This document shows, in pieces, positions 1 to 64,000 of a DNA stretch of 64,000 bases. Under the pieces are notes generated by a model. It ran no database searches, had not been told where the DNA came from, and saw only the letters and a program-made list of their open reading frames with translations. This stretch comes from Balneolaceae bacterium (GTDB lineage: Bacteria > Bacteroidota > Rhodothermia > Balneolales > Balneolaceae): contig VEMX01000035.1 of NCBI GenBank assembly GCA_009711805.1, positions 1 to 64,000 on the forward strand, given 5' to 3'. Made by a program: the position numbers and the translations under genes. The number at the start of each line of letters is the position of its first letter. Within the stretch, counting starts at the first letter, position 1.

Positions 1-110
1 TTAAAATGATCTACGTGTAATTTTTTTTAATTGAAGCCATCCAACAAAATAAGTACCTCAAAAATTTGATTAATCTTTTGAGTCAATTCTCAGTTCATTC
101 GGCCTGTTAA

Positions 111-857
111 GTCCGACAGGCTCCTAGGAACAGAAAACTCTGGAGAAGTTTAGGTTTTCCATTTTGGTTTTTCCCCCATTTTCCTGGAATTGAATTAAGA
201 GAAATTGCCCGTGGAATAGAAAATTACCTCGGAGTTGTATTAGATAATATTCCAAGATTGAGGGCTAACATATTATTCCAATATAAGCGACCAGAATATA
301 TAAGCGTATCTCATGGTAAAGAATGGAATCATTGGAAACAGCCGTACTATCGTTACGATATTTATCCAAAACAACAGAACTTATTGGATCAAATTAGTAA
401 ATCATTTAATGATAAAATTTTAATAGTCTATGCCTCACCCGCTGCTTGGAAAATGGGTGAGTTAATTGATTTGAAAGTAAATAAGAAAATTATTGATACA
501 TCGAATTTTAAGAGAGCTTCGGTATTACAGGGCCATGAAAGGAATACATATATAGAATCTGGCACTTACTCTATTGCATGCAGTGAACCTGTTAGATTTG
601 AAAATTTGAATTTATTAGCTGAACTGGAAGAATTAGAAAATAACGAGATAAATGAAAGAGATGATAATCAGCAATTTGTAGTTCGCTTTGCTAATCGAGT
701 TTCCTCAATAGTTCGTGAAGATCAGAATTACAGCGACTCATTCATAAAATTGATAGAAGATTACTCAAGTTTTTATCAGTATGAGCTTCTATATAGTTTT
801 TTAACAGTATCAGTTTTCAAACAGTTAACAGGTACCCAATGGATTGTAAAATTGTAG
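111..857 (+). pseudogene. 5'-truncated gene for an unrecognised protein
   Basis: The frame is open from 111, just after a stop at 108-110, to the TAG at 855-857, but it has no ATG or GTG near its beginning. The only usual start is the TTG at 258. The residues encoded just upstream of 258 (for example GIELREIARG and ENYLGVV) read as genuine protein continuous with the rest, so the true N-terminus is probably lost. A short piece in another frame (91-153, reading IRPVKSDRLLGTENSGEV) also looks like protein and suggests a frameshift near 150. The remaining 200-odd residues contain ANILFQYKRP and WKQPYYRYDI and no motif that names a function. It lies 86 bp upstream of a broken ATPase gene, so the two may be remains of one accessory cassette. 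Confidence 0.5.
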
Positions 858-943
858 ACTAATCATCTAGCAAATTCCAATCAAGATCTTATAACATAGC
901 AAATATCTTTACTCGATTATTTCATTTTTAAATCATAAAAATT

Positions 944-2585
944 ATGATATCGAAGATTTCATTAAATAAAGTTGCCAGCTACAAAAAATTATCAGTTTTA
1001 GAAACCGATAAAAAGGTGAATTTGATTTATGGTTTAAATGGAACAGGAAAAAGTATTCTATCTAATTTTCTTTATTTGCCTACTCATCCTGATTATAAAC
1101 ATAGTTCAGTAGATGGATTAGATGAAAGTCACGACATCCTTGTCTATAACGAGACTTTTATTCAAGACATTTTTTACGAATCAGAAAGCCTTCCGGGTAT
1201 TTTTACCTTATCTAAGGAAAATAAAGAGGCTGAACAACGTATTGCTAATGCTGAAAAAGAAATCAACCGCATTGAAAAAGAAAAGGAAGTAAAAGAAAAA
1301 GAATTAGCTAATGAAGAGAGTCATTTAACTGAGATACGAAAAACTGCTAAGAATAAAATATGGGAAATTAAAAAAGATTATACAGGTGGAGATAGAGTTT
1401 TAGAGTTTAGCTTAGAAGGCTATAAAGGTGATAGTAATAAGTTACTTACATTTATTGAGTCTATAGAGAAGCCAGAGTCAAAACCCCAAAAAAGTATTGA
1501 TCAATTAAAACAAGAAGTGCAGTCACTAAGTGGTGGTAATGCTCAGAAATATAATCTGTTACCACAAATAAGTTTTACAGTTCATGATATCGAACAGAAT
1601 GATCTATTTGAAAAACAAATTATTGGTAACGAAAATAGCAGTGTTGCTGGATTAATAAATAAGCTTGGAAATTCAGATTGGGTTAAAGATGGCATTAAGT
1701 ATTTACCCAAAGAATTAAATCAAGAAAAAGAAGCTTGTCCATTCGCCAGCAAAAAACTATCACAGAAGAATTGATTGATAGTATTAAAGATTACTTCGAT
1801 GAAACTTTTGAATCCGATATCAATTCACTTAAAAAACTACTAAACAGGTATTCTGAGGCTACTGAAACGATACCTGATATTTCGGTATTTGAGAATAATC
1901 CTATGTACGAACCTTTCGAAAAAGATTTCGAATTAAAGTACAACGCTTTTAAGCAGATTATTGAGACAAATACAGAATTGATAGAGGACAAAATCAAATC
2001 TCCAAGTGTCCCCATAAACCTGAAAGATTCAAGACCATCTTTCAATGATTTAGATGATCTAATTGGAGAGATCAATGAAAAAATTATTAGTCACAACAAT
2101 AAAATTGATAAAAAGGAGTCTGAATTTAAGAAGTTGAAAGCTGCTTTTGGGATTTAATGCGTTGGGAATATGACAATACAATTAACTCTTTAAATGCAGA
2201 GACAAAAAAATCAAATCAAAAGATTAAATCCTTAACAAGTAAAGTTCAAGATTTTAAGGATGAAATATCAAAGCAGAATGATGAAATAGTCAAACAACAA
2301 AAGAAAACTGTAAACATTGAGGAGGCAATTTCTAATATTAATAATGGCTTAATTGACTTAGGAATTGAAGATTTCAAAATAAAACATCATTCTGAAAATC
2401 TTTACAAATTAGTTCGAGGCGAAAGTGATGAAAATATCTTCGAGTCACTTAGTGAGGGAGAAAAAATGGTAATCAGTTTTCTATATTTTCTCGAGCAATG
2501 CCGAGGAAAGAGAGATGTTAGTGAAGCAGCGAAAAAGAAGATAATTGTTATAGATGATCCAATATCGAGTCTTTCACATATTTAA
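944..2585 (+). pseudogene. AAA_13-type ATPase, broken by two frameshifts and 3' truncation
   Basis: Three consecutive frames make up one SMC/RecN-like AAA_13-type ATPase. The first (944-1774) has the Walker A motif GLNGTGKS near residue 30 and then a Glu/Lys-rich coiled coil. It loses frame inside a zinc-knuckle-like CPFCQQK motif: the sequence reads CPFA, and one extra base near 1744 restores CPFC and the next frame. The second frame (to 2157) ends at a TAA that one extra T near 2148 would abolish, giving AAFWDLMRWEYD. The third frame (to 2585) carries the LSEGEK signature and the Walker B region IIVIDDPISSLS, then stops where unrelated sequence begins. The C-terminal part after Walker B is absent. 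Such ATPases often belong to defence or DNA-processing cassettes. The loss of the 3' end argues for real decay rather than sequencing error alone. Confidence 0.8.
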
Positions 2586-2860
2586 AGGAAATCAGAACAG
2601 TAACGGAATGGGCGGAAGAGATGGGGTACAGCTGTCCGAAGTATTTTTATCGAAGATTCAAGAAGTATTATGGCGTCCCTCCCAAATCAAAACTTGTTGA
2701 ACTTAGAATTGATAAATTTCATGAAATTATTAGGGATAACCCTCAGGTGAGCTGTTTTGAGATAGGATTTGAGCTTGGTATAGGAGATGAGAACGATTTA
2801 AATAAATACATTAATAGACATACTGACCAACCTCCGACAGAGTGGAAAAATGGGTGGTAA
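2582..2860 (+). pseudogene. AraC-type HTH protein, N-terminally truncated
   Basis: An ATG at 2621 opens 79 codons, but homology to the HTH protein at 17142-17462 begins upstream of it. Codons from about 2588 read EIRTVTEWAEEMGYS, matching EVCTVQEWADVMGFK of the intact gene. The helix-turn-helix continues as FYRRFKKYYGVPP against FSKNFRDHYGVRP, and the tail HTDQPPTEW matches HTGQSPSGI. The first 15-20 codons are missing because the frame is fused to the end of the broken ATPase at about 2575-2587. A product from the ATG at 2621 would lack the first helix of the DNA-binding fold, so it is probably non-functional. It lies upstream of a peptide-propeller pair, as its homologue lies downstream of another. 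Confidence 0.65.
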
Positions 2861-2945
2861 AAACAGGTAGTAAAAGTAGTTGTTGTTGTTGTTTTTCTTT
2901 TTATAGAAAATAATGTTGACCATTTTAACTAAACAATATTTGATT

Positions 2946-3203
2946 ATGAGAAAGCAACTTTTTAAAATTTTAGCAGCTTCTTTTTTGGCTGTTATTCTGG
3001 CTTTGAATTTAACTTCAACTCTTACATTTGAGTCGGGGGGAGAAGATGCTGAAGCCAGATCTATGGATTTAGGCGAGAGTCCTTGCTGGGGAGCAGGGCT
3101 ATCTGTGCTCGGGGGTGAATACACTCGATGTACTACTTGTAAAGTTGAAAAGGGAAAGGTGGGACATGGTCCTTCATCTACATGTACACCTCCTATGGAA
3201 TGA
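2946..3203 (+). CDS. small secreted four-cysteine peptide, NVEALA-like
   Basis: This gene encodes an 85-residue exported peptide precursor. A basic start (MRKQLFK) and a hydrophobic stretch at about 8-28 form a Sec-type signal or leader. The leader ends in GGEDAEA (31-37), where the A-x-A at 35-37 is a plausible signal peptidase I site. The rest carries cysteines 47, 62, 65 and 80, with a CxxC at 62-65. The ATG at 2946 is preferred over 2913 because it gives the usual positively charged leader start. The acidic E-D-A-x-A end resembles the leader of the second peptide (VEEAYA) and, more loosely, the NVEALA family, whose genes sit beside 6-bladed propeller genes in Bacteroidota. A hairpin and then a propeller lipoprotein gene follow. 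Mature form and function are unknown. Confidence 0.65.
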   Translation: MRKQLFKILAASFLAVILALNLTSTLTFESGGEDAEARSMDLGESPCWGAGLSVLGGEYTRCTTCKVEKGKVGHGPSSTCTPPME

Positions 3204-3221
3204 TTAAACTAATAGATAACT

Positions 3222-3245
3222 GGGATGTCAATAAAGTGACATCCC
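3222..3245 (+). terminator. hairpin after peptide gene
   Basis: A perfect 9-bp stem (gggatgtca / tgacatccc) with a 6-nt loop begins 18 nt after the peptide stop codon and ends 25 nt before the propeller start. T-rich sequence follows it. It could act as a partial terminator or 3'-end stabiliser that favours peptide mRNA over the downstream gene. The second peptide locus has a hairpin in exactly the same place. Confidence 0.65.
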
Positions 3246-3270
3246 TTCCATTTATTTTAATATATACACA

Positions 3271-4335
3271 ATGAAGTTTTACTGGTTTCAATTTTTTTTA
3301 GTAATAACTATTATTGGGTGTTCATCCGAAAAAGAGGATAAAAAGGCTGATTTAATTACGGGATTCCCTACCCCTGTTACTATAGATGGAGATCGTATAC
3401 TTGAGCGTGAAACCGGCTTATTGTATCTAAAAAAGATAGACTCATTATTAGTAGTTAGTACTGAGGCTGACACTCTTATTAAGGTATATGATGAAAACGA
3501 AAATTTTGTGAGTGGTTTTGGTAGAATTGGAAGGGGACCAAACGAATTTAGTAGTCCTCCTTTTATTTCAGAAGGTATAATAAAAGGGGATAAAAAATAC
3601 ATATTTGCTTATAATTCACAGCTAAACAAACTAAATGTAATTGATTTAAATAAAACCATTAAATCAAATAAAATAGTCTCATTAAAAGAGTATGAGTTTC
3701 CATCAGATCTTATGGGGGTTTCAAATATTTTCTATGTTAATGAGGATACTTTAATGGGAATGTATAGCGATCACTTCTATAAAAAGTTAGATGGTAAAAA
3801 GGGGGGATTCTATTACTTCCCAAAAACAAAAAAATTTGAAACTTTTGAACTAACAAATTTAACAATCGACCCCTTTAGTACTATTGACGAATCAAATTTG
3901 AACGCAAGATTTCCTATTCTTTCACGTGATCGGAAAACATTTGCGCTTTTAATGAGATACGCTCCCATTTTTGAAATACTTGATGTGGGCTCTAAATCTG
4001 TAAATACTTTTTATATTGAATCATACCCTGAGACTTATGTTTATAGTTTGGAAGCATATAGAGATTTCGAGCTTACTAATTATTATGATTTTGCTTATTC
4101 AGGAGAAAAATATATATACATATTATATAAAGGTAAGCCATTTTCATTAGAGCCGAAAAAGAGTAAGATCCAAGTGCTTGATTGGGATAGAAATCCCATT
4201 GCTGAATATATAGTGCCAAAAGAATATGGACTTAGTCTGTTTGCAGTAGATGAAGATAAAAAGGTATTGTATGGGCTAAGCTACAGAAACGATGCCATTT
4301 ATCGATTTTATTATGGGGATGCAGATGAAAGATAA
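3271..4335 (+). CDS. 6-bladed beta-propeller lipoprotein
   Basis: This is a 354-residue exported lipoprotein. It has a hydrophobic signal peptide followed by the lipobox IIGC (Cys17) and a long beta-strand-rich body. The GRGPNEF motif at 87-93 is the hallmark loop of the Bacteroidota '6-bladed beta-propeller' (TolB/NHL-like) family, and related motifs occur in the proteins at 15422 and 24949. The body shows repeated strand-rich segments as expected of propeller blades. It follows a small cysteine-rich peptide gene and overlaps a membrane thioredoxin-like gene. It may bind or display the peptide at the cell surface, but this rests only on neighbourhood. No catalytic residues are recognisable. 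Confidence 0.8.
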   Translation: MKFYWFQFFLVITIIGCSSEKEDKKADLITGFPTPVTIDGDRILERETGLLYLKKIDSLLVVSTEADTLIKVYDENENFVSGFGRIGRGPNEFSSPPFISEGIIKGDKKYIFAYNSQLNKLNVIDLNKTIKSNKIVSLKEYEFPSDLMGVSNIFYVNEDTLMGMYSDHFYKKLDGKKGGFYYFPKTKKFETFELTNLTIDPFSTIDESNLNARFPILSRDRKTFALLMRYAPIFEILDVGSKSVNTFYIESYPETYVYSLEAYRDFELTNYYDFAYSGEKYIYILYKGKPFSLEPKKSKIQVLDWDRNPIAEYIVPKEYGLSLFAVDEDKKVLYGLSYRNDAIYRFYYGDADER

Positions 4336-4894
4336 AACTTTTGTTTTAATAATTATTCTACTTGGGCTTTTGAATGTATGGTCATTATACACTAACAATC
4401 AAAGACAAGCTCAGATTGATTCTTACAAATCCCAAATTCAAAAAATGAGTCTGTTTGGAAAGGGAACCAATCCAGATTGGGGTTTCGAAAAAGTAGGAAA
4501 AACTCCTGCTAAAATTGTAGCTCCAGAAGTTGATATAAAAAAAGAAGGACTAACGATCTCTATATTTTTTACAGACAGAGGATGTTTGACTTGTGTTGAA
4601 AATGAAGTCAAAAATATAAACCAACTTTTTCAGGATCATACAAGCAAATTGAATGTGTATTTAATGAGTCACAATAAGTCATATTTATCCAGATTGTTTG
4701 GTGCTAAGTTTGTTTACAAAAACTTAGACCCGGAAGTAAAAGTACTTGACAATGATTTTGATTTTGGGAACCCGGTTGTACTTATTACAGATGTAAACGG
4801 ACTTGTTCATCGAATCCACATAGGTGAGAAAGAAAATGTTAAAAAAAGTGATCAGTTTTATAAAGAATTGGATTCATTACTGAGCTCACTATAG
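4325..4894 (+). CDS. membrane-anchored thioredoxin-like protein with CxxC
   Basis: A 189-residue protein with an N-terminal membrane anchor (about residues 6-22), a short coiled linker and a thioredoxin-like periplasmic domain. The sequence ISIFFTDRGCLTC places a CxxC at Cys87/Cys90 directly after a core beta strand, as in TlpA/thioredoxin folds. NPVVLITDVNG later resembles the strand after the cis-proline, with P following N. ATG codons at 4313, 4319 and 4325 are all in frame and overlap the propeller 3' end. The last is chosen because it gives MKDK before the anchor. The overlap implies translational coupling to the propeller. A plausible role is thiol-disulfide handling of the neighbouring four-cysteine peptide, which is an inference. 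Confidence 0.7.
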   Translation: MKDKTFVLIIILLGLLNVWSLYTNNQRQAQIDSYKSQIQKMSLFGKGTNPDWGFEKVGKTPAKIVAPEVDIKKEGLTISIFFTDRGCLTCVENEVKNINQLFQDHTSKLNVYLMSHNKSYLSRLFGAKFVYKNLDPEVKVLDNDFDFGNPVVLITDVNGLVHRIHIGEKENVKKSDQFYKELDSLLSSL

Positions 4895-4923
4895 GTCAAA
4901 CGGGGATGATCTGATCTCCTTCC

Positions 4924-5066
4924 CACCTGGCGCAAGCGTCCGCTTGTGTCACCTCTGCTCTGCCACTAAGCATACCAAAGATCATTCGTTACATTGATCT
5001 GTAAGGAATAGCCTGTTCACTGGTCTAACTGCTAAAAAGAAACCAATGAACAGAAAGTATAAATTC
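4924..5066 (+). repeat. RAYT-associated repeat remnant, copy 1
   Basis: About 143 bp here align, at an estimated 75-80% identity, with 7638-7776. The segment starts with a quasi-palindrome (gcaagcgtccgcttgtg) and ends with an ATG (5046) that opens MNRKYKF, the typical beginning of REP-associated tyrosine (IS200-like) transposases of Bacteroidota. It stops after 14 codons. It is therefore an upstream REP-like sequence plus the severed 5' end of a RAYT gene. Apart from this and an inverted repeat at 5216-5299, the 4895-5481 gap holds nothing I recognise. Confidence 0.6.
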
Positions 5067-5215
5067 ACCAATGCTCCCCTGCGCTTCTAGCATGTTTAAT
5101 AACTACTCAGCGGTGTGGTTTATGGCTTAACGCTTCACTGCGTTAGCTTCTTCACGCATTCTTTTCTAAGGCCGATGGATGGGTTGGGGAGTGAGAAGTG
5201 AAAAGGCAGAAAAAA

Positions 5216-5299
5216 GTTCAATAAACTATTATTCAGCCGCCCCGCCTTCATCTAAAATAGCTTTCGGAGGGTAGGTTTATATGAAGGTGTTTATTGAAC
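5216..5299. repeat. nested inverted repeat
   Basis: Perfect 11-bp inverted arms gttcaataaac (5216-5226) and gtttattgaac (5289-5299) enclose a second inverted pair, ccttcat (5245-5251) and atgaagg (5281-5287). The 84-bp structure lies in an otherwise empty gap upstream of the toxin-antitoxin pair. It could be a small non-autonomous element or a cruciform. No coding is visible. Confidence 0.5.
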
Positions 5300-5481
5300 A
5301 TTTTGGACTACAAATAACCATAACACATACATTTTAATGAAATTGAGGAATGAATGATATACATTTACGCAGATGAAATGTTTATCGATACTATGCAACC
5401 TCAAGCCAGTGATAAAATTATTTTCCTTTTTATGAGTTTATTACCATACTACAGAAGTATTCAAACTAGTTGAGAAAAGCT

Positions 5482-5706
5482 ATGATCGACGAAAACATCA
5501 AAAAGCAGGCGCTTGAACTTTCGCTTCAGGAACGCGCCGAACTTGCACATATGCTGATCGATAGTCTTCACCCAGAAAAGGAATTCGAATCTGAGGAGGC
5601 CTGGTCAGAAGAACTAAAGAAACGTATTGACCGATATGAACAAGGTAAAAGTTCTACAAAACCTTGGAGTGAAGTAAAAAAAAATGCGCAGTCACTTCTT
5701 GACTGA
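5482..5706 (+). CDS. addiction module antitoxin
   Basis: A 74-residue acidic protein from the ATG at 5482; an in-frame TTG at 5470 is less likely. ALELSLQERAELAHMLIDSL is the conserved N-terminal helix pair of the 'addiction module protein' family (Unstab_antitox), followed by EEAWSEELKKRIDRYEQGK. The family consists of small antitoxins that bind and neutralise ParE/RelE-type toxins and usually repress their own operon. The stop TGA shares its last base with the ATG of the toxin gene, so the two are translationally coupled. An attC-like site follows the pair, and toxin-antitoxin pairs are common passengers of integron cassettes. Confidence 0.85.
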   Translation: MIDENIKKQALELSLQERAELAHMLIDSLHPEKEFESEEAWSEELKKRIDRYEQGKSSTKPWSEVKKNAQSLLD

Positions 5707-6011
5707 TGAGCAAAATGGCCTTTGAACTTGACGATGCGGCAGAGGCCGAGTTTTACGATATCGTTGATTATTACAAACAATTTGATCAGACGCTTTCCTA
5801 CGATTTTATTCAAGAGTTTGAAGATGCTGCTCAGCGACTTATAAAATTCCCCAAAGCAGGCCATCCCTATCTTCATCAGACTAAACGTACTTTTCTGAAT
5901 CGGTTCCCTTATGCAATTGTGTACAAGGTTTACAGGGATGAATTAATCATGGTTTTTGCCATTATGCATATGAAACGAAAACCGGATTATTGGGAAAAGC
6001 GCCTTAAATAA
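5706..6011 (+). CDS. ParE/RelE-superfamily toxin
   Basis: A 101-residue protein with the RelE/ParE pattern: an N-terminal helix (AAEAEFYDIVDYYKQF), LIKFPKAGHPY in the middle, and a C-terminal strand series RTFLNRFPYAIVYKVYRD followed by IMVFAIMHMKRKPDYW. The last motif (H-x-K-R-x-P-x-Y-W) is typical of ParE-like toxins partnered with addiction module antitoxins. Family members act on DNA gyrase or on ribosome-bound mRNA; the target here cannot be read from sequence. The start overlaps the antitoxin stop by one base. Confidence 0.88.
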   Translation: MSKMAFELDDAAEAEFYDIVDYYKQFDQTLSYDFIQEFEDAAQRLIKFPKAGHPYLHQTKRTFLNRFPYAIVYKVYRDELIMVFAIMHMKRKPDYWEKRLK

Positions 6012-6021
6012 ATAGCAGGTT

Positions 6022-6111
6022 GCATAACCAGCAAATCAACCGGACGTGTTTGCATTTGGTTACTTACATTCAAGTTTGTCGGCACGCCGGTTATTTGCCA
6101 AACCGTTAGCT
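6022..6111 (+). other. integron attC-like recombination site
   Basis: This is an imperfect palindrome of about 90 bp lying 11 bp after the toxin stop. The left arm has GCATAAC (6022-6028) and agcaaatcaaccgg (6030-6043). The right arm has ccggttatttgc (6087-6098) and gttagc (6105-6110). The arms pair well except for an unpaired c in gcaaat(c)aaccgg and an unpaired a in ccgg(a)cgtg. Such extrahelical bases on one arm, with R-box-like ends resembling RYYYAAC and GTTRRRY, are the signature of attC sites. No integrase gene is in the window. Confidence 0.6.
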
Positions 6112-6125
6112 AGTTTTTTTACGAA

Positions 6126-6806
6126 ATGAATATTCACGCAGTCACAAATAAGATTAATGAAGCTGATTTCTTCTTTGAGAAGTTAAAGCACTCTTCAACT
6201 GAACCAGTAAATAGGTCTGAAACAGAATATTATTTGAGTGCATTTTTATCTGCTGCAAGAAGTTTTACTTTCGTTCTTCAAAAAATGTGTAAACATGATC
6301 GAAATTTTTCAGATTTTGAAGAATGGTATCGTAATCAATTGAAAAAATTGGAGTCTTACCAATTTTCAGAATATTTTAAAGAATTCAGAAATGTTGCTCT
6401 TAAAGAAGGAGTATCAGTTTTAAGTGGCGGAGCCATTTATACCAATGAAGATGGTGAGATGGTATCTGAAATCCATCTGTCTCACCAAACAATTCAATTC
6501 AAAAATATTAAGATACCAGACAACTTTTTAGAAGAGTCATTTAACTACCTAAAAATTCTTGTTTCAATTTATTGGGATTTTCTTGTTGAGTTTGGAGAAA
6601 AAATTGATCCTTGGCGAATTCATACAATTAATTTCCTTAAGAAAAACAATGACCATCAACATGATTTAATTTACTCAAGCATTGAAGATTTTGAAGGAGA
6701 GCTTACCAAAGAAATAGAAACGAACAAACTGTTTTCTAATTCTAAACCACATAAAATTGTTGATCAATTATTTGAAAAATATTTAAAAATAAATCGCTTT
6801 AAATAA
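6126..6806 (+). CDS. hypothetical protein, probable integron-cassette gene
   Basis: A 226-residue, mostly helical, soluble protein that I do not recognise by family. It begins 15 bp after the attC-like site. The first 70 residues (NEADFFFEKLKHSS and TEYYLSAFLSAARSFTFVLQKM) look like the opening of HEPN-like or cassette-borne helical proteins. The second half contains FGEKIDPWRIHTINFLK. The A+T-rich composition matches the surrounding island and differs from the core genes downstream. There is no signal peptide or membrane segment. Confidence 0.65.
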   Translation: MNIHAVTNKINEADFFFEKLKHSSTEPVNRSETEYYLSAFLSAARSFTFVLQKMCKHDRNFSDFEEWYRNQLKKLESYQFSEYFKEFRNVALKEGVSVLSGGAIYTNEDGEMVSEIHLSHQTIQFKNIKIPDNFLEESFNYLKILVSIYWDFLVEFGEKIDPWRIHTINFLKKNNDHQHDLIYSSIEDFEGELTKEIETNKLFSNSKPHKIVDQLFEKYLKINRFK

Positions 6807-6832
6807 AACTTAGTTAAGCTATTTTCTCATAT

Positions 6833-7330
6833 ATGAAAAAGAATTTAACAATTATTGCTTCATTGGTATTCATATTAAGCTGCTCTATATTCGACAATAA
6901 AGAAGACCGCCCCGGGAAAATCCCAATCCAAGAATTAATGGCTGCTCCTGATACCTTATACATTGATAGTCAGCCTTTCGTTTTAAGGACGTACATGTGG
7001 CGAGACTTTCAACCTATTTCACCTCCGGATGGTAAGCCTCTTATCGCTATCTTTTGGGTTTATTCTGCGGATTCAACGAAGATTCCTGAATCTTTAACTG
7101 CTAATGCCGCTTGGATTATTAATGAAAATAAAATTTGGGATACATATTTAACGGGAGAAGAACCTCCACCAAGTCAACAGCAGCCATATCAACTATATGA
7201 AGTTGCCAGAAACGGACCAAAATGGGGACCTGGAATTGAAGTAGACGTGGTTTTACAACTTCAAAGCAATACAGATGGGAATAAACATCTAATAAGGGCT
7301 TCCACTCAATTTATTGGACGGACTGATTGA
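6833..7330 (+). CDS. hypothetical lipoprotein
   Basis: A 165-residue protein with a short signal peptide ending in the lipobox ILSC (Cys17), so it is predicted to be lipid-anchored in the envelope. The body (PIQELMAAPDTLYIDSQPFVL, GKPLIAIFWVYSAD, KWGPGIEVDVVLQLQ) looks like a beta-sandwich and shows no catalytic motif. It starts 26 bp after the preceding hypothetical gene with no second attC visible, so it may share a cassette with it or be older chromosomal sequence. Function unknown. Confidence 0.65.
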   Translation: MKKNLTIIASLVFILSCSIFDNKEDRPGKIPIQELMAAPDTLYIDSQPFVLRTYMWRDFQPISPPDGKPLIAIFWVYSADSTKIPESLTANAAWIINENKIWDTYLTGEEPPPSQQQPYQLYEVARNGPKWGPGIEVDVVLQLQSNTDGNKHLIRASTQFIGRTD

Positions 7331-7637
7331 ATACCATTTACTTACCATTATTTGTCAAATCTTTCGATAAGTGGTGTAACATCTTTAAAAAAAACATTGT
7401 CAAGGGCACATAGTTTCCCCACCGTAGATTTTACGTTTCTCTAATACTCATTATAGCAAAATGCCGTTTTCATCCTCTAATGGCGTGGTCGGTCAGGTGA
7501 TCTTTCCGGCGCTACCGGCGGTCCCCCGAAGGGAAGCCGTTGGCTCAAACATCTTTACGGGCTTATTCCCGCCACTCCGGACAGTACTGTCCCGGCAATA
7601 GTCAAAAACAACTCATATCTTTTCTATTTTTCTTCAC

Positions 7638-7776
7638 CACCTAGCGCAAGTGTCCGCTTGTGCATCTCTGATCTGCCACTAAGCATACTAATAGCATTCG
7701 TTAACTTGATCTGTGGAGTCACTTGCTCACAGGTTTAACTGCTAAAAAGAAACCAATGAGCAGAACGTACAAATTC
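7638..7776 (+). repeat. RAYT-associated repeat remnant, copy 2
   Basis: This second copy of the 4924-5066 repeat has the same order: a quasi-palindrome (gcaagtgtccgcttgtg), tctgccactaagcata, a stretch of moderate similarity, actgctaaaaagaaaccaatga and an ATG (7756). The ATG opens MSRTYKFLD, a RAYT-like N-terminus that stops after 20 codons. The rest of the 7331-7826 gap is a G+C-rich stretch (7480-7590) without a recognisable gene. The stretch 7594-7640 resembles the 3' end of the M16 gene at 7795-7841. Confidence 0.6.
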
Positions 7777-7826
7777 TTGGATCAACCGCGGCTACCGACA
7801 ATCATTCAAAACAACTAACACCCTTT

Positions 7827-10670
7827 CTATTTTCCTTCCCCAATAAACTCATTAATGAGCACAGGGTCTCCAAATCCAAGCTGTTTCAAGCGGTTTAACT
7901 GGGTTTTGGCATCGCCAACCACCAGGTAGATCATTTTGTCGGGGTTGGCATATTGCCGGGCCAGTTTCTGTATATCTTCTTTGGTGATGTCTTTCACAAT
8001 TTCTTCCCGCTTTTTAACATAACTGGCCGACCAGTCATAAGCGCTCATATTCTGGAGTACCCTCAGCTTGGCTCCATTTGTCTCAAACGCCCGGGCGTTA
8101 CTCTTCAGTAAAAAGCTTTTGGTGTTTTCGAGGTCGGTGTCGGTAAAGGTTGAAGGGTATTCTTCCAGGATCTCTTTTACCAGTTGGGCAGATTCCAATG
8201 TAACATTGCTACGCACACCGCTGCTGATGGTAAAGGGGCCTTTTAACTGTGAGCCAGAAAAACCGGAACGGATACCATAAGTGTAACCTTTGCCCTCACG
8301 GAGTTCCTGGGTGAGGCGGGAGGCAAATCCACCGCCGCCAAGGATATAGTTCATGATAGCGGCCGGGTAGTAATCATCATCGGTTTCAGCCATTCCAAGA
8401 TAGCCGAACCGCAATACCGATTGCTTGGCCCCGGGCACATCATAAAAATACACTTTTGATTCAGATACGGCTTCCGGGGTCTCATACTCTGGAATTTCAA
8501 CATTCTTGCTTGCCCAGTTAGCTTCAAGGCTTGAAAGAGAATTCAGAACCTGTTCCTGGGTAATAGAACCCACCACATGCATATCGGCCAGCGAAGGGGA
8601 GAGGTTGTTGGTATAGTATTCCTTAAGGTCGTCCAGCGTAATCGACTCCACACTTTCAATGGTACCGGACGGATTGTAGGAGAGAATGTGATCTTCTCCA
8701 TACAGCAGCTTGTTATAGGCGTTGGAAGCAATACTGTTGGGGCTGGCACTCATTTGTGCAATGCTACTCAGGGTGCTTTGTTTGGCGAGGGCGAACTCGC
8801 CTTCATCCCATCGGGGTTCCAGCAGCATTTCTTCTACAAGCTTAATGGTTTCAGGATAGTTACGGGCCAGACTGTTACCGCTTACCGTGATATACTGGCG
8901 GCCGGCACTGATATTGATACTTGCTCCAAGCTCATCGATGGCTTCTTCCAGCTCTTCCGGAGTTTTATCTGCGGTGCCCTTGGTCATAAGGTCTGCCATC
9001 AGCTTCGATATTCCTACTTTCGAAGGATCTTCCAGTAGCAATCCGCCTTTTATGCGGATGTTGAACTGTACCAGGGGCAGCTCATCATTCTCAATGCCAT
9101 ATACCTGCATACCATTGCTTAGGTCGGCCGACCAGGTTTCCGGTACCTTAATGTCGGGGCTTTCACCATATGGTGGCTCCTGGCTGCGGTCGAAGCTGGA
9201 AGGGGTGCGTTCGTAATCGCTGCTCTCGGGAAGGGTAAAGGATTCGCCCTCAGCATTTTGCACAATCTTTTCTTCTACCACATTGGCCGGTTCCGAATCA
9301 GAGACAGCAAGATCTGTCTGCCCACGGGGTACAAAGCTGGTGATAATCTTGTCTTTGTTTCTGATATACTGCTCATACACCCGCATAACATCTTCCTTGG
9401 TTACGGCCAGGGTGTGTTCAATATCCCGGTTGATGTAGCCGGGATCATCGGCAAAAATATTATACTGCGCCAATTGAAATGCTTTACCCAACACGCTTGA
9501 GAGTCTGTTATAGTAGTTTGTTTCTATTCCTGCTTTAATGCGGTCGAGGTCGGCCTGGCTAAAGCTTTCACTTTCGAAGCGGTTAAATGCCTCCTGAATA
9601 GCAGCGTTTACATCGTCAAGGTCTTTATTGGGATAAGCCCGTGCGGTGAGGGTGATTTCACCGGCTATTTCAGAATTCCCGCTTCTCATAGATACTCTTG
9701 GAACCAGTTCCTGCTCTTCAACCAATACTTTATAAAAAGGAGATTTCTTCCCGCCGGTTAACAGTTGCCCAAGGATATTGAGCGCATATGAATCCTCATG
9801 ATACATATCAACGCCCGGCCAGGTCATGCGGAGCTCGGGGAGCCGGGCAAAGTTATCTTCATAGTAGAGTTTCTTGGTTTCATCAAGGGTAGCAGGGCGG
9901 TCTTCGAGTGGGGTGATTTCTTCGCCTCGCGGGATCTCATCAAAGTATTTGTGAACCCACTCTTTAGCCTGATCCACATCAAAATCCCCGGCTATTACAA
10001 GGGTGGCGTTATTCGGCACATACCATTTGTTGTAGAATTCCTTTACATCGGCAAGGGTTGCAGCTTGCAGGTCTTCCAGCGAACCAATTACCTGCCAGCT
10101 GTAGGGATGGCCTTCGGGATACAGGTTTTTACCGATTACATAGTTGGTATGCCCATAGGGGCGGTTATCATTGCTCTGGCGTTTTTCATTCTTTACTACC
10201 TGCTTTTCTTTGGCTACCACTGCCTCGGTTACTGTGTTAATGAAGTAGCCCACTTTATCAGCTTCAGCCCAGATCATTTTTTCAAGGGCATCTTTGGGAA
10301 CCGTTTGGAAGTAATTGGTGCGATCGCGGCTGGTAGATCCATTGGCACCCGAGCCCCCGATGCGGCTGCTCATTTTGTCCAGTCCGCCTTTGCCAAGGTT
10401 TTCAGATTCCAGGAACAGCAGGTGCTCAAAAAGATGGGCAAATCCTGTACGACCTGTTTTCTCCCGGGCAGATCCCACATGAAAGGTAAGGGCAACGGCC
10501 ACCACAGGATCCGAATGGTCTTGATGGAAAACAACCTCCAGGCCGTTATCCAGCGTTATTTTTTCATAATCAATGTTGAATTGTTTTTGCTGCTGGGGGG
10601 AGGAACAGGCGGTCATCATTAAACAAACAAAAAGACAAAATGATGACAGGGGCTTAAGACTGGATTTCAT
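7827..10670 (-). CDS. M16 family zinc peptidase, two-domain lipoprotein
   Basis: A 947-residue insulinase/pitrilysin-family protease with two M16 halves. The signal peptide ends in a lipobox (TACS, Cys22), so the enzyme is probably lipid-anchored in the periplasm or outer membrane. The first half holds the inverted zinc motif HLFEH (His79, Glu82, His83) and the downstream Glu of VVKNEKRQ (about 162), plus the NGSTSRDRTNYF segment. The second half lacks HxxEH but has the GKGYTYGIRSGF (Arg/Tyr) signature of the non-catalytic partner domain. It likely degrades peptides inside a closed clamshell chamber. It stands alone between an accessory island and the DUF3109-rpoN pair, transcribed towards the island. 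Confidence 0.95.
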   Translation of the reverse strand: MKSSLKPLSSFCLFVCLMMTACSSPQQQKQFNIDYEKITLDNGLEVVFHQDHSDPVVAVALTFHVGSAREKTGRTGFAHLFEHLLFLESENLGKGGLDKMSSRIGGSGANGSTSRDRTNYFQTVPKDALEKMIWAEADKVGYFINTVTEAVVAKEKQVVKNEKRQSNDNRPYGHTNYVIGKNLYPEGHPYSWQVIGSLEDLQAATLADVKEFYNKWYVPNNATLVIAGDFDVDQAKEWVHKYFDEIPRGEEITPLEDRPATLDETKKLYYEDNFARLPELRMTWPGVDMYHEDSYALNILGQLLTGGKKSPFYKVLVEEQELVPRVSMRSGNSEIAGEITLTARAYPNKDLDDVNAAIQEAFNRFESESFSQADLDRIKAGIETNYYNRLSSVLGKAFQLAQYNIFADDPGYINRDIEHTLAVTKEDVMRVYEQYIRNKDKIITSFVPRGQTDLAVSDSEPANVVEEKIVQNAEGESFTLPESSDYERTPSSFDRSQEPPYGESPDIKVPETWSADLSNGMQVYGIENDELPLVQFNIRIKGGLLLEDPSKVGISKLMADLMTKGTADKTPEELEEAIDELGASINISAGRQYITVSGNSLARNYPETIKLVEEMLLEPRWDEGEFALAKQSTLSSIAQMSASPNSIASNAYNKLLYGEDHILSYNPSGTIESVESITLDDLKEYYTNNLSPSLADMHVVGSITQEQVLNSLSSLEANWASKNVEIPEYETPEAVSESKVYFYDVPGAKQSVLRFGYLGMAETDDDYYPAAIMNYILGGGGFASRLTQELREGKGYTYGIRSGFSGSQLKGPFTISSGVRSNVTLESAQLVKEILEEYPSTFTDTDLENTKSFLLKSNARAFETNGAKLRVLQNMSAYDWSASYVKKREEIVKDITKEDIQKLARQYANPDKMIYLVVGDAKTQLNRLKQLGFGDPVLINEFIGEGK

Positions 10671-11034
10671 AACGTTTCTTATAGATTTAATTTTAAGCGA
10701 ATATACTTTTTGGCGGGATCACGATTTGTTAAAGAATGCATTGGGTTTCTGCCAAGAAAAAAAAATTATAGTATAATGACTATCCTCATTTTTTAACCTC
10801 TCCCGGGCAATAGTCAAATTTTCTGTAGGCGGGCAAATTTTCCTCTTCTTGTAGATAAGGGGAAAGGGATGAGGTCGCAAGATGCCTGGTTTATTCAAAG
10901 CAGCCCGGTATTATAATCAACCCAGAGTATAAGCAGGGTTAACCACTGATGCCGGTATCAGGATTGAGCCCAGATTTTTTTATCTGAAACGAATGAATCA
11001 TCGACAAATGAAGAAGTGATTTGTATCTTTAGGT
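10671..11034. other. intergenic region between divergent genes
   Basis: This 364-bp gap lies between the divergent M16 and DUF3109 genes and must hold both promoters. I see no gene or RNA. A tract ccgggcaatagtcaaa (near 10803) also occurs in part near 7592. The last bases before the DUF3109 start contain tttgtatcttta, loosely like a Bacteroidota -7 element. Confidence 0.35.
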
Positions 11035-11625
11035 ATGTTCAGAGTTAAAGACACTATTTTATCTGAAGAGATTGCTACGGCTCGCTTTGCCTGCGATCTT
11101 CCCCGATGCAAGGGAGCCTGCTGTGTGGTTGGCGATGCCGGCGCGCCCGTGGTAAAAGGCGAGGTTCCCGTATTGCATAAAGCCTATCGTTTGTTGAAAG
11201 ATGAACTTCGTCCCGAAGCTATAGAAGTGGCTGAGCGGGAAGGAGTGGTACAGGGCGATCAGAAGGCGGGTTATGAAATTTCCTGTGTTGATGGAGCCGA
11301 ATGTGTATTTGTGCAGTACGATGAAGAGGATGTTGCCTATTGTACCATACAAAAAGCGTTTATAGAAGGACGGTTCAGCTGGGAAAAACCAATTAGCTGC
11401 CATTTATTTCCGCTTCGGTTAAAGCGAATAGCAGATTTTGATTATGCTAATTTTGAATATGTTCCGAAACTATGTTCGGCCGCTTGCGAAAAGGGCAAAG
11501 AAGAAGATGTATTTCTTGCAGAATTCCTTGAAGTACCGTTAGTTAGAAGATATGGTAAGGAATGGTTTAAGGAATTTTTGAATTCTTGCAAAGAGATCAG
11601 GGAAAAAGAACTGAATGCTACGTAA
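11035..11625 (+). CDS. DUF3109 family cysteine-rich protein
   Basis: A 196-residue soluble protein of the DUF3109 family. It opens with FACDLPRCKGACC (Cys20, 25, 29, 30) and has further conserved cysteines in VDGAECVF, AYCTIQ, ISCHLFPLR and LCSAACEK. The CxxxxC/CC pattern with HLFP suggests a bound metal or iron-sulfur cluster, but no biochemical role is established that I know of. The 3' end overlaps the start of rpoN by 11 bp, so the two are co-transcribed and probably translationally coupled. Confidence 0.9.
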   Translation: MFRVKDTILSEEIATARFACDLPRCKGACCVVGDAGAPVVKGEVPVLHKAYRLLKDELRPEAIEVAEREGVVQGDQKAGYEISCVDGAECVFVQYDEEDVAYCTIQKAFIEGRFSWEKPISCHLFPLRLKRIADFDYANFEYVPKLCSAACEKGKEEDVFLAEFLEVPLVRRYGKEWFKEFLNSCKEIREKELNAT

Positions 11626-13129
11626 TCAGCAAAATTTAGGACAAAAACAGAAGCAGAGCCTTCAGCAGAAGCTCTCGCCCCAGCAGTTGCAGTATATCAA
11701 ATTATTGCAGTTGCCCACTATTGCCTTGGAACAGCGGATCAAGGAAGAGATAGAATTAAACCCGGTATTGGAAGAAGGGATCCCTGATGAACAGCCACAG
11801 GAAAGTTTAACAGCTGAGGACGAAGCCGAAGAAAAAGAAGAAGCCCTTGAGAGCCTTGAAGAGCACGAAGTAGACTGGGACGAATACGATACCAATACAG
11901 AGTATGATGGTGAAGCTTACGAAGGCAACCACTATTCCACGACCTATAACCCTGATCGTGCTGAATGGAGAGAGTTGCCTAATCCCTATCATGTATCCCA
12001 ACTGGAAAGCCTGGAAGAACAAGTATCGCTGCTGGATTTAACCGAAGAGGAAGAACTTATAGCGGATCAAATTTTAGGTTCACTGGACGAAGATGGTTAT
12101 TTCAGGAGGGAACCGGAAGCAGTAGTAGACAATATAGCATTTAATGAGGGAATACTGGTTACTTCCGAAGATGTGGAACGGGTTCGACAACAAATTCAAA
12201 AGCTGGACCCCATAGGTATTGCCTCCCGCAGCCTGCAAGATTGTCTGGCCATTCAGCTGAGTTATACATCCGAAGAGATGCCAGGCCGCAAGCTGGCGAT
12301 CCACATTGTAGAAGACGCATGGAAAGCTTTTGAAAAGAAACACTTCTCCAAACTCCTCCATAAATTCAATATTGAAGAAGAAGAACTGAAACAAGCCTTT
12401 GAGATTATAAAGGGACTGGATCCCAAGCCGGGAGCCGTTTCAGACCAGATGGCACAGACCGGGAATTATATAGAGCCGGATTTTGAGGTGTATTGGAAAG
12501 GAGCCAACAATGGGGAAACCGAAAGAGGGGAGTTCGTCATTAACCTGAACCAGCGGAATGCCCCCTCGCTGCGTATTTCCCCGGATTACAAACAGATGTG
12601 GGAGGAAATCAAGGCGAAGAAAAAGAAAGAGGATAGTGAAGCCCGCTCGTTTATGAAGAGTAAAATAAATTCGGCCCAATGGTTTATTGAATCCATCAAA
12701 CAGCGGCAGAATACTCTTATGAACACCATGAAAACCATTGTGGCCCTGCAGGAAGACTTCTTTCGCTATGGGGATGGTTTAAAGCCCATGATCCTCAAAG
12801 ACGTTGCCGAACGCATAGGCATGGATATCTCCACCGTATCCCGCGTAGTGAATGGCAAATATGTACAGACCAACTACGGAGTATATGAGCTCAAGTACTT
12901 TTTTAATGAGGGACTGGAAACGGAAAGCGGAGAGGAAGTATCCAACCGGGAAGTAAAAAATATCCTGCAGGACCTGGTAGATAACGAGAACAAGAAAAAA
13001 CCTTACAGCGACCAGCAACTGGCCGACCTGCTCAAAGAAAAAGGATATAAAGTAGCCCGCCGCACCGTCAGTAAATACCGGGAGCAACTCAACCTGCCCG
13101 TAGCCCGCCTGAGGAAGCAGATTATTTAG
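11615..13129 (+). CDS. rpoN: RNA polymerase sigma-54 factor
   Basis: A 504-residue sigma-54. Region I is Gln/Leu-rich (QSLQQKLSPQQLQYIKLLQLP, residues about 14-34) and is followed by a very acidic region II of about 70 residues. The core-binding domain, the helix-turn-helix (ILKDVAERIGMDISTVSRVV) and the near-invariant RpoN box ARRTVSKYRE (481-490) close to the C-terminus come next. Sigma-54 directs polymerase to -24/-12 promoters and needs an AAA+ activator to open them; no activator is encoded in this window. The start overlaps the DUF3109 gene. A tandem repeat array begins 174 bp downstream. Confidence 0.97.
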   Translation: MLRNQQNLGQKQKQSLQQKLSPQQLQYIKLLQLPTIALEQRIKEEIELNPVLEEGIPDEQPQESLTAEDEAEEKEEALESLEEHEVDWDEYDTNTEYDGEAYEGNHYSTTYNPDRAEWRELPNPYHVSQLESLEEQVSLLDLTEEEELIADQILGSLDEDGYFRREPEAVVDNIAFNEGILVTSEDVERVRQQIQKLDPIGIASRSLQDCLAIQLSYTSEEMPGRKLAIHIVEDAWKAFEKKHFSKLLHKFNIEEEELKQAFEIIKGLDPKPGAVSDQMAQTGNYIEPDFEVYWKGANNGETERGEFVINLNQRNAPSLRISPDYKQMWEEIKAKKKKEDSEARSFMKSKINSAQWFIESIKQRQNTLMNTMKTIVALQEDFFRYGDGLKPMILKDVAERIGMDISTVSRVVNGKYVQTNYGVYELKYFFNEGLETESGEEVSNREVKNILQDLVDNENKKKPYSDQQLADLLKEKGYKVARRTVSKYREQLNLPVARLRKQII

Positions 13130-13302
13130 TGGGGATTGGGTGATATAGAGATTAAGGATTGAGTAAGAAGTGAAGAGTTTTTTGAGCCTTAACTTAAGTT
13201 TTCAGCCTTATCTATGAATAAGATTCTCCTCAGGGGAGGGCGTCGTTGGCGTGGCTTTTGCAGGGATTGTAAATGTCACACAATTCGGTGACAACATTAG
13301 AG

Positions 13303-14215
13303 CCAAAACCATCAGCGCAACTTAGCGGTACATCTGCGAGAAAGGGAAAGTGGGGAAAAGGCTGGAGGGGTTGGTTCGGGCATAGTAATTTCATGCGGAT
13401 TTTCGCGGAGGGGAGCCGGCGGTGTTTGTGGGTCTGATGATTGATATTGAAATTCCTACGCTCATGCCTGCCCATCCACAGAAGTCGATATTCCAAAACC
13501 ATCTGTGCAACTCAGCGGTTCATCTGCGAGCCTCTGCGAGAGAAGGGAAGTTGGGAAAAGGCTGGAGGGGTTGGTTCAGGCATGGTAGTTTCTCGCGGAT
13601 TTTCGCAGAGTAAGGCGCAGAGTTTCGCGGAGGGGAGCCGGGGGTGTTTGTGGGGCTGATGATGGATATTGAAATTTCTACGCTCATGCCTGCCCATCCA
13701 CAGAAGTCGATATTCCAAAACCATCTGCGCAACTCAGCGGTTCATCTGCGGACCTCTGCGAGAGAAGGGAAGTTGGGAAAAGGCTGGAGGGGTTGGTTCA
13801 GGCATGGTAGTTTCTCGCGGATTTTCGCAGAGTAAGGCGCAGAGTTTCGCGGAGGGGAGCCGGGGGTGTTTATGGGTCTGATGATGGATATTGAAATTTC
13901 TACGCTCATGCCTGCCCATCCACAGAAGTCGATATTCCAAAACCATCTGCGCAACTCTGCGGTTCATCTGCGGACCTCTGCGAGAAAGGGAAAGTGGGGG
14001 AAAGGCTGGAGGGGTTGGTTCGGGCATAGTAATTTCACGCAGATTTTCGCGGAGGGGAGCCGGGGGTGTTTGTGGGGCTGATGATGGATATTGAAATTCC
14101 TACGCTCATGCCTGCCCATCCACAGAAGTCGATATTCCAAAACCATCTGTGCAACTCAGCGGTTCATCTGCGGTCCTCTGCGAGAGGAGAGAAGTGGGGA
14201 AAAGGCTGGGGAGGT
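13303..14215. repeat. tandem repeat array, 222-bp unit
   Basis: Units start at 13303 (188 bp), 13491 (222), 13713 (222), 13935 (200) and 14135 (partial). Each contains the phrases ttccaaaaccatctg, caactcagcggttcatctgcg, gaaaaggctggaggggttggtt and ctcatgcctgcccatccaca. Length differences are explained by indels of 22 bp (cagagtaaggcgcagagtttcg) and about 12 bp. The two central units look nearly identical. Because 222 is divisible by three, both strands show repeated open frames, but none has coding character. The array lies between rpoN and the second peptide locus. Confidence 0.9.
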
Positions 14216-14601
14216 TAATATGCCGCAGGCATGTCTTGGGCAGTGTATTAGTTAATGAGAGATTGAATGAAAAGGTAAAGGTGAAAGGGGCAGGCGCTAA
14301 CTAAAGATATGCGAGATCAACATTAGATCCCGAAACACATCAGTCCTCGGTTTTGGTTGTAGAGTAAAGGTTAGAAAAATGGGACAGTTGATGCTCTCTT
14401 CTGTGAACTGGCATGCATATTCCTTGAGCTAATCTTGAATGACTTGGGAGAATAAAAATCACGGTATATCGGAACTGCAAGCAGGTTTGGGAAAAATTCG
14501 ATACAAAAATTCGATAGTAAAATTAGATAGTGAAAGTGTTTGCATGTGTTTTTGGGAATGGAAAGATTTCTTCAGAGTTAGAATTAACGAAGAAACAAGT
14601 T
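14216..14601. other. intergenic region upstream of peptide locus B
   Basis: The 386 bp between the tandem repeat and the MauE-like gene turn A+T-rich from about 14250. In-frame GTG codons at 14530 and short frames from 14439 are open, but they give residues unlike any protein I know. This stretch should contain the promoter of the peptide operon; no clear box was found. Confidence 0.3.
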
Positions 14602-15042
14602 ATGGGTGGTGTGAAACTAAGTCGGTATTTCCGTTGGATAATAGCTGGGGTATTATTTGTAGCTGGAGTCTTGAAGATAATAGATCCTGGTAACCTTGTT
14701 GAAGTGATACTATTCTTTGATTTTTTAAGCGAATCATACGCGTATGTTTTTGTTTATTCAATTTGTGCTTTTGAAATTACTTTGGCTTTTTTGTTGGTGA
14801 AAAATTATAAGCCAAAAATGTTGGGGGTAACCGTATTCGGGTTATGTACTCTGTTTTTTCTTATCTCTTTATTTGGCTTTTACAATAATTGGGAAGTTGC
14901 ATGCGGTTGCTTGGGAAGGTTTTCTTTTGGTTCATTTGATAAGTCAATGATAACAAGAAACTTTACACTTTTTCTGATGGCAGGATGGGTTCTGTATAAT
15001 TCAGGAAAAGCAAAAGTAAAACTCCAAAAGGAGGATAATTAA
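14602..15042 (+). CDS. MauE/DoxX-like redox-associated membrane protein
   Basis: A 146-residue protein with four predicted membrane helices. Helix 1 ends in AGVLKIIDPG, the family signature in which a Lys and an Asp-Pro follow the first helix. After the third helix comes VACGCLGRF, with Cys101 and Cys103 in the C-G-C-x-G motif typical of MauE-like proteins. Relatives are thought to supply or accept electrons for thiol-disulfide exchange in the periplasm. The ATG at 14602 is preferred over a GTG at 14530, which adds 24 residues without helix character. It is the first gene of a cluster with a cysteine-rich peptide, propeller and signal peptidase, so a role in oxidising or reducing the peptide is likely but inferred. 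Confidence 0.75.
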   Translation: MGGVKLSRYFRWIIAGVLFVAGVLKIIDPGNLVEVILFFDFLSESYAYVFVYSICAFEITLAFLLVKNYKPKMLGVTVFGLCTLFFLISLFGFYNNWEVACGCLGRFSFGSFDKSMITRNFTLFLMAGWVLYNSGKAKVKLQKEDN

Positions 15043-15068
15043 CCCTAAATAAACAAATGGTGAATACT

Positions 15069-15356
15069 ATGTCGATCAAAAAGTATATAAATAATTTTGT
15101 AGCAATTCTGGCTGTTGTCACTCTTGTAAGTGGCTTTCAGATATCCGATTCTCAGGGAATTGTTCAAAGCTTAGAAACAACAATTGGTGTAGAGGAAGCT
15201 TATGCGGGGCCTTGTGGGCGAAGAGGGTGTGATGGTACAGCAGTCTATTGTACTTCATATGTTGTGCTTGAAATTGGCAATACACGATGGATACGAGATT
15301 GTGAAGGAGTCATTCAAGATGATGATGGCGATGGACCTGGTGTAGATCCGGAGTAA
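15069..15356 (+). CDS. small secreted four-cysteine peptide, NVEALA-like
   Basis: A 95-residue precursor, with an alternative ATG at 15057 that would add four residues. A basic start (MSIKKY) and a hydrophobic helix (about 10-25) form the leader, which ends in GVEEAYA (40-46). A-Y-A is a good signal peptidase I site, and VEEAYA resembles the NVEALA signature. The mature part has Cys49, 54, 61 and 78 and an acidic tail rich in Asp and Gly. The peptide at 2946 likewise has four cysteines after an E-[DE]-A-x-A leader end, although the mature sequences are otherwise unlike. It is followed by a hairpin, a propeller gene and a signal peptidase gene that could process it. Confidence 0.65.
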   Translation: MSIKKYINNFVAILAVVTLVSGFQISDSQGIVQSLETTIGVEEAYAGPCGRRGCDGTAVYCTSYVVLEIGNTRWIRDCEGVIQDDDGDGPGVDPE

Positions 15357-15374
15357 CTAACAAATATATTTAAA

Positions 15375-15407
15375 AACAGGTCTGAGTATTTACTACTTAG
15401 ACCTGTT
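15375..15407 (+). terminator. strong hairpin after peptide gene
   Basis: A 14-bp stem with one mismatch (aacaggtctgagta, 15375-15388; tacttagacctgtt, 15394-15407) closes a 5-nt loop. It starts 18 nt after the peptide stop, the same distance as the hairpin at 3222, and ends 14 nt before the propeller start. No T run follows, so it is better suited to attenuation or mRNA 3'-end protection than to full termination. Confidence 0.65.
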
Positions 15408-15421
15408 AAATATTCTATATT

Positions 15422-16435
15422 ATGCCTAAAAATATAAAATCAGTACTACTATTTATTATCTTTTTTCTGATATGTAACAGCAAAGCTTTTTCTCAAAGTC
15501 GGGTTTTTAAAGATGTCGAACTTCAGGTTGAAGAGGAGATGGTGTTATCTGATCATGAGATATTTCTTCCAATGTTATTAGATATAAATCGAAAAGGGGA
15601 AATTATTTTCTTTGATTTCGCGGAGTATAATATAGTTTCTGTAAATATGGATGATTTTAAGTTTAAATTATTCGGTAAAGGTAAGGGGAGAGGTCCAGGA
15701 GAATTTAGCATGGTTATGGATCTAAGAATAAGTGATTCAGATGATATTCTCTTTGCTGATCCACGTAAACGAAAATTAATCGAATGGAATCTTGAAAGTG
15801 GGTTTAAAAAGGAATATAAATTAGAGAATAAGCATGTGATCCCTTCTCGAATCGTTGTCTGTGAAAATTCCGGGGCTGTTTATGTACTCTCTTCCAGGTA
15901 TGGGAAATCGGGTATTTTTCATAAGTATAGCAGAAACATTAAGCATATGGTTTCATTTCAAGAAAAAGCTAAGCGTTTTGAGAAGCAGCTTCCATTTTAT
16001 ACTGATGGAGAAATTAGTTGTGATAAAGATGGAAATCTTTTTTACGCAGCAAAATATGCCAATATTATCAGGAAGTATGATGGAAAAGGTACGTTAATAT
16101 TTGAAACCCCGGTATATGATTTTGAGCCAAATGAAGAGGTTATACAACGAAATGGTAATTTTTTTGACTTAGCAGATGGAGTGAGAAGAGCAAGTGGGGA
16201 TACTCGAATTGTAGATGATAATCTTATTGTAGGCCATTCGGGAAGAGAAGATGCTAAATTGGAATTATTGGATGTGTATTCTACAAAGGATGCAACGTAT
16301 AGATATTCGATTAAAATGCCTCATACATTCCAGGAATTTGTAATGTACAAAGACTATATAGTTGTATTGCGTGAGGATGGCCAAGGGGAGATACGGTTGA
16401 CGATATACAAGCACGATATTACAGAACTATTTTGA
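15422..16435 (+). CDS. 6-bladed beta-propeller protein, exported
   Basis: A 337-residue protein with a signal peptide (MPKNIKSVLL and a hydrophobic core, cleavage probably after AFS near residue 24) and no lipobox. The loop GRGPGEF at 89-95 identifies the 6-bladed beta-propeller family. Repeating strand pairs such as GEIIFFDFAEYN, DDILFADPRKRK and GNLFYAAKYAN mark the blades. The 3' end overlaps the next gene by 4 nt (TTGA), so it is co-translated with the signal peptidase. It may bind the secreted peptide or a surface ligand; that is guesswork from context. Confidence 0.8.
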   Translation: MPKNIKSVLLFIIFFLICNSKAFSQSRVFKDVELQVEEEMVLSDHEIFLPMLLDINRKGEIIFFDFAEYNIVSVNMDDFKFKLFGKGKGRGPGEFSMVMDLRISDSDDILFADPRKRKLIEWNLESGFKKEYKLENKHVIPSRIVVCENSGAVYVLSSRYGKSGIFHKYSRNIKHMVSFQEKAKRFEKQLPFYTDGEISCDKDGNLFYAAKYANIIRKYDGKGTLIFETPVYDFEPNEEVIQRNGNFFDLADGVRRASGDTRIVDDNLIVGHSGREDAKLELLDVYSTKDATYRYSIKMPHTFQEFVMYKDYIVVLREDGQGEIRLTIYKHDITELF

Positions 16436-16989
16436 AGCAATATGTAGCCTATGCCGTGATAATAATAGGAGCAGTGCTGCTTATTATACTTATTGTAAGA
16501 GTCTCTATATACAAAGTACAGACAAATTCAATGGCGGAAGAGATTACAGCAGGTAATTATATCATTGTGCTTAAAACAAATCGGAGTACTAATTTTTCAG
16601 CAAAGGAAATCATTGCTTTTGAAAAAGATGGTACAATTTTTATTAAACGCTTGGCAGCATTACCGGAAGATACCGTATATGGAATTGGGAATGAGATGTT
16701 GATAAACTCGATTAACTATCCTCTCGATTCCGTTACTCTTATGCTGCCTGGGGTAAGTGAAGATGGATATATAGTTTCAAATTGGGTGCCTTACTTTAAA
16801 TATTTGTTCAAAAAAACATCTGAGTCTCTGTATAATTCGAACAAGAATCTAATAAAGGAATCACTTTTTATTGTTCCAACGAATTATTTTTTCGTAATTG
16901 GGGATAATTATTTCGAAAGCATGGATAGCCGATTTTGGGGATTTGTTCACAAAGATCAGATCATTGGAAAGGTAATTACTGTTTTTTAG
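16432..16989 (+). CDS. signal peptidase I (S26 family), cluster-specific
   Basis: A 185-residue S26 peptidase from a TTG start that overlaps the propeller stop. One N-terminal membrane helix (about 5-24) precedes the catalytic Ser of TNSM (Ser33). The general base Lys72 lies in FIKRLAALPED, which is box D-like, and the C-terminal GDNYFESMDSRFWGFV carries the conserved G-D-N-x(3)-S-x-D-S-R-x-W-G box. All catalytic features are present, yet the enzyme is small and has a single anchor. Its position in a peptide-propeller operon suggests a dedicated processor of the peptide leader rather than the housekeeping enzyme. Confidence 0.85.
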   Translation: MKQYVAYAVIIIGAVLLIILIVRVSIYKVQTNSMAEEITAGNYIIVLKTNRSTNFSAKEIIAFEKDGTIFIKRLAALPEDTVYGIGNEMLINSINYPLDSVTLMLPGVSEDGYIVSNWVPYFKYLFKKTSESLYNSNKNLIKESLFIVPTNYFFVIGDNYFESMDSRFWGFVHKDQIIGKVITVF

Positions 16990-17141
16990 GGGTTTCATTT
17001 GCCTGTTTACATTTTTTTTCGTTTTATAGAGGAGCGATGATTGCAGTACCAGCACCTGTTAGCACATCATCATAGGGAAAACGTTGGTTACAGCTTAGGG
17101 TTAATGAGAAAAAGAAACATTAACACCTAAATTATCGATCT

Positions 17142-17462
17142 ATGAGTTTACCAATAGAAAAGGCTGTTGAAGTTGTAAAACAGAACCTCAGCGAGGTATG
17201 TACGGTACAAGAATGGGCAGATGTGATGGGGTTCAAAAGTTCACGTCAATTTTCAAAAAATTTTCGCGATCATTATGGGGTAAGACCGTCCAAAAAAATA
17301 ACTCAGATTAAAATTGAGCGAGTTAAAATGCTCATCAATGAGAGCGAAGAAGTAAAACATTTTATTATCGCTAACGAAATCGGCCTTCCCGATGAACAAG
17401 CCCTCTACAAATTTATGAAGTATCACACGGGTCAAAGCCCTTCTGGTATACGGCAGGTTTAA
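17142..17462 (+). CDS. AraC-type HTH domain protein
   Basis: A 106-residue protein that is essentially one AraC/XylS-type DNA-binding domain: CTVQEWADVMGFKSSRQFSKNF forms the first helix-turn-helix, followed by DHYGVRPSK. The second half (EEVKHFIIANEIGLPDEQAL, HTGQSP) corresponds to the second HTH and has drifted. There is no ligand-binding domain. It lies 152 bp after the signal peptidase gene and 109 bp before the RND operon, and could regulate either. A truncated homologue sits at 2582-2860 beside the other peptide locus, which favours a link to the peptide system. Confidence 0.75.
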   Translation: MSLPIEKAVEVVKQNLSEVCTVQEWADVMGFKSSRQFSKNFRDHYGVRPSKKITQIKIERVKMLINESEEVKHFIIANEIGLPDEQALYKFMKYHTGQSPSGIRQV

Positions 17463-17571
17463 GCGACATTCTAATTATAGATGTATAGTACTAAATATCA
17501 GTTTACTACTATTATAGTTTGCAATACCACGATATTTTATTATCATCCCTAAGTAATAAAATTTATTTCAT

Positions 17572-20500
17572 TTGCTACTTAAAAAACCAATAGCTTCCAT
17601 CATATTAGTACTGGCAGTCCTTATTTTCGGGGGAATTGCTCTTGAACGTTTATCCATAGAGTTGATGCCGGATATCGCACGGCCCACGCTCATGGTAAAA
17701 ACCGGCTATAGCGGGGCTCCGGCATCCGAGGTCGAGTTCAGGGTAACGGAGCCCCTGGAACAGGTAATGAGTTCGGTTCGGGGTGTTAAAGAAGTAAGGG
17801 GGCTTTCACGCCAGGGACAAAGCCTTATTTTTCTGACCTTCGAATGGGGGTTCGATATGGATATCGCTTTCCTGAATGTGAGGGAAGAACTCGATAAGGT
17901 AAGCGCCCGGATTCCCGAGCAGGCTGAACGGCCAAAGCTGGTGTATTCCTCTGCATCCGATGAGCCAATCGCGACCATAGGGTTGAGATTGGCTAAAGTA
18001 TCAAACCAGGAATTTTCGAATCGTTTGTCGTTGAAGCGGTGGGCCGAGCAAGTGTTTACCCGCAGACTGGAGCAACAGGATGGGATTGCACAAGCCATGT
18101 TGGTGGGAGAAGTGTCGCCAGAGGTGCAAATTCGTTTTAATCCCCGCTTGCTCGATCGATACAACTTGTCTATTGCGGATGTACAAAATAGAGTAGAAGC
18201 AGCCAATGTATTTGCATCAACGGGGGAGCTTAGGGATGGCTGGTACCGGTATTCATTGAAAATACAAAGCCGCATCCAGTCGATGGATCATATCCGGAAT
18301 ATTCCGGTTACTTCTTTGGCTAATGGCCGCGTACTCACCCTTAATGAACTTGCTGATGTAGTAATGGCTGAAGCGGATCCTACTTCCTTTGCTTTACTGG
18401 ATGGGGAAGAGGTGCTTAATGTATTGGTGAAAAAAGAGTACGGAGCTAACACGGTTGAAGTATTCAAAACATTGAGTACAACACTGGGCGAAGTTCGCGA
18501 GCAGAACCCGGATATTGATATTGAAGTAATTCAGGAGGATGCCAGCTATATTGAGAATTCAATATCCAACCTGCTGCAAACACTTATTATAGGTGGTATT
18601 CTTGCCTTTACCGTACTCTTCTTTTTTCTGGATGATATGCGAAGTCCGTTTACTATCGGGATCTCCATTCCGGTAAGTATCTTCCTGACTTTCGTGGCTA
18701 TGTACCTTTTTGATATTCAGTTAAATATTATTTCGCTAAGTGGACTTACCCTGGGGATTGGCTTGTTGTTGGATAATGCCATTGTGGTGCTGGAAAATAT
18801 TAACCGCTATCGGCAAAAAGGACTGGGGCGACTGGAGGCTGCACGGGAGGGAACCAAAGAAATCAGCCTGGCGGTAACAGCTTCAACGTTTACAACTATA
18901 TCGGTATTTCTGCCCCTGATATTTCTTGGTGGATTTGAAGGAGCTTTCTTCCGTGACCTGGCAGCTACATTGTCGTTTAGTTTACTCTCCTCACTCTTGG
19001 TTGCCCTGCTTATATTACCCGTGTTTGTAGCTCATTTCAGCAAAAAGAATAACAGCCGGGGATTTTTGAGTAAAATTTCGGATGGTTTGGATTTTGTTAT
19101 TCGAAAGTATGAGCAGAACCTGGCTAAAGCAATTAAGAAACCCATACCTATGCTGGGTATTGCCACTGTATTACTGCTGTTGGCAGCTTGGGCTTTTATG
19201 ACCATCCCCAAAGGGATATTACCGGCAGATGAACCTTCTTCCGTTGATTACCTGGTTACCATGCCTGGGAATACTTCCCTGAGATCATCCAAAAGCGCAG
19301 CTACCGAGCTTTCGAATGTGGTAAAACAGGAGATGGGGGAACGCAATATACTATCACTCGGGGGATATACTGATAACAGTAATCTTGAATCCATCACTAA
19401 TGAGGGGCTTAACAAATTTACGATCTCCATTCCTGTAAATGGTTTTGACGAAGCTGAAAAAGCAGAAGAAATAATGGAGAGGCTGGCCGAAACTTATACT
19501 TTGTGGAATTTCAGCAAGAATGATGAAGGCGGTTTTGGAAGTTTCGGCGTTTCGGAAGAAGCACCGGTGCAGTTAAGTATTGTGGGTACAGACCGGGAAC
19601 TGAGTAAACGGGTTGGAGTAAAGCTTCGCGAATATCTTGCGGGGGATTTTACGGATTTAAGCTTCAGAGAGAAATACCCGCAGCGTATACAGGCATACCA
19701 AATCAGGTATAAATCGGATGAGCTGCTGGCCTATGAACTGCCAGAGCGAACCGTTACCCATTATCTTGAATCATTAACTCGCGGGGCACTTGTCACCGAC
19801 TGGAACCGGCAGGATGAACAGATTTCGGTTCGTATGATTGGAGAACGAAGCCGTTCTGTTGATCCAAAAGAAATCAGTTTTCCATACAAAGATAAGATTA
19901 TTCCCCTTGCTAACATTGCCGACATTACACTGGTTGAAGAAGCGGAACAGCTCGAACGTAAAGGTCAGTCACCCATATTGACATACAGTACCAGCCTGAG
20001 TTTCTTCGACTGGTGGTGGTACGGCGGTGAACTTAAAAGCCGGGTCAACCAATTCATGCAAAAAACCGGTTACGAGGTTAAAATAGGAGGCACTGCCCTG
20101 CAGGTAATAGAATTGCTCACCGACCTTGGTTTGTTGCTGTTAATCAGTGTATTGCTGATATACTTGATTCTGGCCATTCAGTACGAAAATCTCAAGTACC
20201 CTTTTATAATTATTCTGGCTATTCCTTTTGCGTGGGTTGGCTCTGTTTATGCGCTCTACCTTGGAGGTGTGAGCCTGAATTCACTTTCTTTTATGGGAAT
20301 ACTAATCCTTACAGGAATTGCGGTTAATGATTCTATTCTTAAAGTTGACTTCATGCGTCGCTATTACGAAGAAACAGGAAATTTAAATGAATCAATTAAG
20401 CAGGCTGGAATTAACCGGTTCCGCCCTGTGGTAATGACCAGTTTAACAACCATTCTCGGGCTTATTCCCATGTTAGTGCCTTTTGGGGATGGATACATAT

Positions 20501-20625
20501 TCAGAAAATCGCTGGCTATCGCTCTTATGGGGGGCATGGTAACCAGTACCTTATTGACGCTCTACATAATCCCACTCGTTTTTAAATTGATTGAGGGGCG
20601 AAAAAGAAAAACAGTATCAAAATGA
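17572..20625 (+). CDS. RND efflux transporter permease
   Basis: A 1017-residue inner-membrane RND pump subunit with the classical duplicated layout: one helix, a large periplasmic domain, helices 2-6, then the same again. IELMPDIARPTL, the porter segment EPLEQVMSSVRGVKEV and the TM4 segment LGIGLLLDNAIVVLENI carry family signatures; TM10 has GIAVNDSILKVDF. The start is a TTG at 17572, because no ATG is available after the upstream stop at 17557. The stop overlaps the start of the adaptor gene (ATGA). RND pumps use the proton gradient to move drugs, lipids or other substrates. No outer-membrane TolC-like gene is present. Confidence 0.93.
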   Translation: MLLKKPIASIILVLAVLIFGGIALERLSIELMPDIARPTLMVKTGYSGAPASEVEFRVTEPLEQVMSSVRGVKEVRGLSRQGQSLIFLTFEWGFDMDIAFLNVREELDKVSARIPEQAERPKLVYSSASDEPIATIGLRLAKVSNQEFSNRLSLKRWAEQVFTRRLEQQDGIAQAMLVGEVSPEVQIRFNPRLLDRYNLSIADVQNRVEAANVFASTGELRDGWYRYSLKIQSRIQSMDHIRNIPVTSLANGRVLTLNELADVVMAEADPTSFALLDGEEVLNVLVKKEYGANTVEVFKTLSTTLGEVREQNPDIDIEVIQEDASYIENSISNLLQTLIIGGILAFTVLFFFLDDMRSPFTIGISIPVSIFLTFVAMYLFDIQLNIISLSGLTLGIGLLLDNAIVVLENINRYRQKGLGRLEAAREGTKEISLAVTASTFTTISVFLPLIFLGGFEGAFFRDLAATLSFSLLSSLLVALLILPVFVAHFSKKNNSRGFLSKISDGLDFVIRKYEQNLAKAIKKPIPMLGIATVLLLLAAWAFMTIPKGILPADEPSSVDYLVTMPGNTSLRSSKSAATELSNVVKQEMGERNILSLGGYTDNSNLESITNEGLNKFTISIPVNGFDEAEKAEEIMERLAETYTLWNFSKNDEGGFGSFGVSEEAPVQLSIVGTDRELSKRVGVKLREYLAGDFTDLSFREKYPQRIQAYQIRYKSDELLAYELPERTVTHYLESLTRGALVTDWNRQDEQISVRMIGERSRSVDPKEISFPYKDKIIPLANIADITLVEEAEQLERKGQSPILTYSTSLSFFDWWWYGGELKSRVNQFMQKTGYEVKIGGTALQVIELLTDLGLLLLISVLLIYLILAIQYENLKYPFIIILAIPFAWVGSVYALYLGGVSLNSLSFMGILILTGIAVNDSILKVDFMRRYYEETGNLNESIKQAGINRFRPVVMTSLTTILGLIPMLVPFGDGYIFRKSLAIALMGGMVTSTLLTLYIIPLVFKLIEGRKRKTVSK

Positions 20626-21731
20626 GACTTATGAAAACATTGTCTTTAACCCGATTTTTAGTTCTGTTCTTAATGGTGGTTACCGGGCTGGTATTTAGTT
20701 CCTGTAAGCCGGCTGAAGAAGAAACCCCGGAACCCCCGGATGAAGAAAGTATCGACATACGCCCGGAAGTGGTATTTGATGTAGCAACAGATGAACCCTT
20801 ACAGTTTTATATAGAGAGCCGGGGAGTCGCTGAGCCTCAGCGCAGGACCAAAATTATTGCCCGCATAGGCGGTGTTGTTGAAGAGCACAATATCGAAGAA
20901 GGCCTCAGGGTACAGAAAGGAGATTTGCTTTTACAGCTGGAGGATGAAGAGCATACGTATGATCTTGAGAAAGCCCGTACCGAATTTCTGCAAGCAAAAG
21001 ATGAATATGAAAGAAAGCTTCGGTCACAAAGAAGTACCGGGGTTGAAATTAATAATCAAACCGATGAGCTCACAAAAATTAACTCGGGATATGCCCACGC
21101 CAAAGTTGATTACGATCGGGCCAAGCTCAATTACAGCTATACCAGGGTAACAGCACCTTTCGGAGGTGTACTTTCTCTCCGGGAAGCGGTAAAGAATAAC
21201 ATGTTTATATCGGAAGGCTCGTATATATCGGCAGGACGTGAATTGGCAACCTTGATAGACGACCGGACAGTAAACATAAGGTTTGAAGTGCTGGAGGCTG
21301 AAGTCCCTAATTTGGAGGTGGGAATGTCAGTACAACTCACTGATCCCAATGACCATACTTATGAAGGTACCATAGTAGCGGTTTCCCCCGAGATAGATTC
21401 CGATACCAAAACAGGACAAGTGTTGATTGAAGTAGACAACCCGGATGGAGCCATAAAAACAGGTATGACACTTGAAGGACGAATTTTTATACGAAGTGTG
21501 AAAAGTAAAGTGAAAATGCCCCGCGAAGCCCTGCTGGAAAGAGATGGGCGGACGCTGGTATTCAAACTAAACGGCGACGAGGCACAATGGATATATGTAA
21601 CTCCGGTAGATATGAATACCGAATGGGTGCTGATCGATCATGAAGAGATAAATCCAGGAGATACCCTGGCGGTAGATCAGCACTTTAGCATTAGCCACCA
21701 GCAGAAGATAGTGCCATTATTGGTTGACTAA
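20622..21731 (+). CDS. RND periplasmic adaptor (membrane fusion protein)
   Basis: A 369-residue HlyD/AcrA-like adaptor lipoprotein: the signal peptide ends in FSSC, then comes a Glu/Pro-rich linker. The biotinyl-lipoyl half-motif ARIGGVVEEHNIEEGLRVQK, a coiled-coil hairpin (YDLEKARTEFLQAKDEYERK to AKVDYDRAKLNYSYT) and the second half RVTAPFGGVLSLREAVKNN follow, then beta-barrel and membrane-proximal domains. It bridges the RND permeases to an outer-membrane channel encoded elsewhere. The 4-nt overlap with the upstream permease stop supports the ATG at 20622; an in-frame ATG at 20631 is an alternative. Confidence 0.93.
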   Translation: MRLMKTLSLTRFLVLFLMVVTGLVFSSCKPAEEETPEPPDEESIDIRPEVVFDVATDEPLQFYIESRGVAEPQRRTKIIARIGGVVEEHNIEEGLRVQKGDLLLQLEDEEHTYDLEKARTEFLQAKDEYERKLRSQRSTGVEINNQTDELTKINSGYAHAKVDYDRAKLNYSYTRVTAPFGGVLSLREAVKNNMFISEGSYISAGRELATLIDDRTVNIRFEVLEAEVPNLEVGMSVQLTDPNDHTYEGTIVAVSPEIDSDTKTGQVLIEVDNPDGAIKTGMTLEGRIFIRSVKSKVKMPREALLERDGRTLVFKLNGDEAQWIYVTPVDMNTEWVLIDHEEINPGDTLAVDQHFSISHQQKIVPLLVD

Positions 21732-21781
21732 GTTAACATCTCTCTGGCTGCTGTTTTGTCAATCTAATCCTTAAATCCACT

Positions 21782-24700
21782 ATGAAAGAACTCTTTCGGC
21801 GACGATACCTCATTTCTTTCTTTTATATCATTATATGTGTGATTGGGATATCGGTGTGGCAGCTTATACCTATAGAAAACACACCCGATCTTCGTAAGCC
21901 GGTGGTAACGGTTAGCTACTCATGGGGAAGCACTTCTCCGGAAGTGATGGAGCAGGAGGTAACCCGGAAGGTAGAACGTGAAGCCAATCGGCTCAGGGAT
22001 GTAGAAAAAATACGCTCAGTTACCAACGAGGGGCGATCGAGTGTAACTATCACATTCTATAAAGATGCCCCGGTAGACTACCGGGTACTCGAACTCAGAG
22101 AATATTTGTTAAGCCTGGATGAAACCCTTCCCGAAGGCATTCGCCCGCCTTCTATTAGCCGGCAGGTTCCCAAAGAACTCGAAGACCAGCAAACGTTTAT
22201 TGTTTACAGCCTGAATGCGGATTTGGCTCCCCGTGCATTGTTGGAATATACCCGTAACCGAATAGTGCCAAAGTTATTGGGAATAGAAGGTCTTGCCGAT
22301 GTGGATATACAGGGGGTATTGGATCCCGCACTTATCATCGAGTTTGACAAGGGGGAATTGGAGAAGTACAATTTAAATCCTACATCAATCCTGGCTGAAG
22401 TCAGTGGGAATTTACGATGGAATTCTTCAGGTTATGTGGATCAGGGAGATTCGAGATATAGCTTAATCCTGCCCCCAACCTATAAAACCACCGCCGATAT
22501 TGCCAAGCAAGCCATCCAAATACCAAATTCCAAACTACAGCTTACGCTGGATGATATAGCTGATATCTCGATAGGGGATACACCTGCAAGAAGCATCAAA
22601 CGGATTAATGGCGACCCTGCACTTACCATTAATTTTGTAAAGGAGTCGGGAGCTGATGCTTTTACACTTGCCCGGGCTATCCACCAGCAGATGGGAGAAA
22701 TTAAAGCCCAGCTCCCTGAAAAAATGGTTCTGAGAATGACGGTGGATAGTTCGGAAGAACTCAGGGAGCAGTTCGAAAGCCTCCAATATCAGGCAATGAT
22801 AAGTGCGGTATTGGTATTTCTGGTAGTCATTTTGTTTGTGTGGAGACTCAGGGCTCCCGTGATCATTATTGGCAGCGTAGCCTTCTCTATACTTCTGAGT
22901 GTAATTGTGTTATACCTGATTGGCTATAGCCTGAATATGATTACCCTGGCTGGTTTAACTATAGCCCTGGGTATGCTTATTGATAATGCCGTAGTAGTTT
23001 TTGAGCACCTGAACCCGAAGCTGCCTTCAAGCCGGGATGAGCGTCTTGAGCATGTACGGCAACAGCTTCCTAAGGCAGTAGTTCCGGTATTGGGTAGTAC
23101 ATTCACCACAGTAGGAATTTTTGTACCCTTGTTGTTTGCCATGGAAGAACTCCGCATTTTCCTGCTTCCGCTGGCCGTGGCTTTAACCATTACCTTGGCA
23201 TCTTCTGTAATAATAGCCTTCAGCTGGATACCCTATTCGCTGATATGGTTGACTTCCCTGAAACAGAAACAAAGAGTTATAAAACGGATCCCCCGGTTTT
23301 TAAACCGGCTGTTGCTGCACTCATTTAAATGGAAGGCTCGCTTAAAATGGCTGATGATTCCTGCGGTGATCCTTGCCGTCGGTATTCCCCTATTTGCCAT
23401 AGAAGAACCGGAATGGGATAATGAAGAAGAACCAACCAACTGGCCGGAGTTCACTAAAATATATTTTGAAAACCGGGATAATATTGATCCCTGGGTAGGA
23501 GGGTTGACCAACAAATTTTTTAATGAAACCTATTTTGGGAGCCCCTGGAAAAGGAGTATTACTGAAACAATATATGTAAGTTTAAGGGCCCCTCAGGGAA
23601 CCCCATTGTCTGAAATAAATAAGGTGGCTAAAAACTTTGAGACGATAGCCAAACCCTATGAGCATGCGTTTGAGTATTACGAGGTTAATATGTCGGAGAC
23701 GTATGGAGCAAGGATGCAGTTTGTAGTAAAACCGGAATACCTGTTTGAGTATGCACCCTATCAATACTTTGGAGAAGCCTCTTTTTTGGGAGCTCGTACA
23801 GGAAATTTGGTTACATCAGTTTCTGGGTTTGGGCAAGGGAATACATTTGGAAGCCTGGGGGGAGGATATTCGCAGCATAGCATTCGCCTGTACGGCTATT
23901 CTTATGATGAATTGTTGGGACTGGCAAAAGAATTGGAACGCAGATTAAAGAAAAGCAGAAGAGTGCGCGAGGTAGACATAAATAAAGGATATGGATACAG
24001 AAGTCGGGGAGATTTTCGCCAGTATGTGATGAAAATGGATGATGAGCGATTGTTAGCCAAAAACCTGGATCGGGGAAAAGTGCTTTCCAGAATGCAGCTC
24101 GATTTAAGGTCCCAAACCAACCAGGGAAAAGTGGAATTTGGGGGACAGGAGATGTTTCTGTTGGGGAAAACGGATGATGGGCGTTCATACCAGGAAGATG
24201 TACTTAACAAAGTTCGGGAGTTTGGTGATGTGAAGTTTAATGTAGCTGCCATAGGCGAGGTAGTAAAAGAAAAAGGATTAACAAGTATAATCCGGGACAA
24301 TCAGCAATACCAGCGTATAGTAGCAGTGGATTACCTGGGTAATTACCGGATGGCTTCAAATTATATTGATGAGGTCTTGGAACGAACGCCCGTGCCGGTA
24401 GGAACATCCATAAAATATGGAGGAGGGTTTTTTAGTTTTGGGAATGAAGATAAAACCCGCAATATCTGGTTTATATCACTGCTAAGCTTATTAAGTGTAT
24501 GGATGATTGTTTCGGCTTTATTGGAGAGCTGGAAGTACCCTATGTTTGTGATTATGGCGGTACCTTACAGTGCTCTGGGTATTATGATGGGAGTACTGGT
24601 AAACGACATGGCTTTTGATAAGGGAGCCATTGCCGGAGCATTATTATCTATTGGGGTAGTGGTAAACAACGCTATTTTGCTTTACCACCAGAAACAACTC

Positions 24701-24934
24701 GAAAATGGCAGAGGTATTTTTGGCCTGCGCTGCTGGATGTATGTGTATAAAAAGAGACTGCGAGCCATACTCATTACCACCTCTACTACTATAACCGGCT
24801 TGTTGCCTATGATGCTCTTTGGAACCAATGAATTCTGGGAAAACCTGGCTATTGTAGTTATCTGGGGGCTTAGTGCAAGTACCATTTTATTGTTGTTGAT
24901 GACGGGGGTCCGAATCATAAAGCAAGAACAATAA
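21782..24934 (+). CDS. second RND efflux permease
   Basis: A 1050-residue RND transporter clearly different from the first permease. The N-terminus reads YLISFFYIIICVIGISVWQL, and the porter segment IENTPDLRKPVVTVSYSW is typical of RND pumps. TM4 has LTIALGMLIDNAVVVFEHL, with the central Asp/Asn pair. The second half has SYSALGIMMGVL-type helices and GVVVNNAILLYHQ in TM10. Starting 50 bp after the adaptor, it likely forms a heteromeric pump with the upstream permease, as known for MdtBC-like systems; that assignment is inferred from gene order. Confidence 0.92.
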   Translation: MKELFRRRYLISFFYIIICVIGISVWQLIPIENTPDLRKPVVTVSYSWGSTSPEVMEQEVTRKVEREANRLRDVEKIRSVTNEGRSSVTITFYKDAPVDYRVLELREYLLSLDETLPEGIRPPSISRQVPKELEDQQTFIVYSLNADLAPRALLEYTRNRIVPKLLGIEGLADVDIQGVLDPALIIEFDKGELEKYNLNPTSILAEVSGNLRWNSSGYVDQGDSRYSLILPPTYKTTADIAKQAIQIPNSKLQLTLDDIADISIGDTPARSIKRINGDPALTINFVKESGADAFTLARAIHQQMGEIKAQLPEKMVLRMTVDSSEELREQFESLQYQAMISAVLVFLVVILFVWRLRAPVIIIGSVAFSILLSVIVLYLIGYSLNMITLAGLTIALGMLIDNAVVVFEHLNPKLPSSRDERLEHVRQQLPKAVVPVLGSTFTTVGIFVPLLFAMEELRIFLLPLAVALTITLASSVIIAFSWIPYSLIWLTSLKQKQRVIKRIPRFLNRLLLHSFKWKARLKWLMIPAVILAVGIPLFAIEEPEWDNEEEPTNWPEFTKIYFENRDNIDPWVGGLTNKFFNETYFGSPWKRSITETIYVSLRAPQGTPLSEINKVAKNFETIAKPYEHAFEYYEVNMSETYGARMQFVVKPEYLFEYAPYQYFGEASFLGARTGNLVTSVSGFGQGNTFGSLGGGYSQHSIRLYGYSYDELLGLAKELERRLKKSRRVREVDINKGYGYRSRGDFRQYVMKMDDERLLAKNLDRGKVLSRMQLDLRSQTNQGKVEFGGQEMFLLGKTDDGRSYQEDVLNKVREFGDVKFNVAAIGEVVKEKGLTSIIRDNQQYQRIVAVDYLGNYRMASNYIDEVLERTPVPVGTSIKYGGGFFSFGNEDKTRNIWFISLLSLLSVWMIVSALLESWKYPMFVIMAVPYSALGIMMGVLVNDMAFDKGAIAGALLSIGVVVNNAILLYHQKQLENGRGIFGLRCWMYVYKKRLRAILITTSTTITGLLPMMLFGTNEFWENLAIVVIWGLSASTILLLLMTGVRIIKQEQ

Positions 24935-24948
24935 AATATCAGAACAAA

Positions 24949-26133
24949 ATGTATATTTTTTCTAACTTTTTTTTTGTAGTCACTGGAATCTTAGTCGCAA
25001 CATTATCACAGGTGAGGGTACAAGCCCAAGAACCAACAAATATACATTTTGAGGAAATACTGACTTTAGGGGATGATGAACGGGCTCCACTGAAATATCA
25101 GTTTGCTGGTCCGGGAGCTATAGATACCGATGATGCCGGGAATATTTATATAGCCGGAACCAATAACACTATCCGGGTGTTTACGGCCCAGGGAGTTTAT
25201 AAAGCCACAATGGGTGGCAGGGGGAGAGGTCCAGACGAGTTTCTTGATATAACTGCTTTTGCTGTTATTGGTGAAGGAGCTGTGGCAATCAATGATAGTC
25301 GTCTACTTAGAATAACTCTTTTTTATCATTTTGGAGACAGCAGCGTTACTCATGCACTTCCAAAGAGTTGGAATAGCAGGATAGGGAATAGACGGGTACA
25401 GAAGAATATTGTACCACTTGACGATCAAACCTATGCTATTTCATCCAAAGTACGAGATGTGTACTTTGATCGCCCGGCAAGTGAGTTAGACAACCGAGTG
25501 GTACATGTGATAAATTATGACTTTTCTACCTTTAAACGATCTTATTTTGATGTATATGAGTACCTCTTTGATCCACAGAAGAAGTTGGAGCGAAAGCTGG
25601 CCACAGATTGGGACTATCGATTAGCTAAATTAGAAGATAAGAAGGTTGCTATAACCCATGAAGTATTTGATGGGAATGTCTATATCATAGATTTGTCGTC
25701 TACTGATGGTAGTATTAAAAAAGTCCCCGGCAGTTTTACAGGTAAGGAACGATATCTGGAATTAGATACAAATAAAAAGTACCGTAAAAATAAATACTAT
25801 AGGGTAACAAGATCTGGTGGGGTGTTAGGAAAATTCAGGTTCCAAAAAAAACTAATGTCAGATGCCTTATTATCCAATGAAAAATGGTTACTCAATTTTG
25901 TTAGTGTAAATGAGGGCAATAAAGGACAGTATTATATTGAGTTTTATACCTTAGAAGGGGAGTATAAGGGCCATACTCAAATTGACGATGATTTTGTGAT
26001 CCAGGAGGGAATGCGTACACGATTTTTCCCCAAGCATTTGGATGATGATAATAACCTCTATTATGTAGATTATTCCAGTGGAATACCTGTTGTGAAAGTT
26101 GCCAAAATAATTCTGGATAATGGATTGAATTAG
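24949..26133 (+). CDS. 6-bladed beta-propeller protein at the end of the RND operon
   Basis: A 394-residue exported protein: a signal peptide with probable cleavage after VQA (near residue 26), then a propeller with IDTDDAGNIYIAG and the family loop GRGPDEF at 92-98. It has no lipobox. It begins 14 bp after the second permease stop, so it belongs to the same transcript. There is no peptide gene next to it, unlike the two other propeller genes. It might be a periplasmic or outer-membrane accessory of the pump or a third member of the peptide-sensing family; sequence does not decide. Confidence 0.8.
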   Translation: MYIFSNFFFVVTGILVATLSQVRVQAQEPTNIHFEEILTLGDDERAPLKYQFAGPGAIDTDDAGNIYIAGTNNTIRVFTAQGVYKATMGGRGRGPDEFLDITAFAVIGEGAVAINDSRLLRITLFYHFGDSSVTHALPKSWNSRIGNRRVQKNIVPLDDQTYAISSKVRDVYFDRPASELDNRVVHVINYDFSTFKRSYFDVYEYLFDPQKKLERKLATDWDYRLAKLEDKKVAITHEVFDGNVYIIDLSSTDGSIKKVPGSFTGKERYLELDTNKKYRKNKYYRVTRSGGVLGKFRFQKKLMSDALLSNEKWLLNFVSVNEGNKGQYYIEFYTLEGEYKGHTQIDDDFVIQEGMRTRFFPKHLDDDNNLYYVDYSSGIPVVKVAKIILDNGLN

Positions 26134-26164
26134 AATATATGTCTACCACCTAGCTGTTCACTCC

Positions 26165-27610
26165 TTAAACACTCAAAGCCAGCTTAAGCACTTCCGCAAT
26201 ATCCGTATAAACCAGAATGAGCATCAAAGCTGCAACCGAAATAATGAAATGCAGCCCAATAGTATAGAATAAATAGCTTCCTCTCTTTTGGATCATATTT
26301 TGGGAAACATCAAAAGTAGCTACGTTGAAGGCCAGGTACCAAATTAAGGCGTAAAGGATGCCGCAAGTAAAGATAAGATACCAGGGGAGGCTGCCAATAA
26401 AGGCTACAACCATTAGTGTTACAATAACAAAATCGAGATGAAAAACACCGGTATATATGTTTAATACCTGGCTGGGATGATGGAGGATATCTGTAGTGAA
26501 ATAAATCCAGGCGAGGGCGATTAACTGGGAGAGGAAAATTATCGCTGAACCAAGTATAAAGAAAGTGAGATAAGAAGCCCCCGTAATACCCAATAACGGG
26601 TAGTGGTAAAAAAAGGCATCAACACCAACAGGGCCCATAAAAGTACGGACCATCAGGTAGAAGACCATGCCCCCAAACAAAGCATGCTGTAACACAAGTA
26701 TGAACCCGCTTACAGAAGAACGCTCTCTAAACTGAAGGATGTCTTCAACCCAAAATGCATGAGCACCAAAATATCGATTTATAAAGTTGCGATAAGAGGG
26801 TACAAGCCATAAATGTACCGCAAGTATAATCCACATAGCGAGTAGGAAAAAAACAGTCCATGATGTTTGAGGACTTCTTTGTTGATGCTGAGGTAAGGGT
26901 AGCAGCCAGTCTCCATTTTGATGGAGATATGCTAAACTATGAGCTAATTCGGGGTAGTTCTCAAGAGCGGAAAGCAGCCAGCTCGATTCCATGAATACCA
27001 ACGAGGCATCCCCAGATTCGGTTAAAGAATCAAAAAGGTGGTTCAGCCTGCTTAAATCGGTGGGCTGATACTCATTGTCTGCATCCGGAAAGAAGATCGC
27101 AAATGCCCGGCCGGGCTCCTCAAAATCCCACCATCTATTATTTTGATAATAGTAGGTATCTGTATTGAATGATATAGCCAGGTCGTTGAGAAGTACATCT
27201 ACCGATTGTATGAGATGGTTGTCTGAGGTGATGCTATTGGAAAAGATACCTATCTTGGTAACTTTGGGAAAGGTAGCATAGCGGGCTATAAAGTCAGAAT
27301 AAAAGTCGGCGAGTTGTGTCCGCCGTTCATCAAGATCTGTCAGGCTAAGGTATTGTTGAGAGGAGCGAATATAGATCTGGAAGTCGTAGGCCGAGAGTTG
27401 CTCTATCAACTCAGTTTCAACCGGATGTCTGAGTTCAATGTATTTTATCCCCAGTTCCTGGAAACGGTTAATTTGAGCATTGACCTCGGCTGTTGTTTGC
27501 GGCACTTCCCATATCACACCAGCCTGTTGAAAGCCCAATACGGAAGCAGGCCGTACAAGCAGAAACAGCACCCATAAAAAAAGAGAAATATTTAATGGGC
27601 TGTTTCTCAC
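26165..27610 (-). CDS. membrane protein with exported N-terminal domain, unknown
   Basis: A 481-residue protein I cannot assign. A signal peptide (MRNSPLNISLFLWVLFLL) is followed by about 220 exported residues with an alpha/beta look (VIWEVPQTTAEVNAQINRF, ELGIKYIELRH, KVTKIGIFSNSIT). About seven hydrophobic helices then run from TSWTVFFLLAMWIILAV to the end. The N-terminal part reads like a TIM-barrel or glycosidase-like fragment, but no catalytic signature is visible. It is encoded 5 bp after the miaB stop on the same strand, so it is probably co-transcribed with it. Confidence 0.7.
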   Translation of the reverse strand: MRNSPLNISLFLWVLFLLVRPASVLGFQQAGVIWEVPQTTAEVNAQINRFQELGIKYIELRHPVETELIEQLSAYDFQIYIRSSQQYLSLTDLDERRTQLADFYSDFIARYATFPKVTKIGIFSNSITSDNHLIQSVDVLLNDLAISFNTDTYYYQNNRWWDFEEPGRAFAIFFPDADNEYQPTDLSRLNHLFDSLTESGDASLVFMESSWLLSALENYPELAHSLAYLHQNGDWLLPLPQHQQRSPQTSWTVFFLLAMWIILAVHLWLVPSYRNFINRYFGAHAFWVEDILQFRERSSVSGFILVLQHALFGGMVFYLMVRTFMGPVGVDAFFYHYPLLGITGASYLTFFILGSAIIFLSQLIALAWIYFTTDILHHPSQVLNIYTGVFHLDFVIVTLMVVAFIGSLPWYLIFTCGILYALIWYLAFNVATFDVSQNMIQKRGSYLFYTIGLHFIISVAALMLILVYTDIAEVLKLALSV

Positions 27611-27615
27611 ACTGA

Positions 27616-28980
27616 TTAAGCTACGGCTTCCGCTTTAGAGGAGTAATATTCCTGAATACTACTCTTCTTAATGGGTTTAGCCAGTAATGTGGCAGAGGTG
27701 GCGGAGGTAACTTCAACTTCAACATAGTCTCCAATTGTATAATCCTGCCGGTCAAATACCACCATCTTATTAGTATCGGTGCGTCCGTTAAACTGTTCAT
27801 CTGACCGCTTGCTGGTTCCCTCAACAAGTACCAGGTGGCGGTTCCCGATTTCTTTTTGGTTTCGCTGATCCTGGATATTCATTTGCTGAGTTATAATCTC
27901 GGAGAGTCGTCGCTTCTTAACGTCCTCAGGTACATTATCTTCGTACTTGCGGTAGGCGAGGGTCCGTTCACGCTCAGAATATGCAAACATATAGGCAAGG
28001 TCGAACTCAACTTCCTTCATCAACGACATGGTTTGCTGATGCTCCTCTTCGGTTTCATCACAAAATCCGGCAATGATGTCGGTAGAAAGAGAAACTCCGG
28101 GAATAATCTCTCGCATGCGTTCAATCAGTTTCAGGTAGCTTTCCCGGGTATAGGGGCGACGCATACGTTCCAGCATAGCATCACTTCCCGCCTGGGCCGG
28201 AATATGAATATAGTTGCACAGGTTTGGCTGTTCAGCAATGGTATGGAGCAACTCCACGGGGAAATCTTTGGGGTGTGGAGATGAAAACCGGAACCGCATT
28301 TCAGGGTCAACCTGGCTGACCTTGTGCATCAGTTTGGCAAAAGTATTTTCTCCATCCAGGTAAGAATTTACATTTTGTCCCAACAAGGTTACTTCTTTAT
28401 ATCCTTCATCACTGAGTTGCTTAACCTCCCGCAGAATACTTTCCATAGGGCGGCTACGCTCCCGGCCGCGTGTAAAAGGCACTACACAAAACGAACACAT
28501 ATTATCGCAACCACGCATAATAGAAACAAAAGCGGTAATGCCGTTACCTGTGGTCCGAACAGGAGCAATATCGGCATAGGTTTCTTCCAGCGACAGTAGT
28601 ACGTTTACTGCTTTACGTCCGTCTTCTACTTCTTCCAGCAGGCGGGGAATATCACGATAGGCATCCGGGCCAACAACAATATCAACCAAGTGTTCTTCTT
28701 CTATGATGCGGTCTTTGATACGTTCAGCCATACAACCAAGAACACCAACCGTTAAATCACGATTTTCTTTTTTTATGGATCGGAGTTCTTTAAGGCGGTT
28801 CCAAACCCGGTTTTCGGCATTTTCACGGATTGAACAGGTGTTGATTAACACAACATCAGCTTTGTCTGCTTCATGAGCAGCCTCCATTCCTTTTTCCAAA
28901 AGAATGGAATTTACGATCTCAGAATCCGCAAAGTTCATCTGGCAACCGTAAGTCTCTATATAAAATGTCTTATTAGTCAC
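27616..28980 (-). CDS. miaB: tRNA-2-methylthio-N6-dimethylallyladenosine synthase
   Basis: A 454-residue radical-SAM methylthiotransferase. The N-terminal UPF0004 domain has the three auxiliary-cluster cysteines Cys13 (YGCQMN), Cys49 (NTCSIR) and Cys83 (LGCMAE). The radical SAM motif CDNMCSFC (Cys158, 162, 165) is followed by [13 protein letters not shown], characteristic of MiaB. A C-terminal TRAM domain ends the protein. It adds the methylthio group to i6A37 of tRNAs reading UNN codons. It lies 31 bp downstream of pyrE. Confidence 0.96.
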
Positions 28981-29011
28981 TTCTCTTAAATTTTATGAAA
29001 CAAAAAACAGA

Positions 29012-29668
29012 TTAATCATCTGAAGGGCTGTTGGGCCACACAGCAGGATGATCTCTCCAGCTTGAAAGCAGTTCGAGGTCTTCATTGTCAATAAATCCTT
29101 TCTCTACAGCAACATCAACAAGTGTTTTATAATCGGTAAGGGTGTAGAGAGGAACATCGGCCTCGTTGAACCGGCTGGTTGCTTTATCAAAACCATAGGT
29201 AAAGATAGAGCAGACGGCATCAACTTCGGCACCCACAAAGTGCAGGGCTTCTACCACCGATATAGCAGATCCTCCGGTTGAAATAAGGTCTTCGATTATT
29301 ACCGTAGATTCTCCCTTATTCACTCCACCTTCAATTTGATTGCCCATACCATACGATTTGGCTTTGGCTCTTACATACGCCATGGGTTTATCGAGGCTTT
29401 GGGCTACCCAGGCAGCATGTGGAATACCTGCTGTAGCCGTTCCGGTAATGACATCGGTATCAGCAAATTTTTCTTTTACAAAAGCAGTAAAGTGCTGAGC
29501 GATTTGTTTCCTGATTTCCGGATGCCGGAGTGTTAGCCTGTTATCACAGTAGATGGGAGAATTCCATCCAGATGTCCATGTAAAAGGAGCATTAGGTCGC
29601 AGGATAACAGCGTTAATGTTTAAAAGATGAGCGGCAAGCTCACGTGCAAATGAGTTATCAATAATCAT
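29012..29668 (-). CDS. pyrE: orotate phosphoribosyltransferase
   Basis: A 218-residue type I phosphoribosyltransferase. The PRPP-binding motif VIIEDLISTGGSA lies at 123-135. Upstream, VITGTATAGIPHAAWVAQ and the catalytic-loop lysines in YVRAKAKSYGMGNQIEG are typical of PyrE. It converts orotate and PRPP to orotidine 5'-phosphate in pyrimidine synthesis. No other pyr gene is nearby. An imperfect hairpin lies in the 277-bp gap upstream. Confidence 0.95.
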   Translation of the reverse strand: MIIDNSFARELAAHLLNINAVILRPNAPFTWTSGWNSPIYCDNRLTLRHPEIRKQIAQHFTAFVKEKFADTDVITGTATAGIPHAAWVAQSLDKPMAYVRAKAKSYGMGNQIEGGVNKGESTVIIEDLISTGGSAISVVEALHFVGAEVDAVCSIFTYGFDKATSRFNEADVPLYTLTDYKTLVDVAVEKGFIDNEDLELLSSWRDHPAVWPNSPSDD

Positions 29669-29786
29669 ATTTTCTTTTCTAATTTAGTATGTCTGCCGCA
29701 AGGTGTTTATAGCTTAAGGCTAATTTAAGCAATTCATAACGTCACCTTTCTGAGCACGATTATGAGTTCAAAAGAGGAGCTCATCG

Positions 29787-29842
29787 CGCGAAGGGTCTCA
29801 AACCTGGGGTATCATACAACAGCAAGCTTGAGACTCTTCGCG
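29787..29842. repeat. inverted repeat (REP-like hairpin)
   Basis: Arms cgcgaagggtctcaa (29787-29801) and ttgagactcttcgcg (29828-29842) pair over 15 bp with one G-T-type mismatch around a 26-nt loop. It sits in the gap between pgpA and pyrE, both read leftwards. There is no T run, so a dispersed palindromic repeat is more likely than a terminator. The remainder of 29669-29945 holds nothing else recognisable. Confidence 0.5.
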
Positions 29843-29945
29843 ATTGATTTTCCACTTTAAACCGCTTTTAACATGCTTTAAGTGATTATATATAGTATTC
29901 CTGCTGTACATACAGGAAACGCTATGGTCTTAAATCACACCGCTA

Positions 29946-30431
29946 TTAAAACATCTCAATGTAATCTGGCCAGACAAAAATAAGGGTTTTTAGGCATATA
30001 AGTGTATACAATCCTGCTAATAAATCATCTGCTAAAATCCCCCATCTTCCAGGTAAATTTTGAAGTTTATTAATACCCATCGGTTTAAGGATATCAAAGA
30101 TGCGAAAAAGTATAAAAGCGGTAATCAGTATCACCAAATCCTGACTGAGAACTCCCGGAAGTGAAGTGCCGATGAGGGCAACGCATTGACCAGCCCATTC
30201 ATCCATTACCACAACCGGGGGATCTTTCGACCATTTTTCTTCGCAGGCGGGGGTTACCCACAGGGTTATCAGAGAAAATAAAAGTGCAAAGAGGGTGACG
30301 AGTACAAAAGGCTCAGTTTGCATCAGCATATAAAGGGGGACAAGTATTACTAAACTCCCGGCCGTACCTGGGGCAATAGGACTGAACCCCACCCCAAAAC
30401 CTGTACCAAGAATGAGTTTAAGCTTTTTCAT
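29946..30431 (-). CDS. pgpA: phosphatidylglycerophosphatase A
   Basis: A 161-residue integral membrane phosphatase. The N-terminal GTGFGVGFSPIAPGTAGSL, the central VVMDEWAGQ and the later ILFRIFDILKP with LADDLLAG are the conserved PgpA blocks; the acidic residues are thought to bind metal. It dephosphorylates phosphatidylglycerol phosphate. The start overlaps the pgsA stop by 4 bp, so the enzymes for two successive steps of phosphatidylglycerol synthesis are coupled. Confidence 0.93.
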   Translation of the reverse strand: MKKLKLILGTGFGVGFSPIAPGTAGSLVILVPLYMLMQTEPFVLVTLFALLFSLITLWVTPACEEKWSKDPPVVVMDEWAGQCVALIGTSLPGVLSQDLVILITAFILFRIFDILKPMGINKLQNLPGRWGILADDLLAGLYTLICLKTLIFVWPDYIEMF

Positions 30432-31018
30432 TCATTTGCCCCAAAACTGAGAACCTTCCGATTTATAACCAGGTACTCTATCCCTGAATATAGAGTAAGA
30501 AAGGTGACAAAGATCATTACATAGTATAATTTTCCGGAGTTGAAAAAGGTATTGGCCTGGTTCGCAAACTCTATATCAGATTCTATAAATACCCCCAACA
30601 GGAGTACCGTGTACAAAAAAGCCATTTGAACCAATGTTTTGACTTTTGCTGTAACACGGGTTTTCATGGGGAGTTTCCGTTTTCGGGCCATAAGCCGGAA
30701 GGCTGTAATAACAAGATCTCTACCCAAAATAATAGCTACTGCCCACCAGGGAAATTGTGTTGCATCCAGAAAAGGAAGGCATATAAAACCGGCAAAGGTT
30801 AAAAACTTATCTGCCAATGGGTCAATAAAAACCCCCAGCTCACTTTCAATTTTATAATGTCGGGCAATTTTACCATCAAAATAATCGGTAACGGCAGCGG
30901 TGGCAAAAACAGCGATACTCAAAGAACGCCATACCAGTTCATCTTGTAAATACATAAACAAGAACACCGGAGCTAACACCATCCTGATGGCACTTAATAT
31001 GTTGGGAATATTTTTCAT
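30428..31018 (-). CDS. pgsA: CDP-diacylglycerol-glycerol-3-phosphate 3-phosphatidyltransferase
   Basis: A 196-residue CDP-alcohol phosphatidyltransferase. The complete catalytic signature D-x2-D-G-x2-A-R-x8-G-x3-D-x3-D spans Asp45 to Asp70 (TDYFDGKIAR to IDPLADK). Several membrane helices flank it. It makes phosphatidylglycerol phosphate, the substrate of the overlapping pgpA product. It is divergent from cinA, with a 78-bp gap holding both promoters. Confidence 0.94.
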   Translation of the reverse strand: MKNIPNILSAIRMVLAPVFLFMYLQDELVWRSLSIAVFATAAVTDYFDGKIARHYKIESELGVFIDPLADKFLTFAGFICLPFLDATQFPWWAVAIILGRDLVITAFRLMARKRKLPMKTRVTAKVKTLVQMAFLYTVLLLGVFIESDIEFANQANTFFNSGKLYYVMIFVTFLTLYSGIEYLVINRKVLSFGANE

Positions 31019-31096
31019 CGCACAAATTTTAACAGATCAACCAAGGATAAGGAATAACTGTGGAAATTGGGTAACGGAATTTGGAATTTGTTGACC

Positions 31097-32386
31097 ATGA
31101 AAGCAGAAATCATCTCTATCGGCAATGAGTTACTTAATGGGGACACTGTAAACACCAATGCAGCCTGGCTTGGGGAATTCCTGACGGGAATTGGCTTCGA
31201 GGTTGTGCGCATACACACTATATCGGATGGTCATAATGTAATCGCCAAAACAGTTGATACAGCGTTGAACGAATCTGATTTGGTTATTTCCACAGGGGGG
31301 CTCGGGCCAACACACGATGACATGACCAAGAAAGCAGTAGCTGATTTGTTTGGAGTAGGGTACAAGCGCGACCAGCAGGTACTGGCTCATGTGCAAGCGA
31401 TGTTTGAGAAACGAAATATTCCTTTTTCGAAATCAAATTATGCCCAGGCCGAGATACCCGAAAATGGGGAGACTTTGTTTAATAAATGGGGCACAGCTCC
31501 GGGTATTTGGTTTGATTTAGAAGATAAACATCTGGCTGTATTGCCCGGGGTGCCTTACGAAATGAAACACCTGATAAAAGAAAAGGTGGCTCCAAAGCTG
31601 AGGGAACATTATGGAGAGGTCGGTTTTTTGTATTCTAAATATCTAAAAACTGCAGGTGTAGGGGAAAGCATTTTAAGTGATGAAATTTTAGGAGATTTGT
31701 CTTTATACCTGAATGAAGAGGTGAAATTAGCGTTCTTGCCCAATTTAGGAGGAGTCACCTTACGATTAATGGCACGGGGACAGGATAAAGAAGCTGCCTG
31801 GAGTAAATTGAAACCGTTGCATGATGTTATATATGAAAAAGCAGCTCCCTTTATATTTGGTGAGGGGAAACATTGTTCAATCAGTGAAGCTGTGGGGGAT
31901 CTTTTAAGAGAACAGGAGTTGCGTATAGCCACGGCCGAAAGCTGTACGGGGGGGCTTATTGCCAGTTCAATTACTGATATTGCCGGAAGCAGTGATTATA
32001 TGAAAGGAGGAATAGTAAGCTATGCAGATTCCGTTAAGCTATATCAGCTGGGAGTACTCTCTGATACCCTGGAATCGGAAGGGGCGGTGAGTAAAAAAGT
32101 GGCACTGCAAATGGCTAAAGGTGTAGCAGAGAAGCTGGATGCGGATATAGGTATTTCTACTACAGGAGTAGCCGGACCGGGAGGAGGGAGCGAAGAAAAA
32201 CCGGTAGGCACAGTATGGATTGGATTTTATCAGAAAGAGAAGCAATATTTTGCAGTGAAAGCCTTTTTTACCAAAGACCGTTTAATGAATAAAGAACGAA
32301 GTAAAATGGTAGCTCTTGAAATGGTACGCCGGGTTCTCAAAGGTATAAACACTATGCCTTATGATTTAAAAAAGGAGCGGGCTTGA
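31097..32386 (+). CDS. cinA: CinA family protein
   Basis: A 429-residue protein from the ATG at 31097 (MKAEIISIGNELL); the longer frame from 31067 has no family support. The N-terminal MoaB/MogA-like domain contains STGGLGPTHDDMTKKA and LPGVPYEM. The C-terminal CinA domain contains TAESCTGGLIASSITD and STTGVAGPGGG, the NMN deamidase region. Members act in pyridine-nucleotide recycling and ADP-ribose or NMN hydrolysis, and sometimes in competence. Its stop overlaps the TTG start of the next gene by 4 bp. Confidence 0.94.
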   Translation: MKAEIISIGNELLNGDTVNTNAAWLGEFLTGIGFEVVRIHTISDGHNVIAKTVDTALNESDLVISTGGLGPTHDDMTKKAVADLFGVGYKRDQQVLAHVQAMFEKRNIPFSKSNYAQAEIPENGETLFNKWGTAPGIWFDLEDKHLAVLPGVPYEMKHLIKEKVAPKLREHYGEVGFLYSKYLKTAGVGESILSDEILGDLSLYLNEEVKLAFLPNLGGVTLRLMARGQDKEAAWSKLKPLHDVIYEKAAPFIFGEGKHCSISEAVGDLLREQELRIATAESCTGGLIASSITDIAGSSDYMKGGIVSYADSVKLYQLGVLSDTLESEGAVSKKVALQMAKGVAEKLDADIGISTTGVAGPGGGSEEKPVGTVWIGFYQKEKQYFAVKAFFTKDRLMNKERSKMVALEMVRRVLKGINTMPYDLKKERA

Positions 32387-34308
32387 AAAAACGAATAGCT
32401 TTGTACATTGCTGTTTTATGTTGGTCTCCTTTAGTAACCGCCCAAATTGAGGATATATCACCACCCGACCGGCTTCCTGACAAACCCTCTTTGCAGCAGG
32501 ATTCATCAGAAGTAGTGGTCGTTCATCCCTGGCTGCAACATACGCCTTTGGGAAGCTATACCATAGCCAACGACAGTACCCTCCGTTGGCAGATATGGCC
32601 CAACTGGGGAGACTTTTATGCATATCGGAATGATGTGATCTCATTCCGCCAAGGGACTAAAGGGCAGATCGATGCTTTTCATATCAACGGATATACCCCC
32701 GATGAGCAAAAGGTGCGGATGGAAGGAATCAGGCTCAATAACCCGGTAACCGGTTTGGTAAACTATAATATGGTTCCTCATCACAAAATATCGAAAAGCA
32801 GTGAGCAGCATTTCGGCTCATATTATTCCCAAATAAAACTGAAAGACTATTACATCACCTCTCCGGTAAGCTATCTGAATTATGATGAAAGTAAGTTTGA
32901 CTATCGGAATCTTGAATTTATGGTATCTCAGAACTTTTCAGCTAAAACAAATCTTGAACTTTCGTTTTGGGACAGGCGCGACGGCGGGTATTATCCGAAT
33001 GATAAAGTGAAAGGGAGCCAGGTATTTGGACGGTTTTACTATCACTTAAACGAAAATTATCAGCTCCGTACTTTTTATCTGAGAAACCAATTTGGCAATG
33101 AAGAACCATTCGGCTACCAGATTGGTGATCCGCTGACCTTTCCCTTCGATCAGTTTGCCTCTCAACCCGTCAGTTCGAATGGGGCGTCTGACTTTACAAG
33201 GTGGGATTTGGTGACAGGCATTTATCACCGAAGGGATACAACTGCTGTTGAGGATGTCGGTTTGGAAGCCTTTATTTCAACAAATAGAAATAAGGTCAGC
33301 TATAGCGGAGATACTCTCAATACCAATGTTAAAAGTTATGGGAGCCGCATTAATGCAAACCGTTCCTTAGCCGGCTTTACCCTTGAAGCGACCTTGGAAG
33401 GTATGATACACAAGGCAGATGCAGGCAGCCCGCTCAGCGATAAGTCGTGGGGGGAATGGAACCTGTTGACCGGGGCAACATTTAAGCTAAACCAAAAGGT
33501 TCGGCTTTATGGATCGGCAACATTTCAAAGTAAAACACAGAAATCCGGCTATGAAGCTGGGGGTGGAGTCAGGATAGGTACTCCGTCAGACCGGTTGTTC
33601 CTGGATGTGGGGGCATTCACCTATTCCAGAATCCCCGAAATACAAGCAATGTACTGGAACTCTGCGGAGTATACCGGCAATGCCCGGCTCAATGAAAAAG
33701 GGGAATCTCTTACGGCACAGTTTGAGGTTAACCCTTGGGCCACGGTCAGCCTGGGAGTTAAAGGCCGGCTTAAATCGGCTGTCAATTATACAGTTCTAAG
33801 TAGTGAGGGTGCTTTTTCCGATGGTGGAAGTTACGAGGCCATATCAACTACTGCTTATGCTACATTTGAGAACCACCGGTTTGAGGCTATCAGCTCGGCT
33901 ACATATCAGCAATACGACTATCAAAACAATGCGAATGTTGATCCGGCTTTAAATAACCTGGATCAGGTTTTATGGGTTCGGAATGCAGCATTTATTAAAG
34001 GATATGTTTTTGAACGTGCTGCGTATATGAAGATTGGTCTTAAAAGCTTATTATCCCCCATGCCTTACTCAAGCAGAACATATAATACAGCACTAGGATA
34101 CTGGCAGGCAAATAGTAACTATCAGGAAATTCCTTCATTCTTCAGGTTAGATGGAGAACTGTCCGCCCGCGTACGTAGGATCATGATTGTAATGAGATGG
34201 GAAAATTTACTTGACGGCTTTGGTCAGGCAGGCTACTTTGAGACCGCGGGATATCCCATGCCACCGCGACGTCTGGTAATAGGAATAAGAGCAAGGTTTA
34301 TAAACTAA
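32383..34308 (+). CDS. TonB-receptor-like outer-membrane beta-barrel protein
   Basis: A 641-residue exported protein with a TTG start overlapping the cinA stop. The signal peptide ends near VTA-QIED. The body has GYTPDEQKVRMEGIRLNNPVTGLVNYNMVP, which resembles a diverged TonB-receptor plug. Alternating amphipathic strands rich in Tyr/Trp/Arg follow to the C-terminal LVIGIRARFIN, fitting a large beta-barrel. No TonB box is evident, so it may be a porin-like relative. Substrate unknown. It is followed after 1 bp by ftsX. Confidence 0.75.
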   Translation: MKKRIALYIAVLCWSPLVTAQIEDISPPDRLPDKPSLQQDSSEVVVVHPWLQHTPLGSYTIANDSTLRWQIWPNWGDFYAYRNDVISFRQGTKGQIDAFHINGYTPDEQKVRMEGIRLNNPVTGLVNYNMVPHHKISKSSEQHFGSYYSQIKLKDYYITSPVSYLNYDESKFDYRNLEFMVSQNFSAKTNLELSFWDRRDGGYYPNDKVKGSQVFGRFYYHLNENYQLRTFYLRNQFGNEEPFGYQIGDPLTFPFDQFASQPVSSNGASDFTRWDLVTGIYHRRDTTAVEDVGLEAFISTNRNKVSYSGDTLNTNVKSYGSRINANRSLAGFTLEATLEGMIHKADAGSPLSDKSWGEWNLLTGATFKLNQKVRLYGSATFQSKTQKSGYEAGGGVRIGTPSDRLFLDVGAFTYSRIPEIQAMYWNSAEYTGNARLNEKGESLTAQFEVNPWATVSLGVKGRLKSAVNYTVLSSEGAFSDGGSYEAISTTAYATFENHRFEAISSATYQQYDYQNNANVDPALNNLDQVLWVRNAAFIKGYVFERAAYMKIGLKSLLSPMPYSSRTYNTALGYWQANSNYQEIPSFFRLDGELSARVRRIMIVMRWENLLDGFGQAGYFETAGYPMPPRRLVIGIRARFIN

Positions 34309-34309
34309 T

Positions 34310-35200
34310 ATGAGTGTAAAATATATTTTAAGAGAAGGTTTTGCTGGTATGAAAAGAGCAAAACTTGCTGCTACAACATCTATCTTATCGTTATTTATTG
34401 CCGTTTTACTGATCGGTATTTTATCGCGCATAGGATATAATATTTATACCCAGGCCATGTCGGTAAAAGAGCTCATACAAGTTGAAGTGTTCCTTTTTGA
34501 TATTGATGAACGCACGACCAGCCAAATTCAGCAAGAACTTGAAAATGAAGAGCTCGTGGAGCAGATTACATATATCTCCAAAGACAGCGCATCTGCCGTT
34601 ATGAAAAAAGAGTTTGGGACCGGTGGGGAAGATTTAGTGGAGTTAAATTTTCTTCCCGCTTCCTTCCGGCTGGATGTGAATACCGATGCCGGGGTAGACC
34701 GGATTGAAACATTAGCTTCCCGTATTCAAAACCTGAGAGGAGTAGATGAAGTGGAATATAATTCTGCCTTGCTGAAAGTCCTGGAATCCAATCTAAGCGT
34801 CTTTACGTTGGTGGGGGGAGGCATAGGACTGCTCATACTGTTAGCGTCTGTTATTTTGGTCTACAACACCATCAGGCTTACTATTTATGCCAAACGTGAT
34901 CTCATACGTGCTATGAAGCTGGTAGGTGCCACCAACCGGTTTATCCGGAGCCCTTTCATCATTGAAGGCATACTTCAGGGAGTATTGGCTGGATCAATGG
35001 CTATACTTTTTATCTTTTTGATATTTGAGTTCCTGGTACCCACCTATGTTCTTGATTTGGGTACCCTGGCCTGGCCTTTTGGACGGTGGTATTTCCTGAC
35101 TGGAGCAATGCTGTCTCTTGCTGTTTTACTGGGATGGTGGGGGAGCCGGTGGGCTGCACGCCGCTTTATAAAGCAGACCTACATTTCTTCTTCCAGCTAA
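34310..35200 (+). CDS. ftsX: cell division protein FtsX
   Basis: A 296-residue ABC-type permease with four membrane helices: one after residue 20 (TTSILSLFIAVLLIGIL), then a periplasmic domain with VEVFLFDIDERTTSQIQQEL and ASFRLDVNT, then three C-terminal helices with the FtsX block MKLVGATNRFIRSPFIIEG. FtsX with FtsE regulates septal peptidoglycan hydrolases. ftsE is not in this window. It is closely coupled to the upstream barrel-protein gene. Confidence 0.93.
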   Translation: MSVKYILREGFAGMKRAKLAATTSILSLFIAVLLIGILSRIGYNIYTQAMSVKELIQVEVFLFDIDERTTSQIQQELENEELVEQITYISKDSASAVMKKEFGTGGEDLVELNFLPASFRLDVNTDAGVDRIETLASRIQNLRGVDEVEYNSALLKVLESNLSVFTLVGGGIGLLILLASVILVYNTIRLTIYAKRDLIRAMKLVGATNRFIRSPFIIEGILQGVLAGSMAILFIFLIFEFLVPTYVLDLGTLAWPFGRWYFLTGAMLSLAVLLGWWGSRWAARRFIKQTYISSSS

Positions 35201-35299
35201 AGAGAAAATGAAGATATATTGGCCGCTTTTGTGGTAGGTGAGGTGTGCAACTAAAGGAGAAATAAAAAACAAAGGCCTGCTTTGTTTAATCAGGATTTC

Positions 35300-35803
35300 C
35301 TATTCCTTGATATCTACGATCTTACTTCCGTCTTTTTTGCGAAGCTCACAAGCTTCTTTGTCGCGGCAGGATCCAAAAAAGTGGAGCGAGTGCCCCTTGA
35401 TATCCATACCATGGATTTTTGAGAGCATCTCCTGAATTTCACCAACCCGGGGGTCACAGAATTCCAGTACAGTTCCACATTCCTGGCAGATAATGTGATC
35501 GTGCTGCTGGTATGCATAAGCTCGTTCATAATAGTACTGGCTTTTCCCAAATTGCTGCCGCTGCACCAATCCACATTCAACCAACAGGTCGAGTGTGTTG
35601 TAAACAGTTGCGCGGGAAACTCTTGTGCCAGCTTCTTTAAGCCGAAAAAAAATGTCGTCGGCATCAAAATGCCCATCGGCTGTATAAATCTCTTCCAGCA
35701 CCATAAAACGCTCTGGCGTTTGGCGCTGATTCCGTTCTTTTAAATAAGAACGAAAAATTTCTTTCACTAAATTAACGGTATCTTCGTGTGCAGGATGTGC
35801 CAT
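35300..35803 (-). CDS. Fur family metal-dependent transcriptional regulator
   Basis: A 167-residue regulator. The winged helix (QRQTPERFMVLEEIY to TRVSRATVYNTLDLLVECGLV) is followed by the metal-binding dimerisation domain with HDHIICQECG (His101, His103, Cys107, Cys110). The second zinc pair is Cys146 and Cys152, spaced C-x5-C rather than the usual C-x2-C. Fur-family members repress iron, peroxide or zinc genes; the subtype (Fur, PerR, Zur) cannot be told from the sequence. It is divergent from the acyl-CoA ligase gene. Confidence 0.92.
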   Translation of the reverse strand: MAHPAHEDTVNLVKEIFRSYLKERNQRQTPERFMVLEEIYTADGHFDADDIFFRLKEAGTRVSRATVYNTLDLLVECGLVQRQQFGKSQYYYERAYAYQQHDHIICQECGTVLEFCDPRVGEIQEMLSKIHGMDIKGHSLHFFGSCRDKEACELRKKDGSKIVDIKE

Positions 35804-35921
35804 ATATCTGATTATTTGAACACTTTAATATAAGGGAAGTTGACTTGTATATGAAACACGTGTATTTGATTTCAAGAATATTATATTCCAGCAGAGTAAA
35901 TATGGATCAAAATAGTTAACT

Positions 35922-37802
35922 ATGCCAACAGTTGTACCATTTGAAACACTTACCGAGCTTTTTAAGAATATAGCTCACAAGTATCAGGGAAAACAAAAAG
36001 CCGCTTTCCATTACAAGCCTTCTCCGGATGTAGAGTATACTCCTATTTATTGGGACCAGGTGATAGACGATGTGTACTCAATAGCTGCTTACCTTATGGA
36101 AAAGGGGATTGAACGCGGTGATCGGGTTGGCATTCTGAGTGAAAACAGATACGAATGGGCCGCCGTTGATTTGGCTATACAGCTTATCGGCGGGATTAAT
36201 GTGTCTCTGTATACCACTTTGCCGCCGGGACAATGTGAATATATTCTGCAGGATTCGGGAGCAAAATTGTTTTTTGTATCCACTACTATTCAGCTTAAAA
36301 AAGCTGTACAGGTTTTTGACAACTGTGATGAACTGGAAGAAGTGATTGCGTTCGACAGGCCAAGACTGGAAGAACTGCTTGATAATAACTATGTGAGAAT
36401 GTTTGATGAGATACTTACAGAAGGGGGTAAACATCAGGAGGAAGACCGGGAGCAAATTAAAAAACAGAGCCTGACGGTAAAACCCGAAGAAGTTGCTACC
36501 CTGATTTATACTTCGGGAACAACCGGAAAGCCCAAAGGAGCTATGCTTACTCACCATAATATTGTTAGTAATGTAAAAGCTGCCACTCAACATATTTACT
36601 GGGATGAAAATGACCGGCTGCTTTCCTTCTTACCACTGTGCCATTCTTTTGAACGAACGGCCGGCTATTATGCCATGATATCCAGCGGAGTGGAGGTATA
36701 CTATGCCGAGAGTGTAGATACCGTTTCAAAGAATATGCCGGAAGCAAAACCCACTATTATGATTAGCGTTCCCCGGTTATTTGAGAAGATGTATAACCTG
36801 ATTGTAAAAAGTGTAGAAGAAGGAAGTGACACTAAGAAGGCTATTTTTGATTGGGCCGTGGAAACCGGACGGAAATACGCCGGAGGTAAGCGTGGACTGA
36901 TTAGCCTGCAAAAGAAAATAGCGGATAAACTTGTATTTGATAAACTGAAGCAGCGTACGGGTGGGCATGTACGTCTGTTCGTGTCGGGCGGGGCTGCACT
37001 TCCTCCCGAAATTGATACTTTTTTTAAATGTGCTGGAATGAGCATTCTACAGGGTTATGGACTCACAGAAACCTCTCCTGTAATGGCAGCTAATCAACCC
37101 GGCAAGGAAAAAGTGGGAGCTGTGGGAACGGTGATTCCCGGAGTAACCGTAGGCATACAAAGCCTGGAAAATGGAGAAGTGCTGGCCCAGTTAAGTGGAG
37201 AGGATTATCCTTCAGATACATCTTGTGAGGCTGGGGAGATTCTCTGTAAAGGTCCAAATGTGATGAAAGGATATTGGAATAATGAAAAAGCCACCCGTGA
37301 AATGATAGACGGTGATGGCTGGCTGCATACCGGAGATGTCGGTAGGTTTGACGAAGGTTATCTCAAAATTACAGATCGTATTAAACATATGATTGTAAAT
37401 GCAGGCGGCAAGAATATTTATCCCGGTCCTATTGAAGATCTTTTCAAAACCAGCAAATGGATAGACCAGATTGTGGTGGTAGGAGAGGCCCAAAATTATA
37501 TGGCGGCTATCATTGTTCCGGATTTTGAAGTGATTGAACAATATGCCCGCGGGGAAGGGGAAGAATTTTCTTCCAATGAAGATTTAATTGAATTGGATGT
37601 TGTGAAGGAAGTCTACCAAAAAGAAATACGTGGCTTTTCCAGAGATTTGGCTTCTCACGAGAAAATCCGGGATTTCAGGCTGGTCCCCAACGAGTTTACG
37701 GTAGAAACTGGAGAAATTACGCCTACCCTGAAAGTGAAGCGGCGAGTAATCGCAGATAAATACGGACACTTGATTGAAGATATATTCAAGGATGATAATT
37801 AG
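35922..37802 (+). CDS. long-chain fatty acid-CoA ligase (AMP-forming)
   Basis: A 626-residue ANL-superfamily enzyme. The P-loop-like A3 motif LIYTSGTTGKPKGAMLTHHN is near 195-214, YGLTETSP near 378, and the hinge segment KITDRIKHMIVNAGGKNIYP near 480-500. The C-terminal lysine region TPTLKVKRRV completes the fold. This length and the HSFERTAGYY block match the membrane-associated long-chain (FadD15/AasS-like) group. It activates fatty acids for beta-oxidation or lipid synthesis. No beta-oxidation gene lies nearby. Confidence 0.93.
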   Translation: MPTVVPFETLTELFKNIAHKYQGKQKAAFHYKPSPDVEYTPIYWDQVIDDVYSIAAYLMEKGIERGDRVGILSENRYEWAAVDLAIQLIGGINVSLYTTLPPGQCEYILQDSGAKLFFVSTTIQLKKAVQVFDNCDELEEVIAFDRPRLEELLDNNYVRMFDEILTEGGKHQEEDREQIKKQSLTVKPEEVATLIYTSGTTGKPKGAMLTHHNIVSNVKAATQHIYWDENDRLLSFLPLCHSFERTAGYYAMISSGVEVYYAESVDTVSKNMPEAKPTIMISVPRLFEKMYNLIVKSVEEGSDTKKAIFDWAVETGRKYAGGKRGLISLQKKIADKLVFDKLKQRTGGHVRLFVSGGAALPPEIDTFFKCAGMSILQGYGLTETSPVMAANQPGKEKVGAVGTVIPGVTVGIQSLENGEVLAQLSGEDYPSDTSCEAGEILCKGPNVMKGYWNNEKATREMIDGDGWLHTGDVGRFDEGYLKITDRIKHMIVNAGGKNIYPGPIEDLFKTSKWIDQIVVVGEAQNYMAAIIVPDFEVIEQYARGEGEEFSSNEDLIELDVVKEVYQKEIRGFSRDLASHEKIRDFRLVPNEFTVETGEITPTLKVKRRVIADKYGHLIEDIFKDDN

Positions 37803-37872
37803 TGAATAAAGGTGATTCCAATTATATCAACAGTGTTCGTAACGATCCATAAATCCATTAAAATTTTTCTAC

Positions 37873-38862
37873 ATGTCTTTGAAGCATGACCTGCTCATCC
37901 TGGGTTCTCAGAATGCAAAAACCGAAGACCAAAAACTTTCGCGTTCTGAAGTAAAACCGGTCCAGGTATTAACCAAGGCCGGGCAGCTGAAGCCAATTCA
38001 TTTTTTTAACGGATGGGGGGAAGTGGGAGTTAGTTCTATTGCCTGGCATTCACGCTATAAAGATGAGCTTTTCGTATCTGTGAATGATGAAATTCGCCGC
38101 CTGAATATATACACAAGGAATTACCAGGTGCTCCTTTTGGAATCTATAGGGGATATTCATGATATCTGCTTCATTGATGGCCTGCTGTGGATCTCGAATA
38201 CCGAGTATGATGAGGCCATTGCTTATGACCCGAGAAAAGAGGAAGAGGTTCGCCGCATCTCCCTGGACTCTTTTCGCATGGAACCGGAGGGCTTGGATGA
38301 GAACGAAGAGTATGAGAAAGTAAAAGATCGCTTTCACTGTAATCAGGTTTTTAAAAATTATGATGGTGATTTGTGCGTGCTTATCCATTCCATTAGTGGT
38401 TGGCAATTTTACCGGGTTATTTTCGAGATGTTGGTTAAGAAACAGGGAGATGGCGGAGTAATTAACCTGGATACAGGTGAGGTAAAACAGCTTCGGTTGC
38501 AGAGTCCGCATTCGGTGCGTCTGGTTAATAACGAATACTGGGTTCAGGATAGCGGGGATTTGTCGACCAAAATATACAGCCGAAGTTGGGAGCATATCGA
38601 TACAATTAAAACCGGGGGCTTTGGCCGTGGCTACGACTGTGACGAAGGGGAGGATATAGCCTATACCGGTTTATCTGCTACCCGGAAACGGTACCTTAAA
38701 ATCATTCCAACGTTAGATCATTTGGCAAACCGCATTTTTGTGTCTGAGATAAAATCCCGCAAAAAAATAGATGAAATTCCACTTTTACATATAGAACAAG
38801 TCGACAATGTGCATATACTTGATGAACAACTTCGACATGCTCTCAATTGCCTGTCTGATTAA
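37873..38862 (+). CDS. DUF4915-like propeller protein
   Basis: A 329-residue cytoplasmic protein without a signal peptide. WHSRYKDELFVSVNDEIRRL, GDIHDICFIDGLLWISNTEYD and NNEYWVQDSGDLSTKIYSRSW give a propeller-like repetition close to the DUF4915/TIGR03032 type of protein, often found near glycosylation genes. No enzymatic residue is recognisable. It lies between an acyl-CoA ligase and, on the opposite strand, a GT2 glycosyltransferase; a link to glycan or lipid modification is possible only by context. Confidence 0.65.
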   Translation: MSLKHDLLILGSQNAKTEDQKLSRSEVKPVQVLTKAGQLKPIHFFNGWGEVGVSSIAWHSRYKDELFVSVNDEIRRLNIYTRNYQVLLLESIGDIHDICFIDGLLWISNTEYDEAIAYDPRKEEEVRRISLDSFRMEPEGLDENEEYEKVKDRFHCNQVFKNYDGDLCVLIHSISGWQFYRVIFEMLVKKQGDGGVINLDTGEVKQLRLQSPHSVRLVNNEYWVQDSGDLSTKIYSRSWEHIDTIKTGGFGRGYDCDEGEDIAYTGLSATRKRYLKIIPTLDHLANRIFVSEIKSRKKIDEIPLLHIEQVDNVHILDEQLRHALNCLSD

Positions 38863-38910
38863 TCAAAGAATTCCTCTCCGGCTTTGCCTCGGGGTGGTTT
38901 ATTGATAAGA

Positions 38911-39930
38911 TCAGGGCATTAATTCCTGAAAAGTTTTTCTGCTTCTGAGAAAATAACGGAATACAACATTTGTGTTGACCATGGTTTCAGGGTTGCCATC
39001 TTGTGTTCTGTTTTTTAAGAGTTGTTTCCTCTTTTTGTGAATAGATGGCAGGTGTTTAAGGAAAAACATATGTGCCTTAAAGATGGCCTTATATTCTCCT
39101 GTATTCGTAGAAATCAGAGCTTTTTTGGCCGCAATAATATCAAGAGCAAAACGAACCGGAAAGCGGGTAAAGAGACTGGAGGTAGAATAGTTTTTCCATA
39201 ACATTGCCAGGCTGTTTCTGAAATTATAGTAGACTTTGCGGGGATCTCCCATGGCCAGAGACCCGCCTCCAAGATGATATACTACACTCTCCGGGGCATA
39301 TGAAATGGTATATCCCAAATTTTGTATGCGCCAGCATAAGTCAATTTCTTCCATGTGGAATTCGAAATCTTCATCGAACCCCCCGGTTTCTATAAAAAGG
39401 TTTTTTCGGATAGCCAGAGCGGCACCACTGGCCCAAAAGATATCTATCGAAGTGTCATATTGTCCGTGATCTTTTTCCAGGGTGTCAAACATTCTTCCCC
39501 GGCAAAAAGTATATCCGTATTTATCTATGAAACCGCCGGCGGCCCCTGCATATTCAAAAAACTCTGGTTCATTGTAGGCCCTCATTTTGGGTTGTACGGC
39601 AGCTACCTGCTCATCTTCAAAAGCTTTATTAATACCATGCAGCCAGTTTGGGGTTACTTCAACGTCATTATTGAGAAAAAGAAGGATCTCTTTTTCAGTA
39701 AAGGGAACGGCTTTGTTATTTCCTCCGCAATAACCGTAATTCTGATCCAAAGCCGCAATTTTTATATTAGGATAATTTTTTTTCACCCACTTTTTTGTAC
39801 CATCCGAAGAAGCATTATCTGCAATTATTATTTCGTAGTTTGGATAATCGGTAGCTGCAACAGAAGGAAGGAATTTCTTAAGGTGATGAAGCCCGTTCCA
39901 GGTAACAATAATGATGCTGAATCCCTTCAA
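38911..39930 (-). CDS. family 2 glycosyltransferase
   Basis: A 339-residue GT2 enzyme with a GT-A fold. SIIIVTWNGLHHLKKFLPS opens the nucleotide-sugar domain, IIADNASSDGT (about 35-45) binds the nucleotide, and FLNNDVEV (about 85-92) provides the metal-binding DxD equivalent. EEIDLCWR is the acceptor-side acidic motif. It resembles rhamnosyltransferase-like enzymes that build cell-surface polysaccharide. Donor and acceptor are unknown. Confidence 0.92.
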   Translation of the reverse strand: MKGFSIIIVTWNGLHHLKKFLPSVAATDYPNYEIIIADNASSDGTKKWVKKNYPNIKIAALDQNYGYCGGNNKAVPFTEKEILLFLNNDVEVTPNWLHGINKAFEDEQVAAVQPKMRAYNEPEFFEYAGAAGGFIDKYGYTFCRGRMFDTLEKDHGQYDTSIDIFWASGAALAIRKNLFIETGGFDEDFEFHMEEIDLCWRIQNLGYTISYAPESVVYHLGGGSLAMGDPRKVYYNFRNSLAMLWKNYSTSSLFTRFPVRFALDIIAAKKALISTNTGEYKAIFKAHMFFLKHLPSIHKKRKQLLKNRTQDGNPETMVNTNVVFRYFLRSRKTFQELMP

Positions 39931-40045
39931 TGAAATTATATTTGAATTAAGTATGGTTATTAGACAAAATTAAATGGAAGAACGTTAGAAAAAGTGGTTA
40001 CTTCCAAGCTTTGTGACATTATTCAGTAAGGATGATACAAAAAGT

Positions 40046-40558
40046 ATGATCAAAATAGGGTTAATTTCCGATACACATAATTATCTGGATCCACAGGTCT
40101 CGGAGTATTTCGCTGACAGAGATGAAATATGGCATGCCGGGGATTTCGGAACCATTGCTATAGCAGAAGAACTGGAGCAGATAGCACCGGTGTTGGGAGT
40201 GTATGGAAATATAGACGGACAGGATATTCGCCAAACTTACCCGCTGCATCAGCGCTTTGAGCGAGAGGGATTGGATATTTGGATGACCCATATTGGTGGA
40301 ATTCCCGGCAGGTATTGCATTCCAATTCGGGAAGAAATGGAGGAAAATACTCCCGAACTTTTTATCTGCGGCCACTCACATATTCTCAAGATTGCACGGG
40401 ATCAGAAAATGGACAAAATGTTGTATATGAATCCCGGTGCGGCCGGCAAACAGGGCTTCCAGGTATATCGTACTATTGTACGTTTCGAAATTGACCAGGG
40501 GAAATTACATAACGTAGAAGTTATAAATCTTGGGATTACAGGTGAGAATAAGGAGTAA
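40046..40558 (+). CDS. YfcE/MJ0936-type metallophosphodiesterase
   Basis: A 170-residue calcineurin-like phosphoesterase. Metal ligands are visible in order: Asp8/His10 in ISDTHNY, Asp in HAGDFG, Asn in VYGNID, His in MTHIGG and GHSH in FICGHSHIL. NPGAAGKQGF is typical of the YfcE/MJ0936 family. The ATG at 40046 (MIKIGLISDTH) is preferred over an upstream in-frame start at 40013 because the fold begins there. It converges, end to end, with the phytoene-desaturase-like gene. Confidence 0.92.
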   Translation: MIKIGLISDTHNYLDPQVSEYFADRDEIWHAGDFGTIAIAEELEQIAPVLGVYGNIDGQDIRQTYPLHQRFEREGLDIWMTHIGGIPGRYCIPIREEMEENTPELFICGHSHILKIARDQKMDKMLYMNPGAAGKQGFQVYRTIVRFEIDQGKLHNVEVINLGITGENKE

Positions 40559-42028
40559 TTATTCGTATCGTTCAATAAGAGATGCTGCATTGAAAGCCGA
40601 TTGAATAACCAGTGGGATGCCTCCTCCCGGATGTGTTGACCCTCCAACAAAATAAAGCCCCTTAATCTCTCTCGATTTATTTCTGGGACGCACAAAAGCC
40701 GAAAAGGTACTATTCGATGAAGTCCCGTAAATACTCCCTTTATTCGATCGGTATTTGTGATAGAAATCCTTTGGACTAATGCTGTCTCTGAATATGATAT
40801 GATTTGACAGATCATCCAGTCCTCTTTTTTCCAATTCTTCTATCACTTTATCCCCGTATTGATGCTTTTGCTGGTCCCAGTGATGATGTTCAATGAGATA
40901 AGGTGCATTCACCAGAATGAAGAGATTTGAGTGTCCCTGAGGTGCATGTCCCTTATCCGTATGGGAGGTATTGGCAACATAAATAGTCGGATCGTCTGGC
41001 ATTACCTTTTCTTGAAATATCTGACGGAACTCCTCCTCGTAGTTACCAGAGAAAAAGATATTGTGATGGTTCAGTTGTTGGTAGCGGGTGTCAACTCCCA
41101 ATAACAGTACAAATCCTGAAGAGGAGGGTTCGGCAGCTTCTGCTTTTCTGTGTTGTTTTCTGCTGATGGAATCGGGTGGCAGCATGTGCCGGACGGTTTC
41201 TGAAAAATCACTGTTGGCAATTACCAGATCTGCATCCAAAGGGGTACCGTTCACTATTACACCTTCAACTTCATCATTATCAATTCGGATTTTATCAACC
41301 TTGCTGTTGAATTTAAATTCTACTCCGGATCTCTTCGCCAGTTCATGCAAACACTCCGTTATTTTATATAATCCTCCTTTTACATAATAGCCCCCCTGGT
41401 TGATTTCAACGTGGGGAATTACATTCAACGTAGCTGGTGCCAGGTAGGGAGACGAACCGTTGTAGGTTGTAAAGCGTTTAAAAAACTTCCGTAGATATGA
41501 GGAAGAAAAATACTGATCAACTTTGTTGCTTACGGTTGCAAAGGCATCAATCCCAAAGAAATCCCAAAGGTTGAGGTTCCCAAAATCTTTTAAGCTATAA
41601 AGTGGGTTAAAGATAAAAGCATCCGCAGTTTTGTTATACAGTGATTCAGCATAATCCAGGAATTTGATGTATGCTTCGGCATCTTCCGGGGCTATTCGGT
41701 TAATTTCTTTGAGGGCTTGTTCTCTGTTGATGTAACTATTGAATACGGTACCATCGGGATAAAAGTACTTGCATAAGGGATCCGGTTCTATAAGTTTGAG
41801 GTGTTCTTCAACTTCTTCCCCGCATTGCTGGAATAATTGTTTGAGGATGAAGGGCATGGTAAGCAAGCTGGGCCCGGTATCGAAGCGATAGCCCTTTTCG
41901 CTCATCAGGTTCATCTTTCCGCCAGGCTGTTTGTTTTGTTCGATAAGTTGTACCTGGTGCCCCTTGTTGGCCATTATACAGGCTGCCGACAAGCCGCCGA
42001 TTCCAGCACCAATTACAATAACTCGCAT
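40559..42028 (-). CDS. phytoene desaturase family FAD-dependent oxidoreductase
   Basis: A 489-residue flavoprotein from the ATG at 42028. The dinucleotide-binding GAGIGGLSAA at 7-16, LIEQNKQPGGKMNLM and RFDTGPSLLTMP are characteristic of CrtI/CrtN/CrtD carotenoid desaturases. The C-terminal YFVGGSTHPGGGIPLVIQSA is the conserved FAD/substrate motif of this group. It would desaturate or isomerise a polyprenyl or carotenoid chain. No phytoene synthase or other crt gene is nearby. It is instead the last gene of a cluster with HAD, APH-like and glutamine-synthetase-like genes, so a non-carotenoid substrate is possible. Confidence 0.88.
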   Translation of the reverse strand: MRVIVIGAGIGGLSAACIMANKGHQVQLIEQNKQPGGKMNLMSEKGYRFDTGPSLLTMPFILKQLFQQCGEEVEEHLKLIEPDPLCKYFYPDGTVFNSYINREQALKEINRIAPEDAEAYIKFLDYAESLYNKTADAFIFNPLYSLKDFGNLNLWDFFGIDAFATVSNKVDQYFSSSYLRKFFKRFTTYNGSSPYLAPATLNVIPHVEINQGGYYVKGGLYKITECLHELAKRSGVEFKFNSKVDKIRIDNDEVEGVIVNGTPLDADLVIANSDFSETVRHMLPPDSISRKQHRKAEAAEPSSSGFVLLLGVDTRYQQLNHHNIFFSGNYEEEFRQIFQEKVMPDDPTIYVANTSHTDKGHAPQGHSNLFILVNAPYLIEHHHWDQQKHQYGDKVIEELEKRGLDDLSNHIIFRDSISPKDFYHKYRSNKGSIYGTSSNSTFSAFVRPRNKSREIKGLYFVGGSTHPGGGIPLVIQSAFNAASLIERYE

Positions 42029-42042
42029 ACACAGTACCTGGG

Positions 42043-42888
42043 TTAGGTTACAATAGATTCGCTGATATAATCCGGAATAATACCCGTAGAATTGATCCAA
42101 AGGTCTGTTTTCTCGCGGCGGGTATTTCCGGAAAGGACCAGCATGGTTTTTAAACCAAACTTATTGCCGCCAAGGATATCGGTTGTCAGGGTATCGCCAA
42201 CCATTAGGATTTCGTCGCGTTTGTATGATCCGGACTCATTAATATGGTCAAAGGCGTATACAAACATTTGCGAGTCGGGTTTACCAAAGTGGATGAATTT
42301 TCGTTTCAGCATATCTTCTACCAGCTTTGCCAGGGCCCCGGTAGCTATAGAAACATCACTTTTTGAAACCGGGTAGTATCGATCTGAGTTGGCTACGATA
42401 ACCGGCATATTTTTTCTTCTGAGAAGGTTCACCGTCTTATTGAGGTCATCATTCCAGTTAAAGCCTTCATCATCCAGAAACACAAAGGCAGAAATATCAT
42501 CAACATCCTCAAGATCAATTTCCCGGACGGGAATATGCTCGAGTCCTGATTCGAGGATATAATCAGCGGAATTATCAGTGCCAAGGTACGCGATTTTGCC
42601 ATCCTTGATTTTGAGATCCAGAAACTGTTTAGCCAGCATTCCGGAGGTGATAATCTCTTCTTTATCTAAACCGTGGAGCCCCAGCTTCTCGAAAACCATA
42701 ACCTGCTGTTCTCTGCTGCGGGAAGCATCATTGGTTAGCACCCGGAGGGTAAGACCTTGTTCCCGAATAAAATGAAGGGTTTCATTCACCCCTTCAATTA
42801 AGCCGTTGTGATTTTTTAATACTCCATAGGAATCCAGAAATACAACGTTAAACTGTTTTACGATGGTGGAAAAATTGCTTTCGATCAT
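42043..42888 (-). CDS. HAD-superfamily (IIA, NagD-like) hydrolase
   Basis: A 281-residue HAD protein. Motif I is VVFLDSYGVLKN, with nucleophile Asp19 and Tyr21 at the place of the usual acid/base Asp, as in some NagD-related subgroups that read DxWGV. Motif II is RVLTNDASRS, and the cap region is followed by HFGKPDSQMF with the conserved Lys. MVGDTLTTDILGG is motif IV. It probably hydrolyses a small phosphorylated metabolite. It lies 12 bp from the phosphotransferase-like gene, pairing a kinase-like and a phosphatase-like gene. Confidence 0.88.
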   Translation of the reverse strand: MIESNFSTIVKQFNVVFLDSYGVLKNHNGLIEGVNETLHFIREQGLTLRVLTNDASRSREQQVMVFEKLGLHGLDKEEIITSGMLAKQFLDLKIKDGKIAYLGTDNSADYILESGLEHIPVREIDLEDVDDISAFVFLDDEGFNWNDDLNKTVNLLRRKNMPVIVANSDRYYPVSKSDVSIATGALAKLVEDMLKRKFIHFGKPDSQMFVYAFDHINESGSYKRDEILMVGDTLTTDILGGNKFGLKTMLVLSGNTRREKTDLWINSTGIIPDYISESIVT

Positions 42889-42900
42889 GAATACTAATCA

Positions 42901-43944
42901 TCAGAGGTTAAGAGCCTGAAGCAGTGGCTCGGCATTGAATTTGTCGTCAATTGAGGGTAAATGCATTTCATATGCTTCCTGTTGTAGCTTAATGGCAAAT
43001 ATTTCGTGGAAAAAATACCGCCCGTATTTGATTACATAATTCAGAATAAAAAAGCGATACACTTCTTGCAGGAAAAGCACTTCAGTTTTTGTAAGAGGGA
43101 ATTCTTTATGATAGGCCTTCAGAAAAAGAATAAACCGGTCTTCCATAAGCGGATCTATATTGTAGGTGAAAATAGTTTTATCGCCTACCGAGGAAACCAC
43201 ACGGCTTAAGAAATAGAAATCCATGGTCCTTGAACTCATCCGGAACCAGTCGTAATCCCAGCGGGAGTACAAGCTGAAATCTTCGGTTACTGTGAAGTTG
43301 CCAATGTTCCAATCTACGAAAACAGGGATGACCTCAAGATCCCAGGCATTAATGGCATGTGTATTTTCTTTAAATCTTCGGCACTGTTCTTTGATAAGAT
43401 CCAGATGCATTCGGTATTCATGCCGGCCATGGTCGGTTTCAAGCTGTTCCAGCAGATCGTCAATATCAACTTCCATGGTTTTGGAGGAAGGGGGCAGCGT
43501 ATTGCGAATACCGTAACAGGCTTTATGGAAACGGGCAAATTCGGTACCCAGTCGTTTAATTTGCTCTTCATTTAACCTTCGCGGGAGCCTGTTTTTATTT
43601 TCAACCGGACGATAAAACACAACCCAGGCATCAATAATCTCCGACTCGTAGCGGTATACAAACAGGTTGTTTCCTTTCATAAGCGAACACGCCAAAAAGT
43701 TCTCATAGGGAGAGGGAAGGTTATTCGACATGGAATTTATGATGGCATGATCTTCCACAAAATGTTCAAATTTACCAAAGTAGGAGAGTTTGGCAATGAT
43801 GGAATTACCAGTCGTGAATGTAATCCGGTACACATGATTGGTGGATACTTTGGCGCTGATGTCGGTAATATTGGCAATATCCCTGGAGCTGTCGTAGGCA
43901 TTCCAGGCTTCGGTTACAATCTCATTAAAATCAATTAAGGTCAT
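42901..43944 (-). CDS. APH-like phosphotransferase (small-molecule kinase)
   Basis: A 347-residue protein of the aminoglycoside phosphotransferase/choline kinase superfamily, considerably diverged. YRITFTTGNSIIAKLSYFGK matches the nucleotide lobe with the Lys in IIAKLS (52). VFVDWNIGNF supplies catalytic Asp211 and Asn216, without the usual preceding His, and RWDYDWFRMSS supplies the metal-binding Asp (230/232). The substrate is unknown. The gene lies 12 bp from both neighbours in a four-gene operon with a glutamine-synthetase-like ligase and an HAD phosphatase. Confidence 0.8.
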   Translation of the reverse strand: MTLIDFNEIVTEAWNAYDSSRDIANITDISAKVSTNHVYRITFTTGNSIIAKLSYFGKFEHFVEDHAIINSMSNNLPSPYENFLACSLMKGNNLFVYRYESEIIDAWVVFYRPVENKNRLPRRLNEEQIKRLGTEFARFHKACYGIRNTLPPSSKTMEVDIDDLLEQLETDHGRHEYRMHLDLIKEQCRRFKENTHAINAWDLEVIPVFVDWNIGNFTVTEDFSLYSRWDYDWFRMSSRTMDFYFLSRVVSSVGDKTIFTYNIDPLMEDRFILFLKAYHKEFPLTKTEVLFLQEVYRFFILNYVIKYGRYFFHEIFAIKLQQEAYEMHLPSIDDKFNAEPLLQALNL

Positions 43945-43956
43945 ATAGACGTCTGA

Positions 43957-45315
43957 TTAAATAATTTCAAAATACCGTTTTAATTCCCAATCAGTTACTT
44001 GTTTTGAAAACTGATTCCATTCCCATTCCCGGCTTCTCACAAAGTGCTGGGCAAAAGGAGCTCCAAATAATGCTTCGGGAATATCGGAAGTTTTCATCAT
44101 ATCTGTAGCTTCTTTAAGTGTAGCGGGAAGCTGTTCGGATGTTTTATTTTCATACTCATTTCCTTTTGTTTGAGGAGTCTGCAGGGGGAGCTTGTGTTTG
44201 ATTCCATAAAGCCCTGAAGCAAGACTGGCAGCCATGCTGAGGTATGGGTTGGCATCGGCTCCGGGAACGCGTGTCTCAAGCCTCATGGCCTGGTTATTGG
44301 TATTGATAATCCTGAGGGCGGTAGTTCGGTTTTCGACACCCCAGCTCTTTGTAGTGGATGCCCAGGAACCGGCTACAAATCGTTTGTAGCTGTTTACCGT
44401 AGGGGCGTACATAGGTAGTATATAGGGCAGGCAGTGTAACTGTCCGGCGAGGTAATGTTCCATCAATGTACTGATGTTATTTGCTTTACCACTCGCATAA
44501 AAAAGATTTTGCTCTTGGTTTTCATCCCATAAGCTTTGATGTATATGTCCGCTGCAACCCGGTAACTTTGTACTCCATTTCGCCATGAAGCTGGCCATGA
44601 TTTCATGTTTATTGGCAATTTCTTTTACCGAAGTTTTAAACAAAATGGCGCGATCGGCAGCTTCCAGAATATCAGTGTATTCAATTGAAGCTTCGTAGAC
44701 TCCGTCCCCGGTTTCTGTGTGCAGGCCTTCAAGGGGAATATCAAAATCACCCAAGAGGTCGAACAGTTCATTGAAATACTCATCGTTCTGGGACGATCGC
44801 AATACGGAATAGCCGAACATACCGGGGGTTAAGGGGCTGGGGCTGGCATAGTTTTTTTGTTTCAGTGATTGTGGTGTTTCCCGAAAGTTAAACCATTCAA
44901 ATTCGTTGGAGAAGAGGGGAGCATAGCCCAACTTGAGGCATTGGTCGCTGATGCGTTTTAGCAGGCTGCGTGGGCATACCTCCTTTAGTTTCTCTGATTT
45001 ACTGAAATCACCCAGGAAAAAAGGCAATTCCTGATTCCATGGTATAGTTCGGAATGTACGCAGATCTATAGTTGCCAGAGCATCGGGGTAGCCGGTATGC
45101 CAGCCTGTAACTTCAGAGTTATCGTATACCGCATCGTTCATATCCCAGCCAAATACTACATCACAAAAGCCTATGCTCTTATCCAGGGATTCCAGGAATT
45201 TAGTTCTGGATATCAATTTACCCCGTAACACACCATCCATATCAGTAAGAGCAAACTTTACCTTATTACAGTCTGTAGATGTAAGATAATCTATTACCTG
45301 TATTTTATTATTCAT
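43957..45315 (-). CDS. glutamine synthetase family ligase
   Basis: A 452-residue member of the GlnA superfamily. The N-terminal beta-grasp part (FALTDMDGVLRGKLIS, DMNDAVYDN) precedes the catalytic domain with SNEFEWF, ETGDGVYEASI and GCSGHIHQSLWD (about 253-264), the last being the H-x-H-x-S ATP-binding loop. FVAGSWASTTKSWGVENRTTALRI has the conserved Arg. The tyrosine-adenylation loop of true GlnA is not evident. The pattern resembles gamma-glutamylamide ligases of the PuuA/GlnA3 type. It heads a four-gene operon with a kinase, a phosphatase-like protein and a flavoprotein. Confidence 0.88.
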   Translation of the reverse strand: MNNKIQVIDYLTSTDCNKVKFALTDMDGVLRGKLISRTKFLESLDKSIGFCDVVFGWDMNDAVYDNSEVTGWHTGYPDALATIDLRTFRTIPWNQELPFFLGDFSKSEKLKEVCPRSLLKRISDQCLKLGYAPLFSNEFEWFNFRETPQSLKQKNYASPSPLTPGMFGYSVLRSSQNDEYFNELFDLLGDFDIPLEGLHTETGDGVYEASIEYTDILEAADRAILFKTSVKEIANKHEIMASFMAKWSTKLPGCSGHIHQSLWDENQEQNLFYASGKANNISTLMEHYLAGQLHCLPYILPMYAPTVNSYKRFVAGSWASTTKSWGVENRTTALRIINTNNQAMRLETRVPGADANPYLSMAASLASGLYGIKHKLPLQTPQTKGNEYENKTSEQLPATLKEATDMMKTSDIPEALFGAPFAQHFVRSREWEWNQFSKQVTDWELKRYFEII

Positions 45316-45495
45316 TGCAGGCTTTATTTATTTTTGAAATATAAATCTAAGGAAAGGAACGAAGAGATGAGAAGAAATTTATAGAAGACTTTGAAAAACT
45401 GGTTTTGCAAAGCTTTCTTGTAATTATTGTGAGATTTATAAGTTTTTGTAAATGATAGGATAAAAGTACGCTGTTATTGGTAAATTAGAGGCGTT

Positions 45496-46338
45496 ATGAT
45501 AAATACAATTCTTTTTGGGTCAGATTTTTCGGAAGAAGCCGACGAGGCTTTTGAATATGCAATCACCATTGCTCATAAAATGGAAGCCAGTGTTACGCTG
45601 TATCATTCCATTGAAGAGATGTATGATTTCGCTACACGCTCTCAGCGGATTATTGATAAAGAAATTGAAGAAATAAGCAAACGCTTCGAAAATCAGATCA
45701 AGGAAATAAGGAAGCAACCGAAGTACAGGGATATTCACCTGGACTATAAAATAGACGTAGGCCGTACGGTAGCCAATATCGAAAAAGCAGCATCAGAGGT
45801 AGGAGCCGATTTAATTGTAATGGGATATCAGAACAATGAAGAGGATTCCGGCTCACTTAAAAGAATGTTGTATGGGAATATAACTTCTGAGGTTATTCTG
45901 ACATCCGATGTACCGGTACTGGCTGTGCCATCTGGCTCCAAAGAATATGATTTTAAGAATATAATTTTTGCCAGTGATTATAATGCAACGGAGCTGGAAA
46001 TCATAGAATCGTTGGTAGCGCTGGCCGAGGAATTTTCTTCATCTATTGAAATTGTTCATGTGGACGAGGAAGAGACTAAGGAAGCACAAAAGGCATTCCA
46101 GGCCTTTCGGGAAAAGGTGAATACATCTGTAACAAACTTTCATTTTGTATACACTCATCTTACCGGAAAAGATTTTGCAAAGGAGATAAGTGAGTATAGC
46201 CAGTCGAAAAATGCAGATTTAATCGTGATGGGACGTAAAAAACGGAGCTTTCTTCGCTATATATTCAGCATGGGAGAGGCCAAAGAATTAACCTTCTGCA
46301 AAAGTGCGCCCCTACTTGTAATACCTGTCAAAGAGTGA
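45496..46338 (+). CDS. universal stress protein, two UspA domains
   Basis: A 280-residue tandem UspA protein. Domain 1 (MINTILFGSDFSEEADEAFEYA to SDVPVLAVPSG) contains LIVMGYQNNEEDSGSLKRMLYGNITSEV, a degenerate version of the ATP-binding G-x2-G-x9-G-S/T loop. Domain 2 (KNIIFASDYNATELEIIESL to SAPLLVIPVKE) has ADLIVMGRKKRSFLRYIF. Such proteins help survival under stress. It is monocistronic, with a 180-bp gap upstream. Confidence 0.9.
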   Translation: MINTILFGSDFSEEADEAFEYAITIAHKMEASVTLYHSIEEMYDFATRSQRIIDKEIEEISKRFENQIKEIRKQPKYRDIHLDYKIDVGRTVANIEKAASEVGADLIVMGYQNNEEDSGSLKRMLYGNITSEVILTSDVPVLAVPSGSKEYDFKNIIFASDYNATELEIIESLVALAEEFSSSIEIVHVDEEETKEAQKAFQAFREKVNTSVTNFHFVYTHLTGKDFAKEISEYSQSKNADLIVMGRKKRSFLRYIFSMGEAKELTFCKSAPLLVIPVKE

Positions 46339-46390
46339 TTTCTTAATATAGACTGGAGTTGTTGTTCCTATCAGGGCGTCATTCAGCGAC

Positions 46391-48244
46391 TTAATAATTC
46401 CAAAGGCTCAACCCGATAATTCCCCAATAAAAAAGGTAGAGAGCCACTGTTGAACAAGATACAGAAGACAGCAAAGCCGGGTATTTGATGCGGGAGCTTT
46501 TCTTTCCTGCGTTTCTGAAAAAGATTTTTATTGATTGAATAAGTCCTGTGAGTGAAGTAAGTAAGAAAAGCCATCCGAAAATATAAAACAGTACAGCTCC
46601 GGAACTATATTGTACAGTCGGATCATAGAGCAAAGAAAAAGCTACGATCATTCCTGCGAAAGACACACTACCCAGCCATGGATATATCAAGAGTGATAAC
46701 TGATGGTTCTTTTGTTTGATGCTCCTGATGGGGATCCAGAACAAGTAGACTATAAGAGTAAATAAAACTCCAAGTACCGAGACGAGTGCAGTCAAGAATT
46801 GTGCATAAGCCCACCAGGAAGGGATTTGCTGATAGGCCATCTCATTTGTAAGCCATAGTTGATTCCCTTCATCACTTTCAACAAACACAGAGGTAGCTAT
46901 TGGTTGGTTTGATTTCCTGAAACGGTTATTGCCAAGATGAAAGAGCGATTGGCTCTCTCCCATAGTGCTCTTTTGGAGTATCTTCCCATCGTTTTCTACA
47001 ATAAACTGGAGATCGATCAGTCTCATGAATGGATGTATCAGCTGGATGGGGGAAGAAACGGGTTGATATCCCCCGGTAATTGAACGAAGCTGGTTACCGG
47101 TTAATTCTACCGCATCAGGAATAGTTATTTTTGATGATGTATAAGTATTTAAGAGTTCTTTTTTGATTTCTTTCAGTGCATCATTTCCATCTCGGTTATT
47201 CAGCAGGATAACAAAACCAATTCCCAATTCTGTTGAATATCCAAAGTCCGAGAGAAAGCCCCCATAACTGCCATCATGCCCATAAAAATGATATCCGTTA
47301 ATTAGCTCACCCTGTAACCCTTTTCCGTACCCATAGCTAATACCTTGTTTGGAGGAAAGAGAAGATTCGGGTGTTTCCATGCGTGTGATAACCGATGCAG
47401 GAAGTAGCTGTATGCTGTCGATTTTCCCACGGTTCAGGAATAAACGTACAAAATTGGACATGCCATCAATAGAAGCGAAAAGCCCGCCGGCCGGCCATTG
47501 GGGGATATTAGGGTAGGGTGTGTAGGTATTGTCGGAACCGGCGTATCCCCTCGAAAGAGTTGTATTGGTAGTGTCGAAAGGAGGATAGATGGCTTGTGTC
47601 ATCTGAAGTGGCTGCAGTATTTGTTCACTCACATATTCATCAAAAGGTTTGTTTACTTGCTCTTCGATTACATAAGCGGCAAGGATGGCACCCAGGTTAT
47701 TATAAGCATAATAGCTGCCGGCTTTCCATCGGCTTTTTAAGGACTCTTCGGTGAGCCGGAAAACTTTGCTAAAGGAGGTGGTAGCATCAGCCTGGTGAAA
47801 GATGCTGAAATGTGCTTCATCAAAACCGGAGGTATGTTCCAGCAGGTGTACCAGCCTTACGGGGTGAGTATCGCTCCATGGATTATCGATTACCAGCGAG
47901 GGGATAACTTCACTAACAGGAGTAGTAATAGATAGTTTTCCATCTTTCTGAGCTTTTAGTGCAGCCAGCGAGATAAATGTTTTTGAAATAGAACCTATTC
48001 CAAATAACGTCTGCTCAGAAACAGGTATTCCCTTTTCAATGTCAGCGTTCCCAAATGTTCCTTTCCATAGTATTTGGTCTCTTGAAACCAGGGCTGCGGT
48101 AGCTCCGGGTATATCATACTTATCAAGTATATCCTGAATTTCCTGAACAGCTACTTCAGGCTGTGATTTGGATTGTGAGTAAGAGTTGGTGGAAAGAAGC
48201 AACACTATGGAAAGGCAGAATAAGAAGAGTTTAAGCTGTTGCAT
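46391..48244 (-). CDS. serine hydrolase (beta-lactamase/PBP fold) with C-terminal membrane helices
   Basis: A 617-residue exported protein: signal peptide, then a class C beta-lactamase-like domain with S-x-x-K at Ser85-Lys88 (GSISKTF), the tyrosine motif YNNLG (about 173-177) and HDGSYGG in place of KTG. From about residue 480, four hydrophobic helices follow (for example LTALVSVLGVLFTLIVYLFW). Relatives include D-aminopeptidases, esterases and PBP4-like peptidases; substrate cannot be told. The C-terminal membrane region would anchor the catalytic domain on the periplasmic side. Confidence 0.88.
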   Translation of the reverse strand: MQQLKLFLFCLSIVLLLSTNSYSQSKSQPEVAVQEIQDILDKYDIPGATAALVSRDQILWKGTFGNADIEKGIPVSEQTLFGIGSISKTFISLAALKAQKDGKLSITTPVSEVIPSLVIDNPWSDTHPVRLVHLLEHTSGFDEAHFSIFHQADATTSFSKVFRLTEESLKSRWKAGSYYAYNNLGAILAAYVIEEQVNKPFDEYVSEQILQPLQMTQAIYPPFDTTNTTLSRGYAGSDNTYTPYPNIPQWPAGGLFASIDGMSNFVRLFLNRGKIDSIQLLPASVITRMETPESSLSSKQGISYGYGKGLQGELINGYHFYGHDGSYGGFLSDFGYSTELGIGFVILLNNRDGNDALKEIKKELLNTYTSSKITIPDAVELTGNQLRSITGGYQPVSSPIQLIHPFMRLIDLQFIVENDGKILQKSTMGESQSLFHLGNNRFRKSNQPIATSVFVESDEGNQLWLTNEMAYQQIPSWWAYAQFLTALVSVLGVLFTLIVYLFWIPIRSIKQKNHQLSLLIYPWLGSVSFAGMIVAFSLLYDPTVQYSSGAVLFYIFGWLFLLTSLTGLIQSIKIFFRNAGKKSSRIKYPALLSSVSCSTVALYLFYWGIIGLSLWNY

Positions 48245-48415
48245 TGCAGGAATTCTATTGAAAGTTATGCTCAGCTTTCAGGTATTCTCTGAACTATAAG
48301 GGGATAGATTGTATTATAAACCCATCAATTTTGCCGAGATTCTTTTTTTGCCGGCAGCTATACTTAATCTTAAAACTAAAGTTTCACCCCGAATGCGTTT
48401 CGTTCTTTTTTTAGG

Positions 48416-49825
48416 CTAACTTTTCAGGCTGAGTTTAGCAACAGCTTCAATGTGGTAGGTTTGGGGGAACATATCCACAGGTTGTACCTTCTCTACGTTG
48501 TAGACGTTTTCCAGCTCTTTTAAGTCTCGAGCCATAGTAGAACTGTTACAGCTTACATATACTATTTTGGGCACTTTCAGCTCACACAGCCGTTTTACAA
48601 CATCGGGATGCATACCGGCCCGGGGAGGATCCGTAATCAGTACATCCGGTGAGCCATACTTTTGCTCAACACTTTGGTTGAACACTTCTTTCATATCTCC
48701 CTTAATAAAGTGTGCATTATCTACGCCATTTTCTTTGGCATTAAAGCGGGCATTTTCAACAGCTACGTCTACCAGTTCTATACCTACTACTTTTTCAGCT
48801 GGTTTACTCATAAACAGGCTTAAGGTGCCCACTCCGCAATATAAGTCATAAACAATATCCCCGTCTTCAAGGTCAGCAAAGTCGCGGGTCACTTCATACA
48901 GCTTTTCAGCTTGAGCTGTATGGGTTTGGAAAAATGCATTGGGATGAATTTTGAAGCTGAATTCCCCAATATGATCAACAATATAACCCGGGCCGTGGAT
49001 CACTTTTTCGTACCTGCCCACGGCAGTAGGATTTTTTTGATCATTGATGTTATTTACAATGGTGGTAATGATTGGGAATTCTTCAAGCAGAGCCTCAGCC
49101 AGGGCTTGAATGGTATCCGGTTCATTGCGGTAGGTTACCAGGTTCACCATGAAATCATTGGTGTGATGTGCATTGCGGATCATCACATGGCGCATAAAGC
49201 CTTCATTCTCAAAAGTGTTGAAAGCTTCAATATTATGCTCAATACAATAGGATCGCACAAAATCCAGAATCTGAAAAGATTCTTCTCTTTGAAGATGGCA
49301 TTCCTGAATGTTGAGGATCTTGTCAAACCGGCCGGGAGCATGAAGTCCGGCTGCAAAGGCGGCGTCATCTACAAATTCATCGCTTTTAATTTCTTCTTCA
49401 GTCAGCCACCGGCGATTTCCGATGCTATATTCCATTTTATTCCGGTAGTAGAGTTCCCGTTCGGCTCCAATGCCTTCCAGTACGATGGATTCATCAAGCC
49501 CGCCAATACGGCTAATATGATCGCGTACCTGCTGGGTTTTAAATTCCAATTGTTTGCTGTAAGGGATATGCTGCCAGCTACAACCTCCACATACGGGAGC
49601 ATGCTTACAAGTGGGTTCAATCCGATGGGGACTGGGGGTAATGATGTTGAGCAGCTTGGCTTCTCGGTAATTTTTTTTCTTTTTAACGATTCTGGCTTCA
49701 ACAATATCGCCGGGGGTAGTATCCCGAACGAACACAGCAAGTCCGTCAACTTTGGCTAACCCTTTGCCTTTAAATGCCGCATCAATAATTTCAAGTTCAA
49801 CAATGGTTCCTTTTTTTAGAGCCAT
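48416..49825 (-). CDS. rlmD: 23S rRNA (uracil-C5)-methyltransferase RlmD-like
   Basis: A 469-residue RumA/TrmA-family enzyme. An N-terminal TRAM domain (LEIIDAAFKGKGLAKVDGLAVFV) is followed by the Fe-S cysteines Cys73, Cys79 and Cys82 (CKHAPVCGGCSW) and a fourth in NIQECHL. The Rossmann domain has YDLYCGVGTLSLFM and LITDPPRAGMHPDV. The catalytic Cys426 lies in VSCNSSTMARDL. It methylates 23S rRNA at a uridine such as U1939; RlmC/RlmD specificity is not certain. It sits 3 bp from the cNMP-binding gene. Confidence 0.93.
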   Translation of the reverse strand: MALKKGTIVELEIIDAAFKGKGLAKVDGLAVFVRDTTPGDIVEARIVKKKKNYREAKLLNIITPSPHRIEPTCKHAPVCGGCSWQHIPYSKQLEFKTQQVRDHISRIGGLDESIVLEGIGAERELYYRNKMEYSIGNRRWLTEEEIKSDEFVDDAAFAAGLHAPGRFDKILNIQECHLQREESFQILDFVRSYCIEHNIEAFNTFENEGFMRHVMIRNAHHTNDFMVNLVTYRNEPDTIQALAEALLEEFPIITTIVNNINDQKNPTAVGRYEKVIHGPGYIVDHIGEFSFKIHPNAFFQTHTAQAEKLYEVTRDFADLEDGDIVYDLYCGVGTLSLFMSKPAEKVVGIELVDVAVENARFNAKENGVDNAHFIKGDMKEVFNQSVEQKYGSPDVLITDPPRAGMHPDVVKRLCELKVPKIVYVSCNSSTMARDLKELENVYNVEKVQPVDMFPQTYHIEAVAKLSLKS

Positions 49826-49828
49826 GGG

Positions 49829-50398
49829 CTATATAGCATCCTCCGGGAGCTGGTCTTCGAAATAAGTATCAAATTGAATTTGCAGTGCTGTATGTTCATC
49901 AGAAAAATGGGCCAACCTTTTTGTTGTTACCTCGAGCTGCCGAAGCGCTATGTTTGACAGGGTTTGCAAAAATTTAACGGCTATATGGGGATGCCGGGAT
50001 TTCAATACTTCAAAATCAGGTTTAAAAAATCCAAGTAGTTCACAGTCTGTAAGGCACCGGGCCGATGATTTTCTTCGTAAATCATAACCAATAGATAAAA
50101 CACCAAAACTACCGGCTCGTTTTAAGATGAAGCCGTCATCTTCATGTCTTTCCTCAGTATCGTCTGGTACGCCAATGGTCAGTTCTACTTCACCATCCTC
50201 AATAAAGTACATTCCGGTGCCGGGGTCGTTCTTATAGAACACATATTCTCCCTCTTTATAACTGCGTCGGTGGCATAGCTGCAGGAACTCGTACCGCTCA
50301 TCGGGGGCAAGGTTTGCCAGAAACCTGGACTTGAAAACTATGTTAGATTGATTTTTCAAACGTTTTAATTTTTTAAGCATATCAAATTTACTTATCAA
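49829..50398 (-). CDS. cyclic-nucleotide-binding domain protein
   Basis: A 189-residue protein consisting of a Crp-like cNMP-binding fold without a helix-turn-helix. FLQLCHRRSYKEGEYVFYKNDPGTGMYFIEDGEVEL is the typical beta-roll start. The phosphate-binding cassette position (SIGYDLRRKSSARCLTD) keeps an R-x-S-A-like sequence. It may act as a regulatory subunit or sensor; no partner is evident. It probably shares a transcript with rlmD. Confidence 0.85.
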   Translation of the reverse strand: MISKFDMLKKLKRLKNQSNIVFKSRFLANLAPDERYEFLQLCHRRSYKEGEYVFYKNDPGTGMYFIEDGEVELTIGVPDDTEERHEDDGFILKRAGSFGVLSIGYDLRRKSSARCLTDCELLGFFKPDFEVLKSRHPHIAVKFLQTLSNIALRQLEVTTKRLAHFSDEHTALQIQFDTYFEDQLPEDAI

Positions 50399-50534
50399 GC
50401 AAGCTGAAGAACGTATGGTGAACTTGTGGCACTATTTACATAAAAGTACAGATATACGTTCATTACGTGTTCAATATTACGATTGCCTGTGTTGAGGTAC
50501 AAACGTTAGGTGATTTAATTTTTACTGAATGGTG

Positions 50535-52982
50535 CTAAAAAGAATGGCCGATACCAAAACTAAAATATAGTTTTCGGTTATTAAGCCATCCGTTTTGAAG
50601 GTCGTGCACCCGGAAAGCAAAGTCAAACCTGACGACTACATATTGCCAATCAAGGCGGAGGCCCAGACCACTGCTTATGGCAATTTGTTTATAAAAGCGG
50701 TCAAATTTAAATCGACCTTCCTCTAATCTGTCTTTATTGTTTTGATCTCGAAAATCATTTTCAGCTCCGTACCAGATGTTACCTGCATCTGTAAACCAGG
50801 CTCCGTGCCAGTTAGCCCCTACGAAATTACGAATCAGTATTTGACGGGCTTCGGTAAAAGCGGCAAGCTTAATTTCTCCACCGGGTATATTAACATTATC
50901 GGCGGCAATGGTTCCCGGTCCCAGCTGGAAGGGAGCCCATCCGCGGATGTCATTACTTCCACCGGCAAAAAACCTTCGGTTTAGCGGAATGGATGTGCTT
51001 CCGCCATACGGTTGGGCGTAGCCTCCATACAGTCTCCATGCAAAAACAGCTGAGTTTGAGATGGGAATATACCGCCGGTAATCGGCCGACAGCTTAAAGA
51101 AGCGACTGTAGCTTAAACTGTTTTCACTTAGCTTAAAGAGGGAAGGGAGATGTCCTTCAAGTGTATTTGGAGTTACAATGTGTTTATCGAAGAGATAGGG
51201 GATATTTCCTCCAAGCGAGGCAGAATATTCGCTGAAGTAGCCGTAGTTCCGCTTAATCAAGTCCGTATTTTGGCTTCGGAATGTGTATCGGATGATGGAT
51301 GAAATCTGGGGATTGAAATCTTCCAGGATACGCTGCAGTTCAAAAGAGTCGACGATCGTCCCGTCATTCAGCGTATCGCTTCCAAATTCATTTCGGAGGT
51401 TGGCGATGTAATCTCTTGATGGATCAGTGTCTACGATATCGAGTTCTATGAGGTCAAAGAAACTTGAGAATCGGGGAGTATGATTTACCTCATATCTCAG
51501 GTTAAAACGAACATCCGAGTTGATATCAAAATAAAGCTGATCCGACCGACTGTAGGAGAGAGAGTATCGGGTAACCGCGTTGGTAAAACTGGGACGGTTA
51601 TCCAGGAAGGCAAACGGAAAGTTTAAACGGGGTACCGAGTAGTCGGCTCTGAGCTCATAACTTCTGAATAGAGAAGACTGGGTCGTACTGGTAGAGTCTC
51701 CCAGGATGTTCTCAAGGGTAGATGGTGTAACGTACTCGAAACTGGTGTTGGCGCCGATCGACAGATTCTCTGCATTTCCAAACACATTGTTATTTGTGTA
51801 GTCAACCCCAAAGCCAGTTCCGTATCCGTATCTTTTCATCCCAAAAAATTCTGATGATATGGTATGCTTGGTGATGGTCTGCAGGTTGAAGTAGGAGGGG
51901 ATTTCTTCCTGGGTAAAATCTGGCTGTACATTACTTTCACTTTGTGCAAAACGCTCTATAAAAAGCATACCCAGGTTTTGATATTCATTAATGGTGCCCA
52001 GGTACAGTGAGTGATTGTAAACGTCCCCGGGTTTAAAAAGTACCTGTCCGGAAAGCAGCCCGAAATTGGTTTGCGATTCCGGTTCTTTAGCAAGGTAAAT
52101 AGCGTTGGTGCTGTCGATGGTATGGGGTTCCCCTGAAAGCGTATCTCGTTGTGATAGTTCCCTGGGGGTGATGCCATCTTCCAGGTTTATGTGGATATCC
52201 CCAAACCGGAACACCTTCCCGGGGTTAATCCGGAATTGGATATGAAGCTCGGGTATGGCCGAGGAATCAACAAGAGCAATAACTGAATCCCTTTGAACGG
52301 AAGCATAGCCGCTATTCTTTAAAAAAGTAATAATGCGCTGCTGTTCATCTACAAGTTCCTGAGTATTATATTGACGCCGAACATAAAACGTAGAATCATT
52401 AATAGAGGAGCCGGTTAACAAACCTCCGCGAAGAAAGTTGAATTTTGTATCCGGTTCATCAAATTCGGGCATTCCGGAATAGGAAATTGTTTCTATGGTT
52501 GAGGCCGTTCCTTCCTCAATAAGGAAAGAAACCTCAATTTTATGGGTCCGGTACTCTACAATGGTCGTATCAACTGCCACATTTAAGTACCCCAGCGAAC
52601 GATAATATAATGAGAGTCGCTCCATATCGTTGGCTACCATCTGCCGATCGAGGTAGGCGGGAGCTTCCCCAAAACTGCCATTCGAGAGTTTCCAGATAAA
52701 ATACCAGGGAGTAAAACGGGGGATACCCAGAAATTCCCTGTTGGTTTTAGTTCGTATTAGAGTTTCAAGCGTTCGGTCTTTGACATTTTGATTCCCCGAA
52801 AAACGAATACGCCGAACGACATCTTCAGTATTAGATTGGTTTTGAACCCCTTGGGCATGTGTCGCAAATGGAGAAAACGCCAAGACTGCCCATATAAGAA
52901 GCAGCAAACCGGTATTACCTATAAATGAGGTGGATTTTTTACAAATCAAGATAGTTTTGGAAGAACATATTCTATACTCCAA
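50535..52982 (-). CDS. BamA/TamA-like Omp85 outer-membrane protein
   Basis: An 815-residue Omp85-family protein. An exported N-terminus (signal ending THA-QG) leads to POTRA-like repeats, with IRFSGNQNVKDRTLETLIRT first and others up to about residue 350. A C-terminal barrel contains RFFAGGSNDIRGWAPFQLGPG, which corresponds to the conserved VRGY/F loop region, and ends in an aromatic-Phe signature (YFSFGIGHSF). Members fold barrel proteins into the outer membrane. This one lacks the extended POTRA count of the housekeeping BamA and may be a TamA-like paralogue. Confidence 0.88.
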   Translation of the reverse strand: MEYRICSSKTILICKKSTSFIGNTGLLLLIWAVLAFSPFATHAQGVQNQSNTEDVVRRIRFSGNQNVKDRTLETLIRTKTNREFLGIPRFTPWYFIWKLSNGSFGEAPAYLDRQMVANDMERLSLYYRSLGYLNVAVDTTIVEYRTHKIEVSFLIEEGTASTIETISYSGMPEFDEPDTKFNFLRGGLLTGSSINDSTFYVRRQYNTQELVDEQQRIITFLKNSGYASVQRDSVIALVDSSAIPELHIQFRINPGKVFRFGDIHINLEDGITPRELSQRDTLSGEPHTIDSTNAIYLAKEPESQTNFGLLSGQVLFKPGDVYNHSLYLGTINEYQNLGMLFIERFAQSESNVQPDFTQEEIPSYFNLQTITKHTISSEFFGMKRYGYGTGFGVDYTNNNVFGNAENLSIGANTSFEYVTPSTLENILGDSTSTTQSSLFRSYELRADYSVPRLNFPFAFLDNRPSFTNAVTRYSLSYSRSDQLYFDINSDVRFNLRYEVNHTPRFSSFFDLIELDIVDTDPSRDYIANLRNEFGSDTLNDGTIVDSFELQRILEDFNPQISSIIRYTFRSQNTDLIKRNYGYFSEYSASLGGNIPYLFDKHIVTPNTLEGHLPSLFKLSENSLSYSRFFKLSADYRRYIPISNSAVFAWRLYGGYAQPYGGSTSIPLNRRFFAGGSNDIRGWAPFQLGPGTIAADNVNIPGGEIKLAAFTEARQILIRNFVGANWHGAWFTDAGNIWYGAENDFRDQNNKDRLEEGRFKFDRFYKQIAISSGLGLRLDWQYVVVRFDFAFRVHDLQNGWLNNRKLYFSFGIGHSF

Positions 52983-53017
52983 TAGCAGGATAAATCTTCC
53001 GCAGGTTTATTTAATGA

Positions 53018-53272
53018 TTAAACATCGTCGTAATCGAAACCTTCGTCTTCTTCGTTGTGGAAGAAGTCTTCTTTACGAATGTAATCAGGCCAAATATCCT
53101 CTATACCCTCGTAAATAGTTTCCTCACCCTGGTCAATTTCCTCGAGTTCTTCAAGGTTAACAATTACCTGGGGCGGCAAACCATTCCGTTCGGCCCATTC
53201 AATAAGTTCCTCCCTGTTCGTTGGAAAAGGGGCGTCATCTAATGCTGCAGCTAATTCAACTGTCCAAATCAT
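53018..53272 (-). CDS. DUF2795 domain protein
   Basis: An 84-residue acidic protein from the ATG at 53272; a longer frame to 53314 has no family support. MIWTVELAAALDDAPFPTNREELIEWAERNGLPPQVIVNL is the DUF2795 module (quoted in parts: VELAAALDDAPFP, EELIEWAERNGLP), and a tail rich in Glu and Asp follows. Function is unknown in the family. It is divergent from tatA, with 152 bp between. Confidence 0.85.
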   Translation of the reverse strand: MIWTVELAAALDDAPFPTNREELIEWAERNGLPPQVIVNLEELEEIDQGEETIYEGIEDIWPDYIRKEDFFHNEEDEGFDYDDV

Positions 53273-53424
53273 AGTATAATAAGTTTTTTGTAAGTGTCTG
53301 TGTGTAATAAACACTTGATAGAATAAATATCAAGTGAATAAATAAAATTTTTGTTCCAAAATCGTGCCGAAAATATTGTTATCTTAGCACAAATACATCA
53401 ACTAAATCCAAAGAGGATTATTTT

Positions 53425-53643
53425 ATGTTTAGTGGTATTGGAACTACCGAAATCTTAATCATTGCAATTTTAGTGTTAGTACTTTTTGGAGCGAAACGTA
53501 TTCCGGAATTGGCCCGTGGTTTAGGCCAGGGAATTCAGGAGTTCAAGCAGGCATCCAAAGATATCAAAAAGGAGATTGATGAAAGCTCCCGGGAAATCAA
53601 CGATGCTGTCAATCAAAAAGAAGAAAACAACGCTAATAAGTAA
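53425..53643 (+). CDS. tatA: Sec-independent translocase TatA/TatE
   Basis: A 72-residue protein with a single membrane helix ([20 protein letters not shown]), the conserved [21 protein letters not shown] hinge and amphipathic helix ([19 protein letters not shown]), and a charged tail. It multimerises to form the Tat pore for folded, often cofactor-bearing proteins. tatC is not in this window. It stands 22 bp upstream of gatA. Confidence 0.94.
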
Positions 53644-53665
53644 TTAGAAGGATATTATTCAACAT

Positions 53666-55189
53666 ATGACTATATCAGAGGCTCGCGAAAAAGTTTTTTC
53701 CGGAGAGGTGAAACTTCGTCAGATTGTGGAACAATATATCAATAAAATTGAATCTGATAACGAAGAAATTAATGCCTTTGTGTACACCGATTTTGAGGGT
53801 GCATTAGCTCAGGCGGAAGAGGTTCAAAATAGAATTGATGAGGGTTCTGCGGGGAAGCTTGCAGGGGTGGTTATGGGTATTAAAGACCTGATTTGTGAAC
53901 GGAATAAACCCACAACTTGTGCGTCAGAAATTTTGGAAGGCTTCGAAAGTGTATATGACGCTACCGTAATTAAGCGATTGAAAGCTGAAGATGCGATTTT
54001 AATTGGGCGGGTAAATATGGATGAATTTGCCATGGGCTCAACCAATGAATACAGTAAGTACGGTGCAGTAAAAAACCCTAATAATACCGAAATGGTGCCG
54101 GGAGGGTCTTCCGGGGGGAGTGCAGCAACGGTAGCAGCAGATATGGCCACCGCTACACTGGGTTCCGATACGGGCGGGTCTATTCGGCAGCCGGCTTCTT
54201 ACTGTGGTATAGTAGGTTTGAAACCAACGTATGGCCGGGTTTCTCGCTATGGGCTGGTGGCTTTTGCCTCTTCTTTCGATTGCATAGGCCCCTTATCCCA
54301 TAATGTTGAAGATGCCGCGCGTATTCTGGATGTAATAGCTGGATTTGATGAAAGGGATAATACCTCATCCCACAGAGAGAAATCAGATTATGTGCATGCT
54401 GTTCAAAATCCGCAAAAGAATATAAAAATTGGAGTGCCTGAGGAATTTTTTGGAGAAGGCCTGGATGATGAAATTAAAAAATCTATAGAGGACATACTCA
54501 GTAAACTCGAAGCCGGGGGAGCCGAACTGGTTCCTATCCATCTGCCGCATACCAAGTATGGTATAGCCACTTATTACATTTTGGCTACGGCTGAGGCTTC
54601 AAGTAATCTTGCCCGTTATGATGGTATCAGGTATGGACATCGCGCTAACAAGGATGAAATGGTGGACGAGCTTAAGCTGGAAGAGCAGGCGTTAACCGAA
54701 AAAGTAGCAGCAGCTGTGGGTGAAGAAAAGATAGCCCTTCAGAAAGAGTTGGCTATGATGGATTCTCCCCTCGCACGTCTGTATAAGAAATCCCGGACAG
54801 AAGGGTTTGGGTCAGAAGTGAAGCGTAGAATTATGCTTGGTACTTATGTACTCAGCGCAGGCTATTATGATGCCTATTACGGCAAAGCCCAAAAAGTACG
54901 CCGTCTCATTCAGAACGATTACAAAGAAGCTTTTGAGAAAGTAGATGTGATTGTAAGCCCTACAGCACCTACCACTGCTTTTAAATTGGGTGAGAAGCTG
55001 GATGATCCGGTACAAATGTATCTGAATGATATATTCACCACCACAGCGAACCTTGCGGGTATTTGTGGAATAAGTGTGCCGGCAGGTACGCACAGTAATG
55101 GATTGCCATTTGGTATTCAGTTTATGGCGGATGCTTTTGAGGAAACTAAAGTACTGAATGCCGGTCGGCTTGTTGAGTTGCTGAAATAA
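53666..55189 (+). CDS. gatA: Asp/Glu-tRNA amidotransferase subunit A
   Basis: A 507-residue amidase-signature enzyme. The catalytic triad is Lys73 (MGIKDLI), cis-Ser148 (GGSSGGS) and Ser172 (SDTGGSIRQPA), matching the spacing of characterised GatA proteins. GLKPTYGRVSRYGLVAFASS is the GatA-specific block. It releases ammonia from glutamine for GatB to amidate mischarged Glu-tRNA(Gln) or Asp-tRNA(Asn). gatB and gatC are elsewhere, the usual case in this phylum. Confidence 0.97.
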   Translation: MTISEAREKVFSGEVKLRQIVEQYINKIESDNEEINAFVYTDFEGALAQAEEVQNRIDEGSAGKLAGVVMGIKDLICERNKPTTCASEILEGFESVYDATVIKRLKAEDAILIGRVNMDEFAMGSTNEYSKYGAVKNPNNTEMVPGGSSGGSAATVAADMATATLGSDTGGSIRQPASYCGIVGLKPTYGRVSRYGLVAFASSFDCIGPLSHNVEDAARILDVIAGFDERDNTSSHREKSDYVHAVQNPQKNIKIGVPEEFFGEGLDDEIKKSIEDILSKLEAGGAELVPIHLPHTKYGIATYYILATAEASSNLARYDGIRYGHRANKDEMVDELKLEEQALTEKVAAAVGEEKIALQKELAMMDSPLARLYKKSRTEGFGSEVKRRIMLGTYVLSAGYYDAYYGKAQKVRRLIQNDYKEAFEKVDVIVSPTAPTTAFKLGEKLDDPVQMYLNDIFTTTANLAGICGISVPAGTHSNGLPFGIQFMADAFEETKVLNAGRLVELLK

Positions 55190-55222
55190 AATCGTTTTAA
55201 TTTATATTCAAATCTTTGATCT

Positions 55223-55993
55223 ATGGGTGCCAATCGTATTAATGGAAAAAGTGTATGCATTACAGGTGCTACATCCGGAATAGGAAAAGCAACTGCCCGG
55301 TTATTTGCTGAAGAAGGGGCATCCCTTATTTTAACCGGCAGAAGAAAGACCAGGCTCGATACGCTTTCAGATGAGCTGAAACAAAACCATGGTGTAGCGG
55401 TCTCGGTGTATGATTTTGATGTGAGGAATCAAGAAGCCTGTATTTCTTTTGTGAATGGCCTGGATGGGAGTATAGATATACTGGTGAATAATGCAGGTTT
55501 GGCCAAAGGAGCAGATTCGGTATATGCTGCCGATGTCTCGGATTGGGAAACCATGATAGATACCAATGTGAAAGGGCTGTTATATCTGACACGCCTTGTT
55601 GCTCCGGGAATGAAAGAACGTAATGCCGGTCATATCATAAACATTGGCTCTATTGCCGGGCACGAGTCGTACCCGGGTGGCTCGGTATACTGTGCTACCA
55701 AACATGCGGTGAAGGCTATTACCGAGTCTACCAAGAAAGATCTGCATGGTACCCGGGTTAGGGTCAGTATGGTGTCTCCGGGGCTGGTAGAAACGGAATT
55801 TAGCAACGTCCGCTTTAATGACGATAATGAAAAAGCAGACCAGGTGTATAAAGGAATGCAGCCTCTGGTAGCTCAAGATATTGCAGAAATAATATTGTTT
55901 ACCGCCAACCGGCCTGCACATGTTAACATCATGGATACTTTTGTGCTTCCGGTATATCAATCTTCTTCCCAAATGGTTCACAGAGATGAATAG
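55223..55993 (+). CDS. short-chain dehydrogenase/reductase
   Basis: A 256-residue classical SDR: TGATSGIGKATA (14-25) binds the cofactor, DILVNNAGLAKG is the structural NNAG motif, and SIAGHESYPGGSVYCATKHAV contains the catalytic Ser, Tyr and Lys (Y-x3-K). PHE-rich C-terminal changes resemble the YdfG subgroup, which reduces 3-hydroxy acids such as L-allo-threonine with NADP. The stop overlaps the M28 gene start by 8 bp. Confidence 0.92.
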   Translation: MGANRINGKSVCITGATSGIGKATARLFAEEGASLILTGRRKTRLDTLSDELKQNHGVAVSVYDFDVRNQEACISFVNGLDGSIDILVNNAGLAKGADSVYAADVSDWETMIDTNVKGLLYLTRLVAPGMKERNAGHIINIGSIAGHESYPGGSVYCATKHAVKAITESTKKDLHGTRVRVSMVSPGLVETEFSNVRFNDDNEKADQVYKGMQPLVAQDIAEIILFTANRPAHVNIMDTFVLPVYQSSSQMVHRDE

Positions 55994-56954
55994 AATATTT
56001 GCCATAGGTATATGTTTGCTGCTTGTAGGGTGTTCTGGTCAAAAGGAAGAATCAGGCCTTAAGTTTACAGACCAACAACGATCAGTCCCTTCTTTTAATG
56101 CGGATTCTGCATATGCTTTTGTTAAACAGCAGGTAGAACTAGGGCCGCGCATCCCCAATACAAAACCACACAGAGAGGCAAAGAATTATTTCGAGCAAAA
56201 GCTACAGTCATATGCAGGGAGCAACAGTGTGTTTGCGCAAAACTTCACGGTTGAGGGATATGAGGGGGAAGCGTTAAAGCTCTCAAATATTATAGCTGCT
56301 TTTAATACTTCATCAACGGATAGAATTATGCTGTGTGCTCATTGGGATACCCGGGCTGTTTCGGATGAAGACAGTGTGGCTGCAGATCAGTCATTTCCCG
56401 GTGCGGACGACGGGGGGAGTGGGGTAGCCGTTCTGCTAGAGCTGGCACGTTTGCTTAGTGAAAACCCTCCGCCAGTAGGGGTAGATATTGTTTTGTTTGA
56501 TGGAGAAGATTATGGCAAGTCCGGTGATCTCCGGAATTACTTTTTAGGATCCCGATATTGGGCAGACAATCCCCCGGTGCCGGGGTACAGCCCTCGTTTT
56601 GGTATATTGGTTGATATGGTGGGAGCTACGAATGCAACATTTCCAAAAGAAGGTTATTCGATGAACTATGCGCCCAATCTGGTGGATGAAATATGGGATA
56701 TTGCAGAAAAAAAAGGATATAGGGATTTATTTTTGTCTAAGCGTGGTTCAAGCATACAAGACGACCATGTTATAATAAATCAACAAACCAACATCCCGAT
56801 GGTGGATATCATCAATCACAAATCCAGAGATGCCAATGCCGGTGTTTTTCCAGATCATTGGCATACACAGGGTGATAATATGAATGTGATTGACAAAAAA
56901 ACACTGAAGGCGGTTGGAGAAGTGTTGGCTGAACTTATTTACAACAGGATTTAG
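55986..56954 (+). CDS. M28 family peptidase / glutaminyl-cyclase-like lipoprotein
   Basis: A 322-residue exported protein with lipobox LLVGCS (ATG at 55986, starting inside the SDR 3' end). Metal ligands are visible as AHWDTRA, FPGADDGGSGVAVLLELA, DGEDYGKSG and QDDHVIINQ. This arrangement of a single-zinc M28 core with the G-A-D-D-G and D-G-E-D motifs matches bacterial and animal glutaminyl-peptide cyclotransferases as well as aminopeptidases. It would act on N-termini of exported proteins or peptides in the envelope. Exact activity is unproven. Confidence 0.87.
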   Translation: MNRIFAIGICLLLVGCSGQKEESGLKFTDQQRSVPSFNADSAYAFVKQQVELGPRIPNTKPHREAKNYFEQKLQSYAGSNSVFAQNFTVEGYEGEALKLSNIIAAFNTSSTDRIMLCAHWDTRAVSDEDSVAADQSFPGADDGGSGVAVLLELARLLSENPPPVGVDIVLFDGEDYGKSGDLRNYFLGSRYWADNPPVPGYSPRFGILVDMVGATNATFPKEGYSMNYAPNLVDEIWDIAEKKGYRDLFLSKRGSSIQDDHVIINQQTNIPMVDIINHKSRDANAGVFPDHWHTQGDNMNVIDKKTLKAVGEVLAELIYNRI

Positions 56955-57788
56955 ATGGAGTATGTGCAGCTTACCATATCGGCAGAAAATGATTTGCATG
57001 AAATTTTGATAGCAGAACTCTTTGATTTCGGCTTTGACGGCTTTGAGGAACAAGACAAACAACTGGTTGCTTCTATTCCTGCCGATAAATTTGATTTCAC
57101 AAAAAGAGAGGAGATAGAGGAAATACTTCGGAAACTGGGTGAAGCTGAGTCGGTAATGAAAGAGGAGATCATAGAAGAGAAAAACTGGAACCAGGCTTGG
57201 GAGAAGAGCATAAAACCTCAAACCATTGGGAAGTTTTTTGTCCATCCTACATGGACTAAACAGGAAGGGGGCATAGATACTATAGAGCTTATTATTGATC
57301 CTAAAATGGCCTTTGGAACGGGGTATCATCCAACTACCAGAGTTATGCTGGAGTGGATGCCAGAAGTGGTAGAACAAGGAGATACAGTACTTGATGCCGG
57401 TACGGGGACTGGGATATTAGCGATTGCTGCCTTAAAGCTGGGAGCCGGCTCTGCCTTTGGGTTTGATGTGGACGAATGGAGTGAGATGAATGCCAGTGAA
57501 AACCTGTATTTAAACGGGGTTTCAAACTTTGAAGTAAAACGGGGTTCTGTAGAAGTAATACCTGACCATGAGAAATATGATTTGATTTTTGCTAATATAA
57601 ACCGAAACGCTTTAGCAGAAATGTCTGGAGATTTGATTCAGCATTTAAAGCCCAATGGTAAATTATTACTATCCGGCTTGCTTCTTGAGGATGAAGAAGC
57701 GATGTTAAATCTCAAATCATTAAGTGATTTAGATCATGTAGAAACAAAAACTCACGGTGAGTGGATCGCAATATTATTTCAGGGATGA
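56955..57788 (+). CDS. prmA: ribosomal protein L11 methyltransferase
   Basis: A 277-residue SAM-dependent methyltransferase starting directly after the M28 stop. An N-terminal substrate domain with WNQAWEKSIKPQTIGKFFV precedes AFGTGYHPTTRVML and the SAM-binding LDAGTGTGILAIAALKLGA. ANINRNALAEMS (an N-I-N variant of the NPP-like motif) is PrmA-specific. It trimethylates L11. The stop overlaps the next gene's start (ATGA). Confidence 0.94.
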   Translation: MEYVQLTISAENDLHEILIAELFDFGFDGFEEQDKQLVASIPADKFDFTKREEIEEILRKLGEAESVMKEEIIEEKNWNQAWEKSIKPQTIGKFFVHPTWTKQEGGIDTIELIIDPKMAFGTGYHPTTRVMLEWMPEVVEQGDTVLDAGTGTGILAIAALKLGAGSAFGFDVDEWSEMNASENLYLNGVSNFEVKRGSVEVIPDHEKYDLIFANINRNALAEMSGDLIQHLKPNGKLLLSGLLLEDEEAMLNLKSLSDLDHVETKTHGEWIAILFQG

Positions 57789-58696
57789 ACGCAGCAATTG
57801 ATATAGGTACCAATACAGTTTTACTTTTAGTGGCTGAAAAAGACGGGAACAACATAAAAGTAATTTATGAAGCCCAACGTATGCCCCGGTTGGGAAAAGG
57901 AGTAGATGAAGATAGAGTCATCAATGACAAAAGTATGGAGAGGGTAATTCGAGCTCTCTCAGACTATAAAGAGATATTGGATGCGGAGTATCCTGAAGTT
58001 GAATCTATAACAGTAACCGCCACCAGCGCTGTCAGAGATGCCACTAACCGGGAAGAGTTTTTGCAAAGAGTAAAAAAGGAAACAGGATTTAATATTCGGG
58101 TTTTGTCAGGAATAGAAGAGGCAGTCTGGACCGCAACAGGAGCTTTATCTACCCTAAACAAAAATAAACCGAAGAATGCCCTTATTATCGATATAGGAGG
58201 AGGGAGCACCGAGCTGGCAATTGTGAAGGATGGAAAGATGGACGGGTCGTATTCCTACAATATGGGTTCCGTTCGTTTTACCGAGCGTTTCCTGATCCAC
58301 AACCCACCCTACCAGGAAGAGATATTAGCCTGTGAAAAGGAAATCGAGACGCAGTTCAATACCAACAAATTTAAAGTGGGCAACGATATTCAGGCAGTAG
58401 GGGTTGCCGGAACCATGATTTCACTGGCTGCAATTGATTTGCAAATTGAAAACTATGAGCGGCAAAAGGTTAACGGGCATTGCATTAATAGCAATAAACT
58501 GTACAAGAGCATCGAGATTTTTAGCCTGCATACCTATGAGGAATTGTTGGAATTAAGCCCGGAGGCATTAAGGGGAAGGGAAGACATTTTCCTGGCGGGG
58601 CTTTTAATACTTAAAGGTTTTCTCCAATCGTATGCCCTTGAGAATATCGTTGTGTCTGCAGGTGGTATACGGCATGGGGCTATTTTAAAGGGATAA
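57785..58696 (+). CDS. Ppx/GppA-type phosphatase
   Basis: A 303-residue protein of the exopolyphosphatase/GppA family, starting at 57785 by overlap with prmA. The ASKHA fold is evident: AIDIGTNTVLLLVAE is phosphate loop 1, IIDIGGGSTELAIVKDGK is phosphate loop 2, and VAGTMISLAAID marks the adenosine region. The short form (about 300 residues) lacks the C-terminal HD-like domain of E. coli Ppx. It degrades polyphosphate or pppGpp; which one cannot be told. Confidence 0.9.
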   Translation: MNAAIDIGTNTVLLLVAEKDGNNIKVIYEAQRMPRLGKGVDEDRVINDKSMERVIRALSDYKEILDAEYPEVESITVTATSAVRDATNREEFLQRVKKETGFNIRVLSGIEEAVWTATGALSTLNKNKPKNALIIDIGGGSTELAIVKDGKMDGSYSYNMGSVRFTERFLIHNPPYQEEILACEKEIETQFNTNKFKVGNDIQAVGVAGTMISLAAIDLQIENYERQKVNGHCINSNKLYKSIEIFSLHTYEELLELSPEALRGREDIFLAGLLILKGFLQSYALENIVVSAGGIRHGAILKG

Positions 58697-58730
58697 AAAA
58701 ATGCCAGTCAACCTGGGCTGAATGGCATTT
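58697..58730 (-). terminator. possible bidirectional terminator
   Basis: An 8-bp stem aaatgcca / tggcattt (58699-58706 and 58723-58730) lies 2 bp after the Ppx stop. Read on the minus strand it is followed by seven T residues, as a rho-independent terminator would be for transcripts from the right. On the plus strand only a short T run follows. Confidence 0.5.
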
Positions 58731-58744
58731 AAAATAGTTACTTT

Positions 58745-58917
58745 AACCCGTTTACCGGTTAGAAGTACCATTTAGAGAACCTACGAGCGTCCGCAGGTCC
58801 TCGTAGCGTTCGGCTTTCCAGCGAGAATCCCGTAACGCTCGCAGGACTTGCGGACGCTGCGAGGTTATACTCCCTTTCAATACTGTTTTAAGCTAATCTC
58901 TAACCGGTAAACGCGTT
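58745..58917. repeat. nested palindromic element of 173 bp
   Basis: Outer arms aacccgtttaccggttag (58745-58762) and ctaaccggtaaacgcgtt (58900-58917) match at 17 of 18 positions. Inner arms starting agcgtccgcaggtcct (58786) and ending aggacttgcggacgct (58858) also pair, with a few mismatches. The whole folds as one long hairpin, typical of a MITE-like or REP-like non-autonomous element. It fills the gap between the Ppx and outer-membrane protein genes; no coding was found in it. Confidence 0.65.
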
Positions 58918-58935
58918 ACTTTATATAGGGGTAGA

Positions 58936-59478
58936 TTAATTTCCTACAGGAAACCTGAGTCCGGCACCTATGTTAAGTTGATCCGCGCTACCAAGGCTGT
59001 ACTTGATTTCAGCATACAGGCTTGCAAAATCCAGGTCGAATTCACCACCGGCACCAACGTTTATTCCCATTTCAGAGTCTGAACCTGATATATTAAGACC
59101 ACCAACTCCCTCGCTTTCAACATTCACAGACAAGAAGTTAAGACCACCCAAAGCATAAAGGCTGAGTCCTTGTTCTGCATCTTTCATCAACATGTAATGT
59201 GCATTGGCATTAAATTCCCACCAGGTGATGGTCATTGAGCTTCCATTCCCAAAATCCGTTTTGTTTGGCAAGTAAAAACCAAGGTCTGCTTGTGCTCTGA
59301 ATTGCTCATTAATGGTATATACCCCATCTGCTTCAAAACCTAATTGCTCAATGTCTGTACCATACATGAGCCCTCCCCCGATTTTCAAATCTCCCGCTGA
59401 ATTGTCTTGTGCGAAAGCTAAATCAGCCGAGAATAAAGTTAAAAGTGCTAAGCAGAGTATCGTAATGCGTTTTTTCAT
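58936..59478 (-). CDS. small outer-membrane beta-barrel protein
   Basis: A 180-residue exported protein. The signal peptide MKKRITILCLALLTLFSADLAFA is cleaved before QDNS. Alternating strands such as LKIGGGLMYGTDIEQLGFEA, FRAQADLGFYL and LYAEIKYSLG fit an OmpA-like/OmpW-like eight-stranded barrel. C-terminal GLRFPVGN is short of the usual terminal Phe. Function unknown. It is divergent from an ECF sigma gene, which could control it. Confidence 0.8.
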   Translation of the reverse strand: MKKRITILCLALLTLFSADLAFAQDNSAGDLKIGGGLMYGTDIEQLGFEADGVYTINEQFRAQADLGFYLPNKTDFGNGSSMTITWWEFNANAHYMLMKDAEQGLSLYALGGLNFLSVNVESEGVGGLNISGSDSEMGINVGAGGEFDLDFASLYAEIKYSLGSADQLNIGAGLRFPVGN

Positions 59479-59625
59479 TATTTTGGATAGTTAATTAATG
59501 TTTGTTAGTGATGATTGTTAGTTTATATGTATAAAAAGAATGCGTAGAAGAAAACAAAATTGGTTCAAAAAAACACATTTTCATTTACCTCAGGGTTTGT
59601 ATTTTAAGACCCCAATAAAATTGAT

Positions 59626-60261
59626 ATGGCCAAAACAAACTCAGCAGACAGACAGAATTCATCACCGAGAAAAAATGCTTCCGCAAGTTCTCTGGAAGAC
59701 GATAAGTTTGTATCAGAGGCACTTTCGGGAAAGGAGAGTTCCTATAAACAACTGGTAGATAAATATCAGAAGGCGCTCTATTTTCATATTCGGAAAATGA
59801 TTAAAGAACAAGAACTGGTAGAAGATTTAGTTCAGGAAGTATTTATGAAAGCTTTTCATAACCTGAACACCTACAGCAATGAGTATGCATTTTCTACCTG
59901 GTTATATAGAATAGCCACCAATCATACAATAGATTATCTCCGAAAGAAAAAGCTAAGAACACTTTCCATAGACCAACCTTTTAAAACCAGGGATGGAGAA
60001 ATGGAAATGCAGTTGCCGGATCATACCTATGAGACGGATAAGCCGGTGATGAAGAAAGAGCGTAAAGCAATTGTACAGGATGCTATTGCCGCTTTGCCCG
60101 ATAAATATAAAGCAGTAATTGAAATGCGGCATATGGAGGAGAAATCGTACCAGGAAATTGCTGATATTCTGGAACTGCCGCTTGGTACTGTAAAAGCTCA
60201 TATTTTTAGAGCAAGAGAACTTTTATACAAAGCGCTTAAAGACAAAAAAGATAAATTTTAG
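59626..60261 (+). CDS. RpoE-like ECF sigma factor
   Basis: A 211-residue sigma-70 of the ECF class. A Ser/Asn-rich leader precedes sigma-2, with LVEDLVQEVFMKAFHNL (region 2.2) and STWLYRIATNHTIDYLR (2.4). Sigma-4 contains ALPDKYKAVIEMRHMEEKSYQEIADIL and LGTVKAHIFRARELLYKAL, the helix-turn-helix. No anti-sigma gene follows; the next gene encodes a lipoprotein. It may control its neighbours or the divergent barrel protein gene. Confidence 0.94.
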   Translation: MAKTNSADRQNSSPRKNASASSLEDDKFVSEALSGKESSYKQLVDKYQKALYFHIRKMIKEQELVEDLVQEVFMKAFHNLNTYSNEYAFSTWLYRIATNHTIDYLRKKKLRTLSIDQPFKTRDGEMEMQLPDHTYETDKPVMKKERKAIVQDAIAALPDKYKAVIEMRHMEEKSYQEIADILELPLGTVKAHIFRARELLYKALKDKKDKF

Positions 60262-60338
60262 TTTTTTTGAACTTTGTTTTGTTGAGCGTACGCATAATCA
60301 AGAAATACCCTTAACATAAAATATACTATTCAGATATC

Positions 60339-61136
60339 ATGAAGAACTACTATAGTGTAATGAAGTTTTTTGTAGTTGTAATGGCGCTTTCGTTGGTTAC
60401 CGTGTCTTGTGGTGATGACCCCGCTTCAGGTGAAGATCAAGATCCGCCAGAGATACCTTCTTTCGAACAAATAGCTCCCAATCTTAGCTATTTTGACAAT
60501 AACCCTGGTAAAATGGCTACAACCGATAATTTTTATGAAGCTAAAGGATATGCTTTTGGGTTGGCATCTGCTACCATGACAACCCAGCTTTACCAAGGCT
60601 TCTTTACCTCAGCTGAACAAAGTGAGGCAACATTCAGCAATGGACAGTGGGTATGGGAGTATACCTATAGTTATGAAGGAGCTTCAGTTTCTATAAAGTT
60701 GACTGCCCAAGAAAATAATTCAGAGGTGAGTTGGGCTATGTATTGGTCGTATAATGACGGGCAGGGAAATTCCTTCGAGGATTATAAAATGATTGAAGGC
60801 AAGAACGCCCTTGATGGCTCTTCCGGCAGCTGGACTTTTAATTCACTAAATCCAGATACCCAAACGGAGGAAAAATTCCTTGTTACTACATGGGTTAAAA
60901 CCAGTGAAACGGAAATAGAGATAACCACGGACTTCTACACAGATGACGGAATCCAACAGTATGTATATACTCAAAATGGAGCCGAGCATACTATTACGTA
61001 TGATGCAGCTGATGCATCCAATGATATCATCATATACTGGAATACCGACACCCAAAGCGGGTACTACCAGGTAGGCTCAGATTCTTCCAATCGCCTGTGC
61101 TGGAACTCAAATTTCCAGGACACAAGCTGCTCGTAG
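60339..61136 (+). CDS. hypothetical lipoprotein
   Basis: A 265-residue protein with signal peptide and lipobox TVSC (Cys24), followed by a Glu/Asp/Pro-rich linker. The rest is rich in Trp, Tyr, Ser, Thr and Asn with strand-like repeats (SWTFNSLNPD, EIEITTDFYTDDG, DIIIYWNTDTQSG), so a beta-sandwich or barrel on the cell surface is likely. Function unknown. It lies 77 bp after the ECF sigma gene and ends before a clear terminator. Confidence 0.7.
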   Translation: MKNYYSVMKFFVVVMALSLVTVSCGDDPASGEDQDPPEIPSFEQIAPNLSYFDNNPGKMATTDNFYEAKGYAFGLASATMTTQLYQGFFTSAEQSEATFSNGQWVWEYTYSYEGASVSIKLTAQENNSEVSWAMYWSYNDGQGNSFEDYKMIEGKNALDGSSGSWTFNSLNPDTQTEEKFLVTTWVKTSETEIEITTDFYTDDGIQQYVYTQNGAEHTITYDAADASNDIIIYWNTDTQSGYYQVGSDSSNRLCWNSNFQDTSCS

Positions 61137-61167
61137 CACTTAGCCTGGGTTAGCTCAATTATCAAAT

Positions 61168-61341
61168 TTAAAGAGCCGGTTTAAAAGACCGGCTTTTCCC
61201 TTTAATGTATTTTTCTGCAAAAGATGTCTTTTTGCCACGGCCAAAATAATGCTCTACTATTCTTCTGCGAAGATCATTAGTTACACCAGTATAAAGAGTG
61301 GTTTTACGAGTGTTGGTTGTGATGCATGTGTAGAATGACAT
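61168..61341 (-). pseudogene. truncated GIY-YIG endonuclease-like gene
   Basis: A 57-codon frame from the ATG at 61341 to the TAA at 61168 reads MSFYTCITTNTRKTTLYTGV, TNDLRRRIVEHY and KTSFAEKYIKGK. The LYTGVTNDLRRRIVEH block is the conserved start of GIY-YIG (UPF0213/UvrC-like) domains, with Y-T-G in place of Y-I-G. Intact members run to about 80-100 residues with a catalytic Glu further on. Here the frame ends in the terminator of the opposite gene, so the second half is missing. A relic is more likely than a working nuclease. Confidence 0.6.
61174..61199 (+). terminator. rho-independent terminator
   Basis: The stem agccggt / accggct (61174-61180 and 61188-61194) closes a 7-nt loop and is followed by tttt. 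It lies 37 bp after the lipoprotein stop and would end that transcript. It also encodes the tail of the GIY-YIG fragment on the other strand. Confidence 0.8.
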
Positions 61342-61379
61342 ACTCTATTATACCAAAAACATTGAAAATAGGAAGAGAA

Positions 61380-61760
61380 AATGTCATTCAGAGCGATAGC
61401 TAAGAATCTTCTTATTTCTGCCCATTTTTGTTGTGAAGGCATACCAACAGACGATACCTATATCCCCATCCCAACCAAAGCATAAGAAGACGCTTCTCCC
61501 AAAGGTACCCTCTGTGTGACTTGGGGGTGGACCTGTTTCTGCTACATACATCCTTAATCAAAGCCCGGTCATCTCTGGCCGAGACCAGGGATCTGCCAGA
61601 AGCGGTTTGGGATGTTGAATCAGGGAGATCCCGCATCTTCGCCTTCGCTGCGTGCGGGATGACTGTCCTTTTTGTTTAAACAACAAGTCATCGCGGGCCC
61701 AGACCCGCGATCTCCCTGCTTGGGGCAATGTGGGTGAACAAGGCGGTGCCGGGTCCTATG
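61380..61760. repeat. cluster of REP-like palindromic repeats
   Basis: At least three related palindromic segments lie here: 61568-61597 (gtcatctctggccgagacca), 61621-61663 (starting cagggagatcccgc, ending gcgggatgac) and 61687-61718 (gtcatcgcgggcccagaccc, ending gatctccctg). The second and third form an inverted pair around a 23-nt spacer. A different repeat (tcattcagagcgatagct) is at about 61384-61402. The 61342-61927 gap otherwise shows only short frames without coding character. Confidence 0.6.
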
Positions 61761-61927
61761 GAGATGTAATATGGATGCCATGAAAGAGAGATTAACCTCG
61801 TTCCTCCCTTGGGGATACCTTTGGTGCAACCACCCCAAGGCATGCATACGGCACAATAACAGCAACCTTCAATGAATGAGGAATCCAATATCCACACAGA
61901 TCAACATAGAGCCTGAATATTCCTATC

Positions 61928-64000
61928 TCAGTGCAACTTGTCCAATACTTGTTTGTACACTTTCTGAATTGTAGAATCTTTTTGTAGTATTTTAGTGGTA
62001 TCCATTCGGTTTTCGAAAGCTTCCAAAAGCTGGGTGGCTTTTACCTCATCTTCCAATGCTATATAGCTTTGAATAAGTTGTAAGCTTGTTTCTCCTACCA
62101 TGGGTGTGTAGTATCTTGGATTCAGCTCTTCATAAATGTCAAGAGATTTTGAAAAGTGCCTGGCTGCTAATGTGTAATTACCGGCCATGTAGAAATTTTC
62201 AGCTCTGTATTCATGGAGTTTAGCATAGTTGTTATGCTCAGGAGAAATGTATTCTTTATATACAGAATCAGCTTTTATGTAATACTCATTTGCATCATCA
62301 TATTTACCTTCTACAGACAGCAATTGCCCATAGGATCTGTAATTAGTTCCCATGTAGTAATGAGTTGGGCCGTAGATATCTATGTATAAGCCGAGGACTT
62401 CTTCCCGCAGTTCTTTTGACTTTTGATATTCACCTATACTGAAATAGACGTCTGAAAGATGATTTTTGGAAATAGCTATGTTGGGGTGTTCTTTCCCAAA
62501 TATTTCGGTATCCATTTCCAAAGCTTCCAGGTACAGTGATTCGGCCACACTAAAATTGCTTAGCGTTTTTTCTAAAACAGCCAAATTTGTTAAAGTAGCC
62601 GAGATGTTATAATGAGGCATATCCCCATAGATGCGTTTCTTTGCCTGGAGAGATTGGTTAAGATATTTACGGGATTCATCATAACGAGCCTGAGTCATAT
62701 AAAACAAACCAAGGTCATTCATTACACTGGCGGTTATAATGTCATCTTCACCGTGAAACTGCTTGCTTATATCAAGCGCAAGGGTGATAAGGGAATCTGC
62801 CTGTTTGTTTTCTCTGTGAAGATAGTGGGAGCGGGATACACTGCGAAGAAGGCCGATATACCGGGAACTGTCCATGTCAGCCTGAGCTTTCAGGATGTTC
62901 AATGCTTTGTTAAATAATTGCTGAGACTCATCATACCGGCTAAGCGATTCAGTATTGTATCCTTGGTGGCTGTAGAGTTCAGCAAAAAGAAGATCAGTGG
63001 GGGGAAGGTGAGTCTCAAAAATATCTTCTGCTTTCCGAAGGTATTCTATACTTTCCCCGTAGTTTCCCAGATCATATTCTACACTTGCAATCTGCATATA
63101 ACTTTTACCGGCATGTACAGAGCTCGAATCGAAATGCTGCACATTTAATTCCAGGTTTTGGGTAGCCAGCTCAAGAGCCTTTTGGTGCTGATTTATATTT
63201 CCGTAGATATCCGAAAGCGTGTTCAACAGTTCCGATTTAAGAGTGGGAGCAAGATCTTTCTCCAGAAGCTGTGAAGTGCCAATATTAAGAAGTTCGGTAA
63301 CAGTCAGGGAGTAGTCACCCCCCGAGATTGGATCACTTCCTGAAAAAAGGTCCACTAACAAGTCTTTTATTTCGGTAGCCTTCTGGGCTTCCATTTCTGC
63401 AGTTTGTCGCTGTTGGTCCAGTTGATAGGTGTAATATCCTGTAATGCTTATAAGAAGCAGCAATACAAAGGAGGTAATGCCAAGCTGTTGTTTATTACGG
63501 CGAACAAACTTTTTGGTGAGGTATGAAAAAGTATCTTTTGAAGCCTTGACGGGTAGGTTCTTTAGGTACCGGACGATATCATCCCTGAACTCGGAAGCAG
63601 AAGAATAGCGTTCTTCTGCTTCTTTTCTCAGGGCCTTTTGGGTAATAGCTTCCAGGTCGCCTTTAAGTGTTGCGATCAATGTGGGTTTAGTAGTTCCAAA
63701 ATGTTGTTCAATTTCGGAGGGAGCTTTGGGACTTACAGACTCGTTGAGCGGAAGGGGAGGCTGACTTAAAATAACTTTTTCAACTTCCCTGATGCTTTTC
63801 TTTTTGAAATTAAAAGTAGGGGTATTCGTCAAAAGGCAATGTAACAGGCCTCCAAGGGCGTAAATATCGGTTTGAAGCAAGGGAGATTGTTCCAGCACTT
63901 GTTCCGGTGCGGCGTACTGGGGAGTCCACAGCCGTTGTTCTGGTTGAGTGAGCAGCGGGTCGGGAGAATCTTCATTCTCTAACAGTTTAGCAATACCAAA
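61928..64000 (-). CDS. Ser/Thr protein kinase with TPR domain, partial
   Basis: This gene runs off the right edge, and 690 codons are visible. The first residues are FGIAKLL (from the kinase DFG motif), then WTPQYAAPEQ (the APE motif at 31-33). The end of the kinase domain follows with TDIYALGGLLHCLLTN and EAITQKALRKEAEERYSSASEF. A membrane helix (about 173-194, ITSFVLLLLISITGYYTYQ) separates it from about 480 residues of tetratricopeptide repeats of the kinesin-light-chain type (for example HPNIAISKNHLSDVYFSIGEY). This is a transmembrane signalling kinase with an external TPR sensor or scaffold. Such kinase-TPR fusions are common in Rhodothermia/Balneolota. Confidence 0.93.
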   Translation of the reverse strand, partial: FGIAKLLENEDSPDPLLTQPEQRLWTPQYAAPEQVLEQSPLLQTDIYALGGLLHCLLTNTPTFNFKKKSIREVEKVILSQPPLPLNESVSPKAPSEIEQHFGTTKPTLIATLKGDLEAITQKALRKEAEERYSSASEFRDDIVRYLKNLPVKASKDTFSYLTKKFVRRNKQQLGITSFVLLLLISITGYYTYQLDQQRQTAEMEAQKATEIKDLLVDLFSGSDPISGGDYSLTVTELLNIGTSQLLEKDLAPTLKSELLNTLSDIYGNINQHQKALELATQNLELNVQHFDSSSVHAGKSYMQIASVEYDLGNYGESIEYLRKAEDIFETHLPPTDLLFAELYSHQGYNTESLSRYDESQQLFNKALNILKAQADMDSSRYIGLLRSVSRSHYLHRENKQADSLITLALDISKQFHGEDDIITASVMNDLGLFYMTQARYDESRKYLNQSLQAKKRIYGDMPHYNISATLTNLAVLEKTLSNFSVAESLYLEALEMDTEIFGKEHPNIAISKNHLSDVYFSIGEYQKSKELREEVLGLYIDIYGPTHYYMGTNYRSYGQLLSVEGKYDDANEYYIKADSVYKEYISPEHNNYAKLHEYRAENFYMAGNYTLAARHFSKSLDIYEELNPRYYTPMVGETSLQLIQSYIALEDEVKATQLLEAFENRMDTTKILQKDSTIQKVYKQVLDKLH

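What the first reader, a model, noticed from the sequence alone, without database searches (positions are those of the whole stretch)
14602..17462. Peptide locus B: MauE-like protein, four-cysteine peptide, propeller, private signal peptidase I and HTH regulator
Five genes read in one direction, with the propeller and signal peptidase overlapping by 4 nt. The peptide leader ends in VEEAYA, a good signal peptidase site, and the cluster carries its own S26 enzyme (Ser33/Lys72). The MauE-like C-G-C-L-G protein fits disulfide handling. This looks like a self-contained peptide production and sensing unit.
Basis: partly seen in the sequence, partly recalled or inferred. Interest (0 to 1): 0.82.

Follow-up and report, generated by a model that had tools for sequence, protein, structure and literature searches.

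The report
Peptide cassette with private signal peptidase
This is a small set of genes that makes, trims and probably exports a disulfide-bonded secreted peptide using its own signal peptidase; it recurs beside the same pump in two distant branches of Bacteroidota, so it looks like one arm of a widespread peptide-secretion system for which I found no description.

Summary
In detail: MauE, a four-Cys precursor, a six-bladed propeller, an S26 peptidase (Ser33/Lys72, 4-nt overlap) and an AraC-type HTH lie on one strand at 14602-17462. The refutation test fails: the genome has three S26 enzymes. In 89 Balneolaceae genomes, all nine with the intact peptide carry this extra S26; two with the mature domain but no extra S26 have lost the AYA|GPC site. 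Of 16 extra S26 genes, 12 lie in peptide-propeller loci.

The reading must be widened. The cassette sits beside an RND pump operon (17572-24934) that is the hub of a large family: propellers lie within 9 kb of RND1 in 35 of 38 genomes, against 0 of 20 control loci. In two genomes with true NVEALA peptides (PF14055), those lie in arrays with propellers, a private S26, a thioredoxin-like protein and an RND pair whose two subunits are each sister to this pump's. Anchor-to-cleavage spacing is alike (23-32 versus 20-25 residues).

Best reading: a Bacteroidota peptide maturation/export system. Processing by the private S26 is well supported but inferred; RND export, the propeller's role and the peptide's activity are inference. 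"Sensing" is unsupported.

The parts
14602..15042 (+). MauE-like membrane protein with CGC-L-G motif (C101, C103); putative periplasmic thiol/disulfide partner
   Evidence: PF07291 E 2.6e-15; CGC and 13 other positions invariant in 8 relatives
15057..15356 (+). Peptide precursor; likely start 15069; hydrophobic anchor 15096-15137; 23-aa spacer; predicted cleavage after A50 (15206/15207)
   Evidence: A1 alignment: A50 G51 P52 C53 G57 C58 G60 C65 V70 C82 invariant in 9 species; spacing
15207..15353 (+). Predicted mature peptide GPCGRRGCDGTAVYCTSYVVLEIGNTRWIRDCEGVIQDDDGDGPGVDPE, 49 aa, 4 Cys
   Evidence: cleavage inferred, not shown
15422..16435 (+). Secreted six-bladed NHL-type beta-propeller paired with the peptide
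   Evidence: AF2 pLDDT 87.3, pTM 0.84; Foldseek NHL domains E 4e-10; homologues next to Cys-rich peptides
16432..16989 (+). Private type I signal peptidase (S26), Ser33/Lys72
   Evidence: PF10502, TIGR02227; S33, K72 invariant in 11 S26; outside the LepB group
17142..17462 (+). Stand-alone AraC-type DNA-binding protein without sensor domain; in relatives usually upstream of MauE
   Evidence: PF12833; synteny
17572..20625 (+). RND1 permease, hub of the peptide-propeller loci
   Evidence: PF00873; linkage; tree
20622..21731 (+). RND periplasmic adaptor (MFP)
   Evidence: PF16576 8e-24
21782..24934 (+). RND2 permease, partner of RND1
   Evidence: PF00873 2e-119; tree
24949..26133 (+). Second secreted propeller directly behind RND2
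   Evidence: PF17170 at its cut-off, 22.9 bits; PROP profile
2621..4894 (+). Sister locus A: HTH 2621-2860, peptide 2913-3203, propeller lipoprotein 3271-4335, CxxC thioredoxin-like 4292-4894; no own S26

Best explanation
Locus B is a peptide maturation cassette of a Bacteroidota-wide secretion system. The precursor is inserted by Sec with an N-terminal hydrophobic anchor; about 23 residues further out lies an A-x-A site that the cassette's own S26 peptidase cuts (AYA then GPC), releasing a four-cysteine peptide into the periplasm. MauE (or, in sister cassettes, a CxxC thioredoxin-like protein) manages its disulfides. The paired six-bladed propeller binds the peptide as escort or as immunity/receptor partner. 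The adjacent RND1-MFP-RND2 pump carries the mature peptide out of the cell. Shown by sequence: gene content, conserved order, co-occurrence of S26 with the cleavage site, linkage to an orthologous RND pair, and the same architecture around true NVEALA peptides. Inferred: cleavage by this enzyme, disulfide formation, the propeller's role, export by the pump. Not known: what the mature peptide does; a toxin with immunity or a kin/community signal are the leading options.
For: Order conserved in 9 species. Extra S26 in 9/9 genomes with the intact peptide; 12 of 16 extra S26 in 89 genomes are in peptide-propeller loci. Without the extra S26 the AYA site is lost (2/2; Fisher p 0.018). 40/169 propellers have a Cys-rich secreted ORF within 500 bp upstream vs 3/425 control genes (p 2e-20). 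Propellers within 9 kb of RND1 in 35/38 genomes vs 0/20 lepB controls; RND1+ genomes hold at least 4 propellers in 37/38 cases vs 8/51, genus-stratified permutation 0/10000, and the one exception has a broken RND1. True NVEALA arrays carry propeller, S26, Trx-like and RND genes; their extra S26 lie only there; their RND1 and RND2 are each sister to the window's (100/95, 100/100); spacer 23-32 vs 20-25 aa; profile comparison of peptides prob 79%, E 1.6e-5.
Against: No experiment. Several peptide-propeller loci lack an own S26 (for example locus A), so the housekeeping enzyme must serve those. Three-quarters of propellers showed no upstream Cys-rich ORF under my filter. The S26 genes of the peptide loci are not one clade. 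In relative L043 the S26 frame is broken upstream of Ser. Balneolaceae RND operons lack the outer-membrane factor seen in the NVEALA arrays. No NVEALA profile hit on the Balneolaceae peptides. The two-genome loss test uses 89-91% complete assemblies. RND linkage could be a shared insertion site, though it holds across two classes.
Confidence: 0.62

Rival explanations
1. Export of the peptide does not involve the RND pump: the rpoN-RND gap and the gaps inside the RND operon are only a favoured landing place for laterally moving peptide-propeller cassettes.
For: rpoN-side and RND-side neighbours vary; cassettes sit in several gaps of the operon; L036 and own-genome loci C4, C9, C17, C25, C63 are elsewhere.
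Against: Co-occurrence holds genome-wide, not only at the site; the orthologous RND pair is linked to NVEALA arrays in another class; cassette loss goes with RND1 decay in G015.
Confidence: 0.25
2. The S26 is a general extra signal peptidase, and the peptide is cut by the housekeeping enzyme.
For: Other peptide loci (locus A, L044, L046, L058) have no own S26; A-x-A is a generic type I site.
Against: Translational coupling (4-nt overlap), 9/9 co-occurrence, loss of the site without the enzyme, and a spacer of 23-32 residues after the hydrophobic core, far longer than the usual 3-7 (general knowledge).
Confidence: 0.25
3. The peptide is the periplasmic or structural partner of the propeller (for example a redox or stress component) and is never exported.
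For: Propeller without TonB or adhesin parts; MauE/Trx next to it; AraC-type regulator without sensor; in the GPC peptides the mature part is as conserved as the leader.
Against: In NVEALA arrays the leader is conserved and the mature part hypervariable (39% vs 13% mean identity); many paralogues per genome; both fit exported effectors better.
Confidence: 0.2

Closest known systems
NVEALA peptide family (PF14055) arrays with 6-bladed propellers (PF17170/PF15869)
   Same: Lys-rich start, hydrophobic anchor, 20-25 aa spacer, A-x-A-like site, short Cys-containing mature part, propeller next door, private S26, Trx-like protein, orthologous RND1/RND2 pair
   Different: Peptide does not hit PF14055; site is EAYA-GPC not NVEALA; MauE instead of Trx; no OEP gene in the operon; HTH gene present
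Dedicated S26 peptidases: SipW, Ni-SOD maturation protease, TraF
   Same: Extra S26 enzyme encoded with its substrate
   Different: Below the curated cut-offs of those models (SipW 14.9/190, Ni-SOD 37.8/63.25, TraF 29.7/100.25); substrate is a Cys-rich peptide
SdpABC-type secreted peptide toxins (from general knowledge)
   Same: Membrane-anchored precursor cut by a signal peptidase, disulfide-bonded peptide, helper membrane proteins
   Different: No SdpA/B/I homologue seen; Gram-negative setting with RND pump and propellers; toxicity unknown
MacAB-TolC and ABC peptide exporters
   Same: Export of small peptides; such genes stand near some sister loci (L094/L189, L109)
   Different: Here the linked pump is a paired RND (HAE type)

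Membership tests
S26 type I signal peptidase | PF10502/TIGR02227 above cut-off | tested here: met
   86.8 bits vs 22.9; 98.9 vs 47
S26 type I signal peptidase | Ser-Lys dyad and GDN..S.DSR box | tested here: met
   S33, K72, D158, N159, S163, D165, S166, R167 invariant in 11 sequences
Private (non-housekeeping) S26 | A separate housekeeping S26 exists in the genome | tested here: met
   C64 367 aa enzyme plus C63 enzyme
NVEALA family PF14055 | Profile score above gathering cut-off | tested here: not met
   no hit for pepB or relatives; none in own genome
NVEALA-type locus architecture | Anchor, about 25-aa spacer, A-x-A-like site, then Cys-containing mature part; propeller next door | tested here: met
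NVEALA-type locus architecture | Linked orthologous RND1/RND2 pump | tested here: met
   tree
MauE family | PF07291 above cut-off | tested here: met
   57.3 vs 27 bits
MauE family | Acts in disulfide or cofactor maturation | not testable with these tools
   only the CGC motif is seen
PF17170 6-bladed propeller | Profile score above cut-off | tested here: not met
   propB no hit; relatives L058, L059 and window 24949-26130 hit
Six-bladed NHL fold | Fold | tested here: met
SipW / Ni-SOD protease / TraF | Curated NCBIfam cut-off | tested here: not met
Peptide bacteriocin or pheromone | Activity on other cells | not testable with these tools
   needs experiment

The most novel reading that the evidence does not exclude
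A previously undescribed Bacteroidota peptide-secretion system: families of hypervariable disulfide peptides with a shared anchor-spacer-A-x-A leader, cut by dedicated S26 peptidases, each paired with a cognate propeller (immunity or receptor), and exported by a dedicated paired RND pump, in up to more than 20 copies per genome.
Probability: 0.45. Interest if true: 0.88.

Novelty: new variant of a known kind. Interest (0 to 1): 0.74.

Why it matters
NVEALA peptides and their neighbouring propellers have no function that I could find in the searchable literature. Linking them, across two classes, to a private signal peptidase, redox helpers and an orthologous RND pair gives a concrete maturation and export pathway to test, and a new place to look for bacterial signals or antimicrobial peptides in gut and marine Bacteroidota.

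Tried and rejected
NVEALA membership by profile: rejected for the peptide itself; the two weak hits in the first sample (L075, L076) were unrelated genes. Lipoprotein reading of AGPC: no lipobox (sequence). AlphaFold2 of the peptide: pLDDT 51, unusable. Scan of genome contigs with S26 found nothing; with MauE only Balneolaceae MAGs, of contig lengths already seen. An early guess that window 24949-26133 is TolC was wrong; it is a propeller. An early guess that the L040 protein is a C39 peptidase was not borne out: Pfam gives VKOR plus thioredoxin. The idea that S26 presence tracks long leader spacers generally is not strict: several long-spacer peptides lack an own S26. A single-query reciprocal search for RND was ambiguous and was replaced by a tree. 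Rfam: no hit in the window. Literature: no paper on NVEALA or on this gene combination; the search was swamped by unrelated papers and is uninformative. PMC10434189 lists BT0662 (O-antigen ligase), BT0664 (6-bladed propeller), BT0667 (lepB) and BT0669 (RND adaptor) close together in B. thetaiotaomicron: a lead, not tested.

Full report
What is there. The five genes are present as described. The precursor has cysteines only at 53, 58, 65 and 82, all in the part after ...VEEAYA. The S26 has Ser33 and Lys72 and starts on a TTG that overlaps the propeller stop by four bases. AlphaFold2 gives the propeller a confident fold (pLDDT 87.3, pTM 0.84) that matches six-bladed NHL domains (E 4e-10), although no Pfam model hits it.

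Is the cassette conserved? A propeller search of 92 genomes of the family and retrieval of the neighbourhoods show MauE-peptide-propeller-S26 in the window, L035, L039, L040, L042, L043 and L047, and peptide-propeller-thioredoxin-S26, headed by an HTH gene, in L036 and L037. The alignments keep AGPC....GC.G....C...V...C in the peptide, the catalytic S26 residues and the CGC motif of MauE. Record titles of four matching contigs say Balneola or Balneolaceae.

Is the signal peptidase private? Yes. The genome has a 367-aa housekeeping enzyme and two small extra S26 genes; the other small one also sits between a Cys-rich peptide and a propeller (L059). In 89 genomes I count 16 extra S26: nine are the nine cassettes, three are in other peptide-propeller loci (L059, L094, L095), three are on conjugative-type elements (L096-L098, judged by their neighbours) and one is isolated (L093). 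A tree puts the housekeeping enzymes on one side (89/94) and seven MauE-type cassette enzymes in one group (92/93); the two thioredoxin-type cassette enzymes group with L094. Two genomes (G037, G091) keep the mature GPC domain next to a propeller but have only the housekeeping S26, and there EAYA-GPC has become TGRMGPC and FWGPGPC. In all nine genomes with the extra S26 the site is [AV][YF]A-GPC. The set is small (Fisher p 0.018), and these two assemblies are 89-91% complete.

The wider system. 40 of 169 distinct propellers have a short secreted Cys-rich ORF within 500 bp upstream on the same strand, against 3 of 425 other genes (p 2e-20); the mature parts are of many unrelated kinds. The S26 gene ends 0.6 kb, and the HTH 0.1 kb, upstream of an RND operon (RND1, adaptor, RND2, propeller; 17572-26133). 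The RND1 orthologue, found in 38 of 89 genomes, has propellers within 9 kb in 35 of 38 cases (116 propellers), while 20 control regions around the housekeeping S26 have none. Genomes with RND1 hold at least four propellers in 37 of 38 cases, those without in 8 of 51 (Fisher 5.5e-16; genus-stratified permutation 0 of 10,000). The one exception, G015, has a broken RND1 with a peptide relic fused into it. Propeller counts are lower bounds where only 23 candidates were scored, which includes this genome.

Link to NVEALA. The leader layout (hydrophobic anchor, spacer, A-x-A, Cys) resembles NVEALA peptides. No Balneolaceae peptide tested reaches the PF14055 profile. Two other Bacteroidota genomes (G424, G506) have true members. 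Around these lie propellers (PF17170, PF15869), 295-296 aa S26 enzymes and CxxC thioredoxin-like proteins, and their only S26 beyond a tandem housekeeping pair are in these arrays (3 of 3). Next to two arrays is an adaptor-RND1-OEP-RND2 operon. In a tree with eight other RND proteins of the window's genome, the array RND1 is sister to the Balneolaceae RND1 (100/95) and the array RND2 to the Balneolaceae RND2 (100/100). The distance from hydrophobic core to cleavage site is 23-32 residues in the nine Balneolaceae peptides and 20-25 in ten NVEALA peptides, nine of them exactly 25. Profile comparison of the peptides gives probability 79%, E 1.6e-5: suggestive, not proof of homology. A paper's table lists a propeller, lepB and an RND adaptor at BT0664, BT0667 and BT0669 of B. 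thetaiotaomicron (PMC10434189), which fits but was not tested here.

Mechanism. Shown: gene content, order, co-occurrence, orthology of the pump pair. Inferred: the S26 cuts the anchored precursor between AYA and GPC; MauE or the thioredoxin-like protein handles the disulfides; the propeller is the peptide's partner; the RND pump exports it. In NVEALA arrays the leader is more conserved than the mature part (39% vs 13% mean identity), as in exported effector families, but in the GPC peptides the two are alike (35% each). No sensor part was seen, so 'sensing' is not supported. The peptide's activity is unknown.

Verdict. The more interesting fact is that it belongs to a Bacteroidota-wide, multi-copy, RND-linked peptide system for which I found no description; the paper searches cover open-licence PMC text only.

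Noticed in passing
window 13401-14216: Tandem array of a 222-bp unit (about 2.9 copies plus a shorter variant, 92-95% alike) fills the gap between rpoN and the cassette, where relatives have the HTH gene.
   Followed up: partly
window 2621-4894: Locus A is a sister cassette: AraC-type HTH, Cys-rich peptide with DAEA-RS-like site, propeller lipoprotein, CxxC thioredoxin-like protein; no S26.
   Followed up: partly
L091 about 5200-6000: In G015 a GPC peptide remnant is fused in frame into a broken RND1 gene; the genome has almost no propellers left.
   Followed up: partly
L040 1454-3058; L049 3503-5122; L109 16945-19835: VKOR plus thioredoxin fusion protein and, in G004, an ABC exporter with a HlyD-like partner inside the peptide-propeller island.
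   Followed up: partly
L094 and L189; L095 and L190: Two S26-bearing peptide loci outside the RND hub stand next to MacAB/TolC-like genes (G010) or a long run of FtsX-type permeases (G036).
   Followed up: no
L043 6430-6520: The S26 frame has two stops just upstream of the catalytic Ser, and its peptide has the most deviant site (TVYA-GPC): decay or assembly error.
   Followed up: no
window 5470-6011: Toxin-antitoxin pair: PF09720 antitoxin and PF05016 ParE toxin.
   Followed up: no
window 944-2585: AAA_13 (PF13166) gene apparently split into three frames, probably a pseudogene.
   Followed up: no
L179, L181-L183, L185: NVEALA arrays also hold large proteins of unknown role and O-antigen-ligase/TPR proteins next to S26 and the pump.
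   Followed up: no

Follow-up and report, generated by a model that had tools for sequence, protein, structure and literature searches.

A conserved GlnA-like ligase, kinase and HAD gene trio in Balneolaceae and the co-occurrence of its kinase with type II glutamine synthetase in Bacteroidota

Organization of the locus and extent of the conserved unit

The window, i.e., the whole stretch of 64,000 nucleotides of Balneolaceae DNA that was analyzed, contains a tandem run of four real open reading frames (ORFs), all on the minus strand (Table 1). The gaps between them measure 12, 12 and 14 bp, in agreement with the original prediction, which described four tandem genes on one strand spaced by 12-14 bp. 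The longest ORF of the CrtI-like gene has a TTG start at position 42100, within the HAD gene; a start at the ATG of position 42028 leaves the 14-bp gap, and the protein then begins at the FAD-binding motif. A promoter scan of the window returned fewer sites than shuffled sequences. The search for sigma-54 sites upstream of the first three genes (hereafter, the trio) in 14 genomes gave 0 strict sites and 1 relaxed site, against 0.5 expected. We also considered the trio as a defense system, which was rejected, as PADLOC gave no match.

Table 1. Genes of the locus and their positions in the window
Gene product	Position	Strand	Remarks
GlnA-like ligase	43957..45315	-	Opens the conserved trio; probable gamma-glutamyl-amine ligase
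APH-fold kinase, family without a name	42901..43944	-	Conserved core together with the HAD gene
HAD-IIA protein	42043..42888	-	Tyr/Phe replacing the second motif I Asp
CrtI/CrtD-like carotenoid oxidoreductase	40559..42028	-	Chance neighbor, outside the proposed module
Metallophos_2 phosphoesterase	40013..40558	+	PF12850; kept beside the CrtI-like gene in relatives
Family 2 glycosyltransferase	38911..39930	-	PF00535; kept beside the CrtI-like gene in relatives

The synteny of the ligase, kinase and HAD genes exceeds chance, whereas the adjacency of the CrtI-like gene does not. The GlnA-like–kinase–HAD order is kept in 13 of the 13 Balneolaceae neighborhoods with the trio, a count that derives from 14 GlnA-like matches besides that of the window, with L015/L029 (34% identical) taken to be a paralog and excluded; in the genome carrying this paralog (G028) the kinase gene sits with a type II glutamine synthetase (GSII) gene instead. 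Kinase and HAD genes coincide in their distribution, with 15 of 58 relatives having both and the others neither, and they lie together in 77 of 80 loci across Bacteroidota. Of 41 genomes with the pair, 7 lack the ligase, and of 40 genomes with the ligase, 6 lack the pair.

The CrtI-like protein matches crtI_fam with an E value of 3.2e-125 and scores 418.7 bits against TIGR02734, above its cutoff of 238.1; a second CrtI with a stronger match is located at G000:C5:16430-17893. The CrtI-like gene was matched in all 58 relatives searched, with the ortholog located away from the trio. No CrtI homolog was found near the trio in the 13 Balneolaceae neighborhoods or in the 80 named loci, nor within six genes of it in 13 more distant genomes. 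The glycosyltransferase and/or the phosphoesterase lie beside the CrtI-like gene in 7 of the 9 relatives' loci inspected, and those same two genes flank it in the window (38911-40558). A true four-gene pathway including the carotenoid oxidoreductase, to which the 14-bp spacing in the window genome would point, is thus extremely improbable, because this gene adjoins the trio in none of those relatives and loci and keeps conserved neighbors of its own. Its separate location in relatives refutes the four-gene cluster as a conserved unit, and the pigment gene is a chance neighbor of the trio. The proposal that the four genes act together therefore stands for the ligase, the kinase and the HAD protein and falls for the CrtI-like gene; the check attached to it, synteny in other genomes, recovered the three-gene core and not the four-gene cluster.

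Folds and active sites of the three proteins

The kinase gave no match to Pfam and NCBIfam models at E 0.001, and the Pfam APH model (PF01636) matched only 1 of 52 kinase members (E 0.055), leaving the window kinase unmatched; therefore, the label "APH-like" was checked by predicted structure. The AlphaFold2 model (mean pLDDT of 90.2) has as top solved matches YihE and AmiN (Z 20.2 both), an N-acetylhexosamine kinase (19.7) and a homoserine kinase (19.4), which align over its whole length (293-303 residues, rmsd 3.6-3.8). Other fold neighbors are aminopropanol, choline and ethanolamine kinases. As judged from this model, the kinase has the APH fold, which bears out its earlier description as APH-like. 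Lys52, Glu64, Asp211, Asn216 and Asp230 are invariant in 52 aligned rows; from motif spacing, we take D211 to be the catalytic Asp, with the Asn N216 following five residues later, D230 to be the metal Asp and K52 to be the ATP Lys.

The GlnA-like protein carries the Gln-synt_C domain (PF00120, E 6e-93), but it remains below the cutoffs of the GlnA model for type I glutamine synthetase, TIGR00653 (218 vs. 429 bits), of the gamma-glutamylputrescine synthetase model NF045547 (199 vs. 650 bits) and of the GlnT model. In 25 aligned rows, the six metal ligands, the ATP ligands and most glutamate ligands are invariant, including E138, E140, E201, E208, H257, E347, H259 and R335. The ammonium site has Trp318 at the position of Glu327 and Pro252 at that of Asn264, both invariant in the same rows, and D65, at the position of Asp50, varies among them. 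Substitutions at the ammonium site are reported for gamma-glutamyl-amine ligases (PMC6529630, PMC8998196). In the 5 genomes of one genus, a gamma-glutamyl cyclotransferase (GGACT) gene is always divergent from the ligase gene, and it was absent at the other loci scanned. We predict from these residues that the GlnA-like enzyme is probably a gamma-glutamyl-amine ligase; the gamma-glutamyl chemistry previously proposed for the locus is likely because of the ammonium-site substitutions, and the GGACT neighbor agrees with it.

The HAD protein belongs to the HAD-IIA group (E 2.7e-38), scoring 132.1 bits with TIGR01460 (cutoff 100.15). Its nearest solved structure is 2hx1 from Cytophaga hutchinsonii (E 1.2e-93, Z 36.8), followed by pyridoxal phosphatase/PGP-type proteins, and its fold neighbors include chronophin (27% identity) and LHPP. 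D19, T52, K203, D232 and D237 are invariant in 24 rows. Motif I reads D19-S20-Y21, confirming the Tyr noticed earlier at the place of the second Asp, and a D-[SA]-[YF]-G motif appears in every motif match, which 76 of 77 HAD relatives gave. The DxD motif I of canonical HAD phosphatases, with its second Asp, is therefore absent; this residue is the general acid-base of these enzymes (PMC12715507).

Co-occurrence with type II glutamine synthetase

The kinase strictly co-occurs with GSII and was found only in GSII genomes. In a phylum sample of 394 genomes, the kinase is present in 41 and GSII in 70; all 41 kinase-bearing genomes have GSII, and none of the 324 genomes lacking GSII has the kinase. 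Likewise, among the 58 relatives, the 15 genomes with kinase and HAD all have GSII, 1 has GSII only and 42 have neither (Fisher p 5e-13, uncorrected for phylogeny). Mapped on a CrtI tree, the kinase requires 6 changes of state, and GSII changes in the same direction in all 4 independent pairs with support. With just four such pairs, this test cannot reach p 0.05. The original prediction held that these genes fit no nitrogen pathway, a view at odds with the tracking of GSII by kinase and HAD. This kinase–GSII link, our main result, comes from outside the window.

The GSII gene lies within 3 kb of the kinase gene in 13 of 41 bearers and within 14 kb in 16; in the genome of the window it is found on a different contig (C16). 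Four Balneolaceae that lack the GlnA-like gene have GSII immediately next to the kinase gene, at 160-366 bp. The fetched flanks of 16 of the 80 named loci contain GSII, on the upstream side in Balneolaceae and the downstream side in Chitinophagaceae, and other genes by these loci encode type III glutamine synthetase (GSIII, 7 loci), Amt (5) and GltB/GltD (2). Kinase bearers tend toward larger genomes, and genome size could confound the co-occurrence. It might be argued that no functional tie exists between trio and GSII, and that they are either transferred jointly on the same segments or both a correlate of large genomes, since GSII and kinase are patchy within genera and their bearers are mostly larger genomes. 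We regard this as quite unlikely, as the pairing holds while neighbors differ widely, and all 41 bearers keep both genes although in 28 of them the two are separated by over 3 kb or placed on different contigs.

In the Balneolales (n = 58), 39 genomes have GSIII, 16 GSII, 1 both and 4 neither, these four being 71-90% complete. Exclusivity of GSII and GSIII holds in this order, but as the cause of the pattern it was rejected because 10 of the 13 kinase genomes outside Balneolaceae also have GSIII; the kinase is therefore tied to GSII rather than to the loss of GSIII.

The kinase is absent from 29 of the 70 GSII genomes, and thus, GSII does not need it. No Ser, Thr, Tyr, His, Lys, Cys or Asp site of GSII (60 of the 70 genes used, 10 left out; threshold of >=90% vs. 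<=40%) separates the 39 kinase-bearing from the 21 kinase-free genomes; the residues that differ most appear to follow the kinase-free family f29. In glycolysis, HAD-IIA phosphatases of the PGP class remove side products, and kinase and HAD could by analogy clear a side product of GSII. The HAD-IIA fold, the PGP-type relatives and the strict dependence on GSII would suit such metabolite repair. Nevertheless, it is improbable, because those 29 genomes do without the kinase, and no side product of GSII that calls for a kinase is known to us.

A proposed role in nitrogen assimilation

We propose, with a rough probability of 0.42, that in GSII-using Bacteroidota the trio (45315-42043) serves as an accessory module for the assimilation of ammonium and amines. 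Kinase and HAD would form its core, the former adding a phosphate that the latter removes, and their opposed activities would set the nitrogen flux that depends on GSII. The phosphorylated target might be a small nitrogen metabolite serving as a signal of nitrogen state, or the GSII enzyme. The GlnA-like enzyme, often present as a third partner, would couple glutamate to an amine in place of ammonia. YihE as a fold neighbor of the kinase, and chronophin and LHPP as those of the HAD protein, speak for this proposal; the missing general acid of the HAD protein, the lack of sigma-54 sites by the trio and of a GSII phosphosite, and the separate contig of GSII in the window genome speak against it. 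The narrower idea of a reversible-phosphorylation system formed by kinase and HAD and dedicated to GSII seems to us unlikely.

A possible alternative, which we hold more tentatively than the module, is amine salvage, i.e., the original idea minus the carotenoid enzyme: the ligase would glutamylate an amine or amino alcohol, the kinase would phosphorylate this compound or one related to it, and the HAD protein would remove the phosphate, with the result that nitrogen from the amine reaches the GSII/GOGAT pool. It draws on the ammonium site of the ligase with its metal and ATP ligands kept, on the GGACT gene of one genus and on the aminopropanol, choline and ethanolamine kinases near the kinase fold. 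Against it, the pair and the ligase do occur apart while the pair never occurs without GSII, no typical amine-catabolism gene set recurs among the neighbor clusters listed, and GGACT is missing at the other loci scanned.

To our knowledge, the control of eukaryote-like GSII in Bacteroidota has been little studied; our literature search found no account of it, and no paper on the GlnA-like–kinase–HAD trio. As the kinase family, which has no Pfam model, never occurs in the absence of GSII in 394 genomes, a single operon is enough to put this control to the test. If the GSII reading is true, a bacterial kinase/phosphatase pair would be assigned to GSII, its members coming from an APH-fold family without a name and from a HAD family in which the usual general acid is missing; if the role is metabolic instead, the trio would define a new amine-assimilation module.

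Regarding known systems, the ligase shares the glutamine synthetase fold and the metal, ATP and most glutamate ligands with GlnA2, GlnA3 and GlnA4 of Streptomyces and PauA7 of Pseudomonas. It has an aromatic residue at Glu327 like GlnA4 and PauA7 (Trp, as PauA7) and Pro at Asn264 like GlnA2. Unlike those enzymes, it does not reach the curated cutoff of any ligase model found and is linked to a kinase and a HAD protein rather than to a catabolic set. The kinase resembles YihE, the amicoumacin kinase AmiN, N-acetylhexosamine 1-kinase and homoserine kinase in its whole-length fold (Z 19-20), its DxxxGN catalytic loop and its metal Asp, but it is only 11-15% identical to them, has Phe instead of His before the catalytic Asp and, unlike them, stands outside the Pfam and NCBIfam models. 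With the HAD-IIA phosphatases 2hx1 and chronophin/pyridoxal phosphatase, the HAD protein shares the whole-length fold, motifs II-IV and the first Asp; all through its family, Tyr or Phe takes the place of the second motif I Asp, and 2hx1 likewise has Phe. Finally, the regulation of glutamine synthetase by covalent modification has a precedent in GlnE, which adenylylates GSI. Although chemistry and glutamine synthetase type differ, and a modification of GSII is proposed here from genes, kinase and HAD would, as in the GlnE/GSI control, be opposed activities acting on nitrogen assimilation.

The GlnA-like/kinase/HAD unit and its neighbours

The original prediction described four tandem ORFs on one strand as genes acting together, and the window sequence bears out the arrangement, on the minus strand with spacings of 12, 12 and 14 bp. 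Comparison with the 58 genomes of the relatives set supports a unit of three of these genes. A protein search with the GlnA-like ligase found matches in 15/58 genomes, namely the window's own, 13 orthologs (53-71% identity) and one paralog (34%, genome G028). In all 13 ortholog neighbourhoods a single strand carries GlnA-like, kinase and HAD in that order, spaced -1 to 179 bp apart, and we regard these genes as a supported three-gene unit. The CrtI-like gene was found in none of the 13, and the proposed four-gene unit was thus rejected.

Features discussed in the text, by position
Feature	Position	Strand	Remark
GlnA-like ligase	43957-45315	-	
Kinase (APH fold)	42901-43944	-	
HAD protein	42043-42888	-	
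CrtI-like oxidoreductase	40559-42028	-	Start best put at ATG 42028, because the longer TTG ORF runs into the HAD gene
Glycosyltransferase and phosphoesterase	38911-40558		Flank the CrtI-like gene; domain matches
RNA methyltransferase gene	48416-49825		
Sigma-54 factor RpoN	11615-13129		Three Pfam domains
Probable island	1-8000		G+C 32-37% vs 41-47% elsewhere
ORF within the probable island	944-1774		Matches AAA_13 only at its positions 15-267 of 713; probably truncated
Second CrtI homolog, window's own genome (G000)	C5:16430-17893		614 bits vs 418 for the window gene
SLOG/SLATT-domain protein (LSDAT_prok + SLATT_1), Segetibacter	L083:4099-6261		Directly upstream of the GlnA-like gene

All 58 relatives carry a match to the CrtI-like gene, at places other than the trio. 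It adjoins a glycosyltransferase and/or phosphoesterase in 7/9 inspected loci, and in L061 and L068 it lies directly next to an RNA methyltransferase gene resembling that of the window. Since these flanks are kept in relatives, the trio seems to have come in beside an older neighbourhood. Given the higher-scoring second homolog, a role as a later, CrtD-like desaturase is likelier for the window gene than one as phytoene desaturase.

Association of the kinase and HAD genes with GSII

The kinase and HAD genes occur in an identical set of 15/58 relatives, and type II glutamine synthetase (GSII) was found in those 15 plus G004. In the phylum sample (394 genomes) the kinase is present in 41, GSII in 70 and the GlnA-like ortholog in 40, the last count leaving out 14 matches at 31-36% identity as paralogs. 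All 41 kinase genomes carry GSII and 34 of them the GlnA-like gene, which occurs without the kinase in six genomes, three of these also lacking GSII. Ignoring phylogeny, kinase-GSII co-occurrence gave Fisher p values of 5e-13 (58 relatives) and 4e-37 (394 genomes), the two sets sharing genomes. This strict tie was beyond the reach of the original prediction.

A CrtI tree of 30 genomes requires six kinase changes, at least four of them forced; GSII matches the kinase direction in 4/4 supported independent pairs, a number that cannot give p 0.05. A GSII tree (60 of the 70 GSII genomes) requires five changes of the kinase label. GSII lies within 3 kb of the kinase in 13/41 genomes and within 14 kb in 16/41; it directly adjoins the kinase in four Balneolaceae without the GlnA-like gene, and in the window's genome it is on contig C16, not on that of the trio. 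Among the 58 relatives, Balneolales GSIII (39 genomes) and GSII (16) are nearly mutually exclusive, one genome having both.

We place the kinase/HAD set functionally nearer to GSII than to the GlnA-like enzyme, because it is never without GSII in the samples, yet is found without the GlnA-like gene. The reading that fits best is that kinase and HAD would form an opposed phosphorylation pair tuning GSII-dependent assimilation, via GSII itself or via a metabolite. A comparison of GSII sequences revealed no site conserved only in kinase-bearing genomes, making direct modification of GSII less likely. A role in amine salvage is almost as likely as the tuning of assimilation.

Wider distribution

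At least 528 relatives turned up when the kinase alignment was used to scan named genomes. The best 80 of these loci are Bacteroidota by record name; 77 contain HAD, and of the three others two border a contig end, while the third (L150) has none nearby. Within the same best 80, the GlnA-like gene is immediately upstream of the kinase in 37, and the fetched flanks contain GSII in 16, type III GS in 7, Amt in 5, GltB and GltD in 2 and CarB in 2. Locus L088 has an ORF related to the Segetibacter SLOG/SLATT-domain protein. The phylum sample supplied 13 further kinase genomes for inspection. HAD comes immediately after the kinase in 12 of them, the GlnA-like gene takes the first or second place upstream in 9, and 4 genomes, which belong to a single genus, have GSII on the upstream side. 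In 5/5 genomes of that genus, a single lineage, a GGACT-type gamma-glutamyl cyclotransferase gene is divergent from the GlnA-like gene.

Comparison with characterized proteins

Pfam and NCBIfam gave clear family assignments for three of the four genes, the kinase being the exception (no match at E 0.001); scanning at E 1, one of 52 family members matched APH (E 0.055). Its predicted structure is confident (pLDDT 90.2), with YihE and AmiN (Z 20.2) as best solved fold relatives, followed by N-acetylhexosamine kinase and homoserine kinase, all at just 11-14% identity. All 52 aligned rows share Asp211, Asn216, Asp230 and Lys52, and Phe stands before the catalytic Asp in place of the usual His.

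The HAD protein is closely related to 2hx1 from Cytophaga hutchinsonii (E 1.2e-93, Z 36.8, 50% identity), chronophin being next in fold (Z 30.4). None of its motif residues varies, save that Tyr or Phe takes the place of the second Asp of motif I; the Tyr predicted in the window protein is indeed present (D-S-Y-G).

In the GlnA-like protein, with the register taken from sequence alignments, the six metal ligands mapped from the list in PMC6529630 (E138, E140, E201, E208, H257, E347) and the glutamate and ATP ligands (E140, G253, R312, R349, H259, R335) are invariant in 25 rows. Trp318 occupies the Glu327 position and Pro252 the Asn264 position, ammonium-site changes that would make ammonia unlikely as second substrate. 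The first substitution is shared with PauA7 and the second with GlnA2, as these enzymes are described in PMC8998196.
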